A stretch of DNA of 64,000 bases from Cafeteria roenbergensis. Lineage: Eukaryota; Sar; Bigyra; Bicosoecida; Cafeteriaceae. Below are positions 1 to 64,000 of the stretch, one piece after another. Under the pieces are notes generated by a model. That model was given only the letters and a program-made list of their open reading frames with translations. It made no database searches and was not told the origin of the DNA. Numbering within the stretch: position 1 is the first letter of the stretch; each line of letters begins with the position of its first letter. The DNA lies in contig VLTN01000059.1 of NCBI GenBank assembly GCA_008330645.1, positions 62,001 through 126,000 of the forward strand. The letters are read 5' to 3'. The position numbers were made by a program, and so were the translations under genes.

Positions 1-286
1 GCACCCCGAGGTGGCCAAGGGGCCCGCCGGCTGCTGTCCCGCGCGACCCTCGTCGTGTGTTGCACCTGCAGAGTCGACGCGCCCCTCTGCAACGCATGCC
101 CACGCCGCGAGGCAGTTGCCCTCCGTCACCAGCCGCGCGCGGCGGCAGCGCACGACTCGGGGCGCCACGCGCAGTGTAGTTGACCCGCTATACCTGCGCC
201 GCGGGGCCTCGTGCGCTGCTTGGCAAGCAGCAGCCTGAGGCGCGCCGGCGCGCACTGGGCCACAGGCTGCCACCGCCGCGGCAGCG
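1..286. other. Upstream flank of the WW-domain gene, no gene seen
   Basis: This GC-rich stretch precedes the first ATG of the WW-domain gene. It probably holds its 5' UTR and promoter. I see no TATA-like element, no RNA gene and no conserved coding segment. Short open frames here overlap one another and have no recognisable content. An upstream 5' exon of the next gene cannot be excluded, because the other genes in this window carry their introns very near the start codon. Confidence 0.5.
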
Positions 287-3200
287 ATGCGCGGCCACCT
301 GGGAACGCAGCGGCGCGGCCGGGGCGGCCCTGGGGGTGCCGCGCCTTCCCTGGATGTCGAGCTTCGAGGAATCCCTGCGATGGCGGGGCGAGGGGCGCTG
401 AGAGGCGTGCTGCCTGGGCTGACTGATTCCGCGGGCTCCCTGGTCCAGCTCTCCGGGGACGACGTCGATGGCTGGTCCGGCCGCGGGGGGGATGTGGGCA
501 GCGCGCATTTCGGCACGGGGAGCAAGGGCGTGGGGCGGCTGGGGCCGATGGGGTCCAGGGACGTGCTTCACGGCGCCTCCGCCAGCGGCGCGCCCAGCAA
601 GGGGCTTCCCCCGCTTCGAATGGGGCTCGGGCCCATGGACATCCCGCGCTCGAGCTCCCGTGCCAGTTCGACAGTGCCGCCTATGCTTGTGTCGCCGGCG
701 TCAAGCCTCGGCCTGAGCGAGGCACCGTCGGGCGGCTTTCCTGCCCGCACAAGCGACGCGGCCACCCGCGGCCGCCGCTCGCGCAAGCAGAAGCCCTCCC
801 GGGGCAGCCGCGACCACAGGTCGACCGCCTCGTCGTCTCGCACGGGCAGTGTGAACCAGGGCCATGGGGCGCGCGGGCGCGCCGAGGTCGCCGACGAGCC
901 GGTGTTTGGCTCCCAGCGGCCGCGGCAGCCCAAGCGGCTGGATCGCGCGTTGGAGGCCAAGGAGGACCCGCTGGACGTGGCTGCTCGCCACGCAAGAGGC
1001 ACCTCCCGCCCGCTTGCAGCGGCCGCCGCCGGGTCGCTGGGACTGGGTGCGCCACGCAAGGACCTGCCGTCCTTGGGACTGGGTGCGCCGCGCAAGGACC
1101 TGCCGTCCTTGGGCCTGGGACGTGCCCACGACAGGCAGCGGGCCATGGACAGCCAGGGTGGGCGCAGCGCCGTATCCAGCAGCCGCATGGGCTCTGGCCG
1201 AGCTGGGTTCGAGGCAGGCCCTTCCCCAGGGTCGGCGTGGGAGGCGGGTCTCGGGGCGCCAGCCCTGTCCCTGCCCGTGTCGGTCGACGCGGCTGCATTT
1301 GCGCGCGATGCCGAGCGCTGGGGCGCGCGGCAGAGGGCTGGAAGCCTGGCCACCCGGGCAGCGGCAGGGGGGCGCGAAGCCGGCGCCTCCCGAGGGCTGC
1401 ACGGTGGGCTCGAGCCTCGCAAGCAGGGCGGTCGGGGAGGCAGCGACGGTGGTCTGGCTCCCGTTTCACACAGGGGCCTGCCCTCCGCGGGGGCACATGC
1501 CCTGGAGGGGGGGGCAGCGCTTCGGCCGATTCGCGGAGCCTCCGCGGCCGGCGGTACGGGAGCTGCTGGCGGCGGCAGGCTGCGGGGGGCGGGCGCCTCC
1601 GCGCTGGCCTCCCTGCCCATGGCGGACCTGCTGGCGCCGGGGGGAGCGGGCATTGGTTCCCCCGCGGGCGGTCGGCTGCGAGGCAGCTTCCCGCTGGACG
1701 CGCAGCCGGCCGCCGGCTCGCTGGAAGGATCCCGAGCCAGGGCCAACAAGTCCACGCTGCTGCGGATGGGGTCCTTCCGGGAGGCGGCGCTCATGATCGC
1801 GGAGTCCCCTGCAGAGCCGGTCGGCGCCACGGCAGCAGCGGGCGGCAGCGGCAGAGCCGGCGGGGGCAAGACACTTCTCGCCCCGCTCAGGGACCGGCGA
1901 GCGGGCAGGGGGCAGCTGGGCAGCGCAGGGGCGGACTCCCTGTTCGAGGCAAAAGCGGACGCCTTCGCCGGGGAGGGAGGCGGGAAGCGATCCGGCCGGG
2001 AGAGGGGCCGGCGGGCAGGGGGCAGCGCTGGCGGGACGGACTGCAACGATGCCGGCGGCAGGGACGGGGGAGCGTCGACCGGCCGCACAGCCGGTGTGTC
2101 CACGCTCCAAGGCCGCGATGATGGCGCCACGGCGGGGTCCAGCTCGGCCTCGGCGCGGAGCGGCGCGCTCTCCACAGCCGGTGGCGCAGGCGCGGTCCGG
2201 GCCACGCAGCTGCCGCCTGTGCGCGTGGCCGGCGAGAACCCCTCCCAGTACGAGGCAGAGCTGGCCGCCGCGATGGAGAGGATGGAGGCGGAGGCCGAGG
2301 CCCTCCTGGCGCAGGCGGAGGCGGAGGCGGACGCAGAGGCAGAGGCCCTGGCCGCCCACGACCCGGAGCCGGACCCCGAGCCGCCGCTTCGCACGTTCTT
2401 GGAGTGGGCCGCATACGCTGACCCGGCGTCCGGCGAGGAGTACTACCACAACGTGCTCACCGGCGAGTCGCTCTGGGAGGCGCCGCACGCTGAGCTGCTG
2501 CCGCCCCACAAGCAGGCGCTGCGCAGCGTCGCGCTGCTCATGTACAACCCCTACGCAGCGCAGCGACCCCACCCGCTGTCGGTCCACCGGGGCTGGGCCC
2601 TGTACATGGACCCCGAGTCGCTCAATTTATACTACTGCCACCTGGCCTCGAGCGAGACGTCGTGGGAGCCCCCCGAGGGCTGGGACGCGGAGGAGGCCGA
2701 GGCGCCCCCGCTGGCCCGCCTGACGCCCGAGGCGGCGCTGCTCTGGTCCGAGGAGCGCGAGCTCAACGGGGTGGGCGACAAAGCTGCCAGGGGCGGCATG
2801 GCGGGCACCGAGACCCCCCGCGAGGCGGCGGAACAGGGGGCGCACCGGCCGCCGCTCGACCCTGCGATGGCGGAGCAGCTGTTCGAGCTCACAAAGCCGC
2901 TCGACGCGCCGGGCAAGGGCGGGTGGCTCGTGTACCGCGACACGGAGCGCCTGGTGCAGTACTTTGTGAGCGAGGACTCTGGCGAGGCAGTGTGGGCGGT
3001 GCCAGCCGAGCTCGCGGGCATCGTGGTGGTGGACGAGGGCCTGGGGCTGAACACTGCGGAGGCGGAGGCGGAGGCGGAGGCAGGGGCGGCCGTGGGGGCT
3101 GCTGGGCTCGAGAGCGAGCACGGCGCCTCTGCTGGAAGCTGGACGGCCGGCGCCACGCTGGGCGCCGACGCGGCCGGAGACCTGTCGGGAGCTGACGATC

Positions 3201-6200
3201 GGGCGGTGGCGCTCGTGCGCGGCTGGCTGGTCATGCAGGCAACAGCGACGGGCCGGTGGTACTACATGCGCACGGAGGGGGCCGCTGGGCAGGAGGGGGA
3301 GGAGGCGGACGAGCCAGGAACTGCGCAGTGGGACGTGCCCAGGGCCGTGGCCGCGGCTGCAGCTGACGAGTGGCTTGCGATTGACGAAGAAGAAGCTGTC
3401 GTGCAGCCAGCTGGAGCTTCGGACGTGGCTGGCGATGACGAGGATGCTGCCTCTGCTGGTGATGAGGCGGCATCTGCAGATATTGCCGATGTCCACGACG
3501 CTCTGTCGTCGGACGGCGAGGAGGGCGACGACGCTCCTTCGTCCAATGGCGGAGAGGGCGACGACGCTCTGTCGTCGGACGGCGAGGAGGGCGACGACGC
3601 TCCTTCGTCCAATGGGGGAGAGGGCGACGACGCTCTGTCGTCTGACGGTGGAGAGGGCGACGACGCTCAGTCGCCTGACGGCGAGGAGGGCGCCAGCGAG
3701 GAGGACGAGGAGATGAAAGCGAGCACTGGAGGCGTGCACGACGCCGGCAGCGCCGACGAGGACTTGCACGACAAAGACCAGGGTGGCTCGCCCCGGGACC
3801 AAGCCACGCCTGGTGATGCTGGCCGTGACGCGGACGAGGACAGCGTCGGCATGCGCAGCCTTGATGCCGGTGCCGCTTCTGGTCGGGAGGGCGAGCAGGA
3901 TCAGGACGGGGCGGGGTTGCCTGGGCAGCCATGTGACCCGCCCGCGGCCGCTCAGCCCGCGATACCTAGCAGCGCGCCAGTTGTCATGTCGAGCGGTCGG
4001 GGAACGGCGGCCGAGAGATCAGTCGCTGGAGACTCTGCCCGAATGGACCCTGCGGCAAGCGCAGCGCTGGTCTCCACTGGAACAGCAGCAGCAGCGGCAG
4101 CAACAGTGACTGCCAAGGCCGAGCCAGCGGCAGCAGCGCCTGCCAAGGCCGAGCAGTCAGCGGCAGCAGCGCCTGCCAAGGCCGAGCAGTCAGCGGCAGC
4201 AGCGCCTGCCAAGGCCGAGCAGTCAGCGGCAGCAGCGCCTGCCAAGGCCGAGCAGTCAACGGCACCAGCGCCTGCCAAGGCCGAGCAGGCAACGGCAGCA
4301 GCGCCTGCCAAGGCCGAGCAGTCAACGGCAGCAGCGCCTGCCAAGGCCGAGCCAGCGGCACCAGTGCCTGCCAAGGCCGAGCCAGCGGCAGCAGTGCCTG
4401 CCAAGACCGAGCCAGCGGCACCAGCGCCTGCCAAGGCCGAGCCAGCGGCACCAGTGCCTGCCAAGGCCGAGCCAGCGGCACCAGCGCCTGCCAAGGCCGA
4501 GCCAGCGGCAGCAGCGCCTGCCAAGGCCGAGCCAGCGGCACCAGTGCCTGCCAAGGCCGAGCAGTCAACGGCACCAGCGCCTGCCAAGGCCGAGCCAGCG
4601 GCAGCAGCGCCTGCCAAGGCCGACCCAGCGGCAGCAGCGCCTGCCAAGGCCGAGCCAGCGGCAGCAGCGCCTGCCAAGGCCGAGCAGGCAACGGCAGCAG
4701 CGCCTGCCAAGGCCGAGCAGTCATCGGCAGCAGCGCCTGCCAAGGCCGAGCAGTCATCGGCAGCAGCGCCTGCCAAGGCCGAGCAGTCAGCGGCAGCAGC
4801 GCCTGCCAAGGCCGAGCAGTCATCGGCAGCAGCGCCTGCCAAGGCCGAGCCGGCGGCAGCAGCGCCTGCCAAGGCCGAGCCAGCGGCAGCAGCGCCTGCC
4901 AAGGCCGAGCAGGCAACGGCAGCAGCGCCTGCCAAGGCCGAGCAGTCATCGGCAGCAGCGCCTGCCAAGGCCGACCCAGCGGCAGCAGCGCCTGCCAAGG
5001 CCGAGCCGGCGGCAGCAGCGCCTGCCAAGGCCGAGCCAGCGGCAGCAGCGCCTGCCAAGGCCGAGCAGGCAACGGCAGCAGCGCCTGCCAAGGCCGAGCC
5101 AGCGGCAGCAGCGCCTGCCAAGGCCGACCCAGCGGCAGCAGCGCCTGCCAAGGCCGAGCAGTCAGCGGCAGCAGCGCCTGCCAAGGCCGACCCAGCAGCA
5201 GCAGCGCCTGCCAAGGCCGACCCAGCGGCAGCAGCGCCTGCCAAGGCCGAGCAGTCAACGGCAGCAGCGCCTGCCAAGGCCGACCCAGCAGCAGCAGCGC
5301 CTGCCAAGGCCGAGCCGGCGGCAGCAGCGCCTGCCAAGGCCGAGCCGGCGGCACCAGCGCCTGCCAAGGCCGAGCAGTCAACGGCAGCAGCGCCTGCCAA
5401 GGCCGAGCAGTCAACGGCAGCAGCGCCTGCCAAGGCCGAGCAGTCAACGGCAGCAGCGCCTGCCAAGGCCGACCCAGCGGCAGCAGCGCCTGCCAAGGCC
5501 GAGCAGTCAACGGCACCAGCGCCTGCCAAGGCCGACCCAGCAGCAGCAGCGCCTGCCAAGGCCGACCCAGCGGCAGCAGCGCCTGCCAAGGCCGAGCCAG
5601 CGGCAGCAGCGCCTGCCAAGGCCGAGCAGGCAACGGCAGCAGCGCCTGCCAAGGCCGAGCAGCCAGCGGCAGCAGCGCCTGCCAAGGCCGAGCAGTCAAC
5701 GGCAGCAGCGCCTGCCAAGGCCGAGCCATCGGCAGCAGCGCCTGCCAAGGCCGACCCAGCAGCAGCAGCGCCTGCCAAGGCCGAGCCGGCGGCAGCAGCG
5801 CCTGCCAAGGCCGAGCCGGCGGCACCAGCGCCTGCCAAGGCCGAGCAGTCAACGGCAGCAGCGCCTGCCAAGGCCGAGCAGTCAACGGCAGCAGCGCCTG
5901 CCAAGGCCGAGCAGTCAACGGCAGCAGCGCCTGCCAAGGCCGACCCAGCGGCAGCAGCGCCTGCCAAGGCCGAGCAGTCAACGGCACCAGCGCCTGCCAA
6001 GGCCGACCCAGCAGCAGCAGCGCCTGCCAAGGCCGACCCAGCGGCAGCAGCGCCTGCCAAGGCCGAGCAGCCAGCGGCAGCAGCGCCTGCCAAGGCCGAG
6101 CAGTCAACGGCAGCAGCGCCTGCCAAGGCCGAGCCATCGGCAGCAGCGCCTGCCAAGGCCGACCCAGCAGCAGCAGCGCCTGCCAAGGCCGAGCCGGCGG

Positions 6201-8536
6201 CAGCAGCGCCTGCCAAGGCCGAGCCGGCGGCACCAGCGCCTGCCAAGGCCGAGCAGTCAACGGCAGCAGCGCCTGCCAAGGCCGAGCAGTCAACGGCAGC
6301 AGCGCCTGCCAAGGCCGAGCAGTCAACGGCACCAGCGCCTGCCAAGGCCGAGCAGGCAACGGCAGCAGCGCCTGCCAAGGCCGAGCAGTCAGCGGCAGCA
6401 GCGCCTGCCAAGGCCGAGCAGTCAGCGGCAGCAGCGCCTGCCAAGGCCGAGCAGTCAGCGGCAGCAGCGCCTGCCAAGGTCGAGAAGTCAACGGCAGCAG
6501 CTCCTGCCAAGGCAGACCAGCCAGCGGCAGCAGCTCCTGTCGAGCCATTGTCGGCGCCGCCTTCGACCGGTGCATCAGTGCCTGCCAGGAACAAGGCCGC
6601 AGCTGGTGTTACTCGGGTCAGTCCGGGGCACAGCTCCGCGCACGACTTCCCCCCAACGATCAGCAAGACGGTCATCGCCCAGCAGGGCGTCGCTGTTGCC
6701 CCTGCCGCCGGCAGCGCGTCAGGGCCAGGCCCACGCTCTCCCGCCCCTCGCAAGCCTCTCCCGACCCCCAGCCCGAGCTCGACACCCCCCGTGCTCCGCC
6801 TCGCCTCGTCCATGCGGCCGTCTATGCCGCCGACGCGCGCGCCTCCTCCCTCAACTGGCAGGCGCCCCTCGGGTCAGGCGGGTGGCTCTCGCACCGCCGC
6901 AGGCAGCGGGGCGTCTGGCACCACGGGGCCGGCTTCTGCCCTCTCGCCGCTGCCCGCGCTGCACCCGCCGCAGCGATTCGACCCGTCGGCCACGCTGAAC
7001 CGCGCCCTGGAGCGCGCCGCGGGAGTTGAACCCTCTCCGCCCGAGCCCACGAACTCCGCTTCCAAGGCAGCGGCGTCCTCGACCCCGGCACGCTCGGCGG
7101 CGGCCAAGGCGTCGCCCGCGCCGTCTCCCAACCAGTCCGGCCTCCCCAGCATCAAGCCGCGAGCGGCGGGCAAGTCGGGCGGCGGGATGCTGCTGGACAT
7201 GGACGCCATCTTCGCCGCGATCCAGATGCAGGCGCAGGCGGAGGAGCAGCTCAAGGCCGCCGATGAGGCCGAGAGGCGGGAACAGGAGGGCGGCGGCACC
7301 GACGCCACTAGCAAGGAAGCTGCTGCCCAGGCACGCAAGCAAGCCACGGAGGCCAAGACTGTGGCCGAGGCCGCCGTGACGGTCGCGGCTGCCGCGGTGC
7401 CCAACCTTGTGGGCAAGGCCCCAGCCCGTCCCAAGACGCGTGGCGCCCCGGCGGCTGAGCGCCCAGCCTTCGACTTCCGCTCCGGCATCGGCCTCGGGCT
7501 GGGCCGCCCCTTCGGCGGCGGCTTCGTCATCCGGTCGAAGAAGTACAAGGCAGAGCCATCAGGCACCGAGGAGGGCGGAGGCGACTCCAAGGCGGCAGGC
7601 AGCGCCCAGGGCTCCGCGGGCGGGGAACCTGGCTCTGCCGGCCCGGGCACGGCCCGGTCGGGGTCAGGCGCTGACGGCCAAGACATGCGCGCGAAGCTCG
7701 AGGCCGCTCGCCAGCGGCAGCAGGCCGAGGCTGCAGCGGACGCCGACCTCGCTGCGGAGGAGCTGGACGGCGACGATGCCTCCAAGTTCAAGTCCGTGGC
7801 CACGCTTGCAGCGGCTTGCGGCCTCTCAGCGGCAGACCTGCAGCGGCTGCTGGCTAGGCGGAAGCAGGACGGGTCGGCAGCCTCCGCGCTTGCCTGGGCG
7901 AGGCAGTACGAGCAGCGCATGGGGGTGCAGCAGACGTCGCTGGAGCGCCAGCTTGCCGACGAGACTGCCGCCAGCGGGGAGGAGTCTGCGCAGGCGAAGA
8001 AGCAGACCATGGAGCTCCGCCGGGTGGAGCACGTGCTCAAGGCGCTGCGCGAGTGGATCGAGGAGGAGCTGGCGCGGCGGAGGCTTGTGCGGTCGGAGCT
8101 GGACAAGCAGCTCGAGGCGGCCAAGCAGGCGGCCGCCGAGGAGCTCGAGCGGAAGAAGCAGGCCGTGGCGGCGGCGCGCAAAGACCAGTCCAAAGCAGTC
8201 AAGGCGAAGCAGGCGGCGCGCAAGGGGAAGCGGCACGCTGCGGCGGCTGCGCTCCGCTCCAAGATGGACGCGGAGCTGGCGGCAGCGCAGGCCGCGGACC
8301 GCGCCGACGAGGAGAAGCGGCTGGCGGCGGTCAAGGCGCGCCAGCGGGCGGCCCGGCAGAAGCGAAAGGCCAAGCAGGGCGGCCGGTCGGGCGCAGGCAC
8401 GCCAGGGCCGACGACGCCTGGGGCGCGCAAGAGCACCGCTGAAGACGATCTGGCGCGGACCAGCGGGGCGGCGTCGGCGGCAGCCAAGCCTGCGCGGCAC
8501 TTGCAGGCGTGGGGCGGGGACAGCCCCTCGTCGTAG
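287..8536 (+). CDS. Giant four-WW-domain protein with PAKAE repeat and C-terminal coiled coil
   Basis: A single open frame of 2,749 codons. Residues 1-700 are low-complexity Gly/Ser/Arg/Ala. Four WW-like segments follow: about 703-737 (YYHN with second Trp in LWEAP), 767-800 (LYYCH with SWEPP), 878-906 (QYF with VWAVP) and 978-1020 (WYYM with QWDVP). The first two have both signature tryptophans and the aromatic pair; the last two are more divergent. Residues about 1070-1135 are an acidic 11-residue repeat. Residues about 1274-2084 are a PAKAE-type repeat of 10-11 residues. The C-terminus (about 2465-2705) is a charged helix rich in Glu, Lys, Ala and Arg, probably a coiled coil. WW domains bind proline-rich ligands. 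CEP164 of ciliary appendages also pairs WW with coiled coils, so a ciliary or cytoskeletal scaffold is possible, but homology is not shown. The first ATG of the frame was used; later in-frame ATGs are possible. It is convergent with the P5A ATPase gene. Confidence 0.85.
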   Translation: MRGHLGTQRRGRGGPGGAAPSLDVELRGIPAMAGRGALRGVLPGLTDSAGSLVQLSGDDVDGWSGRGGDVGSAHFGTGSKGVGRLGPMGSRDVLHGASASGAPSKGLPPLRMGLGPMDIPRSSSRASSTVPPMLVSPASSLGLSEAPSGGFPARTSDAATRGRRSRKQKPSRGSRDHRSTASSSRTGSVNQGHGARGRAEVADEPVFGSQRPRQPKRLDRALEAKEDPLDVAARHARGTSRPLAAAAAGSLGLGAPRKDLPSLGLGAPRKDLPSLGLGRAHDRQRAMDSQGGRSAVSSSRMGSGRAGFEAGPSPGSAWEAGLGAPALSLPVSVDAAAFARDAERWGARQRAGSLATRAAAGGREAGASRGLHGGLEPRKQGGRGGSDGGLAPVSHRGLPSAGAHALEGGAALRPIRGASAAGGTGAAGGGRLRGAGASALASLPMADLLAPGGAGIGSPAGGRLRGSFPLDAQPAAGSLEGSRARANKSTLLRMGSFREAALMIAESPAEPVGATAAAGGSGRAGGGKTLLAPLRDRRAGRGQLGSAGADSLFEAKADAFAGEGGGKRSGRERGRRAGGSAGGTDCNDAGGRDGGASTGRTAGVSTLQGRDDGATAGSSSASARSGALSTAGGAGAVRATQLPPVRVAGENPSQYEAELAAAMERMEAEAEALLAQAEAEADAEAEALAAHDPEPDPEPPLRTFLEWAAYADPASGEEYYHNVLTGESLWEAPHAELLPPHKQALRSVALLMYNPYAAQRPHPLSVHRGWALYMDPESLNLYYCHLASSETSWEPPEGWDAEEAEAPPLARLTPEAALLWSEERELNGVGDKAARGGMAGTETPREAAEQGAHRPPLDPAMAEQLFELTKPLDAPGKGGWLVYRDTERLVQYFVSEDSGEAVWAVPAELAGIVVVDEGLGLNTAEAEAEAEAGAAVGAAGLESEHGASAGSWTAGATLGADAAGDLSGADDRAVALVRGWLVMQATATGRWYYMRTEGAAGQEGEEADEPGTAQWDVPRAVAAAAADEWLAIDEEEAVVQPAGASDVAGDDEDAASAGDEAASADIADVHDALSSDGEEGDDAPSSNGGEGDDALSSDGEEGDDAPSSNGGEGDDALSSDGGEGDDAQSPDGEEGASEEDEEMKASTGGVHDAGSADEDLHDKDQGGSPRDQATPGDAGRDADEDSVGMRSLDAGAASGREGEQDQDGAGLPGQPCDPPAAAQPAIPSSAPVVMSSGRGTAAERSVAGDSARMDPAASAALVSTGTAAAAAATVTAKAEPAAAAPAKAEQSAAAAPAKAEQSAAAAPAKAEQSAAAAPAKAEQSTAPAPAKAEQATAAAPAKAEQSTAAAPAKAEPAAPVPAKAEPAAAVPAKTEPAAPAPAKAEPAAPVPAKAEPAAPAPAKAEPAAAAPAKAEPAAPVPAKAEQSTAPAPAKAEPAAAAPAKADPAAAAPAKAEPAAAAPAKAEQATAAAPAKAEQSSAAAPAKAEQSSAAAPAKAEQSAAAAPAKAEQSSAAAPAKAEPAAAAPAKAEPAAAAPAKAEQATAAAPAKAEQSSAAAPAKADPAAAAPAKAEPAAAAPAKAEPAAAAPAKAEQATAAAPAKAEPAAAAPAKADPAAAAPAKAEQSAAAAPAKADPAAAAPAKADPAAAAPAKAEQSTAAAPAKADPAAAAPAKAEPAAAAPAKAEPAAPAPAKAEQSTAAAPAKAEQSTAAAPAKAEQSTAAAPAKADPAAAAPAKAEQSTAPAPAKADPAAAAPAKADPAAAAPAKAEPAAAAPAKAEQATAAAPAKAEQPAAAAPAKAEQSTAAAPAKAEPSAAAPAKADPAAAAPAKAEPAAAAPAKAEPAAPAPAKAEQSTAAAPAKAEQSTAAAPAKAEQSTAAAPAKADPAAAAPAKAEQSTAPAPAKADPAAAAPAKADPAAAAPAKAEQPAAAAPAKAEQSTAAAPAKAEPSAAAPAKADPAAAAPAKAEPAAAAPAKAEPAAPAPAKAEQSTAAAPAKAEQSTAAAPAKAEQSTAPAPAKAEQATAAAPAKAEQSAAAAPAKAEQSAAAAPAKAEQSAAAAPAKVEKSTAAAPAKADQPAAAAPVEPLSAPPSTGASVPARNKAAAGVTRVSPGHSSAHDFPPTISKTVIAQQGVAVAPAAGSASGPGPRSPAPRKPLPTPSPSSTPPVLRLASSMRPSMPPTRAPPPSTGRRPSGQAGGSRTAAGSGASGTTGPASALSPLPALHPPQRFDPSATLNRALERAAGVEPSPPEPTNSASKAAASSTPARSAAAKASPAPSPNQSGLPSIKPRAAGKSGGGMLLDMDAIFAAIQMQAQAEEQLKAADEAERREQEGGGTDATSKEAAAQARKQATEAKTVAEAAVTVAAAAVPNLVGKAPARPKTRGAPAAERPAFDFRSGIGLGLGRPFGGGFVIRSKKYKAEPSGTEEGGGDSKAAGSAQGSAGGEPGSAGPGTARSGSGADGQDMRAKLEAARQRQQAEAAADADLAAEELDGDDASKFKSVATLAAACGLSAADLQRLLARRKQDGSAASALAWARQYEQRMGVQQTSLERQLADETAASGEESAQAKKQTMELRRVEHVLKALREWIEEELARRRLVRSELDKQLEAAKQAAAEELERKKQAVAAARKDQSKAVKAKQAARKGKRHAAAAALRSKMDAELAAAQAADRADEEKRLAAVKARQRAARQKRKAKQGGRSGAGTPGPTTPGARKSTAEDDLARTSGAASAAAKPARHLQAWGGDSPSS
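1037..1108 (+). repeat. 36-bp direct tandem repeat, 2 copies
   Basis: Two adjacent 36-bp units, differing at about one base, encode LGLGAPRKDLPS twice inside the WW-domain protein. A partial third copy (LGLG) follows. This is a small in-frame expansion within the disordered N-terminal part. Confidence 0.85.
3494..3691 (+). repeat. 33-bp acidic minisatellite, 6 units
   Basis: Six 33-bp units encode 11-residue acidic blocks. Units 1-4 alternate DDALSSDGEEG and DDAPSSNGGEG, a 66-bp higher-order pattern; the first begins HDA rather than DDA. The last two units are more diverged. The stretch lies between the WW cluster and the PAKAE repeat. Confidence 0.85.
4109..6538 (+). repeat. PAKAE minisatellite, about 75 units of 30 or 33 bp
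   Basis: About 2.4 kb of in-frame tandem repeat inside the WW-domain gene. Units come in two lengths: PAKAEPAAAA or PAKADPAAAA (10 codons, 30 bp) and PAKAEQSxAAA (11 codons, 33 bp). Every change keeps the frame. The Lys-Ala-Glu core is almost invariant, while Gln-Ser/Pro and Ser-Ala/Thr positions vary. The product should be a long, soluble, low-complexity linker with evenly spaced charged pairs, resembling Pro/Ala-rich linkers. Both strands stay open through it in more than one frame because of the repeat composition, which creates large spurious frames. Confidence 0.95.
5282..6160 (+). repeat. Higher-order duplication in the PAKAE array
   Basis: A 471-bp block (5282-5752) is followed by a nearly identical 408-bp block (5753-6160), and a third partial copy begins at 6161. 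The second block lacks 63 bp, exactly one 30-bp plus one 33-bp unit. The matching order of variant units (DP, EP, EP-AP, EQ-ST three times, DP, and so on) indicates recent unequal exchange or slippage of many units at once. Confidence 0.85.
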
Positions 8537-8652
8537 CCATCGGCCCCCTTGCGTGATGCTTGGCTGGGCACGGCCTGGGAACCGGTCGCGCAATGTTCGC
8601 CCGCGCCGCAGCCCCCGACCAGCTGCCCTGCCGCACGCCCCGATGCGAGCCA

Positions 8653-8684
8653 GGGGGGAGGGGGGAGGGGGGAGGGGGGAGGGG
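8653..8684 (+). repeat. G-rich heptamer run, potential G-quadruplex
   Basis: Four copies of GGGGGGA followed by GGGG, 32 nt in all. It lies about 120 nt downstream of the WW-domain stop codon, in the transcribed sense of that gene. The pattern meets the usual sequence requirement for a G-quadruplex. Confidence 0.8.
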
Positions 8685-8824
8685 CACCAATGCAGTCGTG
8701 CTGGGTGCACACGCCCGTGCGCTCTGAAGCCTTGCGTGTGTGCGAGCTTGCGTGCGTGCATGTGCCCAGTGGGCGGCCTGAATCGCGATTGCAACGCGCC
8801 ACGAGGCGAACCGAGCCCTGCGCG

Positions 8825-8833
8825 GCACACACA
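8825..8833 (-). terminator. Candidate GT-rich 3'-end element of the P5A ATPase gene
   Basis: On the minus strand this reads CTGTGTGTG, about 95 nt past the P5A ATPase stop codon. Similar TG-rich runs lie past other stop codons in the window, and no AATAAA signal is seen. The role in 3'-end formation is inferred. Confidence 0.3.
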
Positions 8834-8925
8834 GCCCCCGCGCGCGGTCCCCGGGCCGACTGGGGCGGCGCGCGGGTTGGTCCCGGACCAATTGGCAGGC
8901 GCAGCCCGAGCGAGGTGCGCGTTCG

Positions 8926-11900
8926 TCACTCGGTGGGCACGCGGTAGGTGGTGCGGAGGAAGTGCTCGAGGCCGAAGCAGAGCAGGACGTCGGCAGCCAT
9001 GATGCCGAAGACGGCCTGACCGAGCTCCGGCGTGGGCATGGGCACCAGCTGCAGCAGCTCGCCGAGGTCCTCCCAGCCCATGGCAGCCGCAAAGGCGACG
9101 GCGTAGAGCGCGAGCAAGCCGCGTGAAAAGGTGAGGTTCTCCCAGAAGCCGGGCAGGAAGGGGCGGCCGCGGTAGTTGACCGCAAAGGTCGTCGCTTGCT
9201 GCACCGTGGTGAGGAGGAAGACGACGCTGTTGAGGACGTTGGGCTTGAAGTCGCCGTCCATGGTGACCTCGTCGACACCGGCGCCGCCGAGCACGGACGC
9301 GGCGTCGGCCGTCGCGGCAGACGCGCCGCCCATGGCTCCGCCTGCCGCCGCCGCGCTGAGCCCGGCCGCCCCTGCCCCCGCAAAGCTGCCCGCGCCCCAG
9401 TCGTCGTCGCCCTCCTCGTCATCGGCTGCCGCCGCAGCTGCAGCTGCTGCCGCGGCTGCGGAGGCGTCGTCGAGGATGCTGCCCGCAGCCGCTACCGCCG
9501 CTTCCGCCGCTGCCGGGGCTGGCTCCTTGAGCAAGAAGGGGTTGGGCACGAACTCCACGTACGGCTCGCAGAGGTGGACGGCCAGCATCATCGCGCAGAG
9601 GTGGATGATGAACTGGCCGAACACGCTGATGAGCAGGTGGGGCTTGAACACGGTGGTGTCGGGCTTGGCGCGCGAGAGCTGCTGGAGCGGCTTGGTGAAG
9701 GTCATCATCATGAAGAAGGCGGACATGGTCATGCCCGTCACCGTTGCCTGCGTGTCCCCGGTGCGGGCCCCGTGGAGGTAGAGCGCGGAGAGCGTGTAGG
9801 AGGCCACGAGGCTGTTGACAGCCAGGATGCGGAACATCTGGTGGGTCGTCACCAGCGTGCAGCGGCCCTGCAGCATGATGTCAAGCGCGACGCTGGGCGA
9901 GGGGCGCTTGCTGGTGAAAGGCGCGGCGATGGAGGCGTCGCCGAACTGGACAGTGGACGCCTCCACAGCCATCTCCCGCTCCAAGTCGCGGAACTCGCGC
10001 TGCATGCGGGCGGTGGCAAGGCGGCGGCGGCCCTCGGGGCTGTCTCGCGGGATGTTTGCCAGCTTGAGCTGCTGCTTCACGAGCTTCACGGGGTCCGACC
10101 AAATGGACCGCTTCGGCCCGGCCTTGGCCTTGGCCTGCGCCGTGAGCGCGCCCCCAGCAGCGGCGGGGGCCGCGGGCTCGTCAGAGTCGGACTCGAAGGC
10201 CGCCGGGCCGACGACCACCCGCTTGCGCCGCGCGTCCGCCTTGCGCTCCGCCTCGCGGTCAAGCTTGGCCTGCTGGCGCTGCGCCAGCGCCTGCTCGGCC
10301 GAGCTGACCGCCGACCCGGCCTCCGGGGTCGCCGTTGCGCCGCGCGGGCCCAGCTGCTGCGCGGCGGCGATGAGGGCGCTCCGCTCCCCCTCGATGGTCT
10401 CGAGCCTGTCTTCGAGCTCGGGGTCGCTGACGATGGACACGCCGATGCTCGCCTGCTTCAAGGCGCCGACGTCGTTGGTGCCGTCGCCGCACATGAGAGT
10501 GCCTCGGCCGAGCGCGTTGAGGTACGTGATGATGCGCTCCTTCTGCGTGGGGGCCACGCGGGCGAAGACGGTGCACTCGGCGCAGAGGCGCGCCACAGCG
10601 CGCTGCATCTGCCCCATGGCGGCCCAGCGGAGCTGGCCGTCCGCCTCGCTGCCGCTACCGCCGTCCTCGGCATCCGCATCCGCGTCAGCGTCCGCGTCCG
10701 CGTCCGCGTCCGCCTCTCGTGCGCCAGCAGCGCCCGCTTGGGCGGGCTTGGCCGACGCGCCAATGCCGCGCGGTCCGCCGGCGGGGGCCAGCCCCGCCGC
10801 TTGGCGCGCCTCAGCGTCGGCCACCTCGAGCATGGGGCGCAGTCCCCCGCCGGTGACGCACACCTCCTGCCCGGGAAAGGCGACGTCGAGCGCGTTGGCC
10901 TCCAGAACGGCGGCGTCGAACGGCTCGATGCGCTCGCTGGGGCTACGGCCGGGCGCCTGGGTCACCACGCGCCAGCGGATGCCAATGGCCGAGCTGGCCG
11001 GGGCAGAGTCCTTGGCGCCGGGCCCTGCCGCGGCGGCAGAGGCGTGGGGTGCGGCCTCCAAGATGCGCACCACGTTTGTGCCCGAGGCGGCGCCAGGAGA
11101 GGCTGGGATGCCGCCGGCGCGTCCGCGCGGGGCCTCGGCCGGGAGCAGGGACCTTCCCGCCGGTGCCGGCAGGATGCTGACCATGCGCGAAACCGCCACC
11201 GCGGTGAGGGGGTGGTCGCCCGTGATCATGACGACGGCCTGGTCCGCCATTCGCAGCTTCTCCACAACGTCGGCGGAGTCGGGCTTGAGGGGGCAGTCGA
11301 GCACGAGGAAGCCGGCGGAGGTGAGACCCGTCTCCACGTCCTCCCGGGACACGGCGTCCACTGCCGCGCGAAGCCTCGAGGGGGGCACGTCAAGCTTGAG
11401 CCGCTTCCAGGCCAGGGCGATGACGCGCGCGCCGGCCAGCGAGAGGGCCGTTGCTGCGTCGTTGTAGCCCTCCGGCACCTCGCGAAGGAGCTCCGCGACG
11501 GCTTCGGGTGCGCCCTTGGTGAGCGCGCGAAGCTCGCCGTCGATCTGGACCACGGTGGTCATACGGCGGAGCGCAGAGGCGAAGGGCCAGCGGCGGAGGA
11601 CGCGGGCGCGGTCGGACGCGGACCCGGCGTGAGAGCTGGGGAGGAGGCCGCCGTTGGGCTTGCTCCCGGACCCCGCCATCACGGGGGGCGTCGCTGACGG
11701 GCCCAGGGGGTGCGCGTCGCCAGCCGCGTCCACGGTCCAGCCCATGGAGGCCAGTGCGGCGCACTCGAGCGGGTCGCCGGCGAGGCCACCCTCCGCGAGG
11801 ATCACGGAGTGGCACCCTGCAAGCACGGCCAGGGTGTCCTTGGGGCTGGCCTCCGCCGGGACCACGGTGACGGCCGCGGCGGAGAGGGACGCGCGAGCGT

Positions 11901-14034
11901 CGGCTGTCTCGAGGAGCCCCGCCTTGGACGGGCGGGTGCCCGGCGCCGCTGCCCCCTGCTGCCCCTTCCTGGAGCCGAGGGACTTGACGCGGTCGGCGTT
12001 TCGCAAGGCCTGGGTCTTGAGCGCGTCGCCCTTGCAAAAGGCCACGCCGCGGACGAGGAGCTGGTCGCTGGTGAGCGTGCCAGTCTTGTCGAAGCAGCAG
12101 ACGTCGATTGTCCCGGCGTTTGGGATGCGAAAGGGCTCCGTGCAGAACACGCGCTTGCGCGCCAGAGAGGCGAGGCTGTTGTTGACGGCCATGGAGAGCT
12201 CCACGGGGAGCTCTGGAGGGACGACGGACGTGATGACGAGGATGCAGTGGAGAACAAGCTTCCACGTGTCGCGGCCCTCCTGGGCCAGGCCCTCCCGCAG
12301 CACGTAGCCGGAGGCCGCGATGGCGAAGACGAGCAGGCCGGCGATGAACAGGTAAGCGTCCTTGTTCTCCACCGTCACGCGGCGCGTCGAGAAGATGATT
12401 GTCCGCATGAGGCTGCCCTGGGAGGTGTAGAAGCCGGTGCGCAACACCACGCCGAGGGCGCCGCCGTTGGGGGTGGCGGGGGCGGAGCTTGCGCCCGCCG
12501 CGGCTGCCTCTGCGGGGGCGTCGTCGCCCTCGGTGGGCCGGCCGCCGGCCGCGGGGCTGGAGGAGATGAGAGACGTCCCGGAGAGGACGAGGTTGCGGGA
12601 CGCGGCCTGGAGCCACCTCTCGACGGCGGCGGGGGAGGAGGACGTGGCGGCGCCGCTGGGCTCCCCGGGCGCCGGAACGGCGGCGGCTTCCTTGAGCTGC
12701 GGGATCGACTCGCCTGTGAGCATGGCCTCGTTTACAACCACGGAGCCCCGCAGCAGAAGGACGTCGGCGGGCACGACGGAAGGATCGGGCTGCTGCTCAG
12801 ACTTTCCCCCGCCGCCCATGAACAGCTTCGCGAGGCGCTCGGGTGTGGGCGGCCCCGCCGCGTTCTGAGCCGCCTCCCGCCGCAGCCGCATCGCCTCCAT
12901 GTCGCGGTGGGCGGGGGCGCGCACCTCCACGATGTCGCCGGGAACGAGCTGGTCGCCGGGGACTGTGGACCACTTCCCGCCACGGAGGACGCTCGAGTCT
13001 GCAGGGATGGGGCGCATGGCGCGGAGAGAGGAGTGCTGCTGCACGCGCTGCGTGACCAGCACCGCCTCGAGGCTGACGAGCATGAACAGCGTGAAGAGCG
13101 AATAGTACCAGTACTCGTCCAGGCACCACAGGCCCACGCAGAAGATCTGGAACACGAAGAAGGGCGCGAGGGCGTGCTCGAGCATGAGGGCGGAGAAGGT
13201 GGGGGGGGGCATGTGCAGCTCGTTGAGGCCGAAGCGCGCGCGCACGCCCTCCACCGCGGCCTCCGACTTGAGGCCTGCCCAGGCGTGGTACGAGGAAGTG
13301 CCCAGGCCGACGGGGAAGGCGAGGGGCTCGTACGGCCTGCCCTCGCCGGGGGAGCAGTAGCGAGTGTGCTGGTAGTCGAACACGGCGGCGGGCATGGCGG
13401 CCAGGTCCTGGGCCCCGGGCGACATCGCGCCGCCGCTCGCGCCACGGCGCTCCAGGTTCCTGGTCACGGCGACGATCTCGCGAAGGCCGCGATGCGGCTG
13501 GGGCTCGACCAAAAAGTGCGTCGCCTTGTCAGCCGAGGTCTGCGGCTCGGCCGGCCACGCAGCGCGACACGACGCAAAGAGCTGAGCCCCGCAACCGCAC
13601 ACAGTGTGCCTATCGCGCGCAAGCCTGGGCGCGCCGCAGCGGGGAGCACGAGCTGGACGCTGCTGCTTGAGCGGCCGAGTCGGACGAATCGCTGGCCTCA
13701 CCTTTGCGAACTGCGCCCACACGCGCACTCCGATCATCCAGTGCTGAAAGAGCCCCATGAAGATGCAAGCCACGATGCTGATGGGAATTGAGTAGCCGGC
13801 AACCGCAGACACCAACTCGTCCTCCGCGAGAATGCGCACGAGGAGCGGCACAATCACCACTGGGGCCATGGCCAGCACGTCGCGGCGGCCGACGAGACTG
13901 AGCCGCACCAGCGGCACCAGCTGGCGCACCACGCCATGAGCCGCAGGTCCAACCAGGTCGGCGGAGGACATTGCAACCTCGCCCAGGCCGAGGTGCAGGC
14001 CGCTCCTGCATTTCGCGGCGGAAAGCAGCCGCAC
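8926..14034 (-). CDS. P5A-type P-type ATPase (ATP13A1/Spf1 family), ER membrane
   Basis: The exons are 14034-13702 and 13539-8926, giving 1,648 residues after splicing against about 1,200 in the human protein. P5A ATPases reside in the ER and dislocate mistargeted transmembrane helices. Diagnostic motifs: PPELPVE in the M4 segment (typical of P5A), LTGES in the actuator domain, the phosphorylation site DKTGT (Asp about 595 of the spliced protein), KGAPE in the nucleotide domain, ITGDHPLT, and MCGDGTNDVGALK. LWCLDEYWYYSLF before the actuator domain and GDASIAAPFTSK after the P domain are also family hallmarks. The extra length sits in Ala/Ser-rich loops, including a (DA)n stretch near 10,690 and a poly-Ala/Asp insert near 9,440 between late membrane helices. 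A second in-frame ATG at 13971 (MSSADL) is an alternative start and gives 1,627 residues. Tandem with the mitochondrial-type gene upstream. Confidence 0.95.
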   Translation of the reverse strand: MRLLSAAKCRSGLHLGLGEVAMSSADLVGPAAHGVVRQLVPLVRLSLVGRRDVLAMAPVVIVPLLVRILAEDELVSAVAGYSIPISIVACIFMGLFQHWMIGVRVWAQFAKVRPAIRPTRPLKQQRPARAPRCGAPRLARDRHTVCGCGAQLFASCRAAWPAEPQTSADKATHFLVEPQPHRGLREIVAVTRNLERRGASGGAMSPGAQDLAAMPAAVFDYQHTRYCSPGEGRPYEPLAFPVGLGTSSYHAWAGLKSEAAVEGVRARFGLNELHMPPPTFSALMLEHALAPFFVFQIFCVGLWCLDEYWYYSLFTLFMLVSLEAVLVTQRVQQHSSLRAMRPIPADSSVLRGGKWSTVPGDQLVPGDIVEVRAPAHRDMEAMRLRREAAQNAAGPPTPERLAKLFMGGGGKSEQQPDPSVVPADVLLLRGSVVVNEAMLTGESIPQLKEAAAVPAPGEPSGAATSSSPAAVERWLQAASRNLVLSGTSLISSSPAAGGRPTEGDDAPAEAAAAGASSAPATPNGGALGVVLRTGFYTSQGSLMRTIIFSTRRVTVENKDAYLFIAGLLVFAIAASGYVLREGLAQEGRDTWKLVLHCILVITSVVPPELPVELSMAVNNSLASLARKRVFCTEPFRIPNAGTIDVCCFDKTGTLTSDQLLVRGVAFCKGDALKTQALRNADRVKSLGSRKGQQGAAAPGTRPSKAGLLETADARASLSAAAVTVVPAEASPKDTLAVLAGCHSVILAEGGLAGDPLECAALASMGWTVDAAGDAHPLGPSATPPVMAGSGSKPNGGLLPSSHAGSASDRARVLRRWPFASALRRMTTVVQIDGELRALTKGAPEAVAELLREVPEGYNDAATALSLAGARVIALAWKRLKLDVPPSRLRAAVDAVSREDVETGLTSAGFLVLDCPLKPDSADVVEKLRMADQAVVMITGDHPLTAVAVSRMVSILPAPAGRSLLPAEAPRGRAGGIPASPGAASGTNVVRILEAAPHASAAAAGPGAKDSAPASSAIGIRWRVVTQAPGRSPSERIEPFDAAVLEANALDVAFPGQEVCVTGGGLRPMLEVADAEARQAAGLAPAGGPRGIGASAKPAQAGAAGAREADADADADADADADAEDGGSGSEADGQLRWAAMGQMQRAVARLCAECTVFARVAPTQKERIITYLNALGRGTLMCGDGTNDVGALKQASIGVSIVSDPELEDRLETIEGERSALIAAAQQLGPRGATATPEAGSAVSSAEQALAQRQQAKLDREAERKADARRKRVVVGPAAFESDSDEPAAPAAAGGALTAQAKAKAGPKRSIWSDPVKLVKQQLKLANIPRDSPEGRRRLATARMQREFRDLEREMAVEASTVQFGDASIAAPFTSKRPSPSVALDIMLQGRCTLVTTHQMFRILAVNSLVASYTLSALYLHGARTGDTQATVTGMTMSAFFMMMTFTKPLQQLSRAKPDTTVFKPHLLISVFGQFIIHLCAMMLAVHLCEPYVEFVPNPFLLKEPAPAAAEAAVAAAGSILDDASAAAAAAAAAAAADDEEGDDDWGAGSFAGAGAAGLSAAAAGGAMGGASAATADAASVLGGAGVDEVTMDGDFKPNVLNSVVFLLTTVQQATTFAVNYRGRPFLPGFWENLTFSRGLLALYAVAFAAAMGWEDLGELLQLVPMPTPELGQAVFGIMAADVLLCFGLEHFLRTTYRVPTE
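13540..13701 (-). other. Intron in the P5A ATPase gene, 162 nt
   Basis: Donor AAG|GTGAGG and acceptor CCGCAG|ACC, phase 0. Removing it joins FAK to TSADKATHFLV, matching the spacing of the conserved SKATFVKV region in ATP13A1 proteins. The intron is 54 codons long with no in-frame stop, so unspliced RNA would still be open. Confidence 0.85.
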
Positions 14035-14277
14035 TGCGTCAGCAGAGCCGGCTTGGGTCGGCGAACTCGCACAGGCGCGTCACGCGAGTGGCGCCAGTCA
14101 CGGAGGGCGGTGTGGCTGTGCTTCTGCATGGGGCGCGACGCCGTCGTGGTGGTGAGGTGAGCGGCACAGAGACACAGTGTTTGGAGGAGGAGATGGGGAG
14201 GGGGGGGGGCGAGACAGCGTGAGGCGTTCGCAGAGTCGGACACGAGGCGCACAACCCACAGACCGCACAGAACAAGC
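14035..14277. other. Tandem intergenic spacer with purine tract
   Basis: This contains the presumed promoter and 5' UTR of the P5A ATPase gene and the 3' end of the mitochondrial-type gene, both on the minus strand. A purine-rich run at 14183-14209 (ending in ten G) is a pyrimidine tract in the transcribed sense. TG-rich stretches on the minus strand (near 14164-14181 and 14240-14262) may serve 3'-end formation. No gene is seen. Confidence 0.6.
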
Positions 14278-15630
14278 TCATGCGCGGGCGTCGGACTCCT
14301 CCGTGCCCTCCGATGCGTCCTTTGCCTTGGCCGCGTTGATGATCTTCTGAGTCCTGAAACGCATGGAGCGCCTGGTGCGCAGCTGGGCGCGAGAGAAGGA
14401 GGTCTTCCCCTTGGGCGCGGGCACCTCGTCGGCGGTGCCCGCGGCCTCCGCAGCGCGGAACCCGTCCAACGCGCCCTTGGGCATGAGGATGCGCACCTCC
14501 GGGGTGCGCTCGATCCAGCGCAGCGTGCGCAGGTGGCGGGCGTCGCGCGAGGCAGCCCGCTCGGCGCGGCGCTCGGCGGCGTCGACGATCCACTGGTTGG
14601 AGTGGGGCAGGCCGCGGCTCTCCGCGAATGCCGACCAGAGCGCCCGCGCGACAGCAATGCCGTCGGAGCGGCGGGGCACGAACACGCTGAACGAGGCCTG
14701 GAGCGACTGCGACGCCGCCTTGTACTCGTTCCGGCCCTCCCTGCCGGTGCGCTCGGCCTCCTTCACGTTGCACTCGTCCGAGGTGTTGAGGAAAGTCGCT
14801 CCCCTGGCAGCCACGTCGGGGCGCTTGAGCGTCTCGGCCATGAGCGCCACCACGCGCTTGACCTCCTCCTCGTCGCGCGCGTCGCCGAAGCCCCCGGCTG
14901 CGAGTCCGTCAATGGAGATGCGACAGGGCCGTGAACGTGATTGAGGCAATGGAGTGGGGAGGGAGCCGGGGGGGGGGGCGAGGCAGCGGGGGCGGCAGTG
15001 CCAAAGGCGCGGGAGGCGCACTGCTGGCAGAGGCCGCATGCAGCGGCAGGGGAGCGGGCAGGCGGCCTCGCAGGCCCGGGCCAGACGCGGGGTGCGCCCG
15101 CCCCAGAGCGTGGGGTGCCCGGGGATGGGGGGAACGGGACGCTCGGACTGCGCAGCGCAAGGCGGCGGCGCTCGCGCCCTCGCAGGCCGGGGCGCCAGCT
15201 GCAAACCTCGCGGGCACGCCGCGAAGCACTCACTCGGGTTGGCGTCCACCACAACCTGGTCCCCGTGCTTCGTCAGGGACACGAAGAGGTGCGCCCGGTC
15301 CCAGCACACCTTTTGGTACATGGTAACAACGTCCTGGGTGCACGAGCTGCCGAGCTCGAGCACGCCGGTGCGCTTGGCGCGGCTGTTGACGCGCTGCTCC
15401 TGCTCGTTCAGCCAGTTGCGCGTGCCCTTGTCACCCGGGCGCTTCTTCAGCGCCCCCGATGCCATCGCGGCGTTGACAGAGTCGAGCGTCACCTTGATCT
15501 CCGGCACCCGGAAGTAGCCGCGAGACGAGACGGCCGCCGCGGCCCCAGCCCGAGCGGACGAGCCGAACGCGGACGCTGCGGCGCAAGCGCCACGGGCCAC
15601 GGTGCGCCGGGATGCGAGGGACGCTGCCAT
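14278..15630 (-). CDS. Unrecognised protein with mitochondrial-type presequence
   Basis: The exons are 15630-15234 and 14897-14278, giving 338 residues. I do not recognise the family. The start at 15630 was chosen because MAASLASRRTVARGA and the next 25 residues are rich in Arg, Ala and Ser, lack acidic residues and end in SSRGYF, as in mitochondrial presequences with an R-3 type cleavage site. The frame extends 93 residues further upstream without a comparable feature. The mature part is mixed-charge and soluble-looking. It contains an Asp/Glu-rich helix (DARDEEEVKRVV), a conserved-looking stretch around FLNTSDECNVKEAERTG, and a basic C-terminus (RRSMRFRTQKIINAAKAKD). A matrix role such as a ribosome- or RNA-associated protein would fit the charge pattern, but this is a guess. 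It is divergent from the TBCB gene across about 1 kb. Confidence 0.75.
   Translation of the reverse strand: MAASLASRRTVARGACAAASAFGSSARAGAAAAVSSRGYFRVPEIKVTLDSVNAAMASGALKKRPGDKGTRNWLNEQEQRVNSRAKRTGVLELGSSCTQDVVTMYQKVCWDRAHLFVSLTKHGDQVVVDANPSECFAACPRGLQLAPRPARARAPPPCAAQSERPVPPIPGHPTLWGGRTPRLARACEAACPLPCRCMRPLPAVRLPRLWHCRPRCLAPPPGSLPTPLPQSRSRPCRISIDGLAAGGFGDARDEEEVKRVVALMAETLKRPDVAARGATFLNTSDECNVKEAERTGREGRNEYKAASQSLQASFSVFVPRRSDGIAVARALWSAFAESRGLPHSNQWIVDAAERRAERAASRDARHLRTLRWIERTPEVRILMPKGALDGFRAAEAAGTADEVPAPKGKTSFSRAQLRTRRSMRFRTQKIINAAKAKDASEGTEESDARA
14898..15233 (-). other. Intron in the mitochondrial-type gene, 336 nt
   Basis: Donor CCCGA|GTGAGT and acceptor CTCGCAG|CCGGG, phase 1. Splicing joins DANP to TGGFGDARDEEE. 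The intron is pyrimidine-rich on the minus strand, a multiple of three, and lacks an in-frame stop, so the frame looks open through it. The Pro/Arg/Cys-rich read-through peptide differs sharply from the flanking protein. Confidence 0.75.
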
Positions 15631-16677
15631 GGGCGCGGTCACCAACCGGGGCCCCTGGGCTCTGGCCGACCAGTGCCGCTCGGGGTCCAGCCGGGCCAGC
15701 GCGCAATCGCGCTCCTCGCCGAGGCTTGGTCGTCGATCGGGCTCGGCCTCCCCGGCTCTGCCGGCAGAGCGCAGCCGGCCAGCACTTGCTTGGCATCGCC
15801 ATCCCTCGTGCTCGGCGGTGATTCCGAGCCAGCGGAGCAGCCGAAGCCACGCGCTCGGCTTGGCGCGCATGGCTTGACGCTTGTGGGAGTGGCAGGCTGG
15901 GACTGGCATGTTGCTGTGCTGGCCGGGGCCTTCCCCTCAAGGCTTGCAGGCGCTCCCTTGGCGACCGGGACTCCTCGCCCACGAGGGCTTAAACCCTGAC
16001 TGTGAGGTCCAGTATCGATCGTGGCAGTCATGACTACCCGTGCCGTTGAGCGGCGTTGGGGTCGGCGCTTGCCTGCGAACTTGGCCAGTGCTTGATTGTT
16101 TCGTGGATATCGCATGCTCGCATCGACAAAATTGCAAGCCCCTGTTCTGCGGGAGGTAGGAGCGGTCGGGTTGCGGCTGCAAGGTGGGGTCAGCACTCCC
16201 AAGGCACCCCTTGCGGACAGCATCGGCGTGGCAACACTTAAGGCGCATAGTTTCGGCTGGGCACTACAAAAGCCATAAAAGCAAGTTTCGGGGCCATTCA
16301 TAACCTTGGGCAACTAGACAGCATCAACTGGAGCAAAAAGTCGTCCCTACTCCGAGCGATGGAATGCTTCCCTTTGGAGATGCGCCACAGGGCCCAAGTT
16401 ATTCCAAGCGCGTCGAGCCCGCACGCTGGGGTCTTTGAGTGCCGCTGGCAATTCGGGAGAGCCACAGCATCCGGGGACGCGTTCAGGCATGGCGGCAGAA
16501 CCAGGCCGTGTGTCCTGTAGCAGGTGCGAAGGCTCCCAACGCTGGCCTGGCTCGGATCGGCTCCTGCATCTGCGAGTCTGCAATGGAGGGCGGAAAACGA
16601 ATTGTTTGGACGGCGCGCAATATTGGCCCTGCCCGTGGTGCGCGTTGTGCACTCGGCGTGAACAGGTTGCAACCGCC
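15631..16677. other. Divergent promoter region between the mitochondrial-type gene and TBCB
   Basis: About 1.05 kb between two divergently transcribed start codons. The left third is as GC-rich as the genes. The stretch from about 16080 to 16450 is visibly richer in A and T than anything else nearby and holds a GCCATAAAA element. Overlapping frames here have no recognisable content. No tRNA B-box (GGTTCGA) or other RNA gene was recognised. Confidence 0.55.
16272..16280 (+). promoter_or_regulatory. GCCATAAAA, candidate TATA-like element
   Basis: The sequence GCCATAAAA occurs here on the plus strand in a locally AT-rich patch. The same nine bases occur on the minus strand about 90 nt before the helicase start codon. 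It lies about 400 nt before the TBCB start codon, so it would need a long leader, a 5'-UTR intron or a different transcript. Confidence 0.3.
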
Positions 16678-18071
16678 ATGGACGCCATGGCCATCGCTCG
16701 CGACATGACTGCAGGGGAGGCCAAGGACGCAGTGCGCGCCTGGGTGACAGGGGCGGACCACCGGCGCTTCGACGAGCTCGCGGACGGGACGGTGCTGTGC
16801 CAGGTCACGCACTCAAACCTGAAGCAGAACATCATTGAGCTGCGGTTCGACCTGCACTCGACGGTCCGCGCCACCAAGAACAACCTCTACACGTACAATG
16901 GGACAAACCGCGAGTTCATGGAGCTCCAGCTCTTCGAAGGGGACCGCCTTGTGAGCCGGTTGGCCGCTGCAGAAAGAATTCCCGTTGGAGGAGCGGCTGC
17001 TCCGGTTCCCGCGCTGCTGCGGCCTCCCCCTCCTCGCAAGACAGCCTCCGGGCTGGCCAGCTCGTGCTTCGGGCCGGGCTTTTTCGGGGCCGAGGGGCGC
17101 GGTCTGCCCTGCGTGGGTCCGCGACGCACGAGCGGTGCAAGCGCCGAACGTTCCGAGTCCGTTGCTCGCGCCCGCGCGCTCCACGCCGCCTATCCCTGCC
17201 TGGCTCCCCGCTCGCAACGCAGATCGCTCGCATGCTTGACGACGACAAGATGCTGGGCTTCTACGGAATGACCCACGGCCACAGGGTGCACGTGGTGGAC
17301 CACGACCCAATGTCCCTCTCCCGCGGCGGCGGCCTGGACGACGTGTCGCAAGTGAAGAAGTACGTCATGAGCGAGGAGGACTACGACAAGCGCGAGGGCA
17401 CGCTGCGCGCGTGGAAGCGCGAGCAGCTCAAGAAGAACCCCCACTTCAAGTACTCGGACGCCCTTCCGGCTAGCGGCAGGGCGGCCGCGGCAGCGGCAGC
17501 GGCAGCCGGCCCCCGCGCCCCGGACGTGGACTTCGAGGATGACACACTCGTAGAGGGCATTGAGGTCGGTGCGCGCTGCAGCATCCGCCCCGGTGAGCGC
17601 CGCGGGGCAGTCGCCTATGTCGGCAAGATCGAGGGCAAGACTGGCTGGTGGGTGGGCGTCCGGTTGGACGAGCCGCTGGGACGCACGGACGGCACCGCGT
17701 CTGGAAAGCGCTACTTCGACGCCGAGCCGGGCTACGCCACCTTCATCCGCCCGACGGGCGTAAAAGTGGGAGACTTCCCGCCCGTTGACGAGGAGCTCGG
17801 CGACCTGGCCGAGGCCAAGGCCGACTCCGCGGCAGCGGCTGGTGCAGCGGCGGCAGCAAGTGCCGCCCCACCCGCGGCGGAGGCAGCTGCTGCGGCAGCC
17901 GGTGCCGAGGCCAAGGCAGAGGACGCTGGCGAGGCTGCGGCCGCTGCGCTAAGCGAGGCGGCAGCGCGGGAGGCTGCCACGGCGAAGCGCGCAGCAGCCC
18001 GACCCTCCGCTCTCCACCGCCGGCCGGGCGATGACGACTTTGCTGATGACGACGACGACGACGAGCTCTGA
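16678..18071 (+). CDS. TBCB: Tubulin-folding cofactor B
   Basis: The exons are 16678-16950 and 17223-18071, giving 373 residues. TBCB captures alpha-tubulin released from chaperonin and, with TBCE, takes part in dimer assembly and disassembly. An N-terminal extension of about 38 residues precedes a ubiquitin-like domain. MELQLFEGDRL joined to IARMLDDDKMLGFYGM, followed by HRVHVVDHDP, aligns with the human MELELYGVDDKF...HVIDH region. DDVSQVKKYVMSEEDYDKR matches the segment that follows the UBL. A CAP-Gly domain (about 207-280) contains YVGKIEGKTGWWVGVRLDEP and GKRYF, with GRTDG in place of the canonical GKNDG. The family's acidic tail is present and ends in DEL, close to the DEI/DEM end that TBCE recognises. 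An Ala-rich linker of about 60 residues between CAP-Gly and tail is extra. The start ATG lies in GCCATGG. Confidence 0.95.
16951..17222 (+). other. Intron in TBCB, 272 nt
   Basis: Donor CTT|GTGAGC and acceptor CAACGCAG|ATC, phase 0. The flanking exons are in different frames, and splicing restores an unbroken ubiquitin-like domain of normal length. The length is not a multiple of three, so retention would shift the frame. Confidence 0.9.
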
Positions 18072-18569
18072 TTTTGGCCTGCGTGCGGTTCGCGAGCTCA
18101 GGCGTGACACTGCGTGTCTCCTATGCGTGGCGCCTGAGCACAATTTGTGCTGCCGTCGCTGTCACGGGTGGCGGAATGTGCGCAGAGCCCGCTAGGGAGT
18201 GTCGCGGGGGGGGTGGGGTTGCTGCCTGGGCACGACGATCGCTCACGCACTCGTGGATCAAACTCGCAGCGCGCCATTCACACGTGACATGCGCAGCGCA
18301 CCGGGCCCGCCTCGTTGCTTGACACGACGCGGCTCGCAGCGCCACTGCTCTGCCGGCATGGGGAAAGGCCACCTGAGCCACGGAAAGCCGTCGCGCAGAC
18401 AGCCGTCCCACAACGCGCTCGTCGTGACGAAAGCGCGCTCTAGCCCCTGGCCTGGCGGTTGCGCCAGCACGGACGACAGCAAGTCGGTTGCACAACAGCC
18501 CGCTCAGTCGTTCAACTGACACGCGCCCTGCGCACGGAGTCCCCAGCGTGCTCGCAAGCCGCTGCATCC
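18072..18569. other. Convergent intergenic spacer
   Basis: About 500 bp between the 3' ends of TBCB (+) and the helicase gene (-). It contains two adjacent inverted repeats just past the TBCB stop codon. The remainder shows no gene or recognisable RNA. Confidence 0.6.
18096..18151 (+). terminator. Two adjacent inverted repeats in the presumed TBCB 3' UTR
   Basis: GCTCAGGCG (18096-18104) pairs with CGCCTGAGC (18131-18139), a 9-bp stem with a 26-nt loop, starting 25 nt after the stop codon. It is overlapped by AGCACAA-T-TTGTGCT (18137-18151), a 7-bp inverted repeat. The two share bases 18137-18139, so they may be alternative structures. A role in mRNA 3'-end formation or stability is inferred. 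Confidence 0.35.
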
Positions 18570-21500
18570 TCAGCTCAAACCGTCCAGAGGCGGCACGGCT
18601 CGCAGCCGCGGGAAGAGGCTGTCGAGGTCTCGGGCTCGCGTGCCGGCAAAGACCTTGTCCGGGGAGGTCTGCGAGGTGCGCTCTCGCTCGCTGGGGGAGC
18701 CTGTCAGGAGGAGCCACCCGCCCTTCAAGTTCGGCTCAAGCGCACGAACAGCAGCCACGCCGGCCTCCAGGCTGGCCCAGGTCGCGTCCGTAACAGACCT
18801 GCAAAATGCAGCGTGCTTGGCCGCCGTGAAGCCGCCGGGCGAGACAGCAGCTTCCGTGATGTCATCCCACAAGCCGTCAAGCTCGGCCACAGCCGCGTCG
18901 CTGACCCGCGCCACCACGGCTGCCGCAGAGCTGAGAACGGTGGCCGCAGCGACGCAGCGCAAGAGCGGCCGGCCAAAGGTCCCGCTGCGCGCGAGGGTCG
19001 GGGCAGCAGCCTTGGGTTTGGCGTGTTTGCCCTCCCGACCCTTGGATCGCAGCGGGGCCTTGGCGCCACGGTCAGACGTCCTGGCCTTGCAAAACGCCGC
19101 CACAGCATCCTCCAGCGTTCGGCGAAGCGCGTTGATGCAGCGCATTGCAGCGGGGGTCCAGCACACGCCGAGACGGCAGTTCCTGGAAGGGCTGTCGCCC
19201 TCAAGGGCCACCTCCCACACTCGCCAGTGCGGGCTTCCTGTGCCGGTCGCCCGCACCGCGAGTCCCCGATCGCGAGAAAACAGCACCAACGGAAGGGCAC
19301 TCGCAGCCTCGTCCGGCCACAGCATCGTCGCGCCTCCGACCCGAATGCAGTGGCCATCCGCGCCGGTGAGGGATGCGTCGGTGAAGAGCACCACGCGCTT
19401 CTGAGAGGCCATCGGACCAGCGATTGCTGGGTCCGCGAGCAGGTCAGTCTGGCTGTCAAGAGCTCCTGCACCATCGAAGAAGAAGCGACCAATGGGCGGA
19501 GCGTCGGGGTCACGGTCCCCGGCAAGCTCGCCGGCAGCCCCCGCGAGCTCCAGCGCCGCCGACACCGATCCCTTGCCAAGCTGGAATGCGCAGTACTGCA
19601 GCCCTGTGGTCTGGTGGGGGTTGCTACTGCTGCGAGGGGCTGTGCAATGGACCGCCTTGGCCTCCCTTGCGCGAGCCTCTGCAGGCGATTGCGCCTTCTT
19701 CAGGGCAGCATGAGCCCGGGACCCGACTGGCAGACCCAGCTGCTCCACTGGCGCGTATGCGGCGTTGTCCAGAACCACCGACCGAGCGACACGGGCCTTT
19801 TCGCCTGCTTGCACCTGAGGCAGCAAGTCCTTGGTCAGGCAGCGGTCTTCCAGGCCTAGCAGGACCGCCCGCGCAGGCGAGGCCGGCTCGGTGATGCCAA
19901 AGAAGCGGCCGCCAGGTGAGGCGGTACCGGCTGGCGTGGAGGACCCTCTCAGCGTGGCCCCAACCGAGGGATCCTTGAGCGAGCGCAGCTTTGCCGCCTT
20001 TTTCGAAGCGGCCCCGCCGCGAGCGGCACAGCAGGCCAGAGCAGCCGCATGGGCGCGGTTGATCTCCCACACGTGCGCCCACACGAGCTGCTCGCCGCCG
20101 GCTGGGGCCAGCTTCCCCACGAGCAAGGCCTTGTCAAGCCCCCCCGGCGCGGCCGCCTTGCACATTGCGCTCAGCTCCTCCGAGGACGCGCTGCTGGGAA
20201 CGGCCTTGACTGTGCGCAGACGCACAGCTGCCGAGACCACAGCGGCAGGGAGGGCGTCTTCGGGGACTGAGAAGAGGGCGGCTGCCACCTCGGCCGGGCT
20301 GCCCTTCAGCTTGTTTGACAGGTTGACGGCGGGCGGGGGCGGAGCGGCAGCGGCACTGTCAGCCTCACTTTCCCGCTTTGCCCGCGAGGACAGCGCACTC
20401 TGCAGCGACTTGACGGCTCCAGGCGACAGGGCGGACGCCCTGAACGCGGAGTTGGACTCCGACTCCACCAGCGGCGCTAGGGCTGGAGGCAGCCCGGCAG
20501 CGAGCAAGCCCACAGCAGCCCGTGCAGCCTTGCCTCCAGGCAAAGGGTCCTTGGCCACAGCAGGCACGCCCTCGAACAAAAGCGCTGGCTGAGCGGCGGC
20601 GGGCACGGAGCGGTACAGCTCGCCGCGAAGGGGGGCACCCGGCCCGACTGCCAGGCCAGCAGCGGGGGCAGCTACTGCGGCGGCAGAAGCTGCGCCGGCA
20701 GCAGCGGCGGCAGCTCCGGCCGCGCCTGCGCCACCCGCAGCCGCCTCCGCCGCAAGGAAGCCAGCCGGCAGAACTGTGCTGGCCGTGCGGCTTGGCGTCG
20801 GCGTCCTGCCTCGCTTGTCTTTCTTGGACGAGCCAGGCACGGCGACCAGGGTGTTGTGCCCGAAGGCCGCGCACATGAGCAGGCGCAGGGCATCCAGCGG
20901 CACCTCACGGTGCGGCGCGCAGCCCTCTTCCGCCGCGCCGACGATTTCTCCAAGGACGTCCGACTCGTCGTCAGGGACACCGTGACGCCTCTGGGCGGCA
21001 GGCTCTTCGGCAGCGGCGCTCAGTCGAGCAGGCCGCGCCGCTGAGGCCGCACGACCGGCGCGCGCGCTCGCACGGTGCTGGGGCCTGCGGGCCCCATAGG
21101 CACCACTTGCCACGTCGGAATCGCCGATGCTGGTGCGGGCAAGCGCGCCCTCGGCGCCAACGAGGTTCAGCGCCGTTGCAAGCGAGTACACTGCTGGGAA
21201 AGTTCGCGACCCGCGAGCTCCGCCGCGCGCGGCGGCCAGAGCTGGCTCGAGGGCGCGAGGCGCCACAAGCGCGCCGGCCACGGACCTCCCCGACAGCTCG
21301 GCCAGCGCGCGCGGCATTCGGGCGGCACCGCGCTCCCACAGGCCGTGCTTGTCGAACCACTCCAGCCGCCTCCGCTGCAGGCGGCCGCCCTCCAGCTGCA
21401 CCGCCAGCATCACTCGCATCGCGGCGGCGATGTCCGACCCAGTCCCTCGAGCCAAGGAGTCGCGCGCTGCAGCCGACCGCGCCGCGTTTGTGTTGGCCTC

Positions 21501-24500
21501 CGCAGCCGTCTTGGCCCTGCGGCGGTCCGAGTTGGTGAAGATACGGTCCGATGTTGCCGCCACGACCATCCCAGCCGCCACATCCGCCACACCGAGTGCC
21601 GAGCCAAGGATCGTGCACATGGCATGCGTGGTCGACTCGGGGAAGCTTGCCACAGCGGTGCCGAGCGGGGTCAGTCTGGCATCGTCGCTGGGTGACTCCA
21701 GGCTGCCGATGGCGAACAGCCGGCCCAGCGCGGCGTCAATGTTGGCCGTGTCGGGCGGCTGCGGCGCGTCGGCAAGGATGGAGCGCATGCTGCCCTCCAG
21801 CCCGAGCAGGCGGAGCTGCAGGATCGTCTCGTCCAGAGGCAGGCGGCAGATCTCGGGCTCGTCGTGGGCGGGCATGCAGTTCGCATGGAAAGCACGAGTG
21901 TACAGGCGAAACACCCGCCCCGGAGCGAGTCGCCCCGCCCGGCCCTTGCGCTGCGTCGCCGACGCCTGAGACCCGAACGTCTTGACGAGGGCCGTCGTGC
22001 CTCGTGACGGCAGGAAGCGCAGCGACTTTTGCTGCCCGAGATCCACGACGGACGTGAGCCGCGGCAGGGTGAGGGACGTCTCCGCGATGTTCGTGGCCAC
22101 GACGATGCGGCGCTTGGAGCCCCGCCACGTGGACGACGCTTCCGGCGGCGGTCGGCGGGATGGGGTGCCAGCGCTCCACTCCCCGTCCACCTCCGGAGCA
22201 GCATCTGCCAGGTAGGCGTCGTCGGAGTCGAAATCGTGCTCGTTCGTGGCCAGGGACGTGTCCTCCTCCGTGCCCTGCGAGTGCAGCATCACCACCTGCA
22301 TGGTGCGGCGACGGCTCGAGGGCACCACCGAGGGGTCGTTGATGGCCGTGACGATGGCCTCAATCTCGGGCACGCCCGGGGCAAACACGAGGGTCGTCTC
22401 CCCAAGCTTGGTGACCTCGTCCGCAAGGCTGGCAGCAAGCGTCTCGGTCTTGGCGTCTGTGGGCGGCGAAAAGGACAGGAAACGCTCCATCCCTTGTTCA
22501 GAGCGCTTCCCCGGTGCGGGCGGGCACCCCCGCGCTGCGGCCCGCTCGTCCAGCTCGCTCAGCTGCTTCTCGAGCCGGTCCATGCTGTTGCCCAGAACTC
22601 GCGTGGCCGTACCGAAGCGTCGGGAAGTGTGCGGCGCCTGCTCCTCAAGGTCGCCCAGGAAGAACTCGTCCACCTCGAACCGCATGGTCCCCACGCTCAG
22701 AGTCACAGGGGCGGGGAGAGGGCTCGGCGGGCAAAAGTAGTCGCTGAACAGCTTCGCCTCCAGCGTGGCGGACATGATCACGACTCTAGGGCAGCTCCAC
22801 CCCTGGAGAGGGACCAGTGGCGCGCCTCCGGCCGCCTCTGCTGCCGCCATGTCTCGTGCCCAGAAAGGGCGGAGAAGCCGTCGCAGGACCAAGCAGAGCA
22901 CATCGCACTGGACGCTGCGCTCGTGGACCTCGTCAACGCAAATCAAGTTGTGACTCTCGCCGAAGGCCTCCTTGTTGTGAACGAGCCACGTGACCAGCCA
23001 GCCGGTGGTGGCGAACGTAACCTGGGTGCTGCCGGAGGCCTCAGCATCGCCACCGATGCGAAAACCAATCTCCTCTCCCACCCGGGTGCCCCGCTCCTTG
23101 GCCACGCGGCCCGCCAGGCCGGTGGCAGCGATGCGGCGGGGCTGCGTCACCACAACGTGCTTGGGGCGCCAGCCCGGCTGGTGGGTTTCCTTTATCCACC
23201 TCGCAGCCTCCAACAGCAGCTGCGGCACCTGGGTGCTCTTTCCCGACCCCGTCTCCGCTCCCAGCACGACCACGGGCGACGTCAGCACGCCGCTGACGAT
23301 TCTGGCGCTGAAGTCGCGGATGGGAAGGCTCGCGCTCACGCTGCCTGCCCGAGGCTTGGGGAACTCGGAAGGCAGGCGCGCCCACTCGTCCGCCAGCAAC
23401 CTGGCACCGCCACGGCCGACATGCGGCTCCGTCGCGGCGTGCGAGGGGCGGACAGCGCTCGTTGCCGCTGCAGCCACGCAGCTGCTGTCCCCGCCCGCAC
23501 CGCTTGCGGCTGCGGCTGCACCATCCGCACCTGCCGAACCAGCTGCGCTCTCCGGATTGCTGTCGAGGTGGCTCACGCCAGCAGCGGCCGCGCCAGTCGA
23601 TGCAGCGTGTCCCGATTCCAGTTGCAGCGCGAGGCGAGAAGATGGATCCTTGTTCAGCACACAAGCAGGCCACGGGAGCGAGAGGGGGGGAAGCGCGTGC
23701 ATGGTCGACACGATGGCTTCTCCGGACACGAGCGAGGTCGACGGCGGGCGCTCCCAAGCGTCCCGGGTGCCGATGGTCAGATGCGCAACAGCGCGCTCGA
23801 AGGGGACAGCACAGGCTCGGGCGTTGACGTGAAGCAGCGCCCCAATGACGCGCGACGCGTGGCCCAGATCCAAGGCACGTGCTTCGCCCGCATCATCGCC
23901 AGCAGACTCCTCACGTTCGACTGCATCATCCTCGAAGTCATCGACACCCTGAGACTCGTCTGCCGTTGCTTCTGCGGCAGCGCTCGCAGCAGCAGCCCCG
24001 GTGCTGGCTCGAGCTGACTTCGCCAGAAGCGGAGGAACCCACGACTTCCCAGGGCGTGACATTCCCTTGGGGAAGGTCACCTCAGGCCCGTGCTTCAGAT
24101 GCCCCTTGCTCACAAACACGGCTGGCACTTTTGCAAGCGAGGCCAGCCTCTGCAGGGCAGCCATGCCGGTCCCAATTTTCTTGGCCGAGCAGGATGCCGC
24201 CCACACCTTGAGCGGCAGCGAGGCGCTCTTGAGAACCTGCTGCTGCCAAAGAAGGGCCTTGCGAACCGAGTCCACCGTGACGTGCACCTGCCCCACAACC
24301 TTGGCGAAGTGCGCAGACTCCTGGCCGGCCCGTTTCAGCAGCTCAACGGCGGCTGCGTGGGAGCAGGCAGCCTCGGTTGCGAACACAAGAATTCCGCCCT
24401 TGCGAGTGGGCATGACGCCGTGCGCCGGGTTGGATGGCAGAATTGCCGGCTGGCTGGCAGCCGCGGCGTGCTCGTTGGTCGCAGGTGGGATGGCAGCGCC

Positions 24501-27500
24501 TCCTCCTCCGCTGGCTGGCATTGGGCGGCAGGTCTCTGGGAGAGTTGCCTCCGGGTCGACCTTTCCCTTGATCACCGCGAGGGCGATGGCAGGCAGGCCC
24601 CGCTTGACGAAGGCGGCTGTTGCACTCTGCAGTGCGTGCTCGTGAGCGTCCTGGTTAAACGCGATGGCCCATGCAGACATCCGACCCTTGGGCAGGGAGC
24701 ACCGAGTCGCCAGGGCGTGCCGCGCCCAGAACAGCGCGTGGATGTGGTGAGGCTCCGACAGGGCCACCCGAGTTGCCTGCCCGGCGCGCGCTCCTGCACC
24801 CTTTGCCGTGATCACGTTGCGGATCTCCTCGATGGCCTCCTTGCGTGAGGCCGAATCGGCCAGCGCAACAACAACAACGGAGCTCGTCTTGGCGGCGACG
24901 ACCGAAGCCAAAATCGCACCGCGCCGGCTGACTGACTCGTGAGCAGCGGGCAAGGCACCAGGCCAGTCGGTGACTGCCGAGGTGGCTCCTGCTCCTGCCG
25001 CGCTCGCCGCTCCTGCCTCGCTCGCCGCTCCGGCCGCGCTCGCCGCTCCGGCCGCGTCCGCACTCGTCGATGCCGCCAGCAGCCGTTGCGTGTAAATACG
25101 AGGCACAGGGCTCCGGAACTTTCCCAGAGCACGCACCAGGCCGCGCACTTGCTCCGAGGGCACGCGCACCAAAATCATCGCAGCTCTCGACAGCGGCTTC
25201 CCCTTCAGCTGGGCTTGCATGCCGGGAGTCACACGAACGATGCTGCGGATTGGGGCAGTCACGATGGCAGGAGCTGCTGCTTTGACGGGCTCCTGCCTGA
25301 ATGCCGCAGCGAGAGCTGGCAAGTCCCCAAAGCCCAGAACAATCCGGTACAGCGGGCAGGCAGCCGGCTGACTCGGGATGGTGCCCGCGGGAAGCACAAG
25401 GACGCTCGTCTCTCCCTGGCAAACCAGCTGCACGCAGGGCCACTGGCTTTTGGCAGAGAATGCGGCGGCATGCGTCGAGACCACGGCCTTGCTGGCCGAG
25501 AACCAGACAAGCCAGCCAATCGACGGCACGGGGAATGCGGCGTCTGGAAGACACACGGCAGCCCTCACGAGGTGCGGCAGCAACTGCGCGGGCACTGGCT
25601 GGAGCTTGACCAACCCGACTGCCCCGCACCTTGCTGGGTCCACCGCGCTCAACTCAGCGGCATGGCGGGCTCGCGTGGCGAGGCTTTCAACAGCCTTGAT
25701 CACGTCCGCGGCTCCGACGGAAGCGTCGGTCCCAATGAGCAGTGCGGAGTAGCCGCTCTCGGCCCCGGGCAGCACGCAGTCGCTGATGTTGTGCCTGAGC
25801 CGAGACGTCACAGCCTCGGCCTGCACGGAGTTCAGCCCCTGAGGGCTTGGCCCGAGTCCTCCGCGTGCGGGCCCAGCGGACGCAGCGGGCGCAGCGGGCG
25901 CAGCGGGCGCAACGGCGGCGCCGCGGCCAGGTCCAGGCGCCGCGGCAGTGCCACCGGCGCCACTTGCCGCCGATGCGTCGACCTCGCCGGCACGCCGATC
26001 GAACTTGGCGCACGCTTGCGCCAGTGCAAGCGCCAAGTCCCCCTGCCAGCCAAAGCGGTCGCGCACCAGCTGCGGCTGGGCGAATCCATCCGTGCTGTCG
26101 ATGACGCGGCCGATTGCATCCATGCACGAGAGCAGCGTCTGCAGCGCCCTTGCCTCCGAGTCGGCGAGGGCCACAGTCTCGTCGCGCCGGTAGGAGGCCA
26201 CGGTGCTGGCCGCAAAGGATGCCGCGGCAACGTCTCCCGAGGCTGCTGCGTCGAGCAAGAGGGCTGCGCCAAGCACCGCCGCCTCCACCAGGTTCGCGGC
26301 CTGGAGCTCCTCGCCAGTGTACACGGCCTCTCCCGCTGCGGCAAGCTCGGCCAGCGCGCGGTGGCGGATGAACGCCGCGGCAGAGAGCGCCTGCGCCGTG
26401 AGGGTGGCTGGCAATTGGCCAGGGTCGGCGACCCCAAGCGACTTGAAGCACTCGGTGAGCCCCGCGTGCGCGATAGCGAAGCGACCCTCGTACGTCGATA
26501 CGCTGGAAGGCCAGGTGTAGCGGCCGGTGGATCCGCGCGACGCGTGGTGAGTCCGCACAGCGGCTGGCCCGCTGCTGTCTTGGATGCTGGCAGCGGAGTA
26601 CAGTTCCAGCAAGCTCGCGATGGCCCCTGAGCTGCTCGGCCAGCCGCCCACCGGAGGTCCCGCCTGGCCCTTTCCCGCCATCGAGAGCGCAACCTTGATT
26701 CCCGCGTAGCCAGCCAGGTCAAGCGGCGAGCCGCGATTCCACTCCGGAAGCCAGAGCAGTGCAGGCAGGCAGGCCACAGCTGCCGCCACGCTGGCGCGGT
26801 CGTCAGGCGGGAGTTTAACCAGGGCGCCGAGAGCAACGCTGCGCACCGGGTTGGCGCAGCGGACGAGAAACGGAGTTGGGGCCTTGAACAGAGGGCGCAG
26901 CGTGGTCGGAACGGCGGACAAACCCGCGAGCCCTAAGAGCGCGCCATCGATCGGCCGGGTCGCCACGCCTTGCGATAGGTCCTCCGCGTCGAGCGGGGGA
27001 AGCCGGGAGCCACGCGAGACGGCTAGGCCTGCTGGAGCCAAGTGCCCCCCAAGCCGGCAAAGCACCACGCAGCCGAGGGCGTCGAGCCGGTGGTCAGTGC
27101 GGGTGGCGCAGAAGCGGGCTGCGCCAACGGCCGCGTCCCAGTCCGGCCACACCATTGTGAGGTCCTGAGTGGCTGCCGCCCAAGTCAACGGCGAAGCGGG
27201 GCTGCCGGTGAGGCGACGCCGTGGCCGGAACAGCTTCATGCGCTCGGTCCAAGGCTCGCAGCGGCCCGGCAGCGACTGCATTCCGCCAGCACACGCTGCA
27301 AGGTCAACGAGCTGCTGGGGTTTGTTGCGCAGGATCTCGCCAACCACCGCCCTAGCCGTGGGCTCGTCACAACCGGATGCCGAGTCGCTCCAAAGGCCCT
27401 GCGTCACCGTCGCGAGGGCTGCGCCCTCTACGGCGCCCAGTGCCCACATGAAGTCAGAGTCAGCAGGCGCCACTGGGATCCTGATGGACCGGTCGCTCGC

Positions 27501-29210
27501 TCGGATGGCGTTTGTGGACGCGGCCCACTCCGACACAGCTGCGAGGGCGAGGCCGCGGCGCCACATCCAAGCCACCTGGTCGGGCTGCGTTGGGGTGTGG
27601 GGGTTGACCAGAGTCGCGAAGCCGTGCGAGCATTCCTCGGCCGCAGCCACGAGCTGATCCCATGTGCTTTCGCCACGTTCCGCTGCACCGTGAAGCGCTG
27701 AGATCGCAGACAACTGCCCCAGCAGCAGCGCGGCCTCGGAGCAGGCTTCGGTGGGGCCTGCGGACGATGTGTCGGCGATGCGGAACCGGCGGACCTCGTC
27801 CACATCGAGAAAAGTGGCGCTCTCGCTGCCAAGTACTCTCCAGACAGCCATCTCCAGCGCGAAGCACCGGCGTCCGGTTGCTGCTGACGCGTGGCCGCCG
27901 GTTGCAGCGATTGCATCGTCGTCTGCGCCCGCATCGTCGTCCTCCTCCTGGGTAGAGGCCTCGGACTCGGCATCGCCAGCGTCCGCTTTGTCGTCGCCGT
28001 CGCCGGCTGGCTTCAACGGCACCCTGATCTTCCAGCCACGAGCAGTGGCTTCACCCATGCGCATCACAGGGGGCATCAGCAGCCCTGCTCCCCGCAGCAG
28101 GGGCATCGTCTCGTCAGTCCCAGCCAGCATGCAGGCCTCCACGAGGAGCCGGTGGGATGCGCTCAGCAGCGCCTCTCCCCCCAAGCCGAACTCCTCCTTC
28201 ACGAAGTCAAGAATGCCCAAGCCTTTGCAGAGCGACACGGCATCAACCAGCAAGGGCTCTGCCGCCCCCCGGGCCAGCGCGTCTTGCTCGTCGAAGGCGG
28301 CCTGGATGGGCACTCGAAGCACGTCCATGGCGGCCGCCACGACCTCAGGACGGCGCCTCCCTCGTGAAGGTCCGCTCGCCGGGGCCAGAGCAGGTGCGGC
28401 AACCACGCGCTGGGCGTCTGCTCCCGAGGTCATGCCCGACTGGCACATGGCCAGCACGAGGCCAGGGTTCCGGACGAACTGCACCGCAGGGGGTTGCGCC
28501 AGCGACCACAGCGGGATCAGGGTGGAGCCCCGGATGACAGCCAAGTCCGAATCGCGAGAGATGACGGCAGTGGGCTGCACGTCCGAGGCAAGGAGGTCCA
28601 TTGCCCTCCACGTCTTGGGGTCGCAGCACGCCGCGAGCAGCCCGTCCGCCTGGCCGAACGCCTGGACGCACTTGACCCCTGCGACCCGCGTTCGGGTGCT
28701 GGCGCCAGGCGGCCCAACTAGAATTGCCTGCAGCAGGCCTTCCTTGCACGCGCTCATGAGGCGGGCGGCTCCCGGGCGCGCCGCTTTGGCCAGCCGGTCC
28801 CTGGCTTCCGCGCTCGGAGCGCTTTCCCCGTCTTCAAGCAGCCGGGCCGCCTCGTCCAGGGCCGAGTTCACCTCCTCGTCCCGGCTTTGCATGGTCCGCC
28901 CATCGGAGCGCGCCTTGACTTGCGGCGGCGTGTTGCCGTCGAACACTGCTGCAACAACAAAAATGTTGTGCCGCACCGCCCACGCCTCGACGGTGGCGCG
29001 GGTGAGGGCGTAGATTGCGGGCCCGTCGCCACCCGCAAGGTCCGGTGTAGGCCGAGCAAAGGTTGCCCGGGCAAGGGCCAGACGTTCTCGCACAGTGTGG
29101 GCGAAAGCAGGCCCATCTAGCACCGCGAAGGTGGGTGCGTCAGTCCTGGCAACGCGGGCAAGCGCTCGTCTCCGGCGCTGCACGACCGACTGCAGCGTGA
29201 ATACGCCCAT
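18570..29210 (-). CDS. Asteroid/XPG-like nuclease domain fused to a DExH-box RNA helicase
   Basis: A single open frame of 3,546 codons. Residues 1-380 resemble the Asteroid branch of the FEN1/XPG-like PIN superfamily. MGVFTLQSVV starts like MGIRGLMSFV of ASTE1. VLDG (Asp32), VFDG (Asp91), FGQADG (Asp189), ISRDSD (Asp220, Asp222) and LAGTDE (Asp366) fall where that family has its metal ligands and GND motif. The helicase core begins near 1970: motif I GAETGSGKST (Lys1991), Ia TQPRRIAA, II DEVH (Asp2093), III SAT, V ATNIAETSLTL, VI QRKGRAGR near 2418. An HA2-type region (LGLEGSMRSILADAP) and a C-terminal OB-fold-like part (about 3220-3370) follow, as in DHX29/DHX36/DHX57-type RNA helicases. The 1,600 residues between nuclease and helicase are not recognised. 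Expected action: ATP-driven remodelling of RNA or RNP, possibly with attached cleavage. Tandem with the ferlin gene upstream; convergent with TBCB. Confidence 0.88.
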   Translation of the reverse strand: MGVFTLQSVVQRRRRALARVARTDAPTFAVLDGPAFAHTVRERLALARATFARPTPDLAGGDGPAIYALTRATVEAWAVRHNIFVVAAVFDGNTPPQVKARSDGRTMQSRDEEVNSALDEAARLLEDGESAPSAEARDRLAKAARPGAARLMSACKEGLLQAILVGPPGASTRTRVAGVKCVQAFGQADGLLAACCDPKTWRAMDLLASDVQPTAVISRDSDLAVIRGSTLIPLWSLAQPPAVQFVRNPGLVLAMCQSGMTSGADAQRVVAAPALAPASGPSRGRRRPEVVAAAMDVLRVPIQAAFDEQDALARGAAEPLLVDAVSLCKGLGILDFVKEEFGLGGEALLSASHRLLVEACMLAGTDETMPLLRGAGLLMPPVMRMGEATARGWKIRVPLKPAGDGDDKADAGDAESEASTQEEDDDAGADDDAIAATGGHASAATGRRCFALEMAVWRVLGSESATFLDVDEVRRFRIADTSSAGPTEACSEAALLLGQLSAISALHGAAERGESTWDQLVAAAEECSHGFATLVNPHTPTQPDQVAWMWRRGLALAAVSEWAASTNAIRASDRSIRIPVAPADSDFMWALGAVEGAALATVTQGLWSDSASGCDEPTARAVVGEILRNKPQQLVDLAACAGGMQSLPGRCEPWTERMKLFRPRRRLTGSPASPLTWAAATQDLTMVWPDWDAAVGAARFCATRTDHRLDALGCVVLCRLGGHLAPAGLAVSRGSRLPPLDAEDLSQGVATRPIDGALLGLAGLSAVPTTLRPLFKAPTPFLVRCANPVRSVALGALVKLPPDDRASVAAAVACLPALLWLPEWNRGSPLDLAGYAGIKVALSMAGKGQAGPPVGGWPSSSGAIASLLELYSAASIQDSSGPAAVRTHHASRGSTGRYTWPSSVSTYEGRFAIAHAGLTECFKSLGVADPGQLPATLTAQALSAAAFIRHRALAELAAAGEAVYTGEELQAANLVEAAVLGAALLLDAAASGDVAAASFAASTVASYRRDETVALADSEARALQTLLSCMDAIGRVIDSTDGFAQPQLVRDRFGWQGDLALALAQACAKFDRRAGEVDASAASGAGGTAAAPGPGRGAAVAPAAPAAPAASAGPARGGLGPSPQGLNSVQAEAVTSRLRHNISDCVLPGAESGYSALLIGTDASVGAADVIKAVESLATRARHAAELSAVDPARCGAVGLVKLQPVPAQLLPHLVRAAVCLPDAAFPVPSIGWLVWFSASKAVVSTHAAAFSAKSQWPCVQLVCQGETSVLVLPAGTIPSQPAACPLYRIVLGFGDLPALAAAFRQEPVKAAAPAIVTAPIRSIVRVTPGMQAQLKGKPLSRAAMILVRVPSEQVRGLVRALGKFRSPVPRIYTQRLLAASTSADAAGAASAAGAASEAGAASAAGAGATSAVTDWPGALPAAHESVSRRGAILASVVAAKTSSVVVVALADSASRKEAIEEIRNVITAKGAGARAGQATRVALSEPHHIHALFWARHALATRCSLPKGRMSAWAIAFNQDAHEHALQSATAAFVKRGLPAIALAVIKGKVDPEATLPETCRPMPASGGGGAAIPPATNEHAAAASQPAILPSNPAHGVMPTRKGGILVFATEAACSHAAAVELLKRAGQESAHFAKVVGQVHVTVDSVRKALLWQQQVLKSASLPLKVWAASCSAKKIGTGMAALQRLASLAKVPAVFVSKGHLKHGPEVTFPKGMSRPGKSWVPPLLAKSARASTGAAAASAAAEATADESQGVDDFEDDAVEREESAGDDAGEARALDLGHASRVIGALLHVNARACAVPFERAVAHLTIGTRDAWERPPSTSLVSGEAIVSTMHALPPLSLPWPACVLNKDPSSRLALQLESGHAASTGAAAAGVSHLDSNPESAAGSAGADGAAAAASGAGGDSSCVAAAATSAVRPSHAATEPHVGRGGARLLADEWARLPSEFPKPRAGSVSASLPIRDFSARIVSGVLTSPVVVLGAETGSGKSTQVPQLLLEAARWIKETHQPGWRPKHVVVTQPRRIAATGLAGRVAKERGTRVGEEIGFRIGGDAEASGSTQVTFATTGWLVTWLVHNKEAFGESHNLICVDEVHERSVQCDVLCLVLRRLLRPFWARDMAAAEAAGGAPLVPLQGWSCPRVVIMSATLEAKLFSDYFCPPSPLPAPVTLSVGTMRFEVDEFFLGDLEEQAPHTSRRFGTATRVLGNSMDRLEKQLSELDERAAARGCPPAPGKRSEQGMERFLSFSPPTDAKTETLAASLADEVTKLGETTLVFAPGVPEIEAIVTAINDPSVVPSSRRRTMQVVMLHSQGTEEDTSLATNEHDFDSDDAYLADAAPEVDGEWSAGTPSRRPPPEASSTWRGSKRRIVVATNIAETSLTLPRLTSVVDLGQQKSLRFLPSRGTTALVKTFGSQASATQRKGRAGRLAPGRVFRLYTRAFHANCMPAHDEPEICRLPLDETILQLRLLGLEGSMRSILADAPQPPDTANIDAALGRLFAIGSLESPSDDARLTPLGTAVASFPESTTHAMCTILGSALGVADVAAGMVVAATSDRIFTNSDRRRAKTAAEANTNAARSAAARDSLARGTGSDIAAAMRVMLAVQLEGGRLQRRRLEWFDKHGLWERGAARMPRALAELSGRSVAGALVAPRALEPALAAARGGARGSRTFPAVYSLATALNLVGAEGALARTSIGDSDVASGAYGARRPQHRASARAGRAASAARPARLSAAAEEPAAQRRHGVPDDESDVLGEIVGAAEEGCAPHREVPLDALRLLMCAAFGHNTLVAVPGSSKKDKRGRTPTPSRTASTVLPAGFLAAEAAAGGAGAAGAAAAAAGAASAAAVAAPAAGLAVGPGAPLRGELYRSVPAAAQPALLFEGVPAVAKDPLPGGKAARAAVGLLAAGLPPALAPLVESESNSAFRASALSPGAVKSLQSALSSRAKRESEADSAAAAPPPPAVNLSNKLKGSPAEVAAALFSVPEDALPAAVVSAAVRLRTVKAVPSSASSEELSAMCKAAAPGGLDKALLVGKLAPAGGEQLVWAHVWEINRAHAAALACCAARGGAASKKAAKLRSLKDPSVGATLRGSSTPAGTASPGGRFFGITEPASPARAVLLGLEDRCLTKDLLPQVQAGEKARVARSVVLDNAAYAPVEQLGLPVGSRAHAALKKAQSPAEARAREAKAVHCTAPRSSSNPHQTTGLQYCAFQLGKGSVSAALELAGAAGELAGDRDPDAPPIGRFFFDGAGALDSQTDLLADPAIAGPMASQKRVVLFTDASLTGADGHCIRVGGATMLWPDEAASALPLVLFSRDRGLAVRATGTGSPHWRVWEVALEGDSPSRNCRLGVCWTPAAMRCINALRRTLEDAVAAFCKARTSDRGAKAPLRSKGREGKHAKPKAAAPTLARSGTFGRPLLRCVAAATVLSSAAAVVARVSDAAVAELDGLWDDITEAAVSPGGFTAAKHAAFCRSVTDATWASLEAGVAAVRALEPNLKGGWLLLTGSPSERERTSQTSPDKVFAGTRARDLDSLFPRLRAVPPLDGLS
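25007..25069 (-). repeat. 18-bp in-frame repeat in the helicase linker
   Basis: About three and a half copies of an 18-bp unit (gctcgccgctccggccgc and variants on the plus strand) encode Ala/Gly/Ser-rich GAASAA-type blocks within the unrecognised middle region of the nuclease-helicase protein. A separate 9-bp run near 25878-25915 encodes AAPAAP. Confidence 0.6.
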
Positions 29211-29543
29211 GAAAGCAGCAAAACGCCCCCTTCTTGCGACGCAGCCGTCCCAGCTTCCTCCAAGTGCTCAGAATCGGCAAGTGACCAAGAAATCCAAATT
29301 TTATGGCTGCCCAGTTTGCCGTGGCTCTGCCTTGAGACGAGAATATTCAAGCAACCTTCGAGCTGCAGGGAGCGAAACCGTGGAGTGGCGGCACGGCAGC
29401 TCCCCCCCGCCCCCCTCAACCCCCGACGCGGACCGATGCGCGAGCCAGGCAACGCGTGGGCTCGCGGAACGAATGCATTGCTTTTGGGTGCATGCTGGCA
29501 CGGAGCGTGCCCTCGCGCAACGCATTCCACACAGGACGCGCGA
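29211..29543. other. Tandem intergenic spacer upstream of the helicase gene
   Basis: This lies between the ferlin stop codon and the helicase start codon, both on the minus strand. It includes the presumed helicase promoter with a GCCATAAAA element. No hydrophobic segment is encoded in any minus-strand frame here, which argues against a missed terminal transmembrane exon of the ferlin. Confidence 0.6.
29296..29308 (-). promoter_or_regulatory. AGCCATAAAATTT, candidate TATA-like element of the helicase gene
   Basis: On the minus strand AGCCATAAAATTT lies 86-98 nt upstream of the helicase start codon, inside an otherwise GC-rich region. Its first nine conserved bases (GCCATAAAA) recur upstream of TBCB. 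Position and local AT-richness suit a core promoter element; function is inferred. Confidence 0.4.
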
Positions 29544-32500
29544 TCACATTGTGGCACAGCAGTGTCCACCTGCACGCTTGCGGCGCACGGCCTCAATCTG
29601 GCGCAGGATGGCGCCAGGGTCCTTCAAGTAGGGCTCGGCGTTCGGCTCCTCTCGGCCAAGTCCAGGGCGCTTGCCGCCGTTCTCCTTGGCGAACGCCACG
29701 CTGGCTGCCAGAGGCACAAGCTCCACACTCACGAGCACCGCGGGCTGGAGCGAGTGGGGCTTGAGCGCCTCCTTGGCGTGGTCAAGTGCCTCGTCGGCGT
29801 CACCAGAGTCTGGCGACCTTGTCGGGTCGCCCGCGGCCGCTTCGGCAGCGGCTTCAGCAGCAGCGGCTTCCGCCGCCTCTGCCTCCTCCTCGTCCCTGTG
29901 CTTGGCCAGCGAAATGGGAACCCACGCCATGGCCTTCTGAGCGTTGGACACGCCTGGGTAGCCCACGCCCGGGACGACGAGGTTGCTGGATTGCGGGTGC
30001 TGGGAGCAAATCTTGACGGCACGGGTAATGTCGATGATGCAAGCACCGCGCCCTCGCCAGCGAGTCGCGCCGCACGAGCGCGTCGTGTTTTGGCCACACG
30101 CGTCCATCTGCGTCACAGGGATCTTGGCAAGCCCGCCACCGCAGCAGCAGTTGCAGCACCCCGTCGCGCCAAGGGCGCACGCCCGCACGCAGCCAAGTTT
30201 CTTCGACTCCACCGCCTCCGCGTGCTCCCGCGTGTAGGGGCGGGGCGCGTCGCCCTCGCACACCTCGAGCATGAGGGGGCCCGGCACGGGCATGCGGCCC
30301 CAGCGCTGGTGCGTGACCGGGAAGCTCATGCGCCAGTTGAAGGCGGCGTGCGTGGCCTGCGGGAGCACCCTGTCCTCCGGGCGAGGGCCGCCCCCGCTCG
30401 GCCACATGCTCTGCGGAAGGTAGCGCGCGGCCGACTCCTCCGCAGCAGCCTCGGCCGCCAAGTACTCTTGCTCTTCGGCGGTCGGGGGCGTCTCCGCCGC
30501 AGCCGCGCCGCCGGCATCGGTCTTGCCGCCCGCCGATGCCTTGGCGCCGCCGGCCGCAGGAGAAGCAGCAGACTGTGCCGACACGGGGGGCATTCCCGGC
30601 GAGCGTGCCGCAGATCCGGAAGCAGCCGCCGGCGTGCCGGCAGCGCTGGCAGCGCTGGCAGCGCCTGCTGCCGCGTCCCCGCCTTGCGCAGCAGCTTCCG
30701 CCGCGGGTTGTGGCCGCCTCGGCTTGTCCTCCCTCTTGACACCGTTGCGCTTGTCTTCGGCCCGCCAGTGCAAGGCGTCGGCCACCTTGGCGAAGAAGAG
30801 AGGGGGGACGAAGCCCATCTCGCCAATGGTGGCGCAGGCCGAAGCCGCAAAGTCGTTTTTCGCGTCCACGCCTCGCTTCACCTCGATGTCATCGGCGAGC
30901 TCCGCGGCCTCCCCGCACGGAATCGCCACGCCCGTGCTCGTGCGCTGCTCACCGGGGTACTCCACAAGGTCGTGGCCGCCCGAGGCCTCGGCGAGGGCAG
31001 CCACCGCTCGGTAGTCGAAGCTCGGGTCGTGCAGCCACCCGCGCACGAAGAACGGCACGTAGCCGCCCTTCCTGCCCTCGGGCGTCTTGGACCAGCCAAG
31101 GGCGTCCATGCCGCGGACTCGCCACACGGTCACACGGAGCTCCATGGCAACGGGCGGCGGAGGGGCGATGACGAGCGGGGGGTTCGCCGCGGCCCGCTCG
31201 GCCGTGAGCATGTCGCACCACATCTGCAGCGAGCCGGCCGGGCTGCCGTCGAGCCCGCGCAGGAGGCGCGTCTCGATGGGCATCGGCGGCAGCTTGGTCG
31301 GGTTGCGGCCATGGGCCATGGACTGCCAGGCCGGGTGCAGCCAGCGGTGCTCCAGGTCGATGATGCAGCCGCCGATGAACTCGATCATAGGCTTGGCGCC
31401 ATGCGGGTCAACCTGCAGGCCCTCGGCAGCGGCCGCCGCGTTTGCTGCGGCCGTCGCCTGCCCCGCCACGCTGGCCCCCATGCCAGCCGCCTTGCGCGTG
31501 GCAGCGCGGGCCTCCGCGCCCATCTCCTTGGCCTTGCCGGGGCGGCGCTCGCCCTCGCCGCCTTCGCCCACCCCCGCAGCTTCGTCGGCGCCAGCTGCAG
31601 GGTCCTCGTCCTCCTCGGGCTCCTGCTTTTGCGGGCGCTGCCGGAACAGCTCCACCACGAGCAGCGCGGTGTCCGGCAGCACGCAGTCGAGCTCCAGGCA
31701 CTCGTGCAAGTCCGCCTCGGACGCGTCCTTGTCGCCCCCGGCGCCGCCCTCTGCCCGTCGCACCTCGAACCCGAACTGCCGGCCTGTGGTGCCACGGCGC
31801 ACCAGCACTGGACGGTGCCCGCTGCCCTGCACGCTCTTGTCACGCAGGTGCACCCGGGCAAAGACGGCGTCTTCGGCCCGCAGCGGCGCCTTGCTGGGCT
31901 TGTGGAACATTCCGGAGGCGTCCACGTACGGTGCATCGTCGGGCAAGTCCTCGGGCTTGAAGATGAGGCCGCGGCGGCGCAGAGCGCGCATCCTGGCGAC
32001 CTCGCTTCGGGCGCGCGCCTTGTCTCGGGCGCTCTGGCCGTCCTTGTTCATGATGCTGCCCTTGGCAGTCAGAGCGCCCTCCTGGAAGGCGTCGCCCAGG
32101 CGCCGGGCCGTGCCGGCCACCGCCGTCCCTGCCGACTGCGCCTCCGCCTGCAGCTCCTTGCGGCGGGCGTTGCCTTCGTCCACGCGCTTGAGCGCGCTGC
32201 CGATGGCTTTGATCCGCTCCTCCTCGGAGCCGTACAGCTTCGTGTCGATCTCCTCGTTCCGGAAGAAGGACTCGGCCGTGAACCGGGCAGTGGTCAGGTA
32301 CACTCGCACCGTGACCTTCTGGCGGCTGCCCGCCAGGTCCAGAATGCGGCGCACCGGGGCGGGAGGGCCGGCAGACATGTCGATGGTGGGCTTCTTGCCT
32401 GCGTCCCGCATCATCCGCTGGCCGCGGTTCAGCGGCTCCAGGTCGCGCCAGCGCGGGTCGGGGTCCGTCACGGAGATGTGCGCGCGAATCAGGCCGGACT

Positions 32501-35500
32501 GGCGGTAGCCGGCAGGGTTGGCCGAGCCGGTGGACCGCGCAGCCGCAGACCTGTACACCGCAAAGTCCTTGAACACGGGGTTGCCCGACGGGAGCAGGAT
32601 GCCAAGCGCGCAGCGCAGGACGCTGCGCCGGCGCATCCAGGGCGGCAGGTCGCGGGGCACGTCTTCGCGCCGAACGTCGAGCGCCTCCAGCGCGGAGAGC
32701 TCGAACACGGAGGCGTCCATGCGCAGCAGGCCGTTTCGCAAGTTGGAGATGAGGCCCCCAGCAGTGGACCTGATGTGGTGCCGCGTGTTGCGGATGCGCC
32801 GCACCAGCTGGCGCATCTCGCGCGCCTCTTGCTGCGCAGCAGTCAGCACGGGTGCCTTGCTCTTCGCCCTGAGGTGCGAGAACGGAATCATGGACGAGAG
32901 CCCGAGCTTTTGGCCCGCCGGGGTAGGGTCCTCGTCGGCGTCGCCCGCCGCGGCGCCAGCGGCCGCGTCACCCGCTTCGCCGTCCCCGTCGCCGCCACTG
33001 CCTTCGCCGCGGGCGACGGTGCGGTCGGGAACGGGCTTGGCCTTCTGCGCGTCGATGGACGCGCGGCGCCCCCTGAAGGTCGTCTTCAGCCTCTCCTCCT
33101 CCGCGGCAGACACAGCCAGGGCGCCGCCTCCCACGCGGCCGCCGACCTCAACGGAGCCGGCCTCGGAGCCCGGGGCCACGGCCGTGGTCGCCGCGGCTGT
33201 TGGCGAGGCCACGTCACCGATGCCCCCTTCCACGCCGCTGCCGGCCGGGCCTGCCGCAGCCACTGCGTCGGGCCCCCTGATTCCGGGGCTGAGCGGCAGC
33301 ACGCTGGATCCGAGGGCCTTGACGCCGCGCATCATGCTGAGGATGTGCTTGCCGCCGAGGAAGCGGCTGCGCTCCGCCTTGAGCTCCGGCTGCACGGACT
33401 CTCTCCCCTGCTTGCGGAGCTTGTGCTTGCGGAAGGCCAGCTGCAGCTTTCCGGCAGCGATGTGAGGCGTGCCGGCCCTGCCGCCCGCGGCGCCCAGCCC
33501 CGACGGGGACTGCGATGAGGCCTGGCCCGAAGCCTGCGCCGCGGCCATCTGCCGGCGCTCCGTGGCGGTCCAGAGCGAGCGAGCGGCGGCGGCGGCCGCG
33601 GCGGAGCTCGAGGGCCGCAGAGCCATCGGGCCCTGGTGCTGGTCCTCCTCCGCACCCCGGCTCCACTCTCCACCGTCGATGGCCCACTGGCCCTCCCGCT
33701 CGTCGTGCAGCTGCTTCTGGAACTGCTCCGCTGTGAGGAAGGGCAGCGCGTCCAGCGGCAGAGGCACCGAGGCCTCGCCCACGGTCAGCCCGCTCTGCTG
33801 TCCGCCGCCGAACAGGCCGCCCCCCGTGGTGAGGTGCGCGTCGTCGATGAGGGTCCAGTGCAGGCGCGGCGCAATGCGGTCCACCCACTTGTGCATCACG
33901 GTGGGGATCGTGGCGTCCTTGGCGAGCTCCGCGTCGCGGAACCGCTTCGCCTGCCGCTCGGCTCGGGTGCGCTTGCTCTTGTCCTTGAAGCGGCTCGCGG
34001 GCCTGGTGGCTGCCTTGCCGTCGCGGCGGCTCTTGCGCCGCGCGCGCCTGGCGTCGCTGGCCTCCTTGCCGGACTTGCTCCTGCGGCTGCCGCGGCTGCC
34101 AGTCGAGCGGCGCGACGATGACCGCTGGGCCCACCGCTGGCCGTCGCGAGCCGGTCCCCCGAACGCGACCGATGAGGCCACGCTGCTGGAGCCGTCGCTC
34201 TCTTCGGCCGCGACCTCGCTCATCACCTTGCGCGCGTCGGTCAGCGGCAGAGCCGCCGACAGCACCGTGCTCGAGCAAAAGTAAGACCGCCCGGCGTACA
34301 AGGCCGCGATGTGATCGAGGCCGGCGTCGGACTCGGGCATGGCCGGGAGGAGGTCGCGCGCCTTCGCGTCGGCCGCCACCTCCGCCTGCGTGAACCAGCG
34401 GGGCGGCTGGGCGGCGCCGCCCGCGGCGGCAGCAGCAGGCGCTTGCTCCGCTGCTGCCCCGTCAGAGTTGCCGCCAGCACCGGCTGCAGCGGCGGCCGCC
34501 GCCGCCGCCCGGGCGTCCAAGGCTTTGCGGAGCTGCGCGGCCGTCTTGCCCTGGCGGGTTTTGTGGTTTCCGTGCGCGCGCGGCTGGTGGCCAGCGGCCG
34601 CGGCCATGGTCAGGGTCGGGCCGGGCACGGGCGTCTTGGAGTCGGACGCGCGCGAGATGCCGAGGGCGGACGCCACTCCCGAGAGGAAGCCCATGAGGGC
34701 GTCTCGCAGGCTCGCCTGCTCCTGCGGCGCTGCGGCAGGGCGCACCATCAGGGTGCTCGGCTTGAACCGCGGGTTCTCCTCGTCGGGGTTCTGGTCCGTG
34801 AGCTGGATCCGCATGCGCGGCGCGCCAAGGACGGACAGCGGCGCCGACGGCGAAGTCCCGAGGGCGAAGGGAGCCTGGATGCAGCGCGCGTGAAGGATAA
34901 CGATGCGGACAGCGACCTCGCGGACCTGGTGCCGCAGCGGCTCGGGCATGGCCATGGGGATGGGGACGCGGCCGCCCACTGTGACGCCGTCCTTCTGGGC
35001 GTCGTTCATGACGCGGCGAATGAGCTGGACGCCGATGAGGACCTCGGGCCGCACCGGCTCGGACACGCCCACGAGGCGGTCGGCATCGATGTCGGCCGAG
35101 GCGGCCGTCGCGAGCTTCTCAATGTCCAGCGACTCCCAGTCCACGCGGGTGGGGTTGTCGGACGGCCTGTGCTGCCGGGCGGCCAGCTGAGACGAGGGCG
35201 GAATGATGCCTTGCATGCCGCCCGCCCCCGACGCAGCAGCGCCCGCCTCGCCTTGAGCCTGGCTGCCGGGCGCGACCAGACGCGCCACGTCTTCCGGGTC
35301 AAAAGTCATGCCAGTCTGGCTGAGGGCCAGCGCCAGGGCGGCGACCTCGAAGAAGCTGGGACGACGGCCCGAAGCCTGGGCGCTTTGGAACTGTTGCACC
35401 GCCCTCCGGGCGTTCACCGCCATGAGCGCTCCGGGGCGGGAGCGGGCATCCCGGGCGTGCGGCGGAAGCGTGGAGTCAAAGTCGAAGGCGGCCTCCGTGC

Positions 35501-38500
35501 GGCGCAGCGTCCTCGCAAGGGCGCGCCGGAACTGCGCGAGAACGGGCGCTGAAAGGCCGGCGGTGCCGAACGTGGCGCCGACCTGCCGCTGCGCAGACAG
35601 CTCCTGCGCAAGCGTCTTGCCCGACACGAGCTCCGACTTGGTGAAGGGCGTGGCGCTCGAGCGGGGGGAGAGGGCGCTGCGCGCGATGCCCTCTCCGCCA
35701 GCAGAGTCCGCCTTCTCCAGGGCAGCGAGCGCGTCGGAGTGGCTCGGTGCGTGGGCGGCGGCTCCTCTGCCTTCCGTTTCGGGTAGGGCGCCGGTCGCGG
35801 CCTGCATGACCTTCATCGCAGCCGGGAGGACGTCCGAGGACGCCTTGGCGATGGTCACCGCAGCAGCGCTGGCCGGGGGCAGCAGGCCGTCGCCGTCGCC
35901 GAGGCGGAACAGCGCGCCGGGCTCGAGCACCACCGGGCGCCAGCATGGCGCCTGCATCGCCTTGTTGGGGTTCAGCTCCACCTGCAGCAGGCCGCCGACG
36001 TCGAACTGGGCGCTGACGCGGCGGGCCTCTTGCACCAGCCAGGCGGCGTCCACCTCGTTCGCCTCGTGGAGAGGGATGCGCACGGTGCCGATTCGCTCGT
36101 GGGGCGCGAAGGTGTTGTGGTCGTACATCTCGAGGAGCAGCTCGGGCGCCAGCGGCGAGGGCGGCAGCACGATGTTGAAGAGGAGCGTGGCGTTCAGGTG
36201 GGGGTGCACGGCGGTGACCGGCTGCCGGTCGAGGTCCTTGAGCATGCAGCGGGAGGCCTCACCGAGCCGGGCGCGGACGAAGCAGTCCGAGGTGCCGGAG
36301 CGGTCCAGGCCGGGCAGGTGGCGCCCCTGGTACACGTGCACCCGCACCTGGTACTGCGCCAGCTGGCCGAGGGCGCTCTCGATCTGGTGGGCCCAGTGCA
36401 GGTCCGACGGCACCACTGCGCGCCGGGAGGAGTGCGCCTCCCACTTGCTGCCGAGCTGGGCCGCGGCGTCGCGCGCCGCCCGCTTGCTCATCCGGGTCGT
36501 GCTGGTGTCCGACTCGCTGCCGGTGCCCGCCTGCTCCTGGATGCCTGTGGACGCCAGGACGCTGGGCCGCTCGACAACCACGCCAGCAGCCTCCTCCTCG
36601 CTGTCGTCCGCGCCGCTGCCAGCCTTGCCCTTGCGCACGGAGGCCCCCGAGGCGATGCTGCCCGCACTGGAGTAGCCGTCGTCCTCGTCGTCGCCTCCGC
36701 CTCTGCCGCCCATGTCGTCTCCGGAGGTGTCGTCCGAAGTGACCGTCACGACGGCGACGCGCTTCCCAGCGTAGACCCTGCCGATGCGTGAAACGGCTCT
36801 GCCCTGCGCCATGAGCTCTGCCGCGCGGAGGTCGGCCTGCCTCCTGTGCTCCGCGCGGGACTCGGCCACAACCTGCACCGGCGGCTTGCGGCCGAGGGAG
36901 CGCTGGGCGTGCGTCCACACGTCGTGAGGGATTGCCTGGCGGGCGCGCCCCAGCCCCAGCCACACGCAGACGGAGCCGCCGAAGCCCGACCAGCCGCCGC
37001 TCGCCGTGATCCGAGGACGGATGAGCGACGGGTCCGGCTTGAGGTGGAGCCACACGGGAGTGGAGCGCCACTGCTGCGCAATGAGCTGCGCGGCCGGAAT
37101 GCGCGCGTGGGCCACGGGCGGCCCACCGTCGAGCGAGACGCTCACCATCACGTCGGGCACTTGCGAGGGCTGGCGAGGCATGACGATGCCCGACTGCTCC
37201 ATCGACTGCGCCCAGTACACGCGACCGGCCTCGATGTCGGCGGGGGCGGTGGACAGCTGGAGCGCCCCCATGGACACGGACAGCACCGCCCGCTTGGCGC
37301 CTCGGTGGCCGATGTCGGAGCCCGAAATCGCGAGCGCCACGAGCACGTACCGGGTGAGGAGCTTCGTCTCCTTCTCCACGTTGTGCGGGCGCACGGACCG
37401 GTGCCACACGGCTGCGGTGGGGCGGCCGGCCTTGTTGGTGAGGCCGTCAGAGCGCAGGTACGACAGCAGGCCCGACGTGAGCGCTGCCCGCCGCAGGTTC
37501 AGGGTCGCGCCGCGCACGTCCATCCGCGCCAGCGACGTGGCGGCGGCCGCGAGGCTGAGCGAGGTCTTGCCCGCAATCTCGGCCGAGCGGAACAGGGCAG
37601 ACGCGCCCCCAGCGCCAGCTGCGGCCAAGGGCGACAGGCTGCCGTGCAGCTGCACGCCCGCGGCGGTGAGGAGGCTCGCGCCAATGGCTGCCGGGTTGCC
37701 GAGCCCGCTTGGCTTGGAAGGGGCAGTCCCGGCTCGAGGCGAGGGCACCATGGCCGTGGAAGTGGCAGCCTTGGCATCGATGTTCGCGGGGCCCCCTGCG
37801 TGCAAGGGAGGCTTGCCGTCCGCCGCAGCCGCGGCCGGCGCGGCCGAGGCGGCGACGGGGCCAGTGGGGGTCGGCGCCTCATCCTCGGCGCCGTCCGGCT
37901 GCTTGGACGCGCCAGATGCTGCAGCTGCCGAAGCCGCGGCGGCTTCCGAGGCCGCCGCCTTTCGTTCGATGTCGTCGGCGCGGGATCGGCGCTCCTCGAG
38001 CTCTGCCCGCCGCAGCTCTGCGCCGATGTCGCAGTCCGGGCCCTCGACCCGCACGCTGACGAGCAGCGCGCCACGGTAGGAGAGCGCGAGGCGCTGGTCA
38101 GCGTTCTGGGGCATGCGGCGCGGGTCGTCGCCCTCGCCCCCGATCTTGAAGCCGGCCACAGTGCCCGTGTTGGGCTGCGCGCCGTAGAGCGGCACCCACG
38201 CAGGTCCGAACCCGAGGCGCATCCGCTGGGCGCGAGGGCTCGACACGACCGTGGGCCTGGCGCCCGCCTGGCGGACGCTCTTGAGGAACTTGGCGCCGCC
38301 GCCCCCGCGGAAGAGCCGGGGCAGGTCGGGGAGCACGTCGGCCCAGCCCTTGACCTCGGCTTCCTCCTCCGCAGTGGCCACGATGGCGGCCTGCGCCTCG
38401 GCCGCCTTGCTCGGCGGCGGCTCCGGGTTCGCGGAGCGAATCGGCCGGGTTTTGGCTGCGAAGCGAACTCCGAAGCCGACGCGGCCGCGCGTCGCCGGCG

Positions 38501-41500
38501 TCTTGGGCGCGTCAGCCTTGCTCAGCAGCTGGGTGGCTGAGCTGTTCACGGCCGAAAGCGCGGCCGCAACGGTGCTTCGCTCGCGCGCCTGCTCCCGCTG
38601 CAAGGCCATGACGTCGTGCACGGCCATGTGGGAGTGGGCGATGGGCTCGTCGTTCTTGCTGTCCTCGTCGTACACGCCGATGCTGAGCCGCCCAAGCGTG
38701 CAGCCCGAGTCCGGGTCGACGTCTGTGCCCGACCACACCGCAGTCTTGACCGTGGGCGGCTTGACCTTTTTGCCCTTGGCGTCCTTTCCTGCGCCCGCCG
38801 CAGCGGAGGCCGGCGCGGTGGACAGACCTGGCTGCTGCGGGAGCTCTGCCTCCTCGGGCGGCGTGCTCATGTTCTTGAAGAGGACGCGCGCAGCCTGGGT
38901 GGCCGCGCTCATCCCGTCATTGGTCAGAAGCGAGCGCGAGTGCGCGAACGAGGGCAGCGGCGTCCAGAATGGGAGGCGCACCTGCATGTGCAGCTCGGCC
39001 CCGAGCAGGGTCTTGCCGGTCACCGTCTGCGTGGCGGATCGGAACTCTGCAGCCCCGAGCTTCACGCGCATCAGCAGGTCCGTCTTGGGGGCCAGTCCAA
39101 GGAAGCCGGAGTCCATGGCCGGGATGTCCACCACCTTGTGGAGCGTCACCACGCACCAGTGCAGCTTGGGCGCCACGCCGCGGGGCACGTGCACGGCAGC
39201 GAGGAGAACGGCGGCAAACTGCGCCTTGGAGACCGCAAGGTCGGTGGCCGCCGCAGGGGCCGCGCTGGCCGCCGCCCCGGTGCCGTCCGCGGCAGCCCTG
39301 AGAGGCCTGCGGGCGCGAGCCAGAGCGCCCGCGACTGGGTCCACTTCGTCGTTCTCAAACGCCTCGTCGCTGTCGGTCTCGCTCCCTGTCTCGTCCGTCG
39401 TCGTAGACGCGCTGCCAGCGTCGTAGTCGTCCTCCGAGTCGGAGCCGCTGTGGCCAAACTGCGGCGTGGAGTCGTCGGCCTTGCTTTCGGCTTCGGGCGC
39501 GGCCGTTTTCTTGCGGCCCAGCACGCCGCCGACAGCGCGGCCCGCCGACGTCACGGCGCCAGCAGCCCCTGCCACCGCGCCCGTGACCGCCCCAGTGGTC
39601 TTGTTCACCAGTCCCGCCGCGCCCTTGACGAGCTTGCCAGCCCCGAACCCGCGCATGAACCCTCGCTTCTTGGCTTTGGGCGCCTTGCCCCCCTTGCTTT
39701 CCTCGTCGGCCTCTTTGGACTCGGGCTGGGCGGAGGGGCCGCCTGCCGCAGCGGAGGCCGGGCCTGGCGTGGGCTCCGGGACGGACACTCCGCCGCCGGC
39801 CTTGCGGCCCGCCGCGAGCCCTTCGACCTCCCCGGGCCCGCCCGCCTCCACCGCGGGCGCCACTGACAGGACAGGGGCGAGCCTCCCCGTGCGCTTGTAC
39901 TCTCTCAGCTCGCGTGTGAGGGCCTCGCGGGTCGAGAGGCGGTGCACCTCGAGCCCCACCTGGTGCGCCTCAGACGCGTGCGATCCCGACGTCTGGCCGG
40001 CGGAGCGGCCGCGGAGCACTCGCGCCTGCGCGGCGAGGGAGAGCCAGCCGGCCACGGGGAGCGCGAGGTTCTCAAGCGCGTCGATGGCGGCGGCGGGGGT
40101 GAGGTCTGCCTCGTTGTGGGTGATGCTCTCCGCCACGAGGACGCGGGAGGCCTCCATCATCCACTCTGCTGGGCGGAAGGCTGCCCACATGGGGTGGCCG
40201 GCCCGGCCGCCGTTCTCGCGCAGGATGGTGGAGCGGGCAAGCAACCACGAGAGCGGGAGGGTGATGGAGCCCATGTGCAGGCCGGCCGCACCGGCCCGCG
40301 CAAACACGCGCTTGGCACGCCACGAGTCCAGCAGGCGGCGCACGCGGCGCGCGTTCGCCGACGGCTTGACGCGGCCCCGCGGGGTGCTCCCGCGGCGCTG
40401 CATCTGGCTCCATCGCGTGCGGCCGCCGGCTCCTGCAGCGCTGGCGGCCATGGCCCCGCCTGCCCCTGCCCCTGCCCCTGCCCCTGCCCCTGCCCCTGCC
40501 CCTGCCCCTGCCCCTGCCCCTGCCGCCTCGCCAGCGGCCCTCTCGTCGTCGCTGCTGTGAGGAACGCTGTCCTCGTCTGGGGGGGCCACGGGGAGGGCGA
40601 GGTCGTCAAGGTCGTGGTGCACGGCGTACGACTCGTCGAACACGTCGAGCTCGACAGTGGCGCGCGCCAGCTGCTCCTGGGAGAGGGGGGGCAGGGAGAA
40701 GGTGTGCGTCACGTCAAACTGCCAGCAGAGGGCTCGCGGGTCCGAGGCGGGGGGCGCGCCCGCGACGTCCACAAGCCAGCCAGCCTGGCGACGGGCCGCC
40801 TCGGCCAGCTCCTCTTGCTCCCGCTCGCTGCGGGCGCTGGGCTCCGCGCCATCGGCTGGCGGCGGGGCCTTGTCCTTCCCGATGCCCGAGGCGTGCTGGC
40901 GCGCCTTGTGCCACCGCGTGACGTGCCGGCGCACCTGCTTGGCCAGCAAGGGCAGTGGGATGAACTCCGGGGAAGCGCCGGGCCGAGCCAGGGCGATGGA
41001 CCCCGGGGACGAGAGGCGAATGAGCGGGTGGGCGTGCCGGTGGCCGTGCGAGTCAAGGCGGCCGATGGTGCGGCCCGCTCGCTGCATGGCGGCCAGGAGC
41101 TCGCGAACGCGGGCGCCGGGCACCACGTCCTGGAGCTTGAGCAGGCAGAGGTCGACCTCGATGGAGGCCGAGGCGCCCGAGGGCCTCGGGTCAGAGCCGG
41201 TGATCATGCGCAGGGCCGTCGGAAGCAGGGGCGATGCCGGCGGCATGCGGGTGGTGAGGCGACAGGCGCGCGTGTCGAACCGCGTCCAGGACCGCTCAAG
41301 GTTTGGAAGCGTCGACTCCTGCGTTGGGCGGCCGAGCTTGACCACGCGAAGCTGGCGCCGCTCCTCGGCCCAGGCCACTGCGTACGGCGGCAGGGCCACC
41401 ATGGACGCGGCTCCAGGCTTGAGCTTGGCAATTGCCATCTCGACGCTCGTCGCCGCTGCGGCCCCGCCTCCTGCCGCGCTCGCGTCGCCCGACCCTCCGG

Positions 41501-44500
41501 CAGCGCCCCCGCTAGCTGCAGCGCCAGCAGCGCCGCCTCCGCCGGCTGCAGCGCCGCCGCCGCCGGCCGCAGCGGCTGCTCCCGACGCAGACCCGCCGCT
41601 GCCGCCGCCTGCTGCAGCGCCAGCCCTGGCGTCTGCGCCGGCTGCAAACGCGTTTGCGACCGCCTGCTGCGACTGCTCCCACCCCGCCTCGTCAACGAAG
41701 TGGGGAAGAACGTCGCTCCCCGCGGAGTCGTACGACATCTCGCTGTCATCGCTCACAGCCTCATGCTCCCACTCCAGCCAGGCAAGGTCGTCCGGCCGGA
41801 TCAGCTCCCCCAGCGCGCCCGAGACGCGATTGGCAATGCCCCGGATGCGGCGGCGCCGTCGGCGCTCCTTGCGCGCGAAGAGGGCGTGCGCTTCCGCCAG
41901 CACTGAGTCGTTGAACGCGCGGCCGGCGTCCGTGATGTCCGTCGCGCCGCGAGAGTCCCCGCCCTGGTACCCGCTGTGCGACGAAGCGGAGTCGGGCGAC
42001 GGCACCCAGATGAGCACCCGCTGCTTGGCCGCAGAGAGGCAGTCCCGCAGGTCGCGCGCGTGCTCGTCCGTGACGCACCCCCGAAGGCGGCGCTGCCGGG
42101 CAGCGGCCGCGATGGCTGCGGCGTGGAGCTGCTCGTCGCGCTCCTTCCGAGTCATGAGACCACGGCGGGCAGGCACGCCGCTCACCGCGCTGGCCACGCT
42201 GCCGCGGCGGGAAGCAGCGGCCGAGTCGCCCCCCGCCACGCTCCCGCGCTCTGCGGCGCGCTCCTGCGTCGTCTCCACGAGGTCCGCGAGCACCGAGGCC
42301 GCGTCGTCATCGCCGGCCGCCGCTGCCGCCTCCAGCTCTGCCTCGCGGCGGCACTCCAGCGCCATGAGCGCCGAGCCGACCTCCACAACGGCCCCACCGC
42401 CGAGGACCGCGTCGAGCAGGTCGGCGAGCCGAGCGCTGCGCTCCTCCTCTGCCTTGGCCTCGGCCTCCTCCGGCGGCGGCGGGCTGGCGCGCGGGCCGTG
42501 GTGGTGCGCGTGGTGCGAGTGATGGCCGTGGGCACTGTCGGGCTTGGCAGGCGACGTGGCGCCCTGGCCCTTGCCGCCGTCCTTGCCGGCCTCCGTGCCG
42601 CCTGCTGCAGCCGCCGACGAGGCCGCCGCATCGCTCCCCGCGCCGGACGCAGCGGCCGCCCCTGCGGCCGCCCCTGCGGCTGCGGCTGCGGCTCCGGCAC
42701 TGCCTTCGCCAGCCGCGTCGGCCATCATGCGTGCCGCGGCCGCCTCCGCGTCGCGGATGCCCGCGAGCGCGGCCGCGAGTCCGGCGCGCGCCTCAGCCCT
42801 CTCGGCCTCCCACACTTTCCACGCCTCCGCCTGGGGCACAGCCAAGGAGAGGATGTCCGGGACGACGCTGCGCTTGACCAGGCCCACCGTGTACTCGTTA
42901 GCGTCGGAGTCGTCGGCTGCTCGCCGGGCGGCAGAGGCGGCGGCCACGTTGAAGCCCGCCTGCGCCTTGCGAATGGCCTCTGCCTGCGCGGCGCCCGCGC
43001 CGTAGCGCAGAGCGGACGTGAGCTCGTCGGACTTGAAGGTCAGCTCCTCCAGGCAGGCCTTGTTCGTCGTGGTCCACAGCAGCTGGAGCCGGACAGTGAC
43101 CGCGCCCGGGGGCGGCGCGATGCGAGAGGTCGGGTCGCGAACTGAGTAGCTGGGCAGGCTGCCGGGCGTGCCGCCCACTCCCCCTGCCTCCTCTTGCTCC
43201 TGGTCCATGGCCGCGCGCGCTCGGTCTGCGGGCGCGTCTGCGGCGCCCGGGCGCAGAAAGACGTCGAGCTCCAAGGCCTCGTTCGGCCGGATGGGCAGCT
43301 CCGACATCTCCACGGTGAGGCTGGCGTTGCAGCGCGGGCTGTTGCCCTTGACGGTGATGGTGAGCCGGTGGCCGACGAGGAAGCAGGCCGGGGCGAGCAT
43401 GCGGGAGAGGCCCCCAGAGCTCCGCAGGCGGCTTGCGACGGATGAGGCGCCCGGGGACAGGAGGCCGTTCATGGAGCCGTCCAGGGGAGACGCGGCGCCG
43501 TCCGGGGCCGCCGCCGCGGCCGAGGCCGAGGCACGCGGAGGGCGGCGCGTGACGGCTTGCCCGGCGGCACCGGCGGCGGCGGCCGCTGAGCCGCCGTCGG
43601 GCTGGTCGAAGAGGTGGTCAAGCTCCGCTGCGCTGGGCGCCAGCCTGGCCTTGCCCGTGAGCTCGGGGGGCGACCTGGCGGCCGGCGCAACGGCCGCCCC
43701 AACGGTGGCCTCCTTGCTCTCGCTCGCAGCGCCGCCGGCGCCCTGCCCCCGAGCAGCACCGCCGTCGCGGTCCTCCTCCTCGTCTTCCTCGTCCCCCTCC
43801 GCCACTGCCATCAGGGACTCGAGCGCGGGACGAGTCCCGGCTGCTGCCTCGCGGCCAGCCGAGTCTGTGGAGCTCTGCCGCGAGCCCCTCCCAGCCGGGG
43901 CCAGGTCCGCGGTTCGGCCAGCGCCGCGGCGGCCGATGCTTCGGCTGCTGCGCTCCTGCGCCTGGGCCCGGGCCCGGGCCATGCGCGACGCCATAGACGA
44001 CCCCGCGCCCGTTTGTGTCGCTGCTGACCGCAGCACGCAGAGCTCGCCCTGCGTGTCAGGCGGCGGCCGCAGCCGCAGCGCAAGCACGCGGGAGCCCGCC
44101 TCGCCGCCCTCGGTGTCCCACACCGCCCGCACGTCCTTCAGCAGGTCCCCGTGATCGGCGCTTGCCTTGGCGGCGATGGTCGTCCCGCTCGTGACGGTGC
44201 CTGTGCCCTCGGCATCGTCGACTCCCATCTTGCGTCCGACGAACATGCCGCCGAAGATGCCCGTCGCCACGCGCTGCCGCTTCTTGGCAATCTCCTCGGC
44301 GCTATCGCACGGGGCCCAGCCAGCTCTGGCGCAGGCAAGCATCTCGTTCTTGGGCGCGCTGACGGAGGCGGTGACGGTCACGTCGTGCCCGCTCTCCACG
44401 TTCATGTGGTGCAGGCCCTTGGCCTTTTTGATCACCACGAGCGTGCTCCCCGGAAGCGCCGGGTGGGGAAGCGAGGCCAGCCGCTCCCTCGCAAAGTCGG

Positions 44501-45517
44501 CCCCCTGGGCTGCACGCACAACGGCCTGGTGCGCAGTGCGCACCTGCGCTTCGCGGCTGTCGACTTCGCCGCCAGCGCCTGAGGCACCCCCCCGCCGATC
44601 CCTGGCGGCGGACCCGCTGCGGCGGTCGCCATCAGACCCGCTGGCTCGCTTGGACTTCACGGTGAGGGACCCGCGGTTCATGATGGCCGCCAGCGCGCTG
44701 CCCCAGCGCAGCATGTTCTCCTCCGTGTCGCAGCAGAACTTGAACTGCCGCTTTGACGTCTCCACCATGAACACGTACGGCGTCTTCAGGTCTGCCACGG
44801 CGCGCAGTGTGAAGGCCGTCCGGATCACGGCCGCGTTGGTCACATTTGCTGCGCGTCGAGGGCAAGAAGAGGGAGCGGCGGGCCACTCAGGCTCGTGAGC
44901 GGGGGCGCGGCGCACCGCAACCGGCTCGGCTCGCACATGGGCTCGAGTCGGCAGGACGCGCGGGGCAGTGCGACGTGCGCAAGTGGTGCCCGACGGGCTC
45001 CGGGATGGCGCCGCTGCAAATGCCGCGAAAAACCGACGAACAGCCAGCCCCCGGGCGAAGCCCCACGCGCCCCGCACCCAAGCACAGCGCCACGCAGACG
45101 TGGCAGGAAGCGCGCGTGCCGTGCTTCGTTGCGCCGCGTTGCCTCGCCCTCTGGGGCAGGCGAGGCCCACGGTCCGGGCTCACTGTAGCCGACTCGGAGC
45201 ACGGCGTCCTTGAGGTTGACTGCGCCGCGGATCTGCCCGGCCCTGGCGCCGGCCTCGTCATCGTAGTAGAAAATCAGCCGCCCGCCGTAGTACTCGGCCC
45301 ACCTGCGGCGCACGAGGCAGGGGGGCAGGGGGGGAGGGCGCCGCACAAGCGCGCTCGCTGCGGGAAGGGCCTGCCGCGCGAGGAGCAGGAAGCGGCCTGA
45401 CTGCACTGCAAGCGAGCGCACTGAGCTGGCTAGCAACGCGCGAACGCCAGACGCTCACACTCGGTTCCACCCGGTGTGCTGGAGGTTGAGCTTCTCCAGC
45501 CAGCCCGTCACAGACAT
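29544..45517 (-). CDS. Giant ferlin with N-terminal PH domain and C-terminal CAAX motif
   Basis: The exons are 45517-45459, 45302-45184 and 44848-29544, giving 5,160 residues against about 2,000 in animal ferlins. Ferlins are multi-C2 proteins of calcium-dependent membrane fusion. Residues 3-118 form a PH domain (MSVTGWLEKLNLQ, RLIFYYDDEAG, FKFCCDTEENMLRWGSAL). C2-like segments begin near 194, 1954, 2896 (VHVYQGRHLPGLDRSGTSDCF), 3371, 4232 and 4627. The last third is clearly ferlin: FIGGCIIDLEHRWL, GSLQMWCDML, MELRVTVWRVRGMD with FFVRGWL and FNWRMSFP, then GREEPNAEPYLKDP, which matches GRDEPNMNPKLDPP just before the ferlin membrane anchor. There is no transmembrane helix after it. The protein instead ends RRKRAGGHCCATM, a polybasic stretch, an extra Cys and a CAAX-type box. 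Ala/Gly/Ser-rich linkers separate the domains. It is divergent from the TmcB-family gene. Confidence 0.9.
40461..40524 (-). repeat. Hexanucleotide microsatellite, (TGCCCC)n on plus strand
   Basis: About 10.5 copies of a 6-bp unit inside the ferlin coding region. On the coding strand it gives a (Gly-Ala)n run. Copy-number changes would keep the frame. Confidence 0.9.
44849..45183 (-). other. Ferlin intron 2, 335 nt
   Basis: Donor GGCTACA|GTGAGC and acceptor CGCGCAG|CAAATG, phase 1. Splicing joins AVLRVGY to TNVTNAAVIRTAFTLRAV and restores a continuous PH domain. The main open frame runs on into this intron for about 107 codons, so a start placed there would be false. Confidence 0.88.
45303..45458 (-). 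other. Ferlin intron 1, 156 nt
   Basis: Donor CCGAGT|GTGAGC and acceptor CGCCGCAG|GTGG, phase 2, with a strong C/T tract before the acceptor. Splicing gives HTGWNRVWAEYYGGRLIFYY, the expected spacing of PH-domain strands 1 to 3. The three exons sum to an exact multiple of three (15,483 nt). Confidence 0.85.
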
Positions 45518-46880
45518 CGGGCCTGCACGGTCCTGGGTCCGGCGGCCCGAGCAGCGGGGTGCGCGGGTGCCCGCCCAGCTCGAACCAGCCGGCTCCCGGC
45601 CGGCAGATGGCCAGCGGTTTTTGCCTCGGCACTGGTGGCAGTGTTCCGGCGGCCCCAGCCACGAGACGCGAGCGCGCGCGGCGCCACCGCTCGAGTGCGA
45701 CCCCCCTGCAACGGGTACGGGGCCATGCTCGGGGTGCACGGCGGGGACGCAGGCCGCCCCCGTCGGCGGGGGCGGAAGAGCTCGCGCATTTGCAAGGGGC
45801 TTCGCGACAAGCGGCGCCTGTCCATCGTGCGGAACGAGGCGACGCCGGTTATGCCACAGGGAGTGGCGCCTGCCAGCGACTCCCCGGCATCGCCCATGCG
45901 GCCCACGTTCCGGGATCGCCGCTGGGCCGCTCGGCCCAGCTCTCTCGGCCGGGAACCGACGGCCCGACGCTGTCGCAAAACGGCGAGACGGATTCGTGTC
46001 GGGCCGGCCTGTGCCTGCAGCCGTTCGAGCGCCGCTCCTCAGCGCGCCCACAAGGCCGAGGCCGCCCAGGTTGGGCCGGTCGCGGTTCCGAGTCGCCACC
46101 AGCAGCGGCAGCCGCGACGACCGCCATGCCGGGCAGAGTCGCGGCAGGTGCCCAGCGCACACACTCCCGCAACCTCGCTTCCCCTGGCCGCGGCGATTGC
46201 GCTTGCGCCCAGCGAGCTCGCGCAAGCAGAGCGCAGCCCGGAGCACACAGCAATGCGCAGCGCTGTGCACTCGCCCGTGACGTCAGCGGCCAGGCATGGG
46301 CGAATGCGCCCCACGCGACGGGGCCGGAGTGAAGGCGGCAGTGCGGGCGGCCGCTCTGCCGGCCCCATCGAATGCCAATCAGCTCCAGCGCGTGCCGGCG
46401 ATTTGCGCTGACCGGCTGCCGAGTACGCCAGGCGAAGCGAGGAGCCACTCCGCGGCGGCTCGCCCGGCGCTCGCCTAGCCTGCCTGCGGACGGACCCGGG
46501 GGACTCGAGAGGCCTTGTGAGCCTGCGGGACAAGCGCGTGTCGCCAGACTCTCTCGCACCGCGAGGTTGGACCCAGTTTCCGCGCGCCCCCCCCCGCCCC
46601 CCCCCCTGGGGCCGAATCGAAGGTGCCGCCGTCCCCGGGAAGCGCCGGCGTCGGCCGAGTGCGCCAGCCGGGCTGCTCCTCGCGCACGGCGTCGCGGGGG
46701 GGGAGGGGGCGCGTCGCTTTCTGCCGGCCGAGCAGGGGGCGGCCCTCGAACCGTTCAGCTTGCCCGCGCAACTGGTCGCGACACCGCCGTCCTGTTGCGC
46801 CCCTTGACGCGCTCCCTCCTGCCTCCGCCGCAGCGCCGCCCCTCTGTTGCCCCGCCCTCCTCGCGCGCGGCTGAGCGGGC
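45518..46880. other. Divergent promoter region between ferlin and TmcB-family genes
   Basis: About 1.36 kb between two divergent start codons. It contains a C-rich run (46587-46606, nine C, a G, ten C) about 275 nt before the TmcB-family start. Long overlapping frames exist in most phases on both strands, but they are Arg/Ala/Pro-rich, mutually exclusive and without recognisable motifs. I see no gene, RNA or TATA-like element. Confidence 0.55.
46587..46606 (+). repeat. C-rich tract, possible i-motif/G-quadruplex on the other strand
   Basis: C9-G-C10 in the shared promoter region between the ferlin and TmcB-family genes. The complementary strand is G-rich. It may influence promoter structure; no function is shown. 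Confidence 0.6.
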
Positions 46881-49800
46881 ATGGCGGACGACGCCTCCTC
46901 GGTGGGGGACGCCTCTTCGGTTGTTTCGGACAGCAAGGAGACCTCCGCAGCGGCAACCTCGGCGGTGCTCCTCCAAAAGAATGCCTCCGTTCTGGACGGC
47001 ATCAACGGGGTGCTCTTCGCGCTGACCCAAAACTTCAAGCCCCCGACGCCGCGCTATGCGGTGTTTGCCATCGTAGTGGACTGGCTGCAGCTTGTGACTT
47101 TTGTGCTCAACGACAAGTTCGCGTGGGCCAGCTGGGCGCTCACGGTCCTGCGCGAGTACGTGGTGCAGCTGCAGCTCGCCAACCCGCTTCGGGACTTTGG
47201 CTACGACGCGTGGGCGGCCATGTTCTGGATCCTGTCCGTGCTGCTGCTTGGGTGCGTCGGGCTGTGCGTGTACGTCGCGGCAGACTTCCAGCGGGACACC
47301 TTTTCGGCCGTGTGGCCCGTCAAGGTCGTCCGTTCCGTCCTGAGGTGAGGCCTCGCGCAGCGATGGTGCGCTTCTCGCGACCGGCTTCGGGCTCGCCGCT
47401 GCGGCTCCGTTTGGGGCGGGCAGGGCGGCCACGAAGCTCGGCCCCGAGCGGTTGCGCGGCGAAACGGGGAGCAGTTGCGCGCTCCGCTGTGCGTCACGCC
47501 CGGCACTGGTCCCGCCAAGCGCCACGCGGCCGGGTGGCTTGGGCGCGTGTCTTGGCCATGCCAGGCTAGCCAGGGCGAGGGAAGGGGAGCCCCCGCCAAG
47601 CCAGCGCCGGCGCGCGCGCTCTGTTCGCACTGCCCTTTCTCGCAGCTTGTTCTTCTCGCTCTTCTTCACCTCTTCGCTGAACGTGTTTCTGTCAGCCATC
47701 TCCTGCGACTACACTGCCGCCACTCCGACTCTCCAGGGCTTCAAGACTGCTGATGGGCTTGACATTCCGTGCTGGGGCGGAGGCCACGCGGTCTACGCGG
47801 TGGTTGGCATCTTAATGGCAATTTTGTTCATCGCCATTTCGGCCGTGCTCACAATGGTGGACTTTGACCGAGACTTCCGTTCCCGCAACCCCCTGGCCAT
47901 GCCGTCTTCGCGCCCTGAGTTCTGGATCTTCGTCTGCAAGCTCATGTTTACCGTTTGCAGCGTTCTGCTGGGCCAGTTCCACGTCGCGCTGTCGATCAGC
48001 TACTTCGTTCTCAGCGCCCTCATGACGTACCAGACGGCCCGCTTCCTGCCATTCTTGCGCGGCTGGGTCAACGTCCTCAAAGGCACGCTGTATGCTCTGC
48101 TTTGCTTCGAGGCGGCGTCGGCAATCGCAGTCTCGGTGATCAACGACGGCTCGATCGAGGCGCCCTCCATCGCCGCGTTCACGGCGTTTCCCGTCGTCGT
48201 TGGCCTTGCCGTGCTTCTGTTGCGAGCCCGCTTGGCCGCCTCGGACGGAAGGTGGCTGGTGATCGACGCGTCCGCAGAAGCCATTCACGAGCAGTCGGAG
48301 CTGACCGGCGGCCCGACGGAGGCTGTGGGCGAGTCTGAAGGCAGCCACTACACCGCGGCGTCGGCCGCAGGGCCCACCGATGTGACCTTTCCCCACGATT
48401 CAGAGCACCTTGCGGCGGCTGCAGTTGCCGACGACGCGCTGTTCGACGAATCGGGCTCGCGCACCGGTCTGGTCGCGAGCGAGGAGGATGCAGCCCACCT
48501 TCCTGTGGAGGTTGCGCACGGAGGCCAGTTCTGCGTCAAGGTCCTTGGCAGCGTGCCTGCCTCGCACGTGCTCCAGGTGCGCTGCGTGTTCTCAACGCCG
48601 CTGGACGTTGAAATCGCCACTCGGTTTGCAGTGGAGCCCGGCCACCGCACCCCCGAGAACGTGAGGGCAGCGGACCGGATCTATCGGCACGGCCTGGCTC
48701 TCTTCCCTGGGAGCGCCTTCCTCCACCTGGCGTACGCGTCGTTCCTGACCGCCGTCGGCGCGCCGGGGTGGGCAGCGACGTCCAAGGTCCACATGGAGCG
48801 GGCCCGTCGCTGCAACACGTCCTTCGGGGACAGTTTCGCCATCTTTGTGCGCGACACGAAGCGGAAGCACCTCGCCCAGTCCGAGGCAGTGGGCGCGGAC
48901 CAGGACATGGACCTCGTGTCCTATGTGGAGTTCTCGCACCAGCTCAGCCTTGTGCAGAAGACGCACCGCGCCACCCTCAAGGCAGTGCGGCGGTTCTGGA
49001 AGGCGATTCTGGCCATCCAGGCCGCAGGGGGCGAGATCACCACGCGGGACGGCGACCGAGGGATGGAAGCAGACGACAAGCCGCCGGCAGGCAAGGCGGA
49101 GACCCGTGTCACAGTCGGAGCCGGCAGCCAAGGGGAGCCACGCCGATGGACGTCCAAGGACCGGAAGGCGGCTGCAGCCGCGGACGCCCCGATCCGCCAC
49201 GCGTCCACCAAGGCGCAGAAGCGAGCCCAGGCTTTCCTGGAGACGCTGGCTGCTTCGGGAAACGAAGGGCACGGCTCGGTCGGCGGGGCGGGCAAGCAAC
49301 CCGTCGTGGCCGTGGACGCGGACATGCTGGCCAAGCTGTTCCTTCGCATCGACAACCTCGAGGCCAAGGCCAAGGCCATTTACGACGTGCTGCTCGACAA
49401 GTACCCGAAGAGCCCGAAGCTGCTCCGGGCTCACGGCCGCTTCCTCCGGGACGTTCTTCGAGAGGTTCGCGAGTCCGACCGCTGCTTCAGCGAGGCCTCG
49501 CGCATCGACGACATGCAAAAGGACACGTCGCAAGCGAACGGCTCAGCGGGCGCGCGTGCCGGTGCCGGCACAATCAACGACAACGCTGACGCCCTCATCG
49601 TTATCAACGAGCGAGGCACCATCACGACGGCCAACAAGCCGGCGGCGAACCTGTTCCACACTTCCGTGTCGCAGCTGGTCGGGCGCCCAGTCAGCATCCT
49701 GATGGAGGCATCGAGGGCCGCCGCGCACCCTGCCTACATCCGCGACTATCTCAACACGGGAGTTGGGCGCGTTGTTGGCACTCGCCGGCGGGTCTGGGCC

Positions 49801-52800
49801 AAGCGGACGGACGGAACCCTCTTCCCCATCGACTTGGCAGTGTCACAAATCGACGACGGCACGGGAGGAATCGCATTCGCGGGCATCATCAACGAGGTGC
49901 AGGAGAACCCGCGGCTGGCCAGGCTGACGGTCGACAACTCGGGGAGCGTCACCGCGGCGTCGGGAAGCATCGAGAACATGTTCGGCCTCAAGGTGTCCGA
50001 CGTGATTCGGCGGAACCTCAGCGTGCTGCTTCCCACGCCGCTGCCGATTCGGAACTCCAAGGACCTGGAGAAGCGCTTCCCCCCAGGCCGCACCCTCCGC
50101 GTTTCCGCGCTTCATCAGAACATGGCCACCTTCCCGGTGCAGGTGACCCTCGCAAAAATGGACGCGCGGCCGACTTCCCAGAAGATGGCGGCTGCGGCAC
50201 GCGTCAACCGGGGTCCAGCCTCGGCGCAGCCCCGCGATTCGGCCGCAAGCGGCGCAGGCGGCGGAGGCAGCATCGCGCATGCAACTAGCATGGGGAAAGG
50301 CGCAGCAACGGCGAGGCGCCGGCGAAACCGCCGCCGTTCCATCGGACAGGGGTCATCCGCGCCGCCGGACGACGGCTACGAGGTGGTGATCAAGGAGCTT
50401 GTAGGGGAGTACGGACTTGTGTCCATTTCCGAGCGAGGCGAGATCGTCGCCGCCTCCGAGGGCGCGCTCAAGCTCTTTGGATACGAGACGGAGCAGGAGC
50501 TTCTGGGCCGCAACGTCAAAATGCTCATGCCACTGCCCTACCGGGCCTTTCACGACAGCTACCTCCGCCGGTTCATGTCGACTGGGACGGCCACCGTGCT
50601 CGGCAAAGCCCCGCGCAAAGTGCCGGCCGTCAGGGCTGATGGGCGGATGATCGGGATCCTGCTGGACATCAAGGAGGCCCCTCCTGCTGAGATGGACAAA
50701 ACACAGGGAACCGGGGTGCTGCGGTCGTCCGCTGCGGGAAAGGGGGGCAAGCCGACGCTGTCGGCAGCGGCAGCGGCTGCGCAGCGCGAGGAGGAGGAGG
50801 AGGCGCTCGGCCTCGACGTTGGGCGACCTCGGTACAAGCGCCTCTTCACGGCCAAGATCGTTGTCCTGAAGAACGCGGAGGAGTTCGAGCGCGAGGCCAA
50901 GTCATCCAGTGACTCTGGCATCGAACGCGCCACGTCGCAAAAGTCGGGGAACGGAGGGGACGACGAGAGCAACGGTGCCGGATCCGGCCTGCCCACCACC
51001 CGGGGAACAGGCAGGGCGAGCCTGGGTGGTGGGGGCTGCCCAGTGATGATGCCCGATTCCGGAACCCGGCGCACGCACACCGACGACGAAGCTTCCCTGC
51101 CGTCGCGGTCGCCCGCACTTGGCCCCCAGGCGGGCTCGAGCAAAGACATCGTCGGAATAGCGAGCGATTCCATCCAGACGGCGAGCAGCTTTGCTGCCGC
51201 GGCAGGCAAGGTCGACCCGTCCGCCAGGCCGGGGGGTCGGCCGCCTGGCCTTCCCGCCCTGCGCGCTCTCGCCGTGCGAGGAGCGGCCGACCCTGGCACG
51301 CGCGGCTCGCCCGCGGACGGTTCGGAGACGCCGCTTGTTGGTGGGGTGGAGCCCCAGACGCCCATCGTCGGCGCGTCCAAAGGAGGGGCATTCCCCACGC
51401 CGCGCGACTGCAAGGGCCGCCTGCTCCAAAGCATGACGGGCCGCAAGCCGGAATCCGTGGAGGAGTGGGAGGAAAAGGCCCGCCGCCACTTGGAGGAGCT
51501 GGACTCGGACCCGCTGCGCGGCGTTGTTCTCGCAGACCGCACTTCGAGGATTGTCTTCGCAAACGCCCGAATCGGGACCATGTTCGGGGTGACGGCCCAC
51601 AAGCTGGCTGGCCACTCGGTCGCTCTCTTCTGCCCACCTGAGATTGCGGCGCGGCACGACGAGCTTGTGCATCGCTACCGGTCTACGCGCATGCCGCACG
51701 TGATCGGCACCCCAGGTCGCCACATCGTCGCCCGTCGCGCAGGCGGCGCCCTCTTCCCGGTGTCCCTTCTCATGGACGAGGCCGACCCGGCGGTCAAGGC
51801 GGCGTTCGTGTACCGAAGCCGAGTCGAGCGCGCCCAGCGGCGCATCACCCGCCTTGCGCGCGAGTCCGTGGACCACGAGGGCCCGGACCCCGAAGTCGAC
51901 GCCAAAGCCGGCGCCAGGCGCGGCCTCCCTTCTGTGGCGTCGGCCGCAAACTTGGCGAGTGCCGGCGTAAGCGCAGGCAGCGCACTCGAGGCCAAGGAGC
52001 GGGCGGAAGCTGGCATTTCCCTGCGAGAGGTCGTGCTGGAGGCCCTCAAGGAGGCCGGTGCTCCCGCTGGACCCTTTGGCGAGGCCCTCGTGGAGGGAAC
52101 GCTGGCCTGGAAGCACCACATGAAGCTCAAGGCCGCAAAGGCCTCAGCGGCGGCAGCCGCCGCAGCAGCAGGATGCCCGTTCCACGCTGCTGCCGGAGGC
52201 GCCGCGCTGGCGGCAGGCAGCAGCAGCGCGGAGAGCGAAGACGGGCTCGAAGGCCGCGCCCCCAGCGCGTCCAACGCCCTCAGGGCAGCCATTGGGCCGC
52301 GAATCACCGAGGCAGATGAGTCCGAGAGCGACGACGGCAGCGGCTCCGCTCGGGAGTCCAGCGGGACCGGCAGCGGGCCTGGGAGCAAGCCAAGCGCGCC
52401 GCAGTCTCGCGGCTCAGCAAGTCGGCAGACCAGCCCTGCCGAGAGCCCTGCCGAGAGCCCTGCCGAGAGCCCTGCCGAGAGCCCTGCCGAGAGCGAAGAC
52501 GAAGGTGTCGCCGGAGACGAGCCCTCCAGCCGGCGGTCTAGCAAGTCGGGCGGAGCCGCCAGCGGCCCGGAGAGCAAGGCAGGGAGCGCGGCATCCAGCC
52601 GGAGGTCCAGCAAGGCAGGGAGCGAGGGCAGCGACAGCCGCTCCGCCGCACCCAAGCCAACGAGCACTGGGTCCAGCCCTGGAACCAGCCGGGGCGCTGA
52701 CGAAGACGATGATTCAGGAACGGCACGGCTGGCCAGTGACGACGGGTCGACCTTGCAAAACCAAGTGTCGGCCGCTTCTGCAGCGACGGCTTCCACGCCC

Positions 52801-55800
52801 ATCGCCAGCCAGCCTGCGATTGCTTCTGTGCTGAAACCAGCAAAACCGCTTCCCGAAGCCGAGGATGACGAGAAGACTCAGGAGGTGGCGATGACCGCCG
52901 AAGAGGCAGCAGCCAAGGCAGCCGCAGACGACGACGCTGCCATGCGCGCAGCCGGCGGTGGCGGCGAGTCGAACACGTACGTTCACCAGTACGACAAGGA
53001 CAAGCCAATCATCGGCTTCGTCGCCTATCTTTACAGCCTGGACGAGCTTGAAGCCACGGTCATTGTTGATGACGAGCTCGTCGTGCGGCACACCAATGCT
53101 GCAATGTGGCACGTGTCCGGCCTCTACACGAGCGAGCTTCGTGGAGCAAGCCTGACCACGATTTTCCCTGACGAGGACTTTGGCGAGGTGACGGAGGCGG
53201 TCAAGCGGCGCAAGGAGTACGAATCGACGGCGGGAGAGCGCCAGATCATCGGGATGCAGACGGGAGGCGCCGATGACGCAGTGGTGGCGCACCTGATGCA
53301 CGAGATCAAGACCGCCGCCGCCGCCGGCGTGAACCCGCTCGACACGCTCGTGCAGGAGGGAGACATGGGAGACTCGGACGAGGAGTCCGTGGGTGACGCT
53401 GCCGCGATTGGTCGCCGCCACGAAGACACCAGCCAGACTCGGATCAAGCTGCCCGTCCCAGACCTCGTCGGTGGCCGCAAGACTGTGGCGCTGCGCCACC
53501 GCATTGGGGACGACGTGAGCGTCCTTGTGGAGTTCGCTGAGGTCCACGTTCCCAAGGGGAGCGACCCCGCCATCACCCCGCCGCTGGAGTCCAGCTACGA
53601 GGTCACGGCCCACCGCAGCAGGCAGAAGGAGGCCCGCCGCTCGTCCGACGCCGAGAAGGACCTCACGTTCGTCGACTACGATGTCTACTACACGGGCCGC
53701 ATTGTGCTTGCGACCATCACGCGGCAGGACATCGAGCACCGGGCCCGCTCCGTGGCCAAGTCGGTCCTGCGCAAGAAGAAGAAGAAGGCCAAGAAGCTCA
53801 AGGCCAAGCGCCGCGAGCGCAGGGCCAGGCAGATGGGGACCAAGACGGGACGAGAGATCGACGACCGTGACTTGCCCGGCTACGAGAGCCGGCGCAACGC
53901 GCAGCTGGCCCAGGCACTCGGCATCGGGGCGCTCGGCCGGACCACAAAGACGCCGGCTGCGGACGCCGCTGCTGCGGCGGCGGCTCAAGCAGCGGAGGGG
54001 TCTTCTGAGCACGACTCCGACGCTGTGGGGGAGAGCGGGAGCCGCTCTGACTCGAGTGCAGCTGCGAGCTCCGCCTACTACGCCACTGGGACGTCGGCAT
54101 CTCTGGCAGCAGCCGTCGCAGCCCACGCGGCCGAGCCCACCTTCGCTGCTTACGAAACGGCGCAAGCGCCGAACCTGCGGGCGCAGAGGCAGGCCTTGAA
54201 GGAGCAGGGGCAGCTGCACGTGCGATTCTCGCAAGAGGTCATCGACCATGACAACGCGCGCGCCAAGGTCGCCACCATGAAGTACTACCCCAAGGAAGGC
54301 AAGACGATTGCGCGAACCCGCAGCCTCCAACGGCTGGCGTCGCGCGGCTCGGTGGGCTCTTCGGCGGCGAAGGAAGCCGCCGAGGCGGAGCGCACGGAGG
54401 ACGTCCCGCCCGCCTCCCCCCAGCTTCCGGGAGTGGACGACATGGCGGACGAGCTGGTGCAGGACACCGACCAGCAATCCCAAGCAAGCTCGGAGCGGCA
54501 CAGCCAAGGAGGAGATGGAGATGCTGATGAAATCGGAGAGAGCGCCAGCGCGCGAGCGAGCTCCGACGGAGGCGGCTCCGACGGCGCAGGCTCCGACACC
54601 GACAACGAAGCAGATGCTGACGACACTGGGGTGAAGTCTGTCATCAGCGACAACTCCTCTGTGGCCAGCGGCGAGTCTTCGCGCACCGGCACAACCATTG
54701 CGTCAGCCCTGGACCGGTACCTCATGGGCGAGGCGGAGAGCCAAGGCACGAGCAGAGCCGAGTCGGAGTTCAGCGGCGACGGGAGCGAGCTGGGAGGCGA
54801 CACCGGCGGGCAGTGGCGGATGGGCACCACGGTGTCTGACGAGGACGAGGGGGCCGAGGAGGGGCCCCAGAGCGGCCACGAGCGCGTGTACGACGACAAG
54901 GGAGGCAAACACCGGCTGGAAGAGGACGAGGTGGACAACGAGGGGCTGCTCGAGGCCAAGCGGCGCGAAACGGAGCTCTCGCAGGTTCGGACGCGCCACC
55001 TGCGTCGGCTCAAGCGGAATCAGAAACTCCATTCCTCCGCCACGACGCTGCGCACCCTCGCCGTTTGGATGCTCGTAGGCTTTACTCTGCTGTTCGCGAT
55101 CCCCTTCAGCGTCATTTTCGGCATGGACGCCGGCCATGAGTCGCTGGTGCGTGCGCAGTTCGTAGCTGGCCGCCTCAGCGAGGCTGTGATTCGCGAGAGC
55201 ATCGCTGTCGGGTGGCTGGAATGGGCGGAGGCCTCCAAAATGCGGGACAGGTTCGCGCCCGTGGAGCCCTGGGCGACCGACTTCGGGTGGGTGACGATGG
55301 GCCGCGGCGTCCCTGTGAGGAGCGATTTGCTCAAGGCAGAGGCCGGAGTCACAGCGCAGGAGGTCGCTACGCTCCATCGCGCCCTCGTCCTCGGAGCGTT
55401 TGATGCCGTGATTGCCAGCGGCGGGGATGCGATGGCGACGACAGTGCACGGCCTGGACGAGCAGGCGATTGCGGCGGTGGTCCCGCTCGGCTCTCGGCTC
55501 GAGCTCGTTGCCAGCGGCATCTCCGGCCTTTCCCCCGGCATCAACCGTGTTGTTGACGTTCTCGGGCAGAGCAGCCACGTCGTCCGCCTCTACTTCGACG
55601 GCGCGGCTTCTGCGCGGCGGTTTGAGGAGGAAGCCATCAGCCTCTTTGGGCTCGGAGAGCTTTACTGGCGGTCGGCGGCGCTCCTGACGGGGCCAGTCAA
55701 CACAACGGTGCCCCTTCCAGACCCCCCTGGGCTGTCAAGCGCGGTGCTGAAGCCCTACCCCAATGCCTCCAAGTCGCAGAACTACATCGAGGGGATTGCA

Positions 55801-58137
55801 GTCGGCGCAGACGGCCTTCCGTACGGTGTCGACCCCCTGCCCGCGAGCGACGGCGAGGCTGGGCCCGGCGTTGTGTCTGCCAGGCCCGCCCAGACCATCA
55901 ATGGAACCGCGGAGTTCTGGGCCGTGGTGGACAACGGGCCTGGCTCGCTCGTGGCGGGGCTGGTTGCCGCCAGCTCGGCCAGGCAGGAGGTGGTCGACCA
56001 GAGCTTGGAGCGGATGGTCTGGGTCCTTGCCATTTCCTTCGCCCTGGAAGCCGCTGTGCCCATGCTGGCGCTGTTCCTGCTGCTGCGTCCCGCCTTCGCC
56101 CGCATCGGACGGGACCGAGTCGACACGTTCCGCGTGTTCCTCCGGGTGAACCACTCGGTGGTGCTCCGCCTCAGCAAGATGCCCATCCGCGTCGAAAATC
56201 GCGACTCTGCGTCGGACAGCTCCTCGGACGAGGGCGCGGGTCACCACCACCACCACCATTCGCAGGCAGCGGCAACCCTTGGTGCTGCCAAGTCGTCGAG
56301 CGCCAACGTATCGTTCCCGAAGGAGGGAGAAGGCGACGACGGGCGCGACTCCAGCGCCCCCTCCGCCCCGCGCAAGCACGTGGGCTTTGCGTCGTCGGGA
56401 GATCCGGACTCGGGCCCAACGTCCCGCGCAGAGTCGTCCAAGGGCCCGCCCAGCGCGGCGCCTCTCGCAGCCGTGACGATCCAGGCGGTGCCAGGGGCAG
56501 GGCCCAGCGGCATCCAAGTGGGGCCGGCCCTCTCGTCCAAGGTTGCCGCCCCGGCGCCAAAGCGCGCCAGCGTCAGGCGCTCGAGCAGCCCGCAGTCGCA
56601 GGACTTCAAGCGCCTCACGCTCGCTGCAGGAGGCTCCTCCCCTACGCCCAAGCGCCAGCCGCCCGGCCCGCCACTGAAGCACTCGTCGTCTGGCGGGCCG
56701 AAGAGCGGCGCTGCCAGCCCAACGGGCCCGGTCAAGAGCATGAGCATCAGTGACGACGCGAAGCTTATCGAGGGCAAGGCCAGCCCCGTCGAAGCCGACA
56801 GCCAGGCCGGTCAAGACACCGAGTCCCACGACGCGGTGTCGCGAGACAACTCCGAGCGGCGGGACCAGGCCGGCCCGCTTTTGTCGGTGGGGAAGCCGCC
56901 TCACCAGGACCGCGGCCACATCACGAGCAGCCTCCGCTCTATGGGCGAGCCCAAACTGGGAGCCGCGGCCGGCTACGAGTCCGACTCGGCCATCGTCGCT
57001 GGCAAGCCGCTTCGCCCGCGCCCCGAGCGCCGCCACTCTTCGGTGATGGGCAACCTCGCGGTGACGCTGGCCCGCCTGGCGGCCAACGACCAGGGCGGTG
57101 TGGGGTCGGTATACAACGGCTCGGTCGCTGGGGGCGTCGAGGTCACTGGCAAGAGCCGTGGCGGGCAGGAGCAAAACGCCGGCTGCTGCGGCCCGGCTGC
57201 TTGCAGCTGGATGCCGTCCTGGATGCGCGCCTGCTGTGGGGGCAAAGCCAGCCGGTCGATCCGTCCTCGCGGGTCCTCGCTGCCCCGGAGCATCCGTGTG
57301 GCTGGCCTTGCGCTGCTTGCGATCGTCCTGGCCGCCTTTTCGATCAGCATTCTCGTGCTGCTCGGCACCCAGCAGGACTCGGAGGCGCTGCACCTGGCCG
57401 GAATCCGCTCCTCAGAGGCCGCCGAAGTGCAGCTATGGGCGCTTCGGCTCGTCACGGGCGCTGCGAGGGGAGTCAGCGCGACAGAAACCAGCTTCGCTCG
57501 CGTCCAGTTGAGGGAGCACGCCGACAAGCTCTTGCAAGTTCACAATACGATCCTGTTTCGGAACCCGTCCGGCCCTGCTGGCGGGTCAAACGCGCTCGAC
57601 TCCGTCCCAAGCACGGGGGCGCAGTCGAACCGCCTGTTCGAGCCGTCGTGCCTGCGCAGCGAGGCTCGCTCGGGCGCATGCCTCCACTCGGACCACCCCT
57701 TCAGGGCCACAACCGTGGCGGGCATGCACGGCCTGTTGCTCCGCGTGGTGGCCGAGGCGCGCGCTCTCTCCGAGCAGACGCTGCAGCAGCTGCAAAAGGG
57801 CCCCGACGACAACTCTGCCTTCCTCTTCGTGTGGACGGCGACGCAGGCCGACCTGCGCGACGGGCTCGAGGACTCAGCCAAGGACTACCAGGACGCGATC
57901 CTGCTCCTCCTCTCCGTTCGCAGGCTCGCCGACAGCCTGGCGCTGCTCTGCCTGCTGGCCGCCGTCATCAGCATCAACGTGGTGCTCGTGCAGCCGTTCA
58001 TTCTGCGCATCTCGGCGGAGACGCAGCGGGCCGCAAAGATGGTGAGCCTCCTCCCTCCCGAGGTTGACATCCGCAAGCTGCTCCCGAAGAACCGGCACCA
58101 CGGCCGCTCGACTGGACCCGCGAGGGCGCGTGCCTGA
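46881..58137 (+). CDS. TmcB-family multi-pass membrane protein with PAS domains
   Basis: The exons are 46881-47344 and 47646-58137, giving 3,651 residues. The layout is that of the TmcB/TmcC (tiny macrocysts) family: an N-terminal membrane bundle, a long cytosolic PAS-bearing part and later membrane segments. About seven or eight helices lie in residues 58-340, including LFFSLFFTSSLNVFLSAI across the splice junction. HAT/TPR-like segments follow (about 486-560 and 721-773, RIYRHGLALFPGSAFLHLAYA). PAS-like domains lie at about 796-906, a degenerate one near 915-1000, then 1066-1170, 1441-1533 and 1953-2010, with VSISERGEIVAASEGALKLF as the clearest core. Four further helices lie at about 2623, 2943, 3372 and 3583. 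They enclose two probable lumenal or external domains (2650-2940 and 3395-3580), which could sense ligands. Disordered acidic and Ser-rich linkers separate the parts. Start ATG chosen as the first in frame before the membrane bundle. Function is not established here. Confidence 0.88.
47345..47645 (+). other. Intron in the TmcB-family gene, 301 nt
   Basis: Donor CTGAG|GTGAGG and acceptor TTTCTCGCAG|CTTG, phase 2. Without splicing the first exon would stop one codon later. Splicing joins KVVRSVL to SLFFSLFFTSSL and completes a hydrophobic segment. The acceptor has a clear pyrimidine tract. Confidence 0.9.
52432..52491 (+). repeat. 12-bp tandem repeat, 5 copies, (SPAE)n
   Basis: Five perfect copies of AGCCCTGCCGAG encode repeated Ser-Pro-Ala-Glu in a disordered linker of the TmcB-family protein. 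Perfect identity suggests recent slippage. The Ser-Pro pairs could be proline-directed kinase sites. Confidence 0.95.
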
Positions 58138-58421
58138 AGCAGCTCCCCTGCCGCGGTCGCGAAAGCGCCACGCTGTTGGGATTGTGAGTCAGGCTGCAGC
58201 GAAGAATGCGTGAACGGGTCAGGTGTTGTGTGTGTGTCAACAGCGAGTGAAAGAGGGTGCCTCATGTGCGAGACTGCATTCGCGCGCTGGCACACGAAAC
58301 ACTCACAAGCGTATTGTGGGGTGGGGCGGGGAGGGGGCGCAGGACGGCGGTCCAATTGTCAACGCAAAACGAGCGGCAAGTGGGGGGAGCGCCGGACAGC
58401 GGCGCGTCAGTGCAGCCTGGC
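58138..58421. other. Convergent intergenic spacer
   Basis: This separates the 3' ends of the TmcB-family gene (+) and the histone deacetylase gene (-). It contains TGTTGTGTGTGTGTC on the plus strand and, for the other gene, a CACACGAAACACTCACAAG stretch at about 58291-58310 (TG/T-rich on the minus strand). No AATAAA and no gene are seen. Confidence 0.65.
58223..58238 (+). terminator. Candidate GT-rich 3'-end element of the TmcB-family gene
   Basis: A GTGTTGTGTGTGTGTC run about 86 nt past the stop codon, the clearest GT-rich element in the window. Downstream GT-rich elements help 3'-end formation in other eukaryotes; here the role is inferred from position. Confidence 0.35.
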
Positions 58422-61364
58422 TCAGTGGTGGCCGCGCTTGGGGTCGGGCGGGGCGCCCTCCTCCCCAGCTGAGGCGAGGGGCTGTTCAGCGTCGTCCCTG
58501 TGTCGCTTGGGGGCTCTCACGTCAGCTGGTCCAAGCTGCAAGGCAAACTGGTTGGGCGAGCCGGCCCGGCCGGCCGCCACCTCGTGGGCTGCTCCCGTCG
58601 GCTGAGGGACCGCGCCGAAGCGGTGGTCGACGGGAAGAGGGTTGTCGCAGTCGTCGCCGCTTGCCTCGCTGCTGGTGCTGCTTGAGGACTCAGACTCGCT
58701 GTCGTGGCTGCCAAGCCTGCCCCTTCCCGGCAAGACGGCAGGGGACTGGTTCGCAGACATTCCGCGCTCAAGCGCCGTCAAGGTCAGCCCTTGGAGCAGC
58801 TCTCGAGCTGTCACCTCGGACGGCTGCTTGGGCGGGGGTGGCAGGGCACCTTGGCTCGACGGGGCGCTCAACGCGTCTCCGAGGCCTCTCCCTCCTCCAA
58901 TCGTGGGCGCAACGGCTGCTGCAGGAGACTCCACGCCAGGCACAAACGGGGCACCCACCCCGGGCGGGCGCGCGACGTCCAAAAGCTGCGCCCCAGCACG
59001 CGCGTGCATGTCGCCTGGCGCATACGCAAGCTCCGTGCCGGCCAGGCTGTTGGAGGAGCTGGGCACCGGCGAGTCCCCAAACCCTGCTACGGTCCGGCCG
59101 TCCGCGGTGCCGGGCGCGCCCGTGGGCGTGGTGCTGGCCGCGGCGAGGGCTTCGCTTCGCTCGTGCATGCTGCGGGCACAGGCCCTCTGCTTTTCGGCGG
59201 CGATGTTGGCGGCGCGGCGCCAGAGGGCCTGCACGCCGGAGTGGTGAAAGGCGGCGCGGGTCCTGCGCAGGGCTGGCCAGTGCGGGGAGTGCGCCTCCAC
59301 TGTTTTCATGATCGCCGCCATGGCGGCTGGCTGGGGCGTGAGAGCTGCGAGCTCTCTGTCTTGCTCGGGCTCGACAGAGCCGTCCCAGTCCGACCTGCTC
59401 GAGGCCGCGCGGTCTGCGGCCAGCGCGTACGGCGAGGGCGACTGCCCCACGTCGTCCCAAGCGCCTGGCCGCGCTCGGGCCCCGTGCAAGCCGGGCGAGC
59501 CCGGCTGCGGGGACGAGCCTCGCAGCGAAGGCACGACGGGCAGCTGCGGGGGCGCCTCCCCGAGCAGGATGCGAGTGACCGCCTCCGTGCACAGCGCAAT
59601 GGCAGCCAGGTTGTACCCTCCCTCCAGAGCCACGACAAGCCTGCCGCTGGCTAGCTCGCGCAGGCGCGACGTCATCATTGCAAATCCGGCCGGCGTGACC
59701 AGGCAGCCGCCCAGCGGATCCTCCACCGCGGCGTCAAACCCGGCGCTGACGATGACCAGGTCGGGGTTGAACTGCCTAGCAATGGGCATGATGACGGTGT
59801 CGAAGGCCGCGGCGTAGTCGGCGTCCCGCATGTCGCCCTCCGGCCACCCCACGTTGACGGTGAAGCCGGCCCCGCGGCCCACTCCCACGTCGTGGGGGTC
59901 GCCGGTTCCGGGGAAGAAGCCTGGCTCGTAGCGGTGCAGGCTGACATACATGACCGTGGGGTCGTCCACGAAGCACGCCTCCGTCCCGTTGCCGTGGTGG
60001 ACGTCCCAGTCCAGGATGAGCACACGCTGAGCGCCCATGTGCCTGCGGGCCGCGGCGGCGGCGATGGCGGCGTTGTTCAGCAGGCAGAAGCCCATTATGG
60101 CGTCGGGCTCAGCGTGGTGGCCGGGCGGGCGGACGAGCGCGATCCCGGCGCGGGTGTTGCCGCGCATCACGGACTCTGTCACGGCCAAGACGGAGCCTGC
60201 GGCGAGCAGCGCCGCGGTGTGGGTGTGCTCGTTGGCGAAGGTGTCGGCGCCCAGGCGCCGCCCCGTCTCGTCCACAGCCCGCAGCGAGTCAACCTGCGCC
60301 AAGTGCTCCTCCGAGTGGCAGAGCTTGATCTCGTCGCGCCTCGCGGGCCGGGACGGCGTCCGCACGCACCGCTGGAACAGCCCCTTCGCCACCAGGTGCT
60401 GCGCGACACACGCGAGCCGGTCGCCTCGCTCGACGTGCGGGGCCCTGGGTGGGGCCGGAACACCGGGCAGCAGGGCCCGGCGCGTGTGGGTCACCTCGTC
60501 GTGGAGCAGCATGCGCGCGTCATAGGCGATGCAAACGGCGGGGGGAGAGGGCACCAGCAGGCCCGCTAGCAACGGCATGTCCTCCCCGTCGAAGCAGCGG
60601 CGCTGGCGCGCTGCCCGCGCGTGCAGCGCCGCCCGCCACCGGCGCCGCAGAGCAGGCAGGCCGCTCGGCCCGCGGGCCACGGGCCCCACGAGCCGCTCGT
60701 CCGCTGTCGCGTCGTCCAGAGCCCCGAACTGCGGGGAGTGGCCCCTGAATCCGTCGTCACCACCGCGGTAGCCGCCCCGCCTGTGGGTGCCCTCCCCAGC
60801 TGCGTCGGCGCTGTCTTCCTCGTCGGCGGCGTCGTCGCTTCCCTCGGCGGCGGCGTCGTCGTTGTCATCGTACAGGCTGTCGATCGACCCGCGCGGCCGG
60901 CGCAGGGCTGCCTGCAGAGCCGCCATTCCCTTGCCGCGGCCCTGGCCGTCTCCACCGACCTGGTCCGCGGGCGCAGGCGTCGACGCCGACGGCCCTTCCG
61001 CGCCCCCGACGCGCGCCGCCTCGCCTGGCTCGCTCGGAAACTCAATGTCCCCTGAGGAGAGCGGGGCTGCGATGAGGCGGGCGAGCGCTCCATCCGCGCC
61101 GCGGACGCTGGCCTCCGTGACTGCGGCGTCGAGGCCCTCGCCGTACAGCGACAGGTCGCCCTCTGCCCGCACGGTGCCGATGAGGAGCTGCGCGAGGGAC
61201 GTGTCACTCTTGCCCCGCTGAATGGCGGTATCGGGGTCGTTGCCGTCATCGTCCTCGCCACCCACGTCCATCACGCCGGCCCCTGTCGGCGAGAAAACGG
61301 GCCGCTCGCCCGCGCCGCGCCCTGAGGCGGCGGCGAGCGGGACGGGGTCCGCCCCATCGGCGGC

Positions 61365-61395
<31 letters not shown>

Positions 61396-63707
61396 TCGTC
61401 GCCCCCAGAGTGCTTGACAGGCAGAGGGTGCGCACCCCCTCGGAGTGCCGCAAAGAGCCCCCCTGGGCTCGACACCTCCAGCGATGGACGCCTCGCGCGC
61501 CTGCGAGAACTGGGGGCCGCGGGGCCCGGCGAGGAGTCGGCGGTCTGGCCGGCGGAGGAGGAGGCGGCGGGCGGGCCATCATCACCCCGCGGCACACGCG
61601 TTGCAGCGGCTGCTCCGAAGCTGGCGTCGGCGGCAAAGGCGTCGTGGGGCGACGTTGCAGCAGCGGGCGCGGCCTCGTCCGGCGGCGGCGGCGGCCGTCG
61701 TGCGGAGGATGTGAGGCCCTGCAAGCTGCTCGCGCGGGCGGCGCTGCCCACCGCGGCACGACTGGCCGCCTGACAGGGGTCTCGCCCGTCGCCCTGCCCC
61801 ACGGCTGCAGCGCCGCCGGTGCGACTGCTGCTGTTGCTGCTGGCAGCTGCCTCAGCCCGATCGCCCGCGCTGTCCGTGGCCGCGAGCGACGGCGCAGTCG
61901 CCTGGCCTTCCGCCGTCCCGGCGGCCGCGGGTGCAGCGAACCCGCCTTCGCTTCCCGCTCTTCGCGAGCGGGTGTGCCCCAGCTGCGCGAGCAGTGCGAG
62001 CTGGGGCAGCGCCTCGTGGCCTGGCCGGCCGCCGCGCCCGCCAACGGACCCGAAGGAGCTTCGTCGGGCGTGCCGCGGGTGCTTGGCCTGTTTGGCCGCC
62101 GCGGATCCGCCGGCACGGGTCGCGGGCGCAGCGGCGCCAGGGGCGGCGAAGGGTCCGTGCCTGGCTCCCGCCGCCCACGCGCCCTCCGCAGCTGCAAAGC
62201 CGCCAGCTTGCTTCGCGTGGCCTGTTGAGCGGGCAGGACTGGCCAGCACCGTTGCTGCTGCCGCAGTAGTGGTCGCAGCGGCTGCACTGGCGGCTGCGCT
62301 GGCGGCCGGGCTGGCGGCGAGCGGCGACCGCATTCTCGCAGCCGCCTCGCTCGACCGCGACCAGCCGCCGCCCCCCAATACCTTGGCTCGGTCCAGGGCC
62401 GCCATGTCTGCGTTCCGGCCGCCGGGGCGCACCAGCCCGGCGGGGGGAAGCATCGACGGGCCGAGCTTTCGCGACTTGGGGCGCGCCAGGCCCGGCCGCG
62501 CGCCCCCGCGCCCTCCGCGAAGCAGCTGCGCCTCATGCGCATCCCACTCGGCCCACTCGGCCAGCGCGGCGCGGGCTGTCGTGTGCGCGGGGGAGGCCGG
62601 CCTCACCACCAGCAGCGGGGGCCGCCCCTCGTCGAGCACCTCCTGAACCGATAGGGCGCCAGACTCGGAGGCGGCACGCACCGCCTCTGCCGCCTGGCTG
62701 CCGAGGGTGAGCCGAAGCAGCGACAAGGGGTCGCCTGTTTCGGGAAGCCCAAAGGCGCCGCACTCGCCGCAAGTGAGAGACGCGGTCCGCGCGACGGATG
62801 GCAGCGGCGGCGGCGGCTCCCGGAGCAGACGCTTGTCGCGCTCCTCCGCCTCTGCCTCCTCGCGCTCCGCGGCCGCCTTGGCCAGCGCTGCTGCGGCTCG
62901 GGCGGCCGCCGCACGCGCTGCTGCTGCCTCCGCGTCTGCGCCCACTCCGCCTGCGCCGCTGTCCCCGCCTCCGCTGCCAGCGACGGTGCCCGCGGTGCCG
63001 CCTCCTCCGTGCGATGAGGAGGACGAAGGGGCGCCAGCTCCGCTGCCCGATCCATGCACGACCTCCCCCGAAGCTGTCACCGGGTGCTCCCCCCCCGTAC
63101 CGCCCCCGGCTGCGGCGCTCACCGCGCTGGAAGCAAGGCCGGGCGGCGGCAAGCCGCCCAGCGGCGAGAGAGGGCCGCCCCTGCCTCCCCCGCCCCCCTG
63201 GTTCCACAGGCCCGGAAGCTGGGCATCATCTCGCGAGGACCCGAGCGCTGAAAGTCCGGCTCCCGCCGCGTGGGGGCGGACGGGAAGCAGCGCGGGCTGC
63301 AGAGCCTCGGCCTGGGCCTCCAGCCGCGCCCGCCGCCTGCGGAAGCGCCTCATCCCTGCGTGGGCCTTTTCCTGGACCGCCTCCGCGTAGCGAGAAGACT
63401 CGGAGTTGGCGGGGAAGGCGTTGGTGCTGGTGCAGTTGGGGCACACCCACTGGAAGAGCCGCCGCGCCGCGGTCTCTGGCGAGGAGCCGATGACCCGCTC
63501 CAGGAGCCTGGAGGCCGAGACCTCGGCATCTCCGGCCGCGGTCGGAAGCAGCATTTTAGTGGGCTGCCCCCAGGCCATCGCGGCCATGGTGCCACTGGCC
63601 CGTGCGGGCCCTGGGGCATCGACAGTTGGGCCACGCTCTCTCTCGCTCTTTTTTCGGCTGCGAACTGCAGAGTCGCCAGAGTTGAACGCGTAGTCCGAGC
63701 TGCCCAC
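58422..63707 (-). CDS. Class II-type histone deacetylase with long N-terminal extension
   Basis: A single open frame of 1,761 codons. The deacetylase domain spans about 1055-1385 and is zinc-dependent. All key residues are present: RPPGHH (His1197, His1198), DWDVHHGNGT (Asp1235, His1237), SAGFDA (Asp1325) and EGGYN (Tyr1365). The tyrosine predicts true deacetylase activity, unlike class IIa enzymes of vertebrates, which have histidine. FVDDPTVMYVSLHRYEPGFFPGTG is a class II signature. The first 1,050 residues are Ala/Gly/Ser-rich with a basic helix near 125-160. They carry WVCPNCTSTN (about 87-96), which fits the first half of a RanBP2-type zinc finger as in plant HDA15, but the next CxxC (TCGECG) lies over 200 residues later. 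The C-terminal 375 residues are mostly disordered. Starts at later in-frame ATGs (residues 41, 44, 52) are possible. Likely nuclear chromatin regulator; cytosolic substrates cannot be ruled out. Confidence 0.93.
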
Positions 63708-64000
63708 TCACGGCGCGTGGATCCACAGTCACAGGCCTCTGTCTTTGGTGGGGCCTGGCAGCCAAGCTCTCCCTTGGCGCACGCAGCAACGGGGAGGCCC
63801 GCACCCCCCCCCCCCTGAGGTGCTGCAGCACGATGTGTGACTGAGCGTCGCTTCGCCCGGTCCGCGCTTGTTGGGGGCAGGCAACCCGTGGACTATGCGC
63901 AGCCTGGGCCAAGCCGAGCGCGGAAACGCCCCTCGGCAGCATTTGGCTGCGCGATGCCACTTGCTCGGCCCACGCGCACACGCACGTGCAAATACAAACA
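63708..64000. other. Upstream flank of the histone deacetylase gene
   Basis: Presumed promoter and 5' UTR of the minus-strand deacetylase gene. It has a C-rich run near 63803-63817 and is slightly less GC-rich towards the window edge. I see no TATA-like element, RNA gene or conserved coding segment. Confidence 0.5.

Follow-up and report, generated by a model that had tools for sequence, protein, structure and literature searches.

An XPG/FEN1-like N-terminal domain and a DExH helicase in a single open reading frame of Cafeteria roenbergensis

The window analysed here, a stretch of 64,000 nucleotides from Cafeteria roenbergensis contig VLTN01000059.1, contains on its reverse strand an uninterrupted open frame (18570-29210; ATG at 29210, stop at 18570) of 3,546 amino acids, in which an N-terminal region matching the XPG/FEN1 superfamily is followed by a DExH helicase. 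With a probability of roughly one half, this frame would represent one gene whose product joins an XPG/Mkt1/Asteroid-like module to a helicase of the DHX29 group and, as we infer, would act on cytoplasmic RNA. An initial annotation of the same DNA, made from the letters alone, had placed a nuclease domain and a helicase in this frame, and both parts do lie within it between the ATG and the stop, in a frame that is largely coding (109/117 windows, see below). A natural fusion of this kind would tie RNA unwinding to the Mkt1/ASTE1/FAM120 class, which is still poorly understood, and would make the function of an Asteroid/Mkt1-like domain testable within a single protein. The surprise is limited, since nuclease-helicase fusions are already known (PhoH2, Dicer and WRN). 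All features of the protein described below are on the reverse strand, and their coordinates are those of the window.

Motifs and putative metal site of the N-terminal domain

The motifs from which the nuclease domain had been proposed, MGVFTLQSVV, VLDG, VFDG, QADG, RDSD and LAGTDE, were located at residues 1, 30, 89, 187, 219 and 362, respectively. An ordered motif pattern derived from the family, which was drawn up after the sequence was known and which permitted its Q, fitted 9 of 200,000 shuffled N-termini. The window has 342 Met starts with an open frame, and the single one that fitted was the start of the 18570-29210 frame. In-frame stops lie close upstream of this ATG, and the first start codon after the in-frame stop gives an MG N-terminus, as is found in 5/5 of the aligned family sequences.

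All seven metal-site columns were aligned in a six-sequence alignment and six of the seven were acidic (D32, D91, D189, D220, D222 and D366), the exception being a glutamate-to-glutamine replacement at Q187. Both the MAFFT and the hhalign alignments place D32 of VLDG (29112-29123), D91 of VFDG (28935-28946; followed by PPQVK) and D220 and D222 of RDSD (28545-28556) as putative metal ligands. In the same two alignments QADG (28641-28652) falls with D189 on an acidic ligand and with Q187 in the place of the invariant glutamate (E150 of EXO1). The putative last ligand, D366 of LAGTDE (28110-28127), is placed by the MAFFT alignment and lies beyond the hhalign range. The protein resembles EXO1, FEN1 and GEN1 in its N-terminal MG and in that the seven metal-site columns align and follow in the same order, and differs from them by the change of E to Q at 187 and by large insertions. 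EXO1, FEN1 and GEN1 belong to the XPG-family nucleases, which are mainly known as DNA enzymes, and from what is known of FEN1 the loss of one ligand of seven might slow cutting or abolish it.

The N-terminus could instead be an XPG/Mkt1/FAM120-type arm that binds RNA or protein and has lost all or nearly all catalysis, in which case the protein would be a regulator of translation or stability and no nuclease. We regard this as a serious though tentative alternative, and a scaffold is almost as likely as a cutting arm. It would fit the replacement of the invariant glutamate by Q187, and within the same class Mkt1 partners the stress-granule protein Pbp1 and FAM120A is itself a stress-granule protein (PMC12345631, excerpt). 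Retention of aspartate in six of the seven metal-site columns would, however, be unusual if the site were dead.

The helicase and the continuity of the frame

Judged by its sequence, the region of residues ~1960-2560 is a DExH RNA helicase. The motif set claimed for it (I, Ia, II (DExH), III, V and VI) is present in order, with ETGSGKST at residue 1986, TQPRR at 2022, DEVH at 2093, SAT at 2147, ATNIAE at 2372 and QRKGRAGR at 2420. A first RecA domain with motifs I, Ia, II (DEVH) and III (residues 1961-2173; 22692-23330) was delimited from PDB alignments and motifs, and a second with motifs IV, V and VI (residues 2270-2440; 21891-22403) from the PDB alignment and from Pfam, in which Helicase_C scored above the curated cut-off and DEAD below it. 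Among the best 60 of 63 PDB matches of the helicase part, DHX29 was first (175.9 bits, E 1.3e-50), narrowly ahead of Spindle-E (175.7) and a putative splicing factor (168.6), with many more DExH proteins below these three. When the whole protein was the query, Spindle-E came first (162.1) and DHX29 third (156.3). The motif II segment DEVHERSVQ is shared letter for letter with DHX29, where Spindle-E has DEVHERGQE. These results hint that the helicase belongs on the DHX29/TDRD9 side of the DExH class, with a lead over other families of a few bits. The window protein has its helicase core in common with DHX29 and the related DExH helicases Spindle-E/TDRD9, DHX9 and DHX36. DHX29 also resembles the window protein in having a long unique N-terminal region ahead of the core; it carries N-terminal UBA-like and dsRBD domains there (PMC8682770, excerpt), whereas the window protein has the nuclease-like domain instead. 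Pfam scans of the complete protein and of six pieces of it gave neither a UBA-like domain nor a dsRBD, and the DHX29 matches were confined to the helicase part.

The initial annotation had also listed HA2 and OB-fold-like parts. For the first the signals were mixed: the alignments with DHX29 (PDB) and Spindle-E continue into a winged-helix/HA2-like region at residues 2441-2570 (21501-21890), but Pfam HA2_N stayed below threshold there (14.7 bits, cut-off 21). The OB-fold-like part (residues 3180-3440; 18891-19673) found no support: Pfam gave no OB-fold match, a PDB search with residues 3268-3546 gave no credible match, the alignment with the DHX29 C-terminus was no better than shuffles (240/500 reached its score) and an OB profile scored 17.1, below the 18.6 reached by the highest of 200 shuffles. 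The sole point in favour of the fold is that the claimed region was the top one of 24 protein tiles (17.0) against the OB profile. The window protein differs from DHX29-type helicases in that an OB fold was undetected.

Between the N-terminal domain and the helicase lie residues 430-1060 (26031-27923), which have no credible Pfam match and lie where Mkt1/ASTE1/FAM120 proteins have their long C-terminal half, a low-complexity Ala/Gly/Pro linker (residues 1071-1130; 25821-26000), a middle module without a Pfam match (residues 1110-1735; 24006-25883) and a second low-complexity linker directly ahead of the helicase (residues 1871-1930; 23421-23600). In total, low-complexity stretches were found at residues 401-440, 951-990, 1071-1130, 1371-1420, 1871-1930, 2701-2740 and 2801-2910. 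A comparison of residues 701-1000 with the C-terminal half of FAM120A was reached by 2/200 shuffles, but this was one of 38 tests and ASTE1 in the same region was reached by 113/200, and the resemblance is therefore not counted as support. Residues 1571-1856 gave no credible match in the PDB. The pattern used for H-x-T-x motifs fitted twice, at HVTV (residue 1643; 24273-24284) and HLTI (residue 1810; 23772-23783), in or beside the middle module. A 2H-phosphoesterase domain at residues 1570-1860, to which these two motifs pointed, was considered and is rejected for now: the CNPase score was reached by 136/200 shuffles, and in a test with archaeal LigT (4/200 shuffles) motifs were not aligned to motifs.

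Coding signal along the frame was scored with a codon table for which five further long frames of the window, taken to be genes, served as training set. The scoring used 117 overlapping windows of 60 codons each; the 18570-29210 frame came out highest of the six frames in 109 of them, and the eight in which it did not lead start at residues 721, 1381, 1741 (a tie), 1771, 2701, 2731, 2911 and 3061. As four of these (721, 1381, 1741 and 1771) fall between the claimed parts, the junction is the weaker coding stretch, although the score of the frame itself was at or above zero in windows 1381, 1741 and 1771. The signal is weak at residues ~1740-1940, directly ahead of the helicase; in an overlapping scan the score fell to 0.03-0.07 bits per codon within residues 1761-1940 and a reverse frame outscored it at residues 1761-1820. 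Across residues 1721-1980 the score was nevertheless never below zero, and the frame led in all windows of that stretch other than 1741 and 1771. Among intergenic controls, three of five stretches scored below zero in every window, including throughout both stretches that flank the gene, and some pieces of the other two (45171-47451 and 15910-17063) scored above zero.

The frame might alternatively cover two adjacent genes, a nuclease-like gene and a DExH helicase gene, which are expressed separately and whose joint frame is open by chance. Chance open frames are common in the window owing to its high GC content (107 frames of at least 200 aa). The two linkers, the low codon signal at residues 1761-1940 with the reverse frame ahead at 1761-1820, the missing lead in windows 1741 and 1771, and Met1837 as a possible internal start would all suit such an arrangement. 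Two genes nonetheless appear unlikely, as codon scores at or above zero over residues 1721-1980 contrast with scores below zero throughout the flanking intergenic stretches. In addition, there are two A/T runs of at least 8 in the 64 kb, one of which lies upstream of the first ATG, and none is found ahead of the helicase. The run in question, AAATTTTAT at 29296-29304, precedes the ATG by ~90 bases and is a possible promoter element. On these sequence criteria 18570-29210 is most simply read as one gene, with the junction as its weakest point.

Profile comparisons of the N-terminus

No XPG family of Pfam matched residues 1-420, and a search of the N-terminus against the PDB gave no credible match. 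When provisional sequences were used as a yardstick for Pfam, human ASTE1 passed XPG_N by 3 bits and failed XPG_I_2 and XPG_I, and FAM120A gave zero matches. Pfam thus barely recognises either of these two proteins, and its silence on residues 1-420 says little. The XPG_I_2 model likewise had no match in 3 archaeal genomes and 14 control genomes, a result that carries no information.

Profile-profile comparison was made with hhalign and a profile of EXO1, FEN1, GEN1, RAD27 and ASTE1, to which FAM120A was added as a sixth sequence in variants. The FEN1 and EXO1 sequences agree fully with PDB chains, GEN1 departs from its PDB counterpart at 2/225 residues, and the RAD27, ASTE1 and FAM120A sequences are provisional. 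The five-sequence profile matched residues 30-232 with a score of 43.9 (E 1.5e-5, probability 79), pairing VLDG, VFDG, QADG and DSD with the profile, and the best scores in controls were 22.9 in 400 shuffles, 21.2 in 64 tiles of neighbouring proteins and 14.5 in 13 tiles of the rest of the same protein. Scores remained above all 200 shuffles when ASTE1 was removed (33.6), when EXO1 was removed (23.7) and when FAM120A was added to give all six sequences (32.7). A profile of 30 archaeal FEN1 sequences together with the five sequences reached 34.3, whereas the highest of 200 shuffles scored 23.1. For the archaeal FEN1 sequences alone the score was 23.6, which the top one of 200 shuffles matched, and for an asteroid-only profile of the two provisional sequences ASTE1 and FAM120A it was 19.9 and was reached by 5/200 shuffles. 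The best of six single-sequence partners was EXO1 (20.4).

With hmmsearch and the five-sequence profile the signal was weak: residues 1-420 ranked first of 341 entries at E 0.013, the complete frame reached E 1, and one shuffle in 1,000 outscored the real sequence. In pairwise comparisons of residues 1-400, the number of shuffles (n = 300) that reached the real score was 0 for EXO1, 1 for FEN1, 3 for ASTE1, 4 for RAD27 and 21 for GEN1. AlphaFold2 without an alignment gave uninformative, low-confidence models (mean pLDDT 39.7 for residues 1-420 and 35.6 for residues 1-262).

The profile comparisons support the view that residues 1-370 (28101-29210) form a divergent XPG/FEN1-superfamily (PIN-like) domain, in which residues 30-232 are covered by hhalign and the part beyond 232 by the MAFFT alignment. 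The profile search of residues 1-400 that had been proposed in the initial annotation was thus negative with the XPG models of Pfam and positive by profile-profile comparison. The assignment to the Asteroid branch made there was supported at the level of the superfamily (0/400 shuffles) and unsupported at the level of the branch, for which the asteroid-only profile was within reach of shuffles and EXO1 was the best partner. As the result varies with the profile used, and EXO1 contributes most to the score, the XPG superfamily is supported and the branch is not. EXO1 and GEN1 match the archaeal FEN1 profile, unlike the window N-terminus, which has no convincing match to it; the provisional ASTE1 sequence is likewise too divergent for this profile and scored even lower (17.5). 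The N-terminal domain would stand at about the same distance from FEN1 as ASTE1.

It is quite improbable that the N-terminal motifs are a chance resemblance and that the protein is no more than a DExH helicase extended by a long unique region: the silence of the Pfam XPG models and the shuffle-level scores of the archaeal FEN1 and asteroid-only profiles would agree with this, but the mixed profiles were reached by 0/400 and 0/200 shuffles and the archaeal FEN1 profile gives the provisional ASTE1 sequence still less than the N-terminus.

Known systems, proposed function and neighbouring genes

It has been proposed that Mkt1, ASTE1 and FAM120 form a single class of Rad2/XPG proteins, which includes RNA regulators as well as nucleases (PMC12345631, excerpt). 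The window protein is like this class in that a divergent XPG N-terminus precedes a long stretch in which Pfam recognises no domain, and differs from it in that the asteroid-only profile was not significant. To our knowledge, Mkt1/ASTE1/FAM120 proteins carry no helicase.

DExH helicases are mostly paired with separate nucleases. Dicer has a DExH-type helicase and an RNase III in one chain, and WRN is another nuclease-helicase fusion. Bacterial PhoH2, with a PIN nuclease and a PhoH helicase, likewise carries a nuclease and an RNA helicase in the same chain (PMC7824862, excerpt). The fusions in PhoH2 and Dicer presumably arose independently of that in the window protein, as other nuclease and/or helicase families are involved. 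Pfam matched no RNase III, PAZ or dsRNA-binding domain in the whole protein or its six pieces. With pieces of the protein, the N-terminus and the XPG alignment as queries, no confirmed relative was found in viral or prokaryotic contig collections, and word matches on titles and the starts of abstracts in the open-licence literature retrieved no description of an XPG-DExH fusion.

DHX29 binds 40S subunits and is needed for initiation on structured mRNAs (PMC8682770, excerpt). The helicase of the tethered protein proposed here would translocate on structured RNA, possibly in contact with the ribosome as DHX29 is, and would hand single-stranded or forked RNA to the XPG-like module. This module may bind the RNA and, if its altered metal site is still functional, might cut it slowly or in a structure-specific way. 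The likely role of such a protein would be in post-transcriptional control of RNA, for instance in the decay of mRNA, in quality control linked to the ribosome or in clearing foreign RNA, and not in DNA repair. Coupling of unwinding and cleavage, which the initial annotation had suggested, is put forward here as a hypothesis. It is doubtful, and we consider it unlikely, that the protein goes as far as combining a DHX29-like, ribosome-linked helicase with its own active XPG nuclease into which unwound mRNA is fed directly, which would amount to single-chain mRNA surveillance or antiviral decay outside the RNase III (Dicer) lineage.

A defence enzyme analogous to Dicer, whose helicase would sense viral dsRNA and whose XPG-like domain would degrade it, is very unlikely: both dsRNA and a baculovirus induce Asteroid in the silkworm, where its knock-down leads to more virus (PMC10298989, excerpt), but a dsRNA-binding domain was absent from the Pfam scans of the whole protein and its six pieces and the Pfam domains of the scanned neighbours (WW, P-type ATPase, CAP-Gly, C2, PAS and histone deacetylase) are unsuggestive of defence.

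No tRNA and no Rfam family was found in the window. The Pfam domains of the neighbouring genes point to a eukaryote. The host genome of Cafeteria burkhardae has been termed 'high-GC' (PMC8547959, excerpt). On the side of the helicase, a frame on the forward strand at 17064-18071 encodes a protein with a CAP-Gly and a ubiquitin-like domain (Pfam), which we take to resemble tubulin cofactor B, and a 1,702-residue frame at 8926-14034 on the reverse strand is P-type ATPase-like. A strong AT skew (0.30-0.66) was observed at 4001-7000, within a 2,749-residue frame with WW domains. On the side of the N-terminal domain, a 5,208-residue open frame (29544-45170, reverse strand) has a C2 domain and, below threshold, a match to PH, and a 3,561-residue frame (47452-58137, forward strand) has PAS domains and a TmcB-type TPR region. 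The 1,761-residue frame at 58422-63707 (reverse strand) carries a strongly matched histone deacetylase domain at its residues 1091-1380 (310.9 bits).
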